From Deltaproteobacteria bacterium (GTDB lineage: Bacteria > Bdellovibrionota > UBA1018), in contig JABDFB010000009.1 of assembly GCA_013286765.1 (NCBI GenBank), forward strand, positions 1-36,964: a stretch of 36,964 bases of DNA. Reading direction: 5' to 3'. A model generated the notes under the pieces. That model did not search any database. It was not told where the DNA came from and worked only from the letters and a program-made list of their open reading frames with translations. A program made the translations under genes and the position numbers. The first letter of the stretch is position 1, and each line of letters begins with the position of its first letter. Below, piece after piece: positions 1 to 36,964 of this stretch.

Positions 1-2512
1 CTTCTATACCTCTATCAGTTTCCCTGTAAAGAGCTCCTTCTTTTTGTTCATCCTTGTGGGGTAAACTGCTAATAAGCTCCTGAACTTCATTAATCACCTG
101 CAACAACGGTCTTAAGGACGCGTCATTACGGAGACTAAAGAAGTGTTTTGCCTTCTCGCACACAGCGTGAAATTTTTCAGGTACCTGCCATTTTTGGCTA
201 TGGATAGGAGTTTGCTCGAACGCCTTCATCTGCTGGCAAAATCCTTCAAGAGCCTCTCTCATGAGTCCTAGTTTTAAGTGACCATCGTTTGTCTTGAGAT
301 CGTCAACCGCAACTTTAATGCCCGAGAATTTCACCAAGATCGCGACATCCGCTAGCTTTCCGTATTGGATTACGGGTTTTTTACCACTCGACTTGCTGCC
401 ACTTCCGCCTAGATCAGTCTTCTTTTCTTCTTCCTTCTTTTCCTCTTCTCCACCTGATATGGCCAGCGCGCTTTGCAGAGCCTGGAGAGCCTGGGTCAGG
501 TCCGATCCTTCAATTATATCTGACGAGTTTATATTCACTTCAAAATAGTCTTTATTCTTTCTTGCTAAATCAGAATCCCATTTGTCTACTAAAGCATTGT
601 GAGGTCTATTGTAAGTGTATATATCTGCTAAAATTTCTTGAACATGTACCAAAGCTTCCCCCATGGCCTCAGCACTTCCGTCATGCCCTCGTTTTCTGGT
701 ATATTCAGCGGCGACAGTGCACAGGTTAAGGAATTGTTTAGGTATCCCGCTTTTGGCTTTCGCAAAATCTGCTATTCTTTTACAAGTATTGGTGAGATGT
801 CTTAAATATGTTTGATAGTCTAATTTATCATTAATACCTAATATCTCTTGAATCGCAGCACCATCTAAGAACTGTTTCCAATTTTCTTTGTCTGCTCTAG
901 GACTTTTCGATCCTTTTGGCTCTTTTTTCGGATGCCCAGACGCCGGAGACCCCGACTTTAATCCCTTCAATCGTAGATCCCAGATCGTTTTCCGATCGTC
1001 AGCTATTGATGAGAGAGAGTTAACCCCTCTCCCTTCATAGGTTAAATCACCATTCTGTGGGATATTATAGTGTCCTTTCGGTTGAGCCCAGCCTAGCGGC
1101 AAAGCCTTTTTCAACTTATCCAAAGCCGGTCCTACCAAGCTATTCATTCTCTTAGGATCTGATAACCCATGATCATATGCCACTATCAAATCGTCGAAGA
1201 TCTCTGGGATCTGCTTTTTAGTATTTGTTTCAAAATCCATTAATGCAGTTGTTAAATCTGACATGAGGAGATGAAATTCAGGGCTTGATAAACCAGTATA
1301 CTTACCAACCCAATTTGTGTATTTGAATTTCTTCAACCTTTCGAATAAGTTTCCCGGGAGAAGAGTCACTTTAGCGTCTGCTTTCTGCTCCTCTTTTTTT
1401 TCTTCTTTAGCTTCCTCCTCCGCTTCAGGAAATTCTGCCAAAATACGTGCCCACTCTGCAGCTCTATCCGCTACATCTTTAATGTCCGCTCTTTTTGAAA
1501 CATTGAACTCCAATTCTCCACTGCCATTTATAGTATAGAGGTTTCCAGGAGTGCCTAATCTGCCGGACAAAGAACCCCGTAACTTCTCAAATAGCGGCCC
1601 AATCTTGCTATTGCTAATCTTAGGATCTATTTTACCGTCTGGACCCAAGATTTGAACATACTGGTTGATCAGCTCAAGAAACTCTTTCGGCACATACTTT
1701 CCTTCAATCGATTCAAATTGCATTAGCTGATCAGCCAGCTCTCGCATCAGGCTAGCGAATTCCGGTGTTGAAAATCCATAATAATGGCCACTACGTTTAA
1801 ACTGATGTGTCTTTAATCTTTGGAATAAATCTGCGGAAAGGAGAGTTTTATAGGAGGATCCTGAATTAGTCTTGTGCTCTTTTTCATCTTCTAAATCTTC
1901 ACTATCCGAAGCTTCACTATCCGAATCTTCGTTTTCCGCATTTGGAGAAGAATTAGGTTTCTTTTTTTTCGCAGTTTTAGGAAGAAATGTTAATCGAGAT
2001 TCTGTTCTGCTAATCTGGTCCAACATCCCCTCTAAAAGATTTGAACGTTCTTTCATTTTATTTGTAGGTTTGTCACCATCTTTAACAAGGTTTTTAGATT
2101 TTTCGAATTTGAATTTTTTGAAAAATTTCAAAAAATCGTCATATTGTTGCTTTTTTTCTCTTGACCCCAAATATCGCCAGTACATCTTACAAAGATCTCG
2201 ATATTCCTTTGGGACTTTACCTTTATGTGCTTTCTTGAACTTTATGAGCTTTCCAAAGAGTTCTTTCATGCTCTCATGTATTCCACGCTTAGTCTCAATC
2301 TGATTCAAAGTACTACCACTCGCGTATATACCAAGTTGCAAAACAGTCTCATCTGGGTCGTCCTCTGGAAACACCCCCTTATTGTCTTCATCACCCGCAA
2401 TACTCATGGGCTCAGTAAATATTCCGAAAATCAAACCCAGGGAGGCCCCTGGCGCTACGCTAAGAAAGGAAAAAGCCACTAAAAATATCTTGCACTTATA
2501 GAAACTTTTCAT
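1..2512 (-). CDS. Large exported protein with five degenerate repeats (partial, C-terminus outside window)
   Basis: I do not recognise this family. Read on the minus strand from the ATG at 2512-2510, the frame is open for 837 codons to the window edge, so the gene is cut at its 3' end. Residues 1-25 look like a Sec signal peptide (basic start, then IFLVAFSFLSVAPGAS). The rest consists of about five helical-looking modules near residues 78-175, 224-360, 384-520, 545-685 and 715-817. Each has a core of the type MRELxxxLxxF, then about 8-12 residues, then (V/I)PKEFxxL (for example VPKEYRDL at 100, VPKEFLEL at 274, IPEIFDDL at 435, IPKQFLNL at 590). Modules 2 and 3 are the closest pair. Acid- and lysine-rich linkers separate modules (about 190-215, 361-380, 686-699). 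No obvious Shine-Dalgarno precedes the ATG. Role unknown; likely periplasmic or surface-exposed. Confidence 0.8.
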   Translation of the reverse strand, partial: MKSFYKCKIFLVAFSFLSVAPGASLGLIFGIFTEPMSIAGDEDNKGVFPEDDPDETVLQLGIYASGSTLNQIETKRGIHESMKELFGKLIKFKKAHKGKVPKEYRDLCKMYWRYLGSREKKQQYDDFLKFFKKFKFEKSKNLVKDGDKPTNKMKERSNLLEGMLDQISRTESRLTFLPKTAKKKKPNSSPNAENEDSDSEASDSEDLEDEKEHKTNSGSSYKTLLSADLFQRLKTHQFKRSGHYYGFSTPEFASLMRELADQLMQFESIEGKYVPKEFLELINQYVQILGPDGKIDPKISNSKIGPLFEKLRGSLSGRLGTPGNLYTINGSGELEFNVSKRADIKDVADRAAEWARILAEFPEAEEEAKEEKKEEQKADAKVTLLPGNLFERLKKFKYTNWVGKYTGLSSPEFHLLMSDLTTALMDFETNTKKQIPEIFDDLIVAYDHGLSDPKRMNSLVGPALDKLKKALPLGWAQPKGHYNIPQNGDLTYEGRGVNSLSSIADDRKTIWDLRLKGLKSGSPASGHPKKEPKGSKSPRADKENWKQFLDGAAIQEILGINDKLDYQTYLRHLTNTCKRIADFAKAKSGIPKQFLNLCTVAAEYTRKRGHDGSAEAMGEALVHVQEILADIYTYNRPHNALVDKWDSDLARKNKDYFEVNINSSDIIEGSDLTQALQALQSALAISGGEEEKKEEEKKTDLGGSGSKSSGKKPVIQYGKLADVAILVKFSGIKVAVDDLKTNDGHLKLGLMREALEGFCQQMKAFEQTPIHSQKWQVPEKFHAVCEKAKHFFSLRNDASLRPLLQVINEVQELISSLPHKDEQKEGALYRETDRGIE

Positions 2513-2906
2513 AATACCGCTTTTTATCCATCTTTGTTGATGAAGCTTTTCCCGTTCTGGAGTCATAAATTACGATTCCCTTTTAAACATAAAATTTGTA
2601 ACTACTGCATGTAATTAATAATAATTATATATTATTACAGACGAAGTTAAAGTAGGTCGTTTTTTACCTGGACGTAAAACCAGCGACATCACAAAAACTA
2701 CCACACGTGACATAGGTCGAAATGCGGCTTTTTTGAGAACTGCACGTGAAAAACCAGCAAAATACGCGTTTGAGCAAAAAGGAACTGTCTCCTTGATACC
2801 CGTTCATCTCTGAGGTCACTTGATCTTTACACTCCCGCCGTCTATATTCGACACAGGTCAGGCTCGACACACGAAAAAGCTTCGACCAGCCACAAGAGAG
2901 AAAAAA
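2513..2906. other. Divergent intergenic region
   Basis: This 394-bp region separates the outward-facing repeat-protein gene and desaturase gene. It has a very AT-rich block at about 2578-2640, which probably carries the promoter for the minus-strand gene, two CACGTG palindromes (2704-2709 and 2743-2748), and a good sigma-70-like promoter for the desaturase (2820-2848). I see no coding potential or RNA gene in it. Confidence 0.5.
2820..2848 (+). promoter_or_regulatory. Candidate sigma-70 promoter of the desaturase gene
   Basis: TTGATC at 2820-2825 and TATATT at 2843-2848 are separated by 17 bp. A start point near 2855 would leave a leader of about 50 nt before the ATG at 2907. It would exclude the longer reading frame that begins inside the -35 box. 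Recognised by eye only. Confidence 0.45.
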
Positions 2907-3944
2907 ATGTCAACGACACCCACCGACTCAACAACAGCACAAACAACGCGAGTGCAAATGCTCACACCGCAAGAAGTTCGGCAGTTCAGTCAGACGTCTG
3001 GGCTTAACACCTGGAAAGCGATCTTCTTGGATTGGGGTGTGATTGGATTGATTTTCTATTTAGGCGCTTGTTTTTCGCACCTCTCGCTTTCAACATCTTT
3101 TTCATCTTATTTTCCGGCATTTATTTGTTTGCCACTCATTTACCTACCGCTCATGATGTTGATGGCGCGGCAGCAGTTGGCGCTGGGTTTGTTGATGCAT
3201 GATGCGACACACGGCCGGTTGTTTAAATCGCGATTTTGGAACGATGTGATTTGTCAGTTTTTTTGTTCAGGGCCATTGTTTTTTTCTCTCTATTCATATC
3301 GGAATTCACACTTAAAACACCATCTAGACCCGTTGGTCCCAGATGACCCTGATATTACTTTGACTGGGGGCTATCCAATTTCTGGGCGGAGTTTTGCACG
3401 GAAGTTATTTCGGGATGTTTCTGGGATTTCCTATTTTAAGTTTATTAAATATTTTGTTTATCGCACGCACAACCGTACGCCTCGCGGGGCAGAACCCGAA
3501 GCTGGCACAGCCGTAAAAAAGAAAGCCCATTCAGAATCAAATCTACTCTCACTGAGAGTAGTAATATTCTCCATGCTGCTTTCCAATCTCGTACTCTTTG
3601 GAATTCTTGCTCTTCTTGGTCATCCGGGATTGTACTTCTTGCTCTGGGCTTTGCCGAGTATGACATTTCTACAGGTTTATTTAAGAATTCGTGGAATTGC
3701 TGAACACGCAGGTTATCACCCAAACCCAGATCAGCGCCTGAATTCGCGCACGGTGGTAAATCCGGTACAGACTTTTCTCTGGGCTCCGCACTGCGTGAAC
3801 TACCATGTGGAACACCATATCTATCCGAGTGTCCCGTATTTTCGGCTACCCAAAGTGCATCGACTACTGGCAGCGCGAGGGGCACTGCCGAAAGAAAATG
3901 TCTACTACAGCTACGTGCAGGTGATCCGAGATCTCGTGAAGTGA
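2907..3944 (+). CDS. Membrane fatty-acid desaturase family protein
   Basis: Member of the integral-membrane, di-iron desaturase/hydroxylase family (PF00487 type), which introduces double bonds or oxygen into lipid chains at the inner membrane. All three histidine boxes are present: HDATH (98-102), HLKHH (135-139) and HVEHH (300-304). There is a further conserved RGIAEH near residues 262-267. Hydrophobic segments at about 40-95, 115-130 and 215-255 fit the usual four-helix topology. I chose the ATG at 2907 (345 aa) because GAGAG lies just upstream and the best promoter starts at 2820; the frame is open from 2820. The substrate is not determined. The same boxes occur in carotenoid ketolases/hydroxylases, and two carotenoid-type enzymes lie about 7-12 kb away, but a fatty-acid desaturase is the simpler reading. 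Confidence 0.85.
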   Translation: MSTTPTDSTTAQTTRVQMLTPQEVRQFSQTSGLNTWKAIFLDWGVIGLIFYLGACFSHLSLSTSFSSYFPAFICLPLIYLPLMMLMARQQLALGLLMHDATHGRLFKSRFWNDVICQFFCSGPLFFSLYSYRNSHLKHHLDPLVPDDPDITLTGGYPISGRSFARKLFRDVSGISYFKFIKYFVYRTHNRTPRGAEPEAGTAVKKKAHSESNLLSLRVVIFSMLLSNLVLFGILALLGHPGLYFLLWALPSMTFLQVYLRIRGIAEHAGYHPNPDQRLNSRTVVNPVQTFLWAPHCVNYHVEHHIYPSVPYFRLPKVHRLLAARGALPKENVYYSYVQVIRDLVK

Positions 3945-3948
3945 GAGT

Positions 3949-4509
3949 TCACTTTCGGTGAAAAACGAGTGCAATCGGTTCATTCTTGTAGGTCGTCGTC
4001 AAATTGAGTTTGTTTCCATCCATTTTATATTGAAACGGGAGCTTGAGAGAGTGATTTTCAATTTGATCAGCGATCTCTTTTCCAGCCAGGCGTGATAGGA
4101 GTTCCGCAGCCGGGCACAAAATCTGGCTGTCATCTCCCTTAATTTGGGAAATATCAAAAATCGCGTTTTTTCCATTAGCGTTATCTTGAGCGTGCTTCTG
4201 CTTGTAACTGATTTTTCCCGTTCCGTAGAGGCGTGTGCATAGACTTTTAATTACTGTTTCAATGGCACCGGAATGACCTGGTATGACGACGATTTCGCCG
4301 CGCGACCCTTTTACTTTGAGAACTATTGTATCGCCATCAGGCAGCTTTTTTGCCGGTTGGCCGGATTTTGTGGATGTTTGAAAGACCCAGGTACCGTCGA
4401 GGTCCACGGCTGCACTTGCAGCTGGCCCCGCACTGAGCAGCCCGATCAGAAAAAGGTACACAGAGGTTCTTAGTAGTCTCGTCAGTAACGGTCTGGGCTT
4501 TCTACGCAT
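3949..4509 (-). CDS. Small exported protein of unknown function
   Basis: Unrecognised 186-aa protein. It starts with a basic segment (MRRKPRPLLTRLLR), then a hydrophobic stretch ending in GPAASA, a standard signal peptide with cleavage near residue 33. The mature part opens with DLDGTWVFQTS, the kind of G-x-W start seen in lipocalin-like or copper-resistance-like beta barrels. It contains two cysteines (in KSLCTRL and ILCPAAE) that could form a disulphide in the periplasm. Alternating polar/hydrophobic strands at the C-terminus (LPFQYKMDGNKLNLTTTY) suggest beta structure. It is convergent with the desaturase gene, with 4 bp between the stops and no clear terminator. The barrel idea is only a guess from composition. 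Confidence 0.7.
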   Translation of the reverse strand: MRRKPRPLLTRLLRTSVYLFLIGLLSAGPAASAAVDLDGTWVFQTSTKSGQPAKKLPDGDTIVLKVKGSRGEIVVIPGHSGAIETVIKSLCTRLYGTGKISYKQKHAQDNANGKNAIFDISQIKGDDSQILCPAAELLSRLAGKEIADQIENHSLKLPFQYKMDGNKLNLTTTYKNEPIALVFHRK

Positions 4510-4581
4510 AAGGCGAGTTTACCGAAATTTGGGAAATAGAAAAGATTTGTTTTCCCAAGCCGATGGCAGGTACCCCACCTA

Positions 4582-6264
4582 TCAATGCGTTAGCTTTTTG
4601 AACTTCACCCGGTGTGGTTGGACGGCCTCTGCGCCCAGGCGTTTCTTTTTATCTTCTTCGTATTCTTGGAAATTCCCTTCGAACATCACCGCCTGGCTAT
4701 CGCCTTCAAAGGCCAAAATATGTGTAGCAACGCGATCGAGGAACCAACGATCGTGGGAGATAACAAGAGCGCAGCCGGCAAAGCTGAGAAGTGCTTCTTC
4801 AAGTGCGCGCAGAGTATTTACGTCGAGGTCGTTTGTCGGCTCGTCGAGCATCAGAACATTGGCGCCGGATTTAAGGATTTTCGCGAGGTGCACCCGATTG
4901 CGTTCACCACCTGAGAGTACGCCGACTTTCTTTTGTTGATCGCCGCCGGTGAAATTAAAACGCGCACAGTAAGCGCGCGATTGAACTTCGCGGTTGCCGA
5001 GCATGATGGTTTCGTTTTTTCCGTCGGAGATTTCTTCCCACACAGTGTTGTTTGGGTTCAGTGATTCGCGCGACTGATCGACGTATGCAAATTTTACGGT
5101 TTCGCCGATACGCATCGTTCCGTGGTCGGGCTTTTCTTTTCCGGTGATCATCTTAAAAAGTGTAGTTTTTCCGACACCGTTGGCACCGATGATTCCGACG
5201 ATACTACCGGGGCGGATGTTGAAAGATAAATTTTCGAACAGAATCCTGTCACCGAAAGATTTAGTGATGTTATTCGCTTCGACGACAAGGTTTCCGAGAC
5301 GTGGTCCTGGTGGGACATAAATTTCAATTTCCTCGAGTTTATCCGGACGATCTTCTGCGAGCAGTTTTTCATACGCGCTGACTCGGGCTTTGCTCTTGGC
5401 TTGACGGGCTCTCGGACTCAATCGAATCCACTCCAGCTCTCGTTCGAGCGTTTTTTGTCGTTTTGTTTCTTGCTTTTCTTCTTGTGCTAAACGTTTTTGT
5501 TTTTGCTCGAGCCAGGATGAATAATTTCCTTCCCAGGGAATTCCGTGACCACGATCCAGTTCCAAAATCCAACCGGCGATATTATCCAAGAAATAGCGAT
5601 CGTGAGTGACGGCCACCACCGTGCCTGGGTAATCTTTCAGAAATAGCTCAAGCCACTGAACCGATTCAGCGTCCAGATGGTTGGTGGGCTCGTCCAAAAG
5701 CATAATATCTGGTTTTTGCAAAAGCAGTCTGCAAAGAGCGACTCGCCTTCTCTCTCCTCCCGAAAGATTCTTGACCGGAGAATCGGCTGGTGGAAGCCTC
5801 AAAGCATCCATCGCAATATCGAGAGTGCGATCTAAATCCCACCCTTGTGCGTGTTCGATTTTCTCTTGTACTTCAGCTTGCTCTCCGAGGAGTTTTTCCA
5901 TTTTGTCAGGGTCGATATCCGGATTGGCAAATTCGGCGTTGATTTCCTCAAATCGTTTGAGCCATTTCACTACATCGCCCAAGCCTTCCTGGACGTTTTC
6001 GCGAACTGTTTTAGAATCGTCCAGCTGGGGCTCCTGCTTCAGATAACCCACCGTAATTCCATCACCAGGTCTGGCTTCGCCGTTAATATTCTTCTCTTCC
6101 CCGGCCATAATTTTCAATAAGGTGGATTTTCCAGCACCGTTGAGACCTAGGACCCCTATCTTCGCCCCATAATAGAAGGAGAGGTAGATGTCCCTAAGTA
6201 CTTGTTTGTTAGGGGGATAAATTTTTCCAACGCCTTGCATCGAGAAAGCATACTTTTGAGCCAT
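4582..6264 (-). CDS. ettA: Energy-dependent translational throttle protein EttA (ABC-F ATPase)
   Basis: Cytosolic ABC-F protein that binds the ribosomal E site and gates the first peptide bond according to ATP/ADP ratio (family knowledge from E. coli EttA). Two ABC domains are visible: Walker A GLNGAGKST (40-48), signature LSGGE (167-171) and Walker B LLDEP (189-193). The second set is GANGVGKTT (360-368), LSGGE (450-454) and MLDEP (472-476). Between them are the EttA-type arm (LDRGHGIPWEGNYSSWLEQK) and a charged linker that contacts tRNA in the family. The chosen start gives 560 aa beginning MAQKYAF, matching the E. coli protein (about 555 aa) at its N-terminus. The frame is open 43 codons further upstream, but that extension does not match the family. 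Divergent from the efflux operon. Confidence 0.96.
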   Translation of the reverse strand: MAQKYAFSMQGVGKIYPPNKQVLRDIYLSFYYGAKIGVLGLNGAGKSTLLKIMAGEEKNINGEARPGDGITVGYLKQEPQLDDSKTVRENVQEGLGDVVKWLKRFEEINAEFANPDIDPDKMEKLLGEQAEVQEKIEHAQGWDLDRTLDIAMDALRLPPADSPVKNLSGGERRRVALCRLLLQKPDIMLLDEPTNHLDAESVQWLELFLKDYPGTVVAVTHDRYFLDNIAGWILELDRGHGIPWEGNYSSWLEQKQKRLAQEEKQETKRQKTLERELEWIRLSPRARQAKSKARVSAYEKLLAEDRPDKLEEIEIYVPPGPRLGNLVVEANNITKSFGDRILFENLSFNIRPGSIVGIIGANGVGKTTLFKMITGKEKPDHGTMRIGETVKFAYVDQSRESLNPNNTVWEEISDGKNETIMLGNREVQSRAYCARFNFTGGDQQKKVGVLSGGERNRVHLAKILKSGANVLMLDEPTNDLDVNTLRALEEALLSFAGCALVISHDRWFLDRVATHILAFEGDSQAVMFEGNFQEYEEDKKKRLGAEAVQPHRVKFKKLTH

Positions 6265-6438
6265 AAAATAGGGTATACCTTGTTTTAAGATTTCATACAA
6301 TTTGTTCTCGTACTTATATTGGCCGGATGTTTGAACGAGTGCCAAGAACACGCACAAAACCTTGGACAAAAGCCTCATCAAGTGGTTAATCAAAACTTGA
6401 ACCGTGAGTTTAATCCAATATTAAGTAAAGTGATTGAG

Positions 6439-8076
6439 ATGCTCAAAACATTTAAGCAAATTCAGACAAGTTATATATTTTTTGTTTTGTTTTTATATCT
6501 AGTTTTTATTGCAGGCCTAGGAGGAACTCCTCTAGCCTCGGCATCCGAACTGCCTCTGGATCGTCCATCTAAAAGTAAAAAGAGTTTAACAGTCAACTCC
6601 GGTTTAGGCCCTGGCGCTAGGCCTCTTTCTGCGTCGAATAGCGACTCAAATCGTGTTTTGGCTTTGGACGATTATATAATAGAAGTTAAAGGAAATCATC
6701 CGGGCCTCAAAGGGGCTGTAATTTCGTCTGAAGCGGGCCAACAGCGTTCCGAAGAAGGGCAGATTCCGAATTCCTTTACATTTTATTCCGAAATCAAATT
6801 AACATCAGACGCTAAGCTTACGCCACCAGTCTTCATCGGATACGATAATATTACAACGAATACTTATTCTTTCGGGATCAGTAAGATTACGACATTCGGA
6901 TTAGAGACGAAACTCCATTATGATTTACTCACTTTCGACTACAATAATCCGGTGATTAGGCTCAGCTTAGGTCCCACTCCCATTGGTGGGAACACTGCTG
7001 GCGACCAGGGAAATACCGTTTTTCCTTTCTCCTGGGCTAACGCTTCGCCCGTTTTAGAGCTCAAACAAAGTATTTGGGCGGGCGGTTTTGGTAGGACGGT
7101 TCGCGCCACCGAGGATCAGACGGAAGCAAAAGCACTTGCCTCCAGTTATGAGGCAAGTTTTCAGGCAAAATCTGCCATTGTCAAAGCGGAAGCCGCTTAC
7201 TGGCGATTGGCTCTCGCACGAGAAAGCCTTCTCGTTCGCCGCGAATCTTTAGATCGGGCGAATAAAATCTTAGACTGGAATCGCCGGAAGTTCAAACTAC
7301 AGCTGGGCGAACAATCTGATGTCTTGCAGGCAGATGCACAGGTAAAAACTCGTGAACTCGAGCTTATCGCAGCACAAAATGAGGAACGGTCCGCATCGCG
7401 AGATTTTAATTCTCTGCGGAATTCCGACTCTCGCGTGGTTCCAGAAGTGATTGTGGATATCCGCTCACTTAATCTCGAGAGAATAGCGATCCCAAAACGC
7501 GCGGTTCTCAGGGATGATGTAAAGGCGGCTGATCAGACCATGCGGGCTACTATTGCAGGTGCTACCATCGCTCGCGAGAAAGATACGCCGACACTAGACG
7601 CATTTGTATCTTTTGCCTTGAACGGCCAACGCGGTTACGACGTTGCGTCCAATCTCAGTTCGGCCTTTGGTCCTTCATTTTCTCTTAATCGACCCACTCG
7701 AGTTGTTGGACTTAAATTTTCAATTCCGCTTGATATAGCGCTGGTAAATAAATCGCGCGATGCCTGGAGGCATGAAGGTATTGCGGCAGAAATGACTTAC
7801 AATAGAAAACTATTTGAACAAGAACAGAATTGGAAAGATCTGAATGAATCTTTGAATGAAGCAATTCAACGTTTTGAGCTTTCACAAAGGCTGGAGTCCG
7901 TACAGGGCGAGAAGCTCCTGGCGGAACGCAAGCGGCTTGAGCGCGGCCGAACGACTACGTATCAGGTTCTACTTTTTGAACAAGATCTCCTGTCGTCTCA
8001 ATTGGCGCGGATTCGGGATCAAGCGAGTATTCTAAATATCATCGCCCAGATGAAATTGTTCGGGGAGACGTTATGA
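6439..8076 (+). CDS. TolC-family outer-membrane efflux channel
   Basis: Outer-membrane factor that forms the exit duct of a tripartite pump. From the ATG at 6439 the protein has 545 aa. Residues 1-36 form a signal peptide (basic MLKTFKQ, hydrophobic SYIFFVLFLYLVF, then PLASAS). The body has the typical long amphipathic helices: an Ala/Glu-rich coiled-coil block around QAKSAIVKAEAAYWRLALA and QSDVLQADAQVKTRELELIAAQ, and a second one near the C-terminus. These alternate with strand-rich parts (FGLETKLHYDLLTF). The frame is open 40 codons further upstream, but those residues are polar and precede the signal peptide, so I reject them. Its last 4 bp overlap the start of the RND gene (ATGA), indicating translational coupling. 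Confidence 0.88.
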   Translation: MLKTFKQIQTSYIFFVLFLYLVFIAGLGGTPLASASELPLDRPSKSKKSLTVNSGLGPGARPLSASNSDSNRVLALDDYIIEVKGNHPGLKGAVISSEAGQQRSEEGQIPNSFTFYSEIKLTSDAKLTPPVFIGYDNITTNTYSFGISKITTFGLETKLHYDLLTFDYNNPVIRLSLGPTPIGGNTAGDQGNTVFPFSWANASPVLELKQSIWAGGFGRTVRATEDQTEAKALASSYEASFQAKSAIVKAEAAYWRLALARESLLVRRESLDRANKILDWNRRKFKLQLGEQSDVLQADAQVKTRELELIAAQNEERSASRDFNSLRNSDSRVVPEVIVDIRSLNLERIAIPKRAVLRDDVKAADQTMRATIAGATIAREKDTPTLDAFVSFALNGQRGYDVASNLSSAFGPSFSLNRPTRVVGLKFSIPLDIALVNKSRDAWRHEGIAAEMTYNRKLFEQEQNWKDLNESLNEAIQRFELSQRLESVQGEKLLAERKRLERGRTTTYQVLLFEQDLLSSQLARIRDQASILNIIAQMKLFGETL

Positions 8077-11000
8077 GTCTGGCAGATTTATCCATTAAAA
8101 GACCGACGTTTATTACGTGTATCGTGTTGGTGATGCTGGTAGTCGGCTATTTGTGTATGAAGAGTATCGGGGTAGATCTTTTTCCCGATGTGACTTTTCC
8201 GGTCGTGGTCGTAAACACGGAATATCCGGGCGCAGGCCCCGCCGAAATCGAAACGTTGATTTCTAAGCGTCTTGAAGACGAGATGAGTTCCATCGCTGGT
8301 GTGAAGAGGCTTTCTTCCGTTAACTACGAAGGCCTTAGCCAAATGATTACGGAATTTACGTTAGAGACGGATATCAAATATGCAGAGCAGCAGATCCGGG
8401 ATCGTGTCAGCAGCGCGAAAAGTAAACTTCCAAAGGATATTAAAGAACCCGTCATCCGGCGAATCGATCCGTCCGACCAACCGATCCTGATTTTAGCGCT
8501 AGACGCAAGTCTTCCAACTAGCAAACTTTATGACGTTGCGAACGAAACCATTCGCCCGAGACTAGAGCAGATTAATCAAGTGGGCCTTGTCGAAATTATG
8601 GGCGGACGAAAGCGAGAAATTCGAGTCGCTTTAGACCGCCAGCAGCTCAAGAATCGTGAACTTTCCGTTGCGGGAATTTCCGATAGACTGACTGGCAGCG
8701 GTGAGAATGTTCCGAGCGGAAAATACACTAAGGGCGCACAGGATCTGGTTTTTCGAACGCTCGGGGAATTTAAATCGATTCAAGACATCGAAAAAGCAAC
8801 GATTAGTTTCTTCGGCAATGACGTTCCGACCACCATCAGTCAGGTAGGAAAAGTTATTGATACCGTTGAGGACGAACGGTCCCGGGCCTATGTGAATGGG
8901 AAAAAATCGCTTTTCATTCGTGTTTTTCGGCAAACGGGCGCTAATACAGTCGCTGTTGTCGATGGTTTGAAAAAACGCATTGATATTCTGAACAAAGAAC
9001 TGGGTGGCCTAGAAGGGAAGCCACAGCTGACGTTGGTTCGAGATTCTAGTGTGTGGATCCGCGCAAACGTCGAGGATGTGCAGGAATCTATTTTCATCGG
9101 AATTTTCCTAGCGGTCGTTGTGGTCTATTTTTTCCTCGGCAACGGACGCTCGACCATTATTACCGGATTGGCGCTCCCGAACTCGATTATCGGTGCTTTT
9201 ATTTTGATGGCGTTGGCGGGATTTACGATCAATATTATGACTCTTCTGGCGCTGAGTCTGTCGGTCGGCTTGCTCATCGACGACGCTATCGTAGTGAGAG
9301 AAAACATTTTTCGTCATATTGAAAATGGCGAATCTCCGGTCGTTGCCGCGCGCAATGGAACGCTCGAGGTTCAACTAGCGGTAATCGCGACGACCTTGAC
9401 AGTGATCTCGGTTTTTGGACCGATGGGTTATCTGAAAGGCGTAACGGGCCAGTTTTTTAAACAATTTGGGTTAACCATTTGCTTTGCGATGGCCATCAGT
9501 TTGTTCGATGCACTAACGATCGCACCTATGCTTTCTGCTTATTTTGCTGGCCGCAGTCACTTTGGCGCCAAGAAAACTTCGCTCTGGGGCAAGACTGTAG
9601 GCAGACTCGTAGTCAAGTTTGATGGCTTTCAGAGATGGCTGGAAAATGGCTATGAAAAGCTTTTGCATATTACACTGAGGCACCCTCTCAAACTTTTACT
9701 TCTCAGTGTTGCTATCTTTTTTGTGAGTTCCTATTCGGTTAAGTACATACCAAAAACCTTCCTACCTGCTCAGGACGCAGGTGAGTTTCTAGTATCTTTA
9801 GATATGCCACCCGGCACTAGTTTAGAGAAGATGGATGAAATTTCGCAAAAAGTAGATCAGGTTATCCGATCGAATAGTGAAGTCGCAGTGACTGCCCTCA
9901 CGGTCGGCGGACGGACAGGCCAGACGGAGGTTTCTGAGACTTACGTAAGACTAGTTCCGGCACGGCAACGTAAGATGAATACGAGCGAGGTCAAACAAAA
10001 ATTAAGAGATCAACTCGTTTCGGTGGCGTTTGCCAATCCACAAGTAAAAGACTATGACGCCCTTGGATTTGGTCAACGCGCATTTAATTTAAGTATTGTC
10101 GGTTTTGATGAAAAACAACTCGAAGACGTGGCTGAAAAGACGTTTCAAGTTGTTCGAAAATATCCCGGCCTAAAAGATGTGGAAACCACTTACAAACCAG
10201 GGAAGCCCGAATTCCAGATAAAATTAGATCCGCTTAAAGCAAAGACTCTGGGAATCTCGGATAAGCTAGTAGGCTATGAGCTACGTGCACAGATTGAGGG
10301 CCTAACACCGTCTGTTTTCAGAGAAATGGGCCGCGAATACGACGTTCGAGTGCGTCTCGAAGATGATCAACGCAACCTCAAAGCTGGCTTCCATGAAACC
10401 TATGTACCAAATTTGAATCAAAGATTAATTCGGTTGAAGGACGTCGCGGTACCGCGCGAAACCACAGGGCCAGCGACGATTCGTCGACAAGATCGAGGTC
10501 GCGTAATTACTATTTCAGGTGATATCGCTCCGGGCGCGGGTCTAGGAGACATAATGGAGCAAGTGCGCCAACTCTTCAATAGCGACATCCCTTTGCCCCC
10601 TGGTATGAATTATCGTTTCCTCGGACAGGCAGAAAGCTACGAAGAACTCGGCAGTAGTATGTCCCTCGCTGTCTGTCTCGGTGTCTTGTTAATTTATCTG
10701 GTGCTGTCGAGCCTCTACGAGTCTTTTGTGATTCCTTTTACCATTATGCTCGCGCTGCCACTAGCGGTCTGCGGATCTTTCGTGGCGCTCTTAATTTGTC
10801 GTGAAACGCTAAATATTTTTTCTATGATCGGCACCATCATGCTTTTAGGAATCGCGACAAAAAACTCTATTTTGCTCGTGGACTACGCCCACCAACTTAT
10901 TGAAAAAGGGGTGGATCGTGCTGAAGCATTAGTTATCGCTGGAAAAACAAGACTGCGACCGATTCTAATGACCACCATGGCACTGATTGCAGGCACTATC

Positions 11001-11210
11001 CCAGTTGCCATGGGTTTGAACGAAGCTTCACGACAACGCACCAGCATGGGAGTTGCGATCATAGGTGGCTTGATCAGTTCGACGCTTTTGTCGCTGATTG
11101 TAATTCCAGCTGCATTCTCGTTTATTGATCGGTTTAGGCTCTGGAGCAAAGCAAAGATGAAACGGCTTTTTCAGGCCGAAGCTGCACCAGAGCAGACCGT
11201 AGGGCACTAG
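8073..11210 (+). CDS. HAE1-family RND efflux permease (AcrB/MexB-like)
   Basis: Inner-membrane proton-driven exporter of 1045 aa, the full family length. The N-terminus MSLADLSIKRPTF is the usual cytoplasmic start, followed by TM1. The proton-relay aspartates D403-D404 lie in LSVGLLIDDAIVV (TM4), matching AcrB D407/D408. The TM10 lysine is present in IATKNSILLVDYA. Two large periplasmic loops (about residues 35-335 and 560-870) follow the duplicated RND plan. The gene is translationally coupled to the upstream TolC-like gene. No membrane-fusion (adaptor) gene is adjacent on either side, so the adaptor must be encoded elsewhere or be shared. The substrate cannot be told from sequence. It is convergent with the carotenoid oxygenase gene, with 6 bp between stops. 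Confidence 0.95.
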   Translation: MSLADLSIKRPTFITCIVLVMLVVGYLCMKSIGVDLFPDVTFPVVVVNTEYPGAGPAEIETLISKRLEDEMSSIAGVKRLSSVNYEGLSQMITEFTLETDIKYAEQQIRDRVSSAKSKLPKDIKEPVIRRIDPSDQPILILALDASLPTSKLYDVANETIRPRLEQINQVGLVEIMGGRKREIRVALDRQQLKNRELSVAGISDRLTGSGENVPSGKYTKGAQDLVFRTLGEFKSIQDIEKATISFFGNDVPTTISQVGKVIDTVEDERSRAYVNGKKSLFIRVFRQTGANTVAVVDGLKKRIDILNKELGGLEGKPQLTLVRDSSVWIRANVEDVQESIFIGIFLAVVVVYFFLGNGRSTIITGLALPNSIIGAFILMALAGFTINIMTLLALSLSVGLLIDDAIVVRENIFRHIENGESPVVAARNGTLEVQLAVIATTLTVISVFGPMGYLKGVTGQFFKQFGLTICFAMAISLFDALTIAPMLSAYFAGRSHFGAKKTSLWGKTVGRLVVKFDGFQRWLENGYEKLLHITLRHPLKLLLLSVAIFFVSSYSVKYIPKTFLPAQDAGEFLVSLDMPPGTSLEKMDEISQKVDQVIRSNSEVAVTALTVGGRTGQTEVSETYVRLVPARQRKMNTSEVKQKLRDQLVSVAFANPQVKDYDALGFGQRAFNLSIVGFDEKQLEDVAEKTFQVVRKYPGLKDVETTYKPGKPEFQIKLDPLKAKTLGISDKLVGYELRAQIEGLTPSVFREMGREYDVRVRLEDDQRNLKAGFHETYVPNLNQRLIRLKDVAVPRETTGPATIRRQDRGRVITISGDIAPGAGLGDIMEQVRQLFNSDIPLPPGMNYRFLGQAESYEELGSSMSLAVCLGVLLIYLVLSSLYESFVIPFTIMLALPLAVCGSFVALLICRETLNIFSMIGTIMLLGIATKNSILLVDYAHQLIEKGVDRAEALVIAGKTRLRPILMTTMALIAGTIPVAMGLNEASRQRTSMGVAIIGGLISSTLLSLIVIPAAFSFIDRFRLWSKAKMKRLFQAEAAPEQTVGH

Positions 11211-11216
11211 TTAATT

Positions 11217-12752
11217 TCAGGGAAGTCGTAACGAAGACTCGGCCCACTTACTATGAAAGCCAGCAGGCACTCGTCCCGGAATTTGAATGCTTGCAATAGG
11301 CTGTGGATCAAATGAATAAGCATCGAAGATATCAAAACTCTGAGTCCCTGCAGTTACGTCATGAATAAGGCTTGCGACCCAACCATCATCTTCAGACCTG
11401 CGGCTAGCTCTAGGTATAAATACAAACTCATCGCTATATTTTCCATTGGGTAACTCAATGTAAGACTTTCTACATTTCTCCCAATCCATTTTAATCAGGC
11501 CATTGAACTTGACAGTCCCACCACGAGCAACGCGAGGATGGTAACTATACTTACTTTGTACCCCTAAATAATCGTCGTTTATGCGAGCAAACTCTGTGTT
11601 TTCCTCGTCATAAACACTTTCTTGGATCTTTCGTGAAAAATCTTGGAGATCCAGAGTCCACAGTACCGATTGAGTCTCCATCCTCAGGGTTCCGACATAT
11701 GGAGTTTCTGTATCCAACTGTGGTCTTTCTAGAAATGGGTCCACATATTTGGTGACTGAGATCTGAACTGTTCCGTTGACTTCAAATGCATTGAGTCCAT
11801 GCAGAACATAACAGGGATCCGTCTCGAAAATAATCTCCGGTGATTTTCCGTCACGGGGAATGAGAATAATGCGACTCGCGTATTCCCGAAATAGGCCTAC
11901 GGTTGCAGTTGGATAGAATTTCATTCCAACGGGGAAATCCATCAAAATGACATAGTTTTCGGTAAACAAGATGTCATGGAAAATTTTTGGAAAATCGAGC
12001 GCGAAATCCCGCGACCATTTGTAGTGCCCATCCGAACCAATTGCCACCACAGAAACCCAGCCTCTTATTTGGCTGAAATTCATAAAGAAAAGCTCGCCCG
12101 TGCGTGGATCGATTCGGCAATGCGCCGACACGTTACCACTATAGCCCTTAAATTCGGCAATTCCCTGAGGTTCTAAGGTCTCCGGATCTAGCGCATAGGG
12201 TACACCAGAAAGCCACCATAGAGAAATCACCTGATCCCGAAAAATAATCAAATCCGTATTACTCGTATCTTTCACAGGTCCGCCGAGTAGAGCCATGTTA
12301 GCTATAACACCTGGTACAAACTGGGGTTTTGAAGCTTCTATAATACCAGGATAAATCTTTCCCCAATATTTTTCTCGCTTCCACGCGGCTGTCTGGACAT
12401 AGCGATTGCAATACTCAGCGCGTCCTTGTCGAATTCCAACTCGGTGGACCATACCATCGCCGTCAAACCAATGGTGCGGGTTTGTAGGATATTGCGGATT
12501 GGGACCATTGCGAAAGTAAGCGCCACAAATTTCGTTAGGGATTTTTCCAACAACCTCAAGGTCTGTTATCAGTCTCTCTTCGTTTACTGGTGCATATACC
12601 GATTCTAAGTAGGGGTTTTCACCCTCTGGACCTTGTGAAGATTTCGGCTCAGACTTAGTATCGTTAGCCCAAAGCAAGGTCTGTGTGATGGGATGCGTGT
12701 GAATGCCAAGGAAAGCCGCCATACTAAGAAATTCGCGTCGTGTAGGATTCAT
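11217..12752 (-). CDS. Carotenoid cleavage oxygenase (RPE65/CCD family) with Tat-type signal
   Basis: Non-haem iron dioxygenase family that cleaves carotenoids, apocarotenoids or related stilbenes. The four iron-binding histidines are visible at H211 (SAHCRIDP), H259 (KIFHDILF), H318 (YVLHGLNAFE) and H500 (VPAGFHSKW). Other family landmarks are RNGPNPQ and WFDGDGMVH near the N-terminus. I chose the ATG at 12752 (511 aa): GAGGTG lies 8 nt upstream, and the protein then begins MNPTRREFLSM, a twin-arginine (RR-x-F-L) signal. This suggests export of the folded, metal-loaded enzyme. The frame is open 10 codons further. It is the last gene of a minus-strand group with the GT11-like gene and a CrtISO/retinol-saturase-like gene, which suggests a common apocarotenoid substrate (inference). 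Confidence 0.9.
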   Translation of the reverse strand: MNPTRREFLSMAAFLGIHTHPITQTLLWANDTKSEPKSSQGPEGENPYLESVYAPVNEERLITDLEVVGKIPNEICGAYFRNGPNPQYPTNPHHWFDGDGMVHRVGIRQGRAEYCNRYVQTAAWKREKYWGKIYPGIIEASKPQFVPGVIANMALLGGPVKDTSNTDLIIFRDQVISLWWLSGVPYALDPETLEPQGIAEFKGYSGNVSAHCRIDPRTGELFFMNFSQIRGWVSVVAIGSDGHYKWSRDFALDFPKIFHDILFTENYVILMDFPVGMKFYPTATVGLFREYASRIILIPRDGKSPEIIFETDPCYVLHGLNAFEVNGTVQISVTKYVDPFLERPQLDTETPYVGTLRMETQSVLWTLDLQDFSRKIQESVYDEENTEFARINDDYLGVQSKYSYHPRVARGGTVKFNGLIKMDWEKCRKSYIELPNGKYSDEFVFIPRASRRSEDDGWVASLIHDVTAGTQSFDIFDAYSFDPQPIASIQIPGRVPAGFHSKWAESSLRLP

Positions 12753-12830
12753 TTTACTGCACCTCGGCACACTAGCTACCATAGTTCAGTAAATAGAAAA
12801 GAAAAGAATTAAGCTTGGGTCAGTAGTTTG

Positions 12831-13730
12831 CTATTGATTATCAAACTCAAACCCGTACGTACTCCAAGGATCAAAATGAACTAGCTTCTTCGCTGAGAAA
12901 TCCGGTCTCATAAAATCTGTGGCAACTTGATTGAGAAGTGCGGCTGAGGTTGAAAACGTACTATTGGATAGCAGCATAATGTCCGCGTTACTGAGAAGAT
13001 AGTGGTCGGAATAGAAATCGGCGCCTTCTATATTTAGCTTTATCCCTAGGCTTTCACTAGTTTCAGGATGGAATTCGGCAAAATCCGGCAGAATTTCCTT
13101 TAGGCTATCGCTCGCAAGAAATACGACTGGGTCTTCCAGCTTATTCCAATGCTCTTTCAGCCAGTTTACGTACCAGGTAGTGGGTGAAATATTAAAAGGA
13201 GGTTTTCCAATCCAAACAAAATCTCCCCGTCGGATATGAATTCCTATAACCGTTTTGTGCTGTCGCAGTTTGTCTAATCCCGGTTGAAGTTGCGCTTTAA
13301 CTTCTGGAAGAGGTTGGAATAGCTTTAGAATTTCTTCCCTATTCCAACGGTGATAGGAAGTATTCCCGAGGAATACACCTGTGAAGTCTACACCTGAATA
13401 GCGCTTCTCAGACAAGCCTGCGTATGACCGTAAAACTTCGTCACTCTCAGGAACTGGGCAATAGTTCACAGTGACTTCTGGATCATTAAAACCATAGATT
13501 TGTTTTCCGATCCAACCGCGGGTCTCAAATTCTAGGTGGTGTCTTTTTGCATAGCCTCTTATAAAGATGTATTGGTAAACTTGATTTCCAAACCGACCAT
13601 ACTGCCCAAGAGTTGAGAACGTGACTTTATTGTCTTCCGGCCTAACAACGCACTCAGGGTCACATGCAATACTATTTATTGATAAAATACCTAAAAAGAT
13701 CCCAGATAGAAAACGACTAAATTTTTCCAT
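12831..13730 (-). CDS. GT11-family (alpha-1,2-fucosyltransferase-like) protein with signal sequence
   Basis: The three motifs of glycosyltransferase family 11 are present: YGRFGNQVYQY (44-54; family form GGLGNQxFQY), IHIRRGDF (164-171) and SNSTFSTSAAL (255-265; family form SNSSFSWWAA). The HxRRGD motif binds GDP-fucose in this fold. Unlike typical cytosolic bacterial members, this one starts with a basic segment and a hydrophobic stretch (FLSGIFLGILSINSIAC), which is a signal peptide, a signal anchor or a weak lipobox (C23). This implies an exported or membrane-tethered protein. The ATG at 13730 gives 299 aa; a GTG five codons upstream is possible. It lies between two carotenoid-type genes on the same strand, 78 bp from the oxygenase start and about 126 bp from the flavoenzyme stop. 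Acceptor unknown. Confidence 0.75.
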   Translation of the reverse strand: MEKFSRFLSGIFLGILSINSIACDPECVVRPEDNKVTFSTLGQYGRFGNQVYQYIFIRGYAKRHHLEFETRGWIGKQIYGFNDPEVTVNYCPVPESDEVLRSYAGLSEKRYSGVDFTGVFLGNTSYHRWNREEILKLFQPLPEVKAQLQPGLDKLRQHKTVIGIHIRRGDFVWIGKPPFNISPTTWYVNWLKEHWNKLEDPVVFLASDSLKEILPDFAEFHPETSESLGIKLNIEGADFYSDHYLLSNADIMLLSNSTFSTSAALLNQVATDFMRPDFSAKKLVHFDPWSTYGFEFDNQ

Positions 13731-13856
13731 CTGAGCTTTATACACTATTTATGTAGTTTAATCAACCATTACTGTGTAACATATTTAACCCTAGGAGACA
13801 GCCCTATCACAGCAAATGATCTCAGGCCCTATTCGACTCAAGCACATAAACTACTT

Positions 13857-15530
13857 TTATTTATAAGACTCCTTGCCGCCCAGAACTTTGACCGGGACCT
13901 GATCTGAAACTTCTACCGGCCTATTTTGCCGCTTAACCCCAACCAGCTGACTTAGAACACGATAATTAATGGTTCCTGCGCTCAATACTCCGCCCAACAT
14001 CGCACCGGTCACACCGAGCGTGCCGACGTCTCCTCCAGCTAAATAGAAATTTTTGATGGGCGTTCGAGTCCTTAATCTAAATGAGGTAAACCGTCTAGGC
14101 GTTGCTTCTAAGCCATAGATGGCGCCACGTGGGGCCTGGGTAAAAAACGATGCTGAGAGTGGCGTAGAAAGCTCGTGATAGACCATCTTATCCATAATCG
14201 CTGGAATCAGCTTTCTCAATTGCCGAAGGATCCGGTCTTCCACAGTTTTCTTGAATTCCAGATAATCAGGATCGCGCTTTCCACGGCGCGTATTCTTCCA
14301 TTTTTCAAACGCCTTCCAAGGAACGAAAGTGACAGCTTCTCCTGTGTTTCTCATTTTAGGCCCTGGATCATGATGTGGGTCTTTGAGCGAAGGAAAGGAT
14401 AGATAAATAATAGGAATTTCGTCGTCTGGATTTTCTATATTCCAAACCTCATCTTCCATCGACCAGGTTTTGAAAAACCACTGATTCGATACAGTAGCTC
14501 CGACTGCCAGAATATCGCCTTCAAATCCCAAATTCAAACAGACATACGATGGCGATTGCTTGAGAGAACTCAGTTCCACGCCCCAGGACGTTTGGCGATA
14601 TTCATTTGGTAATAGCTTCTGAACTGTATTATTTACTCCAGTGGCTGAAATAATCTTCGGAGCGAAAAACTCGTCGCCACCGACCGTTCGAACGCCTACG
14701 GCTTTTCCGTTTTTAACAATGACCTTCTCTATCGGCGACCGCAGGCAAATCTGCCCGCCGCTTTTTCCCACTGTTTTGAGAAGGCTATTGGCAATAACTT
14801 CTGCTCCGCCTACCGGGTAATATCCGCCGTTCCAAAAGTGCCGCGTGGTGAGCGCGTGAATGCCAAAGCTGGACTCAGACGGAAGGCTGCCGTAGTAGCC
14901 CCACTGCCCTGTCAGAACTGTCTTTAGTTTTTCATTATCGGTGATTTCATCCAGCACTTCCTGAGTCGTTATTCCCCAATAGCGACGACCTGATCGAAAC
15001 AGGGTTTTTGACAGAACTCGATCGACGATTTCAGGCATCGCCTTGAGCCCAAAATAAACCTTCGAACTCCGTACCACGTCACGTACCAGTTTGAAGTATT
15101 TGGCTATAGCCGCTTTGTCATCCGGAAAAGCCTTTTCGAGGTTTTTCTGAAATTCCCTTCTCGAATCTGGAAACGTGATTTCAAACCCATCAGGAAAATG
15201 AAACGTCTCGTAAATCGGACTCATCTGCTTCATCTGAATTTCGTTGTTTGAGAGCCACCGTAAGATCTCGCCTGGAAGATCCCCCTGCCCCATCTCTCCG
15301 ATACAGTGCACACCCACATCCCATTTAAAGCCTTTTCGCGTGAATGTGTGCGTGAAACCGCCAGCAACATAGTGTTGCTCAAAAATGAGCACTCGAGCGC
15401 CATACTTGGCAAGCGCAGCAGCGCACGCCATTCCCCCCATCCCTGAGCCTATAACGATTGCATCCCACGAACCTGTTAGTTTTTCGGAAAGCTGATTTGG
15501 AGATCGGATGATGAATTCTTCTGGTTGCAT
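13857..15530 (-). CDS. FAD-dependent CrtISO / retinol-saturase-like oxidoreductase
   Basis: Flavoprotein of the phytoene-desaturase superfamily (557 aa). The N-terminal dinucleotide fold is DAIVIGSGMGGMACAAAL (GSGMGG at 28-33), followed by an acidic FEQH that would bind the adenosine ribose. The C-terminal FAD-closing motif is YLAGGDVGTLGVTGAMLGG (about 497-515). Length and the segment GGFTHTFTRKGFKWDVGVH resemble carotenoid isomerases and all-trans-retinol 13,14-reductases more than bacterial CrtI. ATG 15530 is preceded by GGGAG at a suitable distance. Same strand as, and upstream of, the GT11-like and carotenoid-oxygenase genes. No phytoene synthase, cyclase or rhodopsin gene is in the window, so it may act on a carotenoid made elsewhere or acquired. 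Specific reaction not determined. Confidence 0.82.
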   Translation of the reverse strand: MQPEEFIIRSPNQLSEKLTGSWDAIVIGSGMGGMACAAALAKYGARVLIFEQHYVAGGFTHTFTRKGFKWDVGVHCIGEMGQGDLPGEILRWLSNNEIQMKQMSPIYETFHFPDGFEITFPDSRREFQKNLEKAFPDDKAAIAKYFKLVRDVVRSSKVYFGLKAMPEIVDRVLSKTLFRSGRRYWGITTQEVLDEITDNEKLKTVLTGQWGYYGSLPSESSFGIHALTTRHFWNGGYYPVGGAEVIANSLLKTVGKSGGQICLRSPIEKVIVKNGKAVGVRTVGGDEFFAPKIISATGVNNTVQKLLPNEYRQTSWGVELSSLKQSPSYVCLNLGFEGDILAVGATVSNQWFFKTWSMEDEVWNIENPDDEIPIIYLSFPSLKDPHHDPGPKMRNTGEAVTFVPWKAFEKWKNTRRGKRDPDYLEFKKTVEDRILRQLRKLIPAIMDKMVYHELSTPLSASFFTQAPRGAIYGLEATPRRFTSFRLRTRTPIKNFYLAGGDVGTLGVTGAMLGGVLSAGTINYRVLSQLVGVKRQNRPVEVSDQVPVKVLGGKESYK

Positions 15531-15646
15531 TGCGCTGTTTCTCCCGTGCTATTGGTATCTATAGTTTATTTTTTGTGAATTCGCAAAATGAGGTGCGTCG
15601 TAATTCAGAGCACCCCAAGTTGTTTCCTTCTATATCCACTTCTCTT

Positions 15647-15669
15647 AATTAAATTAAAATAATTTAATT
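15647..15669. repeat. AT-rich palindrome upstream of the exported-protein gene
   Basis: AATTAAATTA (15647-15656) and its exact reverse complement TAATTTAATT (15660-15669) are separated by AAA. It lies between two divergent genes (starts at 15530 and 15807). It could be an operator or simply AT-rich DNA that pairs by chance; no function is evident. Confidence 0.4.
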
Positions 15670-15806
15670 CAATAATCAGACTACCTCGCCTTGAGCGCTG
15701 CCTAAGCCCCATCCGGGGTAGGTTCACACTTGTCACAATGCCCTCTAGTTCCCTTTAGTTCACAAAATATATTGAAATTATTGCGAAAATAGGGTATTTC
15801 TCTCCG

Positions 15807-16757
15807 ATGCATTATTTCAGCAAGGATGGGGAATCTTTAAGTAATCCTTTAAGCTTGGCGAACCTCGCCAGCGGTGCGACAGCACTACTTCTTCTCTCCC
15901 TACCCCTTTCTACCGCCGCATGGGCAAAGCAAGCACCTCTAGCAAGTCCCATAGCCCCCGTGAACATCGCCGTTGATTCTACGAGAGTTTTGGAATCCGA
16001 ACTAAACGAAATGAATCAAATTTCAGCGCAGAGTTTTATGGCTGATCTTTCCACGCTTCTGGCCATTCTTCTGGCCGATAAAGTGGCTCACTTAAGGCCA
16101 GGACTTGACGAACCTGAGTCTTCTTTCAAGACTTTGCTCAAAGACTGTAAGCTCAGGGGCACTATTGCTCAATGTAGTAAGCAGAATATCCGGCCCGAAG
16201 TGCAGTTTTATTCACAGATTCGTAACATCACAAATCACTGGAATAATACCTCTTTTTTTACCCAGGAATTGATCAGTACTTTCACTTCCGCTAAACCAGA
16301 AAAAGATTCGGTTTGGCATTTCCTGCTAAACCTCGTTACGCCTTTTCAGGAAGGCGACCTGGACGCTCATTTTGTTCAGGTGGTTAAGTCCTGTATTGAT
16401 AAGTGGATGATGCGATTTCCAGGCGAGTTGACAAGACAAAAGATTATCACTGCAATTCAAGACGGAATGGATGGACTTAAAGAGACCATCGGCAACAATA
16501 AGAAATGTGTTGGCGACAATTGCGCCGGTACTATCGAATCAACCACGGATGCGAATACCGATCTTAGTGACCCCGAAAAGAGTAATGACAAAGGCAATTA
16601 CGCTAGCAAAGGTCGAAAAACCGCACCAGCCGCCTCAAGGCCCTCTGCTGGAAAAGACAACAACGACGCCCCGTCTGTTGTTCCACCCCTGTTAAACAAC
16701 TGGTCTAACCACCAACCAAACAATATGGGTGGTAGCCGCGGCTGCGATACGAAATAA
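15807..16757 (+). CDS. Exported protein of unknown function with low-complexity tail
   Basis: Unrecognised 316-aa protein. Residues 1-41 fit a long Sec signal peptide (LANLASGATALLLLSLPLS then TAAWA). A predicted helical middle (about 60-220) contains paired cysteines (CKLRGTIAQC, CIDKW, and KKCVGDNC) that could form periplasmic disulphides. From about residue 235 the protein is low-complexity (Thr, Asp, Asn, Lys, Pro, Ser) and ends in GSRGCDTK. A promoter-like TTGAAA (15773-15778) followed 17 bp later by TATTTC would start transcription only a few bases from the ATG, so the message may be nearly leaderless; this is weak. Convergent with the M48 gene, with 3 bp between stops. Confidence 0.7.
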   Translation: MHYFSKDGESLSNPLSLANLASGATALLLLSLPLSTAAWAKQAPLASPIAPVNIAVDSTRVLESELNEMNQISAQSFMADLSTLLAILLADKVAHLRPGLDEPESSFKTLLKDCKLRGTIAQCSKQNIRPEVQFYSQIRNITNHWNNTSFFTQELISTFTSAKPEKDSVWHFLLNLVTPFQEGDLDAHFVQVVKSCIDKWMMRFPGELTRQKIITAIQDGMDGLKETIGNNKKCVGDNCAGTIESTTDANTDLSDPEKSNDKGNYASKGRKTAPAASRPSAGKDNNDAPSVVPPLLNNWSNHQPNNMGGSRGCDTK

Positions 16758-16760
16758 TTC

Positions 16761-17594
16761 TCACAACGTACACTTCGGATTGCGTCCCAGTGCCTTAGCG
16801 CGGGCGTACTTCTGTTCTGCCTCCGGCATATGTGCTTGCAAATTTGCAATTCGATTTGGACTTGCCGGATGTGTAGATAATAGCTCTGGTGGCCCGCCTC
16901 CGCCGGCAGCAGCAATCATGTTTTGCCAGAGTTCGACACTTTGTCTCGGATCAAAGCCTGCTTGGGCCATGATATCAAGTCCAATCACGTCAGCCTCAGA
17001 TTCCTGCGTCCTGCTATAAGGCAGCATAACTCCAACCTGCAACCCCACACCCAGAAGCCCCATTAACAGACTCTTTTTTGGATTATCCGGCGTAATAGCG
17101 CCCAGAGCCGCAAGGCCCAATTGCGTTCCGGCCTGCTGTGAAACTCGTTCTGCTCCATGATGTGCAATCACATGTCCTATTTCGTGGCCGATCACGGCGG
17201 AAAGCTGCGCATCAGTTTTCGCTACTTTTATAATGCCGGTGTAGACGCCAACCTTACCACCGGGAAGTGCAAATGCATTTACTTGGTCATCTTTAAATAC
17301 GACGACGTCCCAGTGATCGACTCCAGCCTGTTCTTTCACCACTGCGCCCAGCGGACCGACAATACAATTCACGTACGCGACAGTTTTTGGATCACGTTCT
17401 ATCGGCTGCGAAGCTTTCATTTGATCAAAGGCCTGTGCACCCATTTGACTCATCTGAGCTTCGGGTACAACAATAAACTGCTTACGTCCTGTGGGCGACG
17501 TCGTGCACGCTGCAGCAATGATCATTACTATGACAAACAGGATGGTCTTGGGGCTGCAACTCTGGTTGCGATAAAACAAGCGTTTGAAAACCAT
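16761..17594 (-). CDS. M48-family zinc metalloprotease lipoprotein (LoiP/BepA-like)
   Basis: Periplasmic, membrane-anchored metalloprotease of 277 aa. The zinc motif HEIGH is at 137-141 in VIGHEIGHVIAHH. The third ligand is supplied by the ESEAD motif at 198-202, and the family motif THPASPNRI follows near 241. A hydrophobic N-terminal segment ends in IIAAAC (C30), a lipoprotein signal. Such proteins act in outer-membrane protein quality control (known for E. coli LoiP and BepA). No TPR region follows, so LoiP is the closer model. The next gene upstream on the same strand is nfu, with 25 bp between, so the two may be co-transcribed, although their functions are not obviously linked. Confidence 0.92.
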   Translation of the reverse strand: MVFKRLFYRNQSCSPKTILFVIVMIIAAACTTSPTGRKQFIVVPEAQMSQMGAQAFDQMKASQPIERDPKTVAYVNCIVGPLGAVVKEQAGVDHWDVVVFKDDQVNAFALPGGKVGVYTGIIKVAKTDAQLSAVIGHEIGHVIAHHGAERVSQQAGTQLGLAALGAITPDNPKKSLLMGLLGVGLQVGVMLPYSRTQESEADVIGLDIMAQAGFDPRQSVELWQNMIAAAGGGGPPELLSTHPASPNRIANLQAHMPEAEQKYARAKALGRNPKCTL

Positions 17595-17619
17595 ATATTT
17601 TAGCCCAATAGAACGGTTA

Positions 17620-18231
17620 CTAAACCGATACTACTTCCTGAATTTCCGGAATGGCTTGCCGTAATCGCGTTTCAATTCCCATCTTTAGTGTTGCTGTTGA
17701 GCTTGGACATCCACTGCAAGAGCCTTGAAGGTACAAATAGACAACACCATCTTCGTACTTTTCAAAAGTAATATCGCCGCCATCCATTGCAACGGCCGGC
17801 CTAATTTCGTTGTCCAGAATTTCACGAATTTTATTTTCAATATCAGTATTGCCACCTTTATGTCCGGCAGCGCTACCGTCGGCACCAATAAGGACGGCTT
17901 CATTCCTCGTGAGATGAGAATGAATAATTTCGGAAGCACTGCGATGCACTAGATCCCAGTCTCCATCCTCGGCTTTAGTAATCGTCACAAAATCTTTTCC
18001 GATCATGACGCCAGAAATTCCAGCAACTTGGAATAGTTTCTCGGCCAGTGGCGAACGATTTCGCGCTTCTTCCAAATGCGTCAGATTTACCGCTCCGCGA
18101 TCTAAGAGCTGGCGGTTTACTGCATACTTTAAGGTATTTGGATTAGGGGTAAATTCAAGAGAGACATACACTGGGGTAGGCGTATTATTGGACGCCGTGT
18201 TTTCATTCGAACTTCTATCGTTTTGCATCAT
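17620..18231 (-). CDS. Nfu/NifU-type iron-sulfur cluster carrier
   Basis: Cytosolic Fe-S scaffold/carrier of 203 aa with two domains. The Nfu N-terminal domain is at about 20-107 (VSLEFTPNPNTLKY is its signature start). The NifU C-terminal domain is at about 130-203, where GSCSGCPSS gives the cluster-binding C172-x-x-C175. The first 18 residues are a polar Asn/Thr/Ser-rich tail. A GAGG lies 7 nt before the ATG at 18231; the second ATG directly after it is an alternative. This two-domain layout is the one found in alphaproteobacteria, mitochondria and some bdellovibrios, and differs from E. coli NfuA, whose N-terminal domain is a degenerate A-type one. It delivers clusters to apo-enzymes in the family. 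Confidence 0.93.
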   Translation of the reverse strand: MMQNDRSSNENTASNNTPTPVYVSLEFTPNPNTLKYAVNRQLLDRGAVNLTHLEEARNRSPLAEKLFQVAGISGVMIGKDFVTITKAEDGDWDLVHRSASEIIHSHLTRNEAVLIGADGSAAGHKGGNTDIENKIREILDNEIRPAVAMDGGDITFEKYEDGVVYLYLQGSCSGCPSSTATLKMGIETRLRQAIPEIQEVVSV

Positions 18232-18456
18232 AACTCAACCTCATCTTCTCTTTACCAGAATTCGGGGCCAAGGGACAGAATGATGATGGTTTGCTGATAC
18301 CGTCTGATTCACCCCCTTCCCGAGCTGCCGTTACTCCGCTGTTCCCAGGAGTTGTAACACACAATACCAACTACCGCTAATTATGCTCTTCCTTTTATTT
18401 ATTATACTCTTATATAAGCTGACGACAGGGTGAACTTCGTTTACAATCAAAGTCGT

Positions 18457-19134
18457 ATGAAACTAATCCAGTTCACTCTGATATTATTGGGTTTTTCCAT
18501 CGCATCCATTGCACCGGTCGAATCATCCATCGCGTCAAAGGTTCCCCTGTCCACACAGCTTCAATTTGATCATTTTGACCAACAAACGGTCTATTTTCAA
18601 CCTGCGGACAACACCAAGCCCTCTGTCTCGATGAAAACAGGGCTATTTGACCTAACGTTTATTGGGGAACTCGATGAGTCCGGCCGGTCACCAGACCAAT
18701 ATTTTTTATTTTCTGCAAAGCCCTGTGCAAACTGTGCCGAAGACCGAATGGTCTACGCCTTAGCACCCAATTCGGGCAAAACACAGGCGTTTGTCTTTCC
18801 TGGAAAAATCCTAGATGACTCCTCGCGACGGCTAAGTTTTCAATCGCGCGGTTTTTACGGAAGATGCTTAGCTGGTTCGGAAAGCGTCCTGGTCTTTTTT
18901 CAAGAAGAACACTCTGACCGCCATCGTCGACTCCTGCCCAGCGTATTGATTGCCCGACCGAAAGAGAGCTATTTGAATGAGGAACTCCTCGAGGGGCGAC
19001 GCCTCCCTGGAATCCGAACAACCCTGCGTCGGGTCAAGAAAGGCGAGTGCCATGAGATCACCGGCAGGAATCGCGTCAATGCACAAAAATTAATCAACGT
19101 GAGGGTTAGGAGCAAAACAAGTCCAGACTCTTGA
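18457..19134 (+). CDS. Exported protein of unknown function
   Basis: Unrecognised 225-aa protein from the ATG at 18457. It begins MKLIQFTLILLGFSIASIAP, a clear signal peptide. The frame is open back to a GTG at 18430, but the longer form would put nine polar residues before the signal. The mature part has a CANCAED pair of cysteines around residue 90, a third cysteine in RGFYGRCLAG and a fourth in KKGECHEI, suggesting disulphides. The C-terminal third is strongly basic (EGRRLPGIRTTLRRVKKGE, NRVNAQKLINVRVRSK). No domain is evident. It stands alone between the divergent nfu gene and the PEBP gene. Confidence 0.65.
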   Translation: MKLIQFTLILLGFSIASIAPVESSIASKVPLSTQLQFDHFDQQTVYFQPADNTKPSVSMKTGLFDLTFIGELDESGRSPDQYFLFSAKPCANCAEDRMVYALAPNSGKTQAFVFPGKILDDSSRRLSFQSRGFYGRCLAGSESVLVFFQEEHSDRHRRLLPSVLIARPKESYLNEELLEGRRLPGIRTTLRRVKKGECHEITGRNRVNAQKLINVRVRSKTSPDS

Positions 19135-19187
19135 CGTAAAACTCAAATTTTAAGAAAAAAGGAACAGTTCTTGCCCAGAAAATAACT

Positions 19188-19691
19188 ATGGGAACTAAGG
19201 CTTATACTACTATGATGACACTTACATCTGATGCAGTGGGAGAAGATGGCATTTTTGATCCAAGATACACCTGCGATATGGACAACTCTTCGCCGGAACT
19301 GAGATGGGAGAATTTCCCAGAAAGAACAGCCGGATTTGCAGTTGTTGCCGAAGACTTAGATGCACCTCGCGGGGTTTTTACTCATTGGGTCATATATAAT
19401 ATACCGCGAGACGTACACCACTTGCCGGCTGGTATTCCACCGCAAGACACGTTGCCAAATGGAATTAAACAAGGACTAAATAGTTTCGGCAAACTTGGCT
19501 ACGCAGGTCCGTGCCCCCCTCCAGCCGACCCAGCTCATCGCTATATTTTTAGCATCTATGCGCTCAGTCAGTTGCCGACATTGAGCTCGAGGCTCAGTCA
19601 GCAGGAACTACGGCAAGCCATTATGCCCTATATTATTGGTTCGGCCCAGCTCTCTGGGAAGTACTATAGGCGCATCCAGCGAGCAGGGTAG
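19188..19691 (+). CDS. YbhB/YbcL-family (PEBP, Raf-kinase-inhibitor-like) protein
   Basis: Phosphatidylethanolamine-binding-protein fold; bacterial members are small cytosolic or periplasmic proteins of uncertain role. Landmarks are YTCDMDNSSPELRW, EDLDAPRGVFTHWVIYNIP (the DPDAP-type ligand site, here DLDAP) and GYAGPCPPPADPAHRYIFSIYAL (the GxGPCPP...HRY core). Length 167 aa from the ATG at 19188. Family members usually begin just before MTLTS, so ATG 19212 or 19215, which has AAGG about 11 nt upstream, is a good alternative start. There is no signal peptide. The gene is followed directly by the 164-bp inverted repeat. Confidence 0.9.
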   Translation: MGTKAYTTMMTLTSDAVGEDGIFDPRYTCDMDNSSPELRWENFPERTAGFAVVAEDLDAPRGVFTHWVIYNIPRDVHHLPAGIPPQDTLPNGIKQGLNSFGKLGYAGPCPPPADPAHRYIFSIYALSQLPTLSSRLSQQELRQAIMPYIIGSAQLSGKYYRRIQRAG

Positions 19692-19696
19692 CTTTC

Positions 19697-19860
19697 TTTC
19701 CGAAATGTCTTTTTAGCTTAATATGTCGCTAGGGGTTCAAACCACTTTTGCGAGATTCATACAGCCATGGATGGCGAAAGCTATGAAAGACTGGAAGTCT
19801 GCTCTCGCAAAAGTGGTTTGAACCCCTAGCGACATATGAACAAAAATCCTATTTCGGAAA
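19697..19860. repeat. 164-bp nested inverted repeat (MITE-like or structured element)
   Basis: A perfect 35-bp inverted repeat pairs 19721-19755 with 19803-19837. Outside it, TTTCCGAAAT (19697-19706) pairs perfectly with ATTTCGGAAA (19851-19860), and short T5/A5 runs pair in between. The 47-nt central loop folds again: TTCATA (19756-19761) with TATGAA (19782-19787), enclosing GCCA/TGGC (19764-19767 with 19772-19775). A separate hairpin AGACT/AGTCT follows (19788-19792 with 19796-19800). Nearly every base is therefore paired in a three-way-junction shape. No reading frame, no clear target-site duplication. It fills the gap between the PEBP and enolase genes. Confidence 0.85.
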
Positions 19861-19904
19861 CCTTGGGTAAACCGTAGTCAGAAATCGACCGCTATGGTAT
19901 TCGC

Positions 19905-21254
19905 ATGCCTATGACCAAGAATAAAATTTTAAAAGTCATTGCTCGCGAAGTTTTGGATTCCCGTGGATTTCCCACAGTGGAAGTAGAATTGACACTAAAC
20001 CACCAAAAACGGCCCTCTGACGTAGTGGTCGGGCGCGCAATAGTTCCTTCGGGAGCTTCCACAGGCGAAGCGGAAGCACTAGAGCTTCGCGATGGTGACA
20101 AAAACCGCTATTTGGGAAAAGGCGTTCTCAAAGCGCTTCAGAACATCCAGCAGAAAATCGCCCCCGCAATTGAGAACAAGGCATTTACGCAAATCGCCGA
20201 ACTTGATCGTGTTTTGATGGATTTAGACGGCACTCCCAATAAATCACAACTCGGTGCCAATGCGATTTTAGGGGTAAGCATGGCCTTTGTAAGGGCTTGT
20301 GCCCTCGCTTCGGACACTCCATCCGATGAATTGATTGCTAAAATATTCCAGACCTCTGGCAACACTCTGCCGGTTCCTTTGATGAATATTATAAACGGAG
20401 GAAAACACGCCGATAATGACCTGGATATTCAAGAATTCATGATTGTTCCGGCTGGATTTTCGTCCTTTTCGGAAGCTCTTCGGGCAGGAGTAGAGACATT
20501 CCACCACTTAAAAAAATTACTGAAAGACCAAGGCCTATCGACCTCCGTCGGGGACGAAGGGGGCTTTGCACCATCGTTTCACGGCAAAAATCCCCACGAA
20601 CAAGCATTAGAAATGCTGATACGTGCCATTACCAGTGCTGGATATCGTCCGGGAGAACAGATTTTTCTAGCATTGGATTCGGCAGCCAGTGAATTTTGCG
20701 AAAAGAATGAAAACAAAGGAAGCCCAATCACCTACCTCTTTGAGAAAAAATCCCTTTCCGCCGCAGAAATGATTGCGACTTATGACCGCTGGAGTCACCA
20801 GTACCCTCTGATCTCTATCGAAGACGGCTTGGCCGAACAGGATTGGGCGGGGTGGAAGGACTTGACCGAACAATTAGGGGACCGTTTGCAGCTAGTGGGC
20901 GACGATCTCTTTGTCACAAATCCTATTTTCCTAAAAAAGGGCATCGAAACGCATACTGCCAATGCTATTCTGATTAAACTAAATCAGATTGGTACAGTAA
21001 CCGAGACACTGGAAACCATGAAACTCGCTCAAGAATCCGGATTTCAATGCATCGTCTCTCACCGTAGCGGCGAGACTGAGGATACTTTTATTGCCGACTT
21101 GGCAGTAGGAACAAACTGTGGTCAAATTAAGGCTGGGTCCGCGTCTCGTACTGACAGGGTTGCGAAGTACAACCAACTCCTGCGACTCGAGGAGCGCCTG
21201 GGCAAAAAAGCCGTTTTTCCTGGGACTAAACCCTTTCTAAGGAAAAAAAGGTGA
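19905..21254 (+). CDS. eno: Enolase (2-phosphoglycerate dehydratase)
   Basis: Glycolytic enzyme converting 2-phosphoglycerate to phosphoenolpyruvate. All key residues are present: E218 (GDEGGFAP), K358 (ILIKLNQ) and K409 ([11 protein letters not shown]) at the active site. Metal ligands are D258 (ALDSAASEF), E306 ([11 protein letters not shown]) and D333 (VGDDLFVTN); HADN (168-171) and SHRSGETED are also intact. The protein has 449 aa, somewhat longer than E. coli (432). About six extra residues lie in the N-terminal hairpin ([12 protein letters not shown]), and the usual DSRGNPT reads DSRGFPT. ATG 19905 has no good Shine-Dalgarno; ATG 19911 is an alternative. The stop overlaps the start of the next gene (GTGA). 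Confidence 0.96.
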
Positions 21255-21571
21255 AGAAAACTCTTCAAATTTTCTCTCTGAATCAAAAGTGGTTAATTTT
21301 GTTTTGTTTATGGCTCCTGTTTCTAACAGGTCTCTTCTCCAGTTTTCTAGGCTCCCCCGGAATTCTTCAAGCCATGAGATTGAACGCACTATTTGAACAA
21401 AGAAAGCTCCAACTAACTGTATTAAATGACGAAGTTCAAAAACTCGAGTCAGACGTAGAAAAATTAGAGCACAATCGTGTGGCTCAGGAAAAAGAAATCC
21501 GGAAAATCCTCGGTTACGCAGCAAAAGATGAAATTATTTTTGACTTTATTCCCGCCGATCCTTCAAAATAA
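21251..21571 (+). CDS. FtsB/DivIC-family septum-formation protein
   Basis: Small bitopic division protein of 106 aa. It has a short cytoplasmic start, one membrane segment (about 14-31, [19 protein letters not shown]) and a periplasmic coiled coil (about 43-85, [20 protein letters not shown] and following heptads). The tail contains [18 protein letters not shown], resembling the conserved R-x-x-LGY-x-x-x-(D/E) end of FtsB/DivIC. The start is GTG at 21251, overlapping the enolase stop by 4 bp, so translation is coupled. An ftsB-like gene next to eno is a common arrangement in proteobacteria. In the family it links FtsL and FtsQ in the divisome. Confidence 0.85.
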
Positions 21572-21657
21572 ATATTAGTGGAACGAAATTCTACTCGTCT
21601 ACAACAATATCAAAGTCAAAATCATTACCACCAACATTCATGGAGGATGGAAGCTGA

Positions 21658-21861
21658 ATGGCAGTTGGAAGAGTGAAGTGGTTTAGTTCATCCAAGGGAT
21701 TTGGATTTATTGAGGAAAAACCGGGCACCGAAATCTTCGTCCATTGGACTGGAATTCAAGGCGAAGGGTTTAAAACTCTCGATGCTGGCCAAGAAGTTGA
21801 ATTTGACATATACGAAGGTCACAAAGGTCTTGTCGCGCAAAATGTAATACCTGTTACTTGA
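21658..21861 (+). CDS. Cold-shock domain protein (Csp)
   Basis: Single cold-shock domain of 67 aa that binds single-stranded RNA/DNA. RNP1 is KGFGFI (13-18) and RNP2 is IFVHW (26-30); most members have Phe or Tyr where this one has Trp. Start MAVGRVKWF is typical. GGAGG lies 11 nt upstream of the ATG. It follows the ftsB-like gene after 86 bp and probably has its own transcript. Whether it is cold-inducible or constitutive cannot be told. Confidence 0.93.
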
Positions 21862-21895
21862 TATCACAAATGGGTTAGCAGCGGTCGCTACGATT

Positions 21896-21924
21896 GCTAG
21901 GTCGTGTGTTATTGCTTACCTAGC
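21896..21924. terminator. Possible bidirectional terminator hairpin
   Basis: GCTAGGT (21896-21902) pairs with ACCTAGC (21918-21924) around a 15-nt loop at the junction of the convergent csp and phosphatase genes. There is no strong U-tract on either side, so it is a weak call. Confidence 0.35.
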
Positions 21925-22795
21925 GGTCAATACTATACCTGTACTCTAGTGTAAGTGCGCGTTGTCTCGCTAGCTTTGTGCAATAGTTTTTGATCTTCGT
22001 TTCGATCTGGGAACCCATTGAAACAAGTGCTGGCTCTCCACGTACACCTGTGCCGTACTGATGTGCGAAAGCTGTGGGACAAACTTTGTATGACGGAAAA
22101 ACCAAGTCCATCCGGTCTGAATCCAGAATGACTTTACCCACTCGAAGGCCCTGCTCCACGCTGAGACGGCCCTCTTCAATTTCATTCAGTACGATTTCAT
22201 AGGCGGTGGTAAAAGGACTCACGCTCGATGGTAAAGGCCGGGCTCCGATTTGGTGGATATACGTACCAATAATTCTATTCGTGGGGACTTCTTTTGCAAA
22301 CTGTTCGTAAATTTCAGGATCCCAATGCACGTCATCGCCTACTAATAAAAAAGCCGTGTCATTCGCCTCTGCAAGGTTATTGAGCTGTTGTAATTTATAA
22401 TAGAATGTACTCTCCCACTTCCACCAATTGCTGAGCAGGAACTGCCCTGCGGGAAATCCCCCTGAAACTACCAAAATATCCTGCAACCTAGACGCCATCG
22501 ACTGAGGTGAGGCACTGAGATAGAATACCTTTTCGGCTGATTTTGCTAACTCCTGGTACAAGGCCGACATTCCAGGAAAAGTATCTCGGTTAAGGACATT
22601 TAGAACGGCAGAGTAATAGTGTGCTGTACCCGAGACCTTTAAAGTGTCGTCAATGTCGCTTACAACGAGGAATTTCTGTGCCGCCGCATGAACCCCTTGT
22701 GCAACCCTCTCCCCACCTTCCACAGCAAAAACAGAGGGTAATTGAATTGCGAAAAACAGAGTTAAAAGCGTGGAAATAGATTTAGCTAGTTTCAT
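21920..22795 (-). CDS. Exported App1-type (DUF2183) HAD phosphatase
   Basis: Phosphatase of the App1 catalytic-domain family, whose yeast founder dephosphorylates phosphatidate. The HAD nucleophile motif is SDIDDT (46-51, with D47 and D49). Motif II-like LSASPQ is at 93-98 and the acidic GDDVHWDPEIYE follows from 153. Residues 1-24 form a signal peptide (ISTLLTLFFAIQLPSVFA), so the enzyme should act in the periplasm or outside. 291 aa. GGGG precedes the ATG at 22795 by a short spacer. It stands alone, downstream of the RCC1 array on the same strand but separated by 145 bp that include a hairpin. Phosphatidate or another phospholipid as substrate is inferred from the family only. Confidence 0.85.
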   Translation of the reverse strand: MKLAKSISTLLTLFFAIQLPSVFAVEGGERVAQGVHAAAQKFLVVSDIDDTLKVSGTAHYYSAVLNVLNRDTFPGMSALYQELAKSAEKVFYLSASPQSMASRLQDILVVSGGFPAGQFLLSNWWKWESTFYYKLQQLNNLAEANDTAFLLVGDDVHWDPEIYEQFAKEVPTNRIIGTYIHQIGARPLPSSVSPFTTAYEIVLNEIEEGRLSVEQGLRVGKVILDSDRMDLVFPSYKVCPTAFAHQYGTGVRGEPALVSMGSQIETKIKNYCTKLARQRALTLEYRYSIDR

Positions 22796-22867
22796 GAGAC
22801 CCCAAACTTTACTTACATAATAATTATTAAATCAGTTGCGAAATAATTCGCGGAAAATGAACCAGAC

Positions 22868-22889
22868 AAATAAGACGAAAGTCTTATTT
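22868..22889. terminator. Perfect hairpin after the last RCC1 gene
   Basis: AAATAAGAC (22868-22876) and GTCTTATTT (22881-22889) pair perfectly around a GAAA tetraloop (TTTC on the minus strand). It lies 52 bp past the stop of the RCC1 gene ending at 22941. The U-tract is short, so termination efficiency is uncertain. Confidence 0.45.
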
Positions 22890-22940
22890 CAGAAGGACTT
22901 TAGAATGTCAACTGCTCGAAGAAAAAGTTCAAAAAAAAAC

Positions 22941-24503
22941 TTAAGGATACGTTGCATAAGGGTAAGTCACATATGGGATCCACTTTGGTTCGGTAATTTT
23001 GCCACTGTCCTTACCAAGTCCGAGAGCTTGCCCATTGCCCCAACCAAAAATTCGGTCGTGTTCAGTAATCACAACAGTATGTTTTGCGCCCACTGAAACT
23101 GCTTTTATTTTCACATCATCTTGCGGAAAAGGAGGGTAATTTCCCTCATAAATAACTACTTCACGAATCTCACCCACAGGACTATCGTGACCTAATTGAC
23201 CTTCGGAGTTATCGCCCCATGTGTAAAGGTGTCCATCATCGGTAAGCGCAGCTATATGGTTTGCACCCACAGCAACAGACTTGATCACGATTTGACCTAC
23301 TTTATTTTTACTCTTATCATTGAAAAATTCAACGCGCTTGGGTTTTGGCTGTTCTGTTCTGTCGTCATAACCCAAATGACCCAACTTATTTTTATAATTG
23401 TTACCCCATGTATAAAGGTCACCATCGACTGTAACTGCTGCACTATAATCTGGCCCCAACGCTACGGATTGAATCGGCGGTTCTCCCGGTTCAAAATGAA
23501 CTTCCTGTGGAGTAGTCTGAATTTCATAATTACCAAGTCCGAGTCTTCCGTCTGTCCCCAAACCCCAGGTATAAAGCGTTCCATCCCGCGCGATGGCTGC
23601 CGTATGTTCTGCGCCTAAAGCGACAGAAGACACCTGAATTTTTTCAAAAAATGGAACCTGTGTTGGTTTAAAATAATCGTTATTACCAAAATAACCTTTC
23701 ACCAAGCCCAGCTTACCATTAGACCAATGGCCCCATGTATACAGCTTGCCATCTCGGGTAACCACAGCAGCATAGTCGGTGCCTAATGAGACGGATGCAA
23801 TATTATCTTTAAACTCCTTAAGATCGGTCCCTTCAAATACAGCAGGTTGATCTGCAGCTTTAATAAAAACTATTTTCTCCGAAAAGCTAATTCCCTTACC
23901 CCAAGTAAAAAGCTCTCCTCTTTCGGTCACAGCAGCACTGTGGCCCGATGGCCCTGCAGTAATAAAATCAATACGACGATCCAGCAATGGCCCAGCTACT
24001 ATTTTTGGTTCGGAGACATCCGACTTTGGTCTGCGACCGTCATCGTCTTTCTCGGATTTCATATGACTGAGAACCTTCGTATCTTGGCCCCAAGAATAAA
24101 GTCTATCCCTAATTAGAATGAGATTATGACTATTGGTTACCGCTAGATCATTCCTCTTAACAATTTCATTTGGGGTTCTTGATCTACTGCGTTTTGGGCA
24201 GTCGGGACCCTTTCCTGAATTCGGCGGAGTAGGCTGTGTTGGCGGTTGTTTTGTTGGCGTTGGTGCTGTTGGCACTGGCTGTGCAGCTGGCAGCGCGGGT
24301 GGTGTGGAAATACTTGCCGGTGGCGGATACGGTTGTGGTTTTAACGGTGGGTAAATTCGAGGAACTGCTGTAGTCGGTTGCGGTTCACTTGGATTGGGTA
24401 ATAAATAAGACCCTGAATTGCTACCATTACATCCGCTCATACTAACAAGCGGTACCAATCCGGCAACTAGAATAAGCAAATTTACAAACTTTGACCTTAC
24501 CAT
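22941..24503 (-). CDS. RCC1-repeat beta-propeller lipoprotein 1 (Pro/Thr linker)
   Basis: 520-aa lipoprotein. The signal ends SMSGC (C25). It is followed by a Pro/Thr-rich linker (about 30-105) and then seven RCC1 motifs with cores LYSWG, LFTWG, LYTWG, LYTWG, LYTWG, LYTWG and IFGWG. Each is preceded by a strand like VALGAEHTAAIARDG. Seven blades make a full propeller of the RCC1/BLIP-II type. In other organisms such propellers bind proteins; none of the eukaryotic Ran-exchange context applies here. GGGGGAAG sits just before the ATG. Only 43 bp separate it from the upstream RCC1 gene, so these two are probably co-transcribed. The C-terminus repeats TYPYATYP. Surface or periplasmic side of the outer membrane is likely. 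Ligand unknown. Confidence 0.88.
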   Translation of the reverse strand: MVRSKFVNLLILVAGLVPLVSMSGCNGSNSGSYLLPNPSEPQPTTAVPRIYPPLKPQPYPPPASISTPPALPAAQPVPTAPTPTKQPPTQPTPPNSGKGPDCPKRSRSRTPNEIVKRNDLAVTNSHNLILIRDRLYSWGQDTKVLSHMKSEKDDDGRRPKSDVSEPKIVAGPLLDRRIDFITAGPSGHSAAVTERGELFTWGKGISFSEKIVFIKAADQPAVFEGTDLKEFKDNIASVSLGTDYAAVVTRDGKLYTWGHWSNGKLGLVKGYFGNNDYFKPTQVPFFEKIQVSSVALGAEHTAAIARDGTLYTWGLGTDGRLGLGNYEIQTTPQEVHFEPGEPPIQSVALGPDYSAAVTVDGDLYTWGNNYKNKLGHLGYDDRTEQPKPKRVEFFNDKSKNKVGQIVIKSVAVGANHIAALTDDGHLYTWGDNSEGQLGHDSPVGEIREVVIYEGNYPPFPQDDVKIKAVSVGAKHTVVITEHDRIFGWGNGQALGLGKDSGKITEPKWIPYVTYPYATYP

Positions 24504-24546
24504 ACTTCCCCCAAATCAAACCCCATCAGATAAAGCTACGTCAGCC

Positions 24547-25896
24547 CTATTCCCTGTGTAATTCTACTGGTCCATGACTTGCTCGATCACTACCCCAGGT
24601 ATAAATCTTTCCGTCTTCCCCAAGAGCGACAGCATATTCAGAAGCAAAATCGACAGCGACAATTTTCACGTCCTTACCAAAGTCAACCCGCTCTGGGACT
24701 AATTCATTTCCGTTACGTCCTAATAGATTTTTTGAATTATCACCCCAAGTATAAACTTCGTGATTTTGTGTAATAACTGCAACTTGGTTCGCACCTGCTG
24801 CAACAGAAATAATTTTCAATCCCATGTCTTCGAGAATTTTAACTTGCTGAGGTTCTTTCACTAACTCTCCCACAGCGTAGCCCAATTTGCTGCCCGCAGC
24901 TCCCCAGGTATAAACTTTTCCATCGCCAGTAACAGCGGCACTAAAATCTGGGCCCAGAGAAACTGACGTTACATTCCTGAGAGATTCTACTTTTTTGGGC
25001 GTGTACTGTATGTCTTCGCTTCCGTGGCCTAGCTTCCCGGACGTTCCATTACCCCAAGTATAAAGATCTCTCGTATCAGAAATAGCTGCGGTGTGATCGA
25101 CGCTTAATACAACAGAAGCAACACGTATCTTCGGCTGCGCGTCTGCAAAGAATGAAACGAGCTGTGGATCACTAAAACTACTATTCCAGAAATGATAAGG
25201 AATCCCTAATTTTCCCGAAGAAACGCTACCCCAGGTATAAAGACCGCCTTCAGCAGTAACAGCAGCGTAATAGTCAGAACCAAAAGCGACGTCCGTTACC
25301 TTCTTTCCCGCAAGAGCTTTTACCGGCTCAATCGGATTGATAGTAAAACCACCAAACAAATTTCCCTCTGTTTTTTGTGTCCACGTATAGAGAGTGCCTT
25401 GAGATGTCACTAAAGCAGTCTTTAAGTAAGCCTTCCATGGACCAGCTTTCTCAACTGCAGCAGCTAAAGAAACAATTTGATTTTCACCTTCACCAGAAAT
25501 TTCAAGACTGATTTTCCTATCATCGCTATTGATGGCGCGAGGAGCATCAACTGCAGCATCCGAATGTCCGAGCCACATTCCGCTTTGGCCTTGTGGAGCC
25601 CAGGTGTAGGCTCTTCCGTTAAATGCTTCAACGGCGTGCAAACGAGTTACCGAGAGAAGCTTGCGGTATTCGGCAATGGTTTTACCTGGATTGTTTGTTG
25701 GTGTGCTTCTAGGAGCCTTAGGAAGTGCTTTTTCAGGTTGCTCGCCGATTAAATGATTTTTTGAAAGAAGATCGGTATATTCCGGTATTTTTGAAGATTG
25801 CGAGGTTTCTGAAGTTACAACTGGCTTCTGACCATCGTCCGAACTACAACCGGCTAGTGCTAAACAAAACAATAAAACGACTGTGCTTTTTTTCAT
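24547..25896 (-). CDS. RCC1-repeat beta-propeller lipoprotein 2 (short linker)
   Basis: 449-aa lipoprotein from the ATG at 25896. The signal MKKSTVVLLFCLALAGC (C17) has a classic LAGC lipobox. The linker is short and mixed (about 18-85, with Lys/Pro/Ser), unlike the neighbours. Seven RCC1 cores follow: AYTWAPQ, LYTWTQK, LYTWGSV, LYTWGNG, VYTWGAA, VYTWGDN and IYTWGSD. The first two are degenerate after the Trp. A GTG two codons upstream is in frame but redundant; AAAGAG lies about 6 nt before the ATG. The gene has its own promoter-like sequence (25936-25964) and is isolated from the gene upstream by a strong terminator. It probably forms a two-gene transcript with lipoprotein 1. Confidence 0.88.
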   Translation of the reverse strand: MKKSTVVLLFCLALAGCSSDDGQKPVVTSETSQSSKIPEYTDLLSKNHLIGEQPEKALPKAPRSTPTNNPGKTIAEYRKLLSVTRLHAVEAFNGRAYTWAPQGQSGMWLGHSDAAVDAPRAINSDDRKISLEISGEGENQIVSLAAAVEKAGPWKAYLKTALVTSQGTLYTWTQKTEGNLFGGFTINPIEPVKALAGKKVTDVAFGSDYYAAVTAEGGLYTWGSVSSGKLGIPYHFWNSSFSDPQLVSFFADAQPKIRVASVVLSVDHTAAISDTRDLYTWGNGTSGKLGHGSEDIQYTPKKVESLRNVTSVSLGPDFSAAVTGDGKVYTWGAAGSKLGYAVGELVKEPQQVKILEDMGLKIISVAAGANQVAVITQNHEVYTWGDNSKNLLGRNGNELVPERVDFGKDVKIVAVDFASEYAVALGEDGKIYTWGSDRASHGPVELHRE

Positions 25897-25935
25897 AATC
25901 ACTCTTTAATACTTTGCAAGATTAAATAACGACTA

Positions 25936-25964
25936 TAAATACCATAATGGAGCTTTTAGGTCAA
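25936..25964 (-). promoter_or_regulatory. Candidate promoter of RCC1 lipoprotein 2
   Basis: On the minus strand, TTGACC (25964-25959) and TATTTA (25941-25936) are spaced by 17 bp, about 40 bp before the ATG at 25896. The -10 box is poor, so this rests mainly on the -35 box and spacing. Confidence 0.35.
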
Positions 25965-26040
25965 TTTAAGTCATCGACAATCGATCCGTTTAAATTAATT
26001 AAGTTTAATATATATCCGTAGCCAAACCCCTTAAATACAA

Positions 26041-26073
26041 GAGGCCTTCGTATCTAGTGAATACGAAGGCCTC
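26041..26073 (-). terminator. Rho-independent terminator of RCC1 lipoprotein 3
   Basis: GAGGCCTTCGTAT (26041-26053) pairs perfectly with ATACGAAGGCCTC (26061-26073), a 13-bp stem with a 7-nt loop. It is followed on the minus strand by TTGTATTT. It lies 25 bp past the stop at 26099. It shares the GGCCTTCG stem core with the terminator of the next paralogue (27633-27666). Confidence 0.75.
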
Positions 26074-26098
26074 TCAACTAAGTTAGATTATATTTATT

Positions 26099-27508
26099 CT
26101 AGTTGAATACTTTTCCTTCGGGATTTACGCCAAATTCAGCAAATTCGCCGGATTCGTAAACCACCACCGTGGATTCAGGTCCAACTGCGATAGACTTAAC
26201 CTTGCCCTTCTCGTTGATTTTCTCAGCAAGAATAGGTTCCCACTCATGGCCGCTACGACCGAGCTGGCCCTTCGCATTATTACCCCAGGTGTAAACACGA
26301 CCGTCTGCCATCAAAACAGCGACATGCTTTTCACCGATAGCTACAGATGTTACGGCAGTAGCGCCTTTAACATTGCTTGGGCTGGGAATTATGACTTGTT
26401 TTGGTTCATTTCCATTAGAGCCGGTGTTGTCAAAGGTCTCGCCCCACATATACAAAGCACCGCTCTTTGTCACTGCAGCGCTCGCATTTGGGCCCAAAAA
26501 GACAGAAGCAACGAGTATTTGCTCTTCTTTGCTCTTATTGAAAAACTTTACTTCGGTAGGAGTAGGTTTCATCTCGGAATCACCATGACCTAGTTTTCCA
26601 GAGAGGCCATTACCCCATGTAAAAAGACGGGCGTCTTCGGTTACTGCGGCAGTGTGGTTCACACCTACGGCAACAGAAGCAACTGTAATACCTTTGAAAA
26701 AGGGAATAGGCCTTTTTTTACTTTGCGTATAGGATGCTTCAGGACCATAGTACCAGTCCTTTACACTTCTGTTGTACTGCCCAAGTTTACCATCTTTGCC
26801 TACACCCCAGGTATAGAGCTCACCGGCAGTTGTAACATAAGCTACATAGTCTGGCCCTAAAGCTACAGAAGCGACATTTTTTTCGATTTCGTTTTCTTTG
26901 AAAAGCGAGACTTTTACAGTTGGATAAATAGTTACAATATTGCCGTTATCTTTTGTGCTTATATCGATTACTTTCTGTCCTGAAAACTCGAGATCTCCGT
27001 TTTCTTTCACACGAGCAGAATAATTCGGGCCCGCTGCAACGTACCTGTATACGGGTAGCTTAACTCCAATGCTGCCATCCGTTAAAGATTCTTCCGTAAC
27101 CATCATCTGCATAGGACCAGAACCAAGACGAGTTCCATTTTGAGTTTGATTCAACCATTTGCCTTCGCTACCCCAAGAATAGACTACGCCATCTTGTAAT
27201 CTCAGGGCGTGAGTACTGCTAACTGAAATTGCGTTGTTCACCGCGATTTCGTTAATAGAGCCGTCAGTCTTATCACTATTGACATTGTCGGTGGTTTTTG
27301 AGGGCTCTTGGTTCTTGCCATCAGAGACACTCTGACCAATCGCAGAATTCTGAACGTTATTTGCGGATTGAACATCGGCGGATTTGCCAGGTTTTTCCTG
27401 ACTTCCCTGAGGTGCAGGGCTTGGCTGAGCGCCAGGATTAGAATTAGAACCGGAATCACAGCCGGTTACCATCAGACACAAGAATAGAGCAATCAAACTT
27501 TTTTTCAT
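26099..27508 (-). CDS. RCC1-repeat beta-propeller lipoprotein 3 (duplicate pair member)
   Basis: 469-aa lipoprotein with signal MKKSLIALFLCLMVTGC (C17). The linker starts NPGAQPSPAPQG and is Asn/Asp/Ser-rich to about residue 88. Seven blade cores can be traced: VYSWGSE, a degenerate LEFSGQK, LYTWGVG, LFTWGNG, LYMWGET, VYTWGNN and a degenerate FAEFGVN. Blades 3-6 are almost the same as in the next gene (GNGLSGKLGHGD, MKPTPTEV and FFNK shared). GAAAGGAA lies 12 nt before the ATG. It has its own terminator at 26041-26073 and sits in an isolated transcription unit. It is clearly one half of a tandem duplication with 27700-29076. Likely outer-membrane anchored; ligand unknown. Confidence 0.88.
   Translation of the reverse strand: MKKSLIALFLCLMVTGCDSGSNSNPGAQPSPAPQGSQEKPGKSADVQSANNVQNSAIGQSVSDGKNQEPSKTTDNVNSDKTDGSINEIAVNNAISVSSTHALRLQDGVVYSWGSEGKWLNQTQNGTRLGSGPMQMMVTEESLTDGSIGVKLPVYRYVAAGPNYSARVKENGDLEFSGQKVIDISTKDNGNIVTIYPTVKVSLFKENEIEKNVASVALGPDYVAYVTTAGELYTWGVGKDGKLGQYNRSVKDWYYGPEASYTQSKKRPIPFFKGITVASVAVGVNHTAAVTEDARLFTWGNGLSGKLGHGDSEMKPTPTEVKFFNKSKEEQILVASVFLGPNASAAVTKSGALYMWGETFDNTGSNGNEPKQVIIPSPSNVKGATAVTSVAIGEKHVAVLMADGRVYTWGNNAKGQLGRSGHEWEPILAEKINEKGKVKSIAVGPESTVVVYESGEFAEFGVNPEGKVFN
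27347..27443 (-). repeat. Near-identical linker segment shared with 28915-29011 (copy 1)
   Basis: This 97-bp stretch differs from 28915-29011 at only two positions, although the flanking parts of the two genes have diverged much more. It encodes the NPGAQPSPAPQG to SANNVQN linker start. The leader around the start codon is also duplicated: 27495-27532 equals 29063-29100 over 38 bp. Confidence 0.9.
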
Positions 27509-27569
27509 AACAACTTTAAATTCCTTTCAAAAATTTTTAATTAAATATCATTTATATAAAATTAATGCA

Positions 27570-27590
27570 ACAATATTGTAAACAATTGTT
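27570..27590. promoter_or_regulatory. Two adjacent 10-bp palindromes upstream of RCC1 lipoprotein 3
   Basis: ACAATATTGT (27570-27579) and AACAATTGTT (27581-27590) are both perfect palindromes and lie one base apart, 62-82 bp before the ATG at 27508 in very AT-rich DNA. They could be a tandem operator. The duplicate gene (27700-29076) lacks them at the matching place, so its regulation may differ. Confidence 0.35.
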
Positions 27591-27632
27591 TTATAAAGAT
27601 AAATTCACCAACCGCAAAACTGTAGAAAACAC

Positions 27633-27666
27633 GAAGGGCCTTCGCAAGTTTCTGCGAAAGCCCTTC
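27633..27666 (-). terminator. Rho-independent terminator of RCC1 lipoprotein 4
   Basis: GAAGGGCCTTCGCA (27633-27646) pairs with TGCGAAAGCCCTTC (27653-27666) with one mismatch, around a 6-nt loop. It is followed on the minus strand by GTGTTTTC. It is 34 bp past the stop at 27700. Confidence 0.75.
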
Positions 27667-27699
27667 CTTTAGTATGCAGTCCTCTATTCTTATCTAAGT

Positions 27700-29076
27700 T
27701 TACTTCTGCTCAATGCTCTCGCCAAACTCGTCATAGGTACCTTTTTCACGGAGCACTATGGTGCTCCTAGGTCCAACTGCAATCGCAACAGCCTTGCCTA
27801 ACTTATTTATTTCTCCCGCGGGCAGAGGTTCCCAGTCAGTACCGCTACGACCAAGTTGTCCTTTTGAATTATCACCCCAGGTATAAACCATGCCATCCTG
27901 AGTTAGGACAGCGACGTGTTTTTCGCTAATAGCTACTGAAGCAACCTTTACTAATTCTGAAGGATTGTTTGGGTTTGTGATCACAACCTGTTTAGGTGTC
28001 TCTCGGACCACAGTATTCAATTTATAACTGTCGGATTTAGAACCAACCAATTCGAGACCTTCAAAACAGTCGCCCCACATGTAGAGAGCACCAGTGCTTG
28101 TTACCGCTGCGCTGGAGTTCGGCCCTAAAGTAACAGATACAATATTTATTTTTTCATTTTCTTTATTAAAAAAATTCACTTCGGTAGGAGTAGGCTTCAT
28201 AGCAAAATCGCCATGGCCAAGTTTTCCAGAGAGGCCGTTACCCCATGTAAAAAGACGACCATCTACAGAAACTGCGGCAGTGTGATTTACGCCCACAGCA
28301 ACAGAGGCAATCGCAATGTCCTTAAAAAACGGCACAGCTCTTTTTTGGCTCTGTGAAAAGTCTGACTCTTTGCCAACCCATTTCCACAAGCTGTCCGACC
28401 ACGTTCCTAAGTACTGCCCAAGCTTGCCATCTTTACCATTACCCCAAGTGTAAAGCTCACCTTCCAACGTAACTAGCGCAACGTAATTAGGTCCTAGCGC
28501 TACAGAAGCGACATCTTTTATCCAGTCGTTACCAAGGAGCCACGATGCCTGATTACCAAAAATATCAAGCAGTCCATCTTCGGTAATTCGAGCTGTATAC
28601 TTTTCACCTGCTGAAATGAAGCGAAACGAAACTCCGCCATTCATTACTTCCTGAGCTCCAAAGCCCTTCCGCTCTCCAGTCGCGGTCTGTCCTAACCAAG
28701 AACCTTCCTTGCCCCAGGAGTACACAACGCCGTTCAATTGCGTGAGTGCATGAGTGCTGCTGACTGATAATCTATTAGTTTTCATGATCTCGTTAGCAGT
28801 AAAGTTCCGAGTCTGGCCTTGATCTGGTTGTTGCCCGTTGCCGCCATCGCCATTGGTCCCAGTTGAACCAGTATTACCTGCACCCTGATTGTTACCAGCG
28901 GCGCCACTAGCGGGATTCTGAACGTTATTTGCGGATTGAACATCGGCGGATTTGCCGGGTTTTTCCTGACCTCCCTGAGGTGCAGGGCTTGGCTGAGCGC
29001 CAGGATTAGAAACTGGACTAGATTCACATCCAGCTACCATCAAACATAGAAATAAAACAAATAAACTTTTTTTCAT
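27700..29076 (-). CDS. RCC1-repeat beta-propeller lipoprotein 4 (duplicate pair member)
   Basis: 458-aa lipoprotein with signal MKKSLFVLFLCLMVAGC (C17). The linker begins NPGAQPSPAPQGGQEKPGK as in lipoprotein 3. It then changes to Gly/Asn/Thr-rich (AAGNNQGAGNTGSTG, GGNGQQPDQGQ) to about residue 95. Seven blade cores are VYSWGKE, a degenerate LDIFGNQ, LYTWGNG, LFTWGNG, LYMWGDC, VYTWGDN and a degenerate YDEFGES. Blade 5 has an insert (FEGLELVGSKSDSYK) missing in lipoprotein 3. The leader and Shine-Dalgarno (GAAAGGAA) are identical to those of lipoprotein 3. It has its own terminator (27633-27666), so it is a separate unit. Same predicted location and unknown ligand as its twin. Confidence 0.88.
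   Translation of the reverse strand: MKKSLFVLFLCLMVAGCESSPVSNPGAQPSPAPQGGQEKPGKSADVQSANNVQNPASGAAGNNQGAGNTGSTGTNGDGGNGQQPDQGQTRNFTANEIMKTNRLSVSSTHALTQLNGVVYSWGKEGSWLGQTATGERKGFGAQEVMNGGVSFRFISAGEKYTARITEDGLLDIFGNQASWLLGNDWIKDVASVALGPNYVALVTLEGELYTWGNGKDGKLGQYLGTWSDSLWKWVGKESDFSQSQKRAVPFFKDIAIASVAVGVNHTAAVSVDGRLFTWGNGLSGKLGHGDFAMKPTPTEVNFFNKENEKINIVSVTLGPNSSAAVTSTGALYMWGDCFEGLELVGSKSDSYKLNTVVRETPKQVVITNPNNPSELVKVASVAISEKHVAVLTQDGMVYTWGDNSKGQLGRSGTDWEPLPAGEINKLGKAVAIAVGPRSTIVLREKGTYDEFGESIEQK
28915..29011 (-). repeat. Near-identical linker segment shared with 27347-27443 (copy 2)
   Basis: Second copy of the 97-bp block (two differences), inside RCC1 lipoprotein 4. Together with the identical 38-bp leader (29063-29100) and the related terminator, it shows that the duplication covered a whole transcription unit of about 1.5 kb. 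Confidence 0.9.
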
Positions 29077-29220
29077 AACAACTTTAAATTCCTTTCAAAA
29101 GCTGTAATTAAATAGCACAAAGGTACTAAAAAATAAATGAGTTTAATAAATCTAAACTAAACAACTATAATTCAAATAAGATTCTGATGGACGGTAGCCA
29201 AAGACAAAACCGCTCTGATT

Positions 29221-31071
29221 CTACTCCAGAAGAACTGGTTTATGTCTGTCCATGGTACTATGATTTTTATCAACTAAAGTGGTTGAAACGCTCGATTCAC
29301 CCCAAACGAAGACTTCGCCACTCTTCGTAAGGACTGCACTATTATCCGTTCCAAGCGCAACATCAACAACGTCGGGTTGAGTATTATCGAAGTTCAGGCG
29401 TACCGGCTTTAACCGAGGCTCACTATCACCGAGACCCAATTTGCCATGTGTTCCATCACCCCACATGTAGACTTGATGGTCAGTCAACGAAATCGCGGCA
29501 GAATGTACTGCCGACGCGACAACGGACTGAATCCGAATTCCTTCTAAAGCTTTAACCTTCTTTGGCAAATATTCATCTTTCCGATTGTCGTGGCCCAACT
29601 GACCAAATGAACCGGAACCCCAAGTGTAAACTTCCCCACTTTCCGAAACCGCCATACTGTAGAAACGCCCAGCTGCTACAAAAGTCATTCGAGGCTGGTG
29701 AGCTGTCTTCGAACCGGATTGATCGAATCTAACTAAATACGGATATTCTTGAATAGAAGTATCACCCGTACCGAGCTGTCCCTTTAAATTATGCCCCCAG
29801 GTATAAACCTGTCCTTTATCAGAGAGAGCGATGATATGCCCAGTTCCGGTATTACTGTCGCCGAAAGCAACCTGAACAATTTTAATTTCGTACTTTATAA
29901 AATACGGCACAGGCTTCGGTGTATCGTCGAAGGGTGAACTTAAAGGGTTAAGGCTAGAAAAAAGGCCAGATATGGTCGAAAGAATAAATGACGGATTACC
30001 CTGGCCTAGCTGATGGACAGAATTGTCTCCCCACAGATAGAGATCTTTATCTTGGGAGATGGCCGCTCTAACCGATGTCCCAAGAACAACCGAAGCGATC
30101 TTAATGCCTTTCGAGTCAAAATAAGTTTCTAAAGTTGGTTCATCTAAAAAATCCCCTTGAGACTTCGTTAAAGTCGCCCCCCAACTGTAAAGTCTACCTC
30201 CTCGTGATACAGCAGCGCTCTGCGCACCATAGGCATCTACTGAAACGAGGACTACCTTTTCTCCGTTGCTTTCTTGCACCTTGGTGACGTTGTCAAAGGA
30301 TTCATTGATTTTGGCCTTTTCCTGAGCTCGGTAGCCACCTGTCCCAAGCTGTCCCTGCCCATTCTTTCCCCAAACCCGAAGTAACTGCCCTTCCTTGAGG
30401 AGCTGTACGCCATGCATACTACCTAGGGCTAAAACTTTTTTAAATGGCTCCGGATGAATCACGGGATCATCACTAGAATCATCGTCAGAACTGGAATGAA
30501 CACCACCATTGCTATCTTCACTAGCACCAATACTGGCACTGCGCGAATCAAAACCCGCACTTAGGCCCGAAGATGAGCCAGGACTGAGGTTGGCATTGAG
30601 ACCAGAACTAGAAATCGGAGGGGAACTGGCCTTTGGCTTAGAATTAGCGCCGGCTCCGGTACTGGCCATAGAGTAGGTCCCGGTTTCGCCAGGAGCAGAG
30701 TTACTTGTTTTAGCAGGATCGAGTCCGCCATTTGTTCTTCTTCCCGCCCCGTCTGATTGTGCAGAATCTGCAAGACCAGTGGTCGATTTTTCGGTGCGTG
30801 GTACAGGGGCATTTAAATTACTGTTATTAATATATTTACTAGGGTAATTCAGATTTTCGGTAGACTCAGGAGCAGCGCTGCCTGAGGCGGCGTCTAAGGC
30901 ATCTGAATTTGTTGAGTTAGGCGCTTTCGTATCGTTGTTCTCGATAGACTGACCGACTATTCGATCAGTCGTCTCTGATGGGGCGGATACGTCGGAATCA
31001 GACCCGGAGTTACAAGCACTAGAGGCTGTAGCCAATAGCACTACCAGGCCTGTTTTAATTCTCTTCTTCAT
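29221..31071 (-). CDS. RCC1-repeat beta-propeller lipoprotein 5 (long Ser/Gly linker)
   Basis: 616-aa lipoprotein. The signal ends TASSAC (C20). A very long linker (about 21-205) is rich in Ser, Gly, Asn, Ala and Thr, with an acidic end (SSSDDDSSDDP). It could act as a flexible stalk. Seven RCC1 cores follow: LRVWGKN, LYSWGAT, LYLWGDN, VYTWGHN, VYTWGSG, VYMWGDG and VFVWGES. Several have the full GQLGTG/GKLGLG ending, so this is the most canonical propeller of the six. GAAAGGAT precedes the ATG at 31071 by 11 nt. A promoter with a perfect TTGACA is at 31124-31152. I see no clear terminator after its stop. Predicted at the outer membrane; ligand unknown. Confidence 0.88.
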   Translation of the reverse strand: MKKRIKTGLVVLLATASSACNSGSDSDVSAPSETTDRIVGQSIENNDTKAPNSTNSDALDAASGSAAPESTENLNYPSKYINNSNLNAPVPRTEKSTTGLADSAQSDGAGRRTNGGLDPAKTSNSAPGETGTYSMASTGAGANSKPKASSPPISSSGLNANLSPGSSSGLSAGFDSRSASIGASEDSNGGVHSSSDDDSSDDPVIHPEPFKKVLALGSMHGVQLLKEGQLLRVWGKNGQGQLGTGGYRAQEKAKINESFDNVTKVQESNGEKVVLVSVDAYGAQSAAVSRGGRLYSWGATLTKSQGDFLDEPTLETYFDSKGIKIASVVLGTSVRAAISQDKDLYLWGDNSVHQLGQGNPSFILSTISGLFSSLNPLSSPFDDTPKPVPYFIKYEIKIVQVAFGDSNTGTGHIIALSDKGQVYTWGHNLKGQLGTGDTSIQEYPYLVRFDQSGSKTAHQPRMTFVAAGRFYSMAVSESGEVYTWGSGSFGQLGHDNRKDEYLPKKVKALEGIRIQSVVASAVHSAAISLTDHQVYMWGDGTHGKLGLGDSEPRLKPVRLNFDNTQPDVVDVALGTDNSAVLTKSGEVFVWGESSVSTTLVDKNHSTMDRHKPVLLE

Positions 31072-31123
31072 ACTCTAAAAGATCCTTTCAGATAGATTCA
31101 CTATCTTCTTGAACTTTTTAAGC

Positions 31124-31152
31124 TGCTAACACCGTGCGACATGCGGTGTCAA
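31124..31152 (-). promoter_or_regulatory. Candidate promoter with inverted repeat, RCC1 lipoprotein 5
   Basis: On the minus strand, TTGACA (31152-31147) is followed 17 bp later by TTAGCA (31129-31124), or 18 bp later by TAGCAG. The spacer holds an inverted repeat, ACACCG (31129-31134) with CGGTGT (31144-31149). A repressor bound there would block polymerase; this is inference. Confidence 0.45.
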
Positions 31153-31235
31153 CTAATATTCTGAAGTAAATGGAATGAATGAAGAACTATCCACTCCTCC
31201 AAAGCCAATTAAGGGAATTCCGAGTGTGATAATTT

Positions 31236-33119
31236 CTATTGCGTTTTGTCTACGGGCAGCAGATCTGGCGCTTTTATAGGTCCGTTTGAGCCCCAGTGGA
31301 AGACTCGCCCATCTTTTGAAATGGCTGTAGCATCTTCAGGACCTACTGAAATAGAATCTATGTCGTACAGAGTTCGAATCCTTCTCGGCTCATTAGTTCC
31401 TAAGCCCCAAGTATAAACATACCCTTTCGTTGAAAGGGCAACAGCGTGCTTCGCACCTAGCGCGAAGGATTTGATCTTTATGTCTCTCTTATCATTCTGA
31501 AAGTAAGAAACTAGCTTTGGAGAAGAAACTCCGTCGTAGTCAGCATGTCCGAGCAAGCCATCCTTACCCGAACCCCAAGTATAGAGACCACCTTGCTTCG
31601 TAACTACTGCAGTTAAATCCTCGCCAAATACAACAGAGTGAATATCACCGAGCCCATGATCCGAGAAGTAAACTACCTTTTCGGGCGTGGCCAGGTCCGG
31701 GCATCCTAATATGGCTACACAAGGTCCAAATAAATTCAGATTCGAATGCTTACCCCAGGCATACACCTCGCCGTTTTCGGCTATAGCAGCGGTCATCCCA
31801 TCACCTAAAGCTACAGAAGATACATAAATTCTCCTGTCGCTCAAAAACTCTACTTTTTGTGGTCTTCCGTAAGACCTTTTATAGTCTGACCAAGGCAACC
31901 AAGATTTACCCCCGTCGACAAGATTCGAACCTGTGTTTCCATCTTTCCAGAGGCCCAGTTCTCCGTCGGAGCCATTGCCCCAGGTATAAAGCTCTTTGTT
32001 CTTGCTAATCAGCGCATTATGGTTTTTACCTATAAAGATGGATTCGACTCCGGTAGGGATATTTTTAAACTCTTCTACCAAAATAGGATTCAATTGCACG
32101 CCTTCGAATTTCAGAAATGTATATTTAGCTGGTATCAACTTCTCGTGGTAATCATCCAACAAGTAAGCACTCTGGACCCACGACCATAACCACGGCAACC
32201 ATTCTGCCGGTCGCTTTGTCCCATCACCAGAAGGACTGTCGGTTGGAATCGGCTGCCGTTCCAATAGCAAGAAATTATAGGTTTCCTCACGCGCCCAATT
32301 TTTGTTAAAATATTCAAGAAAAACATCGAAGCCATCCTTAGGCAACTCATTAGCCAATTTGACCATTTCTACACTATAAAGTCCTTCAATGGGCTTATTC
32401 TCTAGTTCCCAGTTTGCGATAGTTTTTCCCATTTCTTTAAGATTTTTGTTTGACCAACTATCATACTTATTGCCTAAATAGCCCCAAGAATAGACGTCGC
32501 CATTATCCAAAATGGCTATACTTTGACCGGCCATTTTTGCTGTTCCCGAGACCACTGAACTTACTTTCTTATCTTTAAAAAACATCTGGGGGTGTCGATT
32601 TGCTTCAGCCATTGGCCCTTGCTCAATGATTCCTCCATCCTGCGTAATTTCGACCCTATTACCCTCAGATCCAGTAGAAACTAATTTGCGCTGAAGATTA
32701 TGGGGCAGAGCCGGTGGCGCTGGAGGAGCGGGCGGTACTGGTGGACTTGGCGGACTTGGTGGACTCGGAGGACTTGGTGGACCTGGCGGATTCGGAGGAC
32801 TTGGTGGACCTGGCGGATTCGGAGGACTTGGTGGACCTGGCGGATTCGGAGGACTTGGTGGATTCGAAGGTGTTCCTGATGGCGGTGTGGTCGGGTCAGT
32901 AGGAGTTGTAGTCGAAGGGTCTGGTGTTCCAGATTGCCCTTCATGAGCGCCTTCTGGTTTTTTTTCGTCCGATTTTGGTTTGTCTTGCGGAGATTCCTGA
33001 AGGTGATTCGGATTTGCAGAAGGCGACTTTTGAGCGGAATCATCAGTGCTAGAATCACCACCTCCACCACAGGCAGTTAAACTTAAACAGACTAGTAAAA
33101 TAAAAACATATTTTTTCAT
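31236..33119 (-). CDS. RCC1-repeat beta-propeller lipoprotein 6 (Pro-rich linker, blade insert)
   Basis: 627-aa lipoprotein from the ATG at 33119, with signal MKKYVFILLVCLSLTAC (C17, LTAC lipobox). The frame is open 29 codons upstream, but that part precedes the signal and overlaps the promoter. The linker (18-145) is Lys/Asp/Ser-rich and then strongly Pro-rich (PPNPPGPPSPP units). Blade cores are a degenerate GGIIEQG, VYSWGYL, LYTWGNG, VYAWGKH, LYTWGSG, VYTWGLG and VFHWGSN. A Trp-rich insert of roughly 120 residues (including EWLPWLWSWVQSAYLLDDYH) interrupts the propeller between blades 2 and 3. It may be a separate binding or cap element. First gene of the array, with its own promoter and operator-like palindrome. 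Confidence 0.88.
   Translation of the reverse strand: MKKYVFILLVCLSLTACGGGGDSSTDDSAQKSPSANPNHLQESPQDKPKSDEKKPEGAHEGQSGTPDPSTTTPTDPTTPPSGTPSNPPSPPNPPGPPSPPNPPGPPSPPNPPGPPSPPSPPSPPSPPVPPAPPAPPALPHNLQRKLVSTGSEGNRVEITQDGGIIEQGPMAEANRHPQMFFKDKKVSSVVSGTAKMAGQSIAILDNGDVYSWGYLGNKYDSWSNKNLKEMGKTIANWELENKPIEGLYSVEMVKLANELPKDGFDVFLEYFNKNWAREETYNFLLLERQPIPTDSPSGDGTKRPAEWLPWLWSWVQSAYLLDDYHEKLIPAKYTFLKFEGVQLNPILVEEFKNIPTGVESIFIGKNHNALISKNKELYTWGNGSDGELGLWKDGNTGSNLVDGGKSWLPWSDYKRSYGRPQKVEFLSDRRIYVSSVALGDGMTAAIAENGEVYAWGKHSNLNLFGPCVAILGCPDLATPEKVVYFSDHGLGDIHSVVFGEDLTAVVTKQGGLYTWGSGKDGLLGHADYDGVSSPKLVSYFQNDKRDIKIKSFALGAKHAVALSTKGYVYTWGLGTNEPRRIRTLYDIDSISVGPEDATAISKDGRVFHWGSNGPIKAPDLLPVDKTQ
32767..32847. repeat. 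Three perfect 27-bp tandem repeats coding the Pro-rich linker
   Basis: Three identical 27-bp units at 32767-32793, 32794-32820 and 32821-32847, with partial copies on both sides (about 32740-32766 and 32848-32865). The unit is a multiple of three and encodes nine residues of the PP-N-PPG-PP-S type, so copy-number change would lengthen or shorten the linker without a frameshift. Inside RCC1 lipoprotein 6. Confidence 0.95.
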
Positions 33120-33147
33120 AAGCACCCGACAAAATTTAAACTGACTG

Positions 33148-33176
33148 ACTTTAACACAATGTGTTAATTCGGTCAA
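33148..33176 (-). promoter_or_regulatory. Promoter with palindromic operator, RCC1 lipoprotein 6
   Basis: On the minus strand, TTGACC (33176-33171) and TAAAGT (33153-33148) are separated by 17 bp. The perfect palindrome TTAACACAATGTGTTAA (33151-33167; 8-bp arms, 1-bp centre) fills most of the spacer and touches the -10 box. A bound dimeric regulator would compete with RNA polymerase. The start point would be about 20 nt before the ATG at 33119. Confidence 0.55.
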
Positions 33177-33299
33177 CCCATTTGCCAAGGACAAGGAAAA
33201 CAGCAAATCACCAAAATATTTTGACGATTTTAATTGAGATAAATTAAACTATTTAAATTTATTATAAATCCACCGTCTAACCCTGAAGACGCCTTCTTA

Positions 33300-35171
33300 T
33301 CAATACCCTAGTCTCTCGCTGCGTTTCACACTTCGGAGATTCTGCGCGAGGACTTTTTTTCGGAGTCGAATCGATTTAGGAGTAACTTCAATCCATTCAT
33401 CTTCGTCAATCCATTCGATACACTGTTCCAGCGACATTTTTTTAATTCCGGCGAGAGTAACTAGAACCTCCGCATGAGCAGCGCGGATATTTGTCAGTTT
33501 CTTTTCTTTGCAGGGATTGACGTTGAGATCATTTTCTTTGTTATATTCGCCGATAATCATGCCTTCGTAGACAGGCACGCCGGGGCCAACAAACAAAACA
33601 CCACGATCTTCGAGGCCGAGTAGTCCGTACTCGACCGTATCGCCTGAACGGTCAGATATCAGGGCGCCACTGGTGCGGTGCGGGAGTTCTCCCTTGTGTG
33701 GACCATAGTGAAGAAAGTAAGTGCTAAAAAGACCTTCGCCACGAGTGGCTGTCAAATACTTCGAGCGCATTCCTAGAAGTCCACGTGTAGGAATATCGAA
33801 TTCCAATCGGACTCGCTTGTTGCCGTGGCTGGATCCGCCTTCGTATTTGGTCATGATGCCTTTTCGCCCCTGAAACATGGCAGTGACGTCGCCGACTGCT
33901 GATTCCGGGAGGTCGAGAACAGCTCTCTCGATGGGTTCGAGAACATTTCCACCTTCATCGTTCTTGTACAAAACGAGAGGTTTTCCAACCATGAATTCGA
34001 AGCCTTCTCGGCGCATTTGTTCGATTAAAATTCCAAACTGCAATTCACCACGACCGAGCACACGAAACTGATCGTTACTTTCTGTTTCTTCTAGCCGAAG
34101 TGCAACGTTATGACGGACTTCTCTCAGCAATCGGTCTCTGAGTTTTCTGGACTGAATTGCTTCCCCTTCTTTTCCCATGAGAGGCGAGGCATTCACGGCA
34201 AAAATCATCCCAAGAGTGGGTTTTTCTACGACGATTCGTGGAAGGGCTTCCTGAGTATCGGCACTGACCAACGTATCGCCAATTTCGACAGATTCATTAC
34301 CAGCGATAACACCGATATCGCCCGAGAAAAGTTCAGGAACTTCTGCTTGGCTCAATCCATCAAAAGTATATAATTGCGTGACAGTAAAGGATTCTTCTTT
34401 GGGTTTTCCTTCGAAATCAATCCCTTTTCGAATAATCCGTTGCCCTTTCTTAAGAACCCCGGAGGTCACTCGTCCAATCGCAAGTCGTCCCACATAATCA
34501 GAATAGGAAAGATTTGAAATCAAAATTTGCACATTCTCGCTAGGAATGACTTTGGGTCGAGAAACGTAATTCAGGATAGTTTCGAAGAGCGGTTGTAGCG
34601 AACCCTTTTTTTCGCCCGATAGGTAACTTGGAACTTCCTTCCGATCCAGCGTACACCAGCCTTGTCTAGCGCAGGTATAGACGATTGGAAATGCCGCTTG
34701 TTCGTCAGAAGCACCTAAATCCACAAATAAATCAAATGCGTGATTAACGACTTCTTCAATGCGGGCGTCGGGTCTATCCACTTTATTGATAACTAGAATA
34801 ACTTTCAGTCCCTGAGAGATTGCTTTTTGTAAAACAAATCTTGTTTGAGGAAGTGGTCCTTCTGCCGCATCAACGAGAAGCAATGCACCGTCTGCCATGC
34901 CAATAATTCGTTCCACCTCACCACCAAAGTCGGCGTGGCCCGGGGTATCGATAATATTGATTTTGGTATCTTTAAATATGACGGATGTATTCTTCGCAAG
35001 AATGGTGATCCCACGCTCTCGTTCGAGATCCATGGAATCCATCACGCGCTCACCCACCGTCTGGTGTTGCTTAAATGTGCCCGCTTGCCTCAGAAGAAAA
35101 TCAACAAGAGTTGTTTTACCGTGGTCGACGTGGGCAATAATACAGATATTTCTTAAATTTGGAGAATTCAT
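33300..35171 (-). CDS. typA: Ribosome-associated GTPase BipA/TypA
   Basis: Translation-factor-family GTPase that binds the ribosome and helps 50S assembly and stress adaptation (known from E. coli). G motifs are AHVDHGKT (13-20), RGIT (53-56), DTPGH (75-79) and NKVD (129-132). The EF-G-like domains III and V follow, and the BipA-specific C-terminal domain holds motifs such as TRGLLGMRSKYLTATRGEG. 623 aa against 607 in E. coli; the extra length is at the basic C-terminus (LRKKVLAQNLRSVKRSERLGY region). The ATG at 35171 matches the family N-terminus; no strong Shine-Dalgarno is seen. It stands alone, 93 bp upstream of the RCC1 array's first promoter-like palindrome region and 176 bp downstream of pntB, same strand. 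Confidence 0.97.
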   Translation of the reverse strand: MNSPNLRNICIIAHVDHGKTTLVDFLLRQAGTFKQHQTVGERVMDSMDLERERGITILAKNTSVIFKDTKINIIDTPGHADFGGEVERIIGMADGALLLVDAAEGPLPQTRFVLQKAISQGLKVILVINKVDRPDARIEEVVNHAFDLFVDLGASDEQAAFPIVYTCARQGWCTLDRKEVPSYLSGEKKGSLQPLFETILNYVSRPKVIPSENVQILISNLSYSDYVGRLAIGRVTSGVLKKGQRIIRKGIDFEGKPKEESFTVTQLYTFDGLSQAEVPELFSGDIGVIAGNESVEIGDTLVSADTQEALPRIVVEKPTLGMIFAVNASPLMGKEGEAIQSRKLRDRLLREVRHNVALRLEETESNDQFRVLGRGELQFGILIEQMRREGFEFMVGKPLVLYKNDEGGNVLEPIERAVLDLPESAVGDVTAMFQGRKGIMTKYEGGSSHGNKRVRLEFDIPTRGLLGMRSKYLTATRGEGLFSTYFLHYGPHKGELPHRTSGALISDRSGDTVEYGLLGLEDRGVLFVGPGVPVYEGMIIGEYNKENDLNVNPCKEKKLTNIRAAHAEVLVTLAGIKKMSLEQCIEWIDEDEWIEVTPKSIRLRKKVLAQNLRSVKRSERLGY

Positions 35172-35347
35172 TTTATTTATTTCGATTTTCTATTTTTATT
35201 TCGGTTTTGGTTTTGTTCGCGTGCTGGTCTCAGTACGATAGTCGGACTTTAACTCCTTAACGCATCGAATTTCGGGCTGCCGCCAGCCGAGCTGCCACTA
35301 GCATAAGGAAGGCATCTCATAAAGAAACTCAAACATTCATCGAATAC

Positions 35348-36739
35348 CTATCCTTCTTTTAAAGATGCTAGGATCGCTTCACAGGTCGCCTTGGCATCGC
35401 CAAATACTAATGAGCAGTTTGGGTAGTAAAACAAGGCATTATCTACCCCAGAATACCCTGCCTTCATCGACCGCTTACTTACAAGAACATGTTTTGCTTT
35501 ATAAGCGTCCAAAATAGGCATCCCGTACAGGGGACTTGTTTTATCCGTTTTTGCTGCTGGATTAATAACATCGTTGGCGCCGACAATCAATGCTACATCG
35601 ACGGAAGAGAATTCGGCGTTAATTTCGTCCATTTCGAATACGGAATCATAGGGAATTTCTGATTCGGCAAGTAATACGTTCATATGTCCGGGCATTCGGC
35701 CAGCGACCGGATGAATGGCAAATTTGACTTCGACGCCTTTTTCGCTGAGCAGATCGAAAAGCTCCCGAATAGCGTGCTGTGCTTGGGCAACTGCCATTCC
35801 GTAACCAGGAATTATAATGACTTTAGTGGAATTGCCCAGCAGGAAGGCAACATCCTCTACAGAAACAGCCTTCACACCTTTGCTGGCAGCTTGGCTTGCG
35901 GTTGAATCAGCACTTTGTTCTGAACCGGCACCACCAAAAATGACGCTCAGAAAAGAGCGATTCATTGCTTTACACATTACATATGAAAGAATCGCACCGC
36001 TACTTCCAACGAGAGCACCGGTTGTGATCAACAGTTGATTCTGCAAAATAAATCCAGTCGCGGAAGCGGCCCATCCTGAATAAGAATTCAGCATAGAAAC
36101 GACGACGGGCATGTCGGCCCCCCCGATAGGCAGCACAAGCAACAAGCCCAGAATCAGCGCCAGTCCTGTCAGAATAAGAAAAGAAGTCAGGCTGTTTTCA
36201 ACAACAAAATGAGCAGTGAGACCTACCATGGACAACGCGATGAGCAAATTCAGAATTTTTTGCCCCGCGAAAATCAGGGGATTCGATTTCAGTAATTCTT
36301 GTAATTTTCCGAAAGCAACGAGTGAACCGGTGAACGTTACAGCGCCAATTAAGCTTCCTAATGCCAATTCGACTTTTGAAACCGCTGTGAGATGTCCTGT
36401 CGAATCGTGAGACAAATACGTCCCGAAAGCGACTAAGACAGCCGAAAGGCCGACAAAGCTATGTAGCGCTGCTACCAGCTGAGGCATGGCCGTCATACTG
36501 ATCTTGAGCGCTACGACAGTTCCGATCAGAGCGCCAAGTCCTAAACCTGCGACAATCCAGGTATAATTTTTGACTTCCGGGTTCATCAGAGTGGCGACCA
36601 CGGCAATTGCCATACCAACCATGGCAAAAGTATTGCCGCGCAAAGCGGTCTTAGGGGAGCTCAGGCCTTTGAGACCGAAGATAAACAGAATCGTCGCTAT
36701 TAAGTAAACAACCGCAAAAAAATCAGGGCTTAAATCCAT
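35348..36739 (-). CDS. pntB: NAD(P) transhydrogenase beta subunit
   Basis: Inner-membrane subunit of the proton-translocating transhydrogenase, which drives NADP+ reduction by NADH with the proton gradient. 463 aa, the usual length. The first about 260 residues are membrane helices (for example FGLKGLSSPKTALRGN and LVLPIGGADMPVVVSMLNSY). The C-terminal NADP-binding domain III has PGYGMAVAQAQ, HPVAGRMPGHMNVLLAE, VGANDVINPAA and SMKAGYSGVDN. AGAGAA lies a few bases before the ATG at 36739. It follows the alpha-subunit gene end after 55 bp, the standard operon order. Confidence 0.97.
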   Translation of the reverse strand: MDLSPDFFAVVYLIATILFIFGLKGLSSPKTALRGNTFAMVGMAIAVVATLMNPEVKNYTWIVAGLGLGALIGTVVALKISMTAMPQLVAALHSFVGLSAVLVAFGTYLSHDSTGHLTAVSKVELALGSLIGAVTFTGSLVAFGKLQELLKSNPLIFAGQKILNLLIALSMVGLTAHFVVENSLTSFLILTGLALILGLLLVLPIGGADMPVVVSMLNSYSGWAASATGFILQNQLLITTGALVGSSGAILSYVMCKAMNRSFLSVIFGGAGSEQSADSTASQAASKGVKAVSVEDVAFLLGNSTKVIIIPGYGMAVAQAQHAIRELFDLLSEKGVEVKFAIHPVAGRMPGHMNVLLAESEIPYDSVFEMDEINAEFSSVDVALIVGANDVINPAAKTDKTSPLYGMPILDAYKAKHVLVSKRSMKAGYSGVDNALFYYPNCSLVFGDAKATCEAILASLKEG

Positions 36740-36794
36740 ATCGTTTCTCTATTAGTCATCTATTAACTGAATTTTCTTTTATTTTATTTAACTT

Positions 36795-36964
36795 CTACTT
36801 TTTCTTTTTAAACATCGCCAGCATTCGATTCGTAACAACAAACCCGCCAAAAATATTAATCGACGCCAGGAGCACTGCAAAAAAACCGATAAACGGGACC
36901 CAACTCTGAGTCTCTCCGCCGCCAGATCCGGCCACTAAAATCGCACCTACTACAACAATAGCAC
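36795..36964 (-). CDS. pntA: NAD(P) transhydrogenase alpha subunit, C-terminal part (partial)
   Basis: Only the last 55 codons plus the stop (TAG at 36797-36795) are in the window; the gene runs in from the right edge. The translated end has membrane-segment residues ([20 protein letters not shown]) followed by [14 protein letters not shown], the recognisable C-terminus of PntA or of the separate membrane subunit PntA2/PntAB. Whether alpha is one protein or split cannot be seen here. Upstream partner of pntB, with 55 bp between. The region is too short for a standard ORF cutoff but is clear by motif. Confidence 0.88.

Follow-up and report, generated by a model that had tools for sequence, protein, structure and literature searches.

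A row of six RCC1 propeller genes with lipoprotein-type signals and unequal linkers in an uncultured member of the Bdellovibrionota

Introduction

In Saccharibacteria, an RCC1 propeller carried on a minor pilin has been proposed as an adhesin for tethering to the host (excerpted text of PMC12206443), and BLIP-II is described as a secreted binder of the RCC1 propeller group (excerpted text of PMC9218822). Excerpts of further papers report RCC1-type proteins in other bacteria. Seven and ten RCC1-like proteins were found in two genomes of Hepatoplasmataceae, which are host-associated bacteria (PMC10928387), and in one study, Bdellovibrio sequences annotated as RTX toxins turned out to contain RCC1 repeats instead (PMC5941755). 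For Leptospira, an earlier program had flagged an RCC1-family protein as a lipoprotein, a prediction that the authors judged false on the ground of its assignment to the cytoplasm (PMC2387172). The main text of a comparative-genomics paper on the phylum (PMC11656739) does not contain the terms "chromosome condensation", "propeller", "lipoprotein" or "adhesin", and no description of an RCC1 lipoprotein array was found among the open-licence PMC papers examined.

In this work, a stretch of 36,964 nucleotides from an uncultured Bdellovibrionota member (the whole of which is called the window) was analyzed, in which six adjacent ORFs with RCC1 repeats lie on the minus strand between positions 22941 and 33119. 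To our knowledge, the recognition of other cells by bacterial predators and their uncultured relatives is still largely open, and six diverged copies lying side by side, each behind a stalk, would offer a compact and testable set of candidate binders.

Results

Six adjacent RCC1 genes with lipoprotein-type signals

The six genes were named R1 to R6 in the order of transcription, and their positions were listed in Table 1 together with those of the flanking genes and sequence elements. The six consecutive same-strand RCC1 genes reported in the initial annotation were confirmed by the ORF coordinates and by the Pfam family RCC1 (PF00415), which scored above its cut-off in 6/6 proteins with E-values from 6e-24 to 1e-53. 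The RCC1-like domain WD40_RLD (PF25390) also matched all six, above the cut-off in five and below it in R1, and no NCBIfam match was obtained for any of the six. The intergenic gaps within the array were 43-196 bp. For R1, the ORF list gave a TTG start at 33206, and an ATG stands at 33119 immediately before the signal peptide; the start codon of R5 is GTG, with an ATG 6 bases downstream of it.

Table 1. Positions of the RCC1 genes, flanking genes and sequence elements in the window
Feature	Position	Strand	Description
FtsB/DivIC-type gene	21251-21571	+	Conserved gene; flank of the interval opposite to TypA
APP1-type phosphatidate phosphatase domain gene	21920-22795	-	PF09949, E 2.6e-26; within the same interval
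R6	22941-24503	-	520 aa RCC1 lipoprotein; Pro/Thr-rich linker; 7 regular blades by sequence
R5	24547-25902	-	451 aa RCC1 lipoprotein; 58-residue linker, the shortest of the six
Likely terminator after R4	26030-26085	-	Strong hairpin and T-rich tail; folding z -7.6
R4	26099-27508	-	469 aa RCC1 lipoprotein; model is a 7-bladed propeller behind a low-confidence linker
Shared linker block, R4 copy	27347-27442	-	Codon alignment with R3; inside repeat D7
Likely terminator after R3	27633-27666	-	Hairpin and T-rich tail; folding z -6.1
R3	27700-29076	-	458 aa RCC1 lipoprotein; 53% identity with R4
Shared linker block, R3 copy	28915-29010	-	Codons 23-54; 94/96 nt identical to R4; inside repeat D7
R2	29221-31071	-	616 aa RCC1 lipoprotein; Ser/Ala/Gly/Asn-rich linker of ~190 residues; 7 regular blades by sequence
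R1	31236-33119	-	627 aa RCC1 lipoprotein; lipobox LTAC; Pro-rich linker
27-bp tandem repeat	32743-32862	-	4.4 copies, 95% matches; lies in the coding sequence of the Pro-rich R1 stalk
TypA/BipA	33300-35171	-	Conserved gene; one flank of the interval

The N-terminus of each protein consists of a short signal peptide with a lipobox cysteine at its end. The earlier statement that all six carry a lipoprotein signal was borne out by homemade rules of three strictnesses, which called a type II signal in 6/6, 5/6 (R2 missed) and 1/6 proteins, the last count being low because the strictest rule demands a 12-residue hydrophobic stretch that is longer than most of these signals. Among the 18 remaining window ORFs of at least 150 residues, four were also positive by the rule that called 6/6, and two of these four look false. 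Guanine-nucleotide exchange on Ran is implausible for the array proteins because they carry export signals. The residues at +2 after the lipobox cysteine were G, N, E, D, S and N in R1 to R6, respectively. Asp at +2 marks inner-membrane retention in enteric bacteria, a rule not established for Bdellovibrionota, and the Asp of R4 was counted against the outer-membrane part of the explanation favoured below.

Unequal linkers and a shared block in R3 and R4

The linkers from the cysteine to blade 1 comprised 125, 190, 80, 71, 58 and 89 residues in R1 to R6, with 38% Pro in R1, 30% Pro in R6, 22% Ser in R2 and 19% Gly in R3. They are probably disordered stalks of unequal length, with low confidence in the structure models of R1 and R4. 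The description of the linkers as unlike in length and composition thus held for the set (58-190 residues, differing make-up) and only in part for R3 and R4, which share a near-identical block whose coordinates were derived from the codon columns of their alignment. The aligned codons of R3 and R4 were 65% identical with a dS of 1.58; in codons 23-54 a single silent change was counted among 31 identical residues, compared to 118 among 233 elsewhere (Fisher p 9e-8), and recent gene conversion would be the simplest reading of this block. The 27-bp repeat of R1 encodes 9-residue units, and by its unit size could change in length without loss of frame.

Blades and structure models

Seven blade positions could be placed in each of R1 to R6 from the sequence and partly by eye, several of them degenerate, and a homemade blade profile detected seven blades in R2, R3 and R4 and six in R1, R5 and R6. 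The usual WG pair was absent from blade 1 of R1, blades 2 and 7 of R3 and R4, and blades 1 and 2 of R5. Structure models covered two of the six proteins, R1 and R4. The R4 model contained seven blades, with UVR8 aligned across the whole domain; in the R1 model only six blades were confident, and a low-confidence helical insert separated blades 2 and 3. About seven RCC1 blades per protein had been claimed, which agrees with the positions placed in 6/6 proteins and not fully with the R1 model, and a closed seven-bladed propeller was likewise predicted for R4 and only in part for R1. Taken together, the two models, the linkers and the signal rules supported the picture of propellers on stalks of different length behind lipoprotein signals.

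The blade cores (25 residues) had mean identities of 22-53% by blade and the loops after them 8-30%, so variable loops beside kept cores, as initially described, are real, yet this is usual for propellers. The cores of blades 1, 2 and 7 were less alike within the array than those of blades 3-6, with a ratio of 0.55 (mean of 15 pairs, computed with other anchors than the controls), compared to 3,482 control pairs that averaged 0.82 (5% quantile, 0.54) and in which blade 1 was low too; a variable arc of blades 7, 1 and 2 is suggestive only.

Transcription units

Hairpins with T-rich tails were located behind R3 and R4, that of R4 being absent from the list of the pattern scan, and three other gap stretches of the array folded without a strong hairpin. 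The R3 and R4 units, at least, probably end separately. A single operon for all six genes is a weakened reading because strong hairpins stand after R3 and R4. Over the window, the pattern scan found 17 terminator-like sites versus 12.0 (sd 3.2) in shuffles and no excess of promoters (13 versus 17.5 in shuffles), and the search for RNA families in the window returned none.

Genomic place of the array

The window TypA was 80% identical to TypA of "Oligoflexia bacterium" MAGs, and its best 30 matches carried 23 Bdellovibrio-group names and 7 vaguer ones (Proteobacteria, Deltaproteobacteria, bacterium). FtsB was found downstream of TypA in 5 of the 30 best TypA loci (L001, L002, L006, L015 and L020), four of which also had enolase, and PntB immediately before TypA in 5/30 (L001-L004 and L015); the full set of PntB, TypA, FtsB, enolase and Nfu was present in L001 and L015. 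Between match edges, the TypA-FtsB interval of the five FtsB-containing loci measured 345 to 3,838 bases with varying gene content, and that of the window, about 11.7 kb, is made up of the six RCC1 genes and the APP1-type phosphatase gene. By tblastn with the six array proteins at a loosened threshold, no RCC1 match was obtained in any of 80 TypA loci, several of which end shortly after TypA, and weak RCC1 genes may escape this search. APP1 domains occurred in 22 of the 55 genomes of the order and were absent from G001, in which the best TypA match (L001) lies. By synteny alone, the array sits in an interval of variable content within an otherwise conserved neighbourhood. A mobile island was considered and rejected, as the window holds no integrase (Pfam), no tRNA and no clear composition shift. 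No predation or attachment gene was named by Pfam near the array.

Origin of the six copies

Pairwise identity was 28-39% in 14 of the 15 array pairs, in all of which dS was above 2.3 or not computable. R3/R4, the remaining pair, had an overall dN/dS of about 0.2 (0.316/1.58) and no sign of diversifying or positive selection. In a protein search with R4 that scored only candidates sharing exact words, P0003 (605 aa) was the sole outside protein listed with more than 35% identity over most of R4 (37%); its sequence shows seven blades behind a long linker and, by eye, a lipobox. A tree of 65 propellers, which had long branches (R1 and R2 foremost) and a bootstrap that had not settled, grouped R1 to R6 with P0003 at 95/77, split from 48 rows including all 45 from the fetched relatives, and P0003 was nested inside the array group as sister of R3/R4 (99/74). 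If the tree is right, the expansion began in part before the P0003 organism diverged, and the array family was not simply copied from RCC1 genes of the relatives examined. No neighbour of P0003 on its contig of 11,749 bases appeared among the 120 profile matches listed, which include only R6 of the six window genes and can miss paralogs, so this absence of a second array is weak evidence; no relatives of P0003 were found in viral contigs. The proposal of an expanding family was supported by the 95/77 grouping and by the R3/R4 conversion tract, and the six adjacent genes appear to be a local, lineage-specific tandem expansion in an uncultured Bdellovibrionota member.

RCC1 relatives across the phylum

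With R4 as query, matches at E 0.001 or better were obtained in 46 of the 55 genomes of the order, with identities up to 39% where the match exceeded 100 residues and 51% over one stretch of 39, and a profile of R1 to R6 and P0003 matched 228 of the 368 genomes of the phylum. In 40 stretches picked from the better matches and not at random (39 from the order and one elsewhere in the phylum), 26/35 RCC1 frames of at least 300 residues with the 5' end inside the stretch were lipoprotein-like, compared to 23/232 other frames (p 2e-15); under a stricter signal rule the counts were 16/35 and 15/232. On this sequence evidence, RCC1 proteins, many of them lipoprotein-like, are widespread in Bdellovibrionota. 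Among the matches listed for these 46 genomes, which were inspected by eye, at least three RCC1 frames sharing a contig within 20 kb were seen elsewhere in G059 only (three frames, L133), where 133 RCC1 blade matches were counted. In nine additional genomes from the phylum, adjacent RCC1 pairs were seen in G202, G217 and G253 and no row of three among the matches listed, and draft contigs may conceal arrays in relatives. Single, strongly conserved copies in relatives, which had been named in advance as evidence against the annotation, were not what was found; the copies were diverse and mostly dispersed.

Discussion

The reading we favour, with a probability of about 0.5, is a lineage-specific tandem expansion of RCC1 lipoproteins that would serve as envelope-tethered binders of external partners with drifted ligands. 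Each protein would leave the cytoplasm via Sec, receive a lipid at the lipobox cysteine and be anchored in the envelope, most likely in the outer membrane, with the linker acting as a flexible stalk and the propeller as a non-enzymatic binding ring. Envelope-tethered binding rings of this kind would be the likeliest mechanism because of the fold and the analogy with the minor-pilin propeller of Saccharibacteria and with BLIP-II; the propellers would face outward, bind partners and differ in ligand among copies. Stalk segments could be exchanged among copies, in-frame slippage of the 27-bp repeat could make the R1 stalk longer or shorter, and separate transcription of R3 and R4, which is probable, would allow the timing of expression to differ among copies. 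Points against this reading are the Asp at +2 of R4, the lack of predation or attachment genes named by Pfam nearby, the lack of a sign of positive selection, the single outside protein that is at all close, and the six confident blades of the R1 model. The likeliest role would be a small repertoire of tethered binders for external partners such as prey, host or surface ligands. A more far-reaching version, in which the array, within its variable interval among housekeeping genes, is a recombining set of cassettes and a specificity-diversification locus that supplies a predatory or epibiotic bacterium with different surface binders, 5' stalk exchange (R3/R4) and in-frame repeat slippage (R1) changing the reach and blades 7, 1 and 2 changing the ligand, appears improbable.

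Foremost among the alternatives is a role as periplasmic scaffolds, in which outer-membrane lipoproteins would face the periplasm and, like BamB, hold together enzymes or machines of the envelope, with linkers spanning the periplasm or the peptidoglycan. BamB is an outer-membrane propeller lipoprotein, and propellers anchored as lipoproteins are known from the periplasm, which fits the array, as does its position adjoining housekeeping genes. However, a housekeeping scaffold would not usually come in six diverged copies whose stalks differ so strongly, nor be patchily present in the phylum, and no machine genes were named by Pfam beside the array; we consider this role possible and rather unlikely. 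The array proteins could also be secreted or vesicle-borne inhibitors or decoys, i.e. tethered versions of BLIP-II binding enzymes of prey, competitors or phages, which is doubtful in view of the R4 model, fitted better by the propellers of UVR8, RCC1 and HERC than by BLIP-II, and of the defence families of PADLOC, which matched 0/6 array proteins; on the latter result a defence system was rejected. Least probable is a largely redundant duplication cluster kept by dosage or drift without a separate ligand for each copy. Tandem genes do arise via unequal crossing-over, and the R3/R4 conversion would indicate active recombination, but the copies are old and diverged and still form six open frames, and since the frames stayed open despite this divergence, each copy is probably kept under selection.

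RCC1 propellers and bacterial lipoproteins are both known already, and the novelty lies in such genes forming an array. Within the RCC1/BLIP-II superfamily (UVR8, RCC1, HERC1/2, BLIP-II), the RCC1-class entries listed are eukaryotic or the secreted BLIP-II, unlike the array proteins, and no stalked bacterial lipoprotein was seen among the 50 structural matches listed. The Leptospira RCC1-family protein resembles the array proteins in having been flagged as a lipoprotein (excerpted text of PMC2387172), whereas the tandem clusters described in the excerpted text on Hepatoplasmataceae differ in being giant repetitive ORFs (PMC10928387). PilX2 of the type IV pili of Saccharibacteria is similar in that an RCC1 propeller, proposed as an adhesin, is held off the cell, and different in that it is borne on a pilus, whereas a lipid anchor and a disordered linker are predicted for the array (compared with the excerpted text of PMC12206443). 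In the phylum itself, dispersed RCC1 lipoprotein-like proteins (for example in L132, L133, L148 and L154) share with the array the RCC1 blades behind a lipoprotein-type signal, and some members have several copies per genome. These other Bdellovibrionota genes differ in being mostly single and often have 13-15 blades or long extra regions, compared with the row of six described here.

Genes outside the RCC1 array in the window

Several features outside the array, named by Pfam where possible, are listed in the table below. The APP1-type phosphatase gene adjoins the RCC1 array, and APP1-type domains were present in 22 of the 55 genomes of the order. The adjacent oxygenase, glycosyltransferase and amine oxidase genes possibly form a small cluster for pigment or surface modification. 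The AcrB-type pump gene was overlapped by the gene for the TolC-type protein, and no adaptor gene adjoining this pair was named by Pfam within the window. The open frame of 855 residues, truncated by the contig end, had no Pfam match; its start resembles a signal, and lysine/glutamate-rich spacers separate apparently related segments.

Features of the window outside the RCC1 array
Feature	Position	Strand	Basis
Truncated open frame	2-2566		
AcrB-type pump and TolC-type outer-membrane protein genes	6319-11210		Pfam
RPE65-type carotenoid oxygenase gene	11217-12782	-	Pfam
Family 11 glycosyltransferase gene	12831-13745	-	Pfam
FAD amine oxidase gene	13857-15530	-	Pfam
APP1-type phosphatase gene	21920-22795		

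RCC1 proteins in relatives

Our blade profile showed that 13-15 blades were frequent in the RCC1 proteins of relatives (DNA stretches L131, L133-L138, L142, L143, L146, L147 and L169), and such chains probably contain two propellers each. In L165, a stretch from a relative, two same-strand RCC1 frames overlapped each other (6367-9502), perhaps as two genes or a single broken one. In the genome G059, which held 133 RCC1 blade matches, L133 (G059:C62:96000-113000) carried a row of three RCC1 frames, all lipoprotein-like by our signal rule, two with 13-14 blades and the third with 7 blades in 1,786 residues. This row is a second RCC1 expansion, of a design unlike that of the window array.
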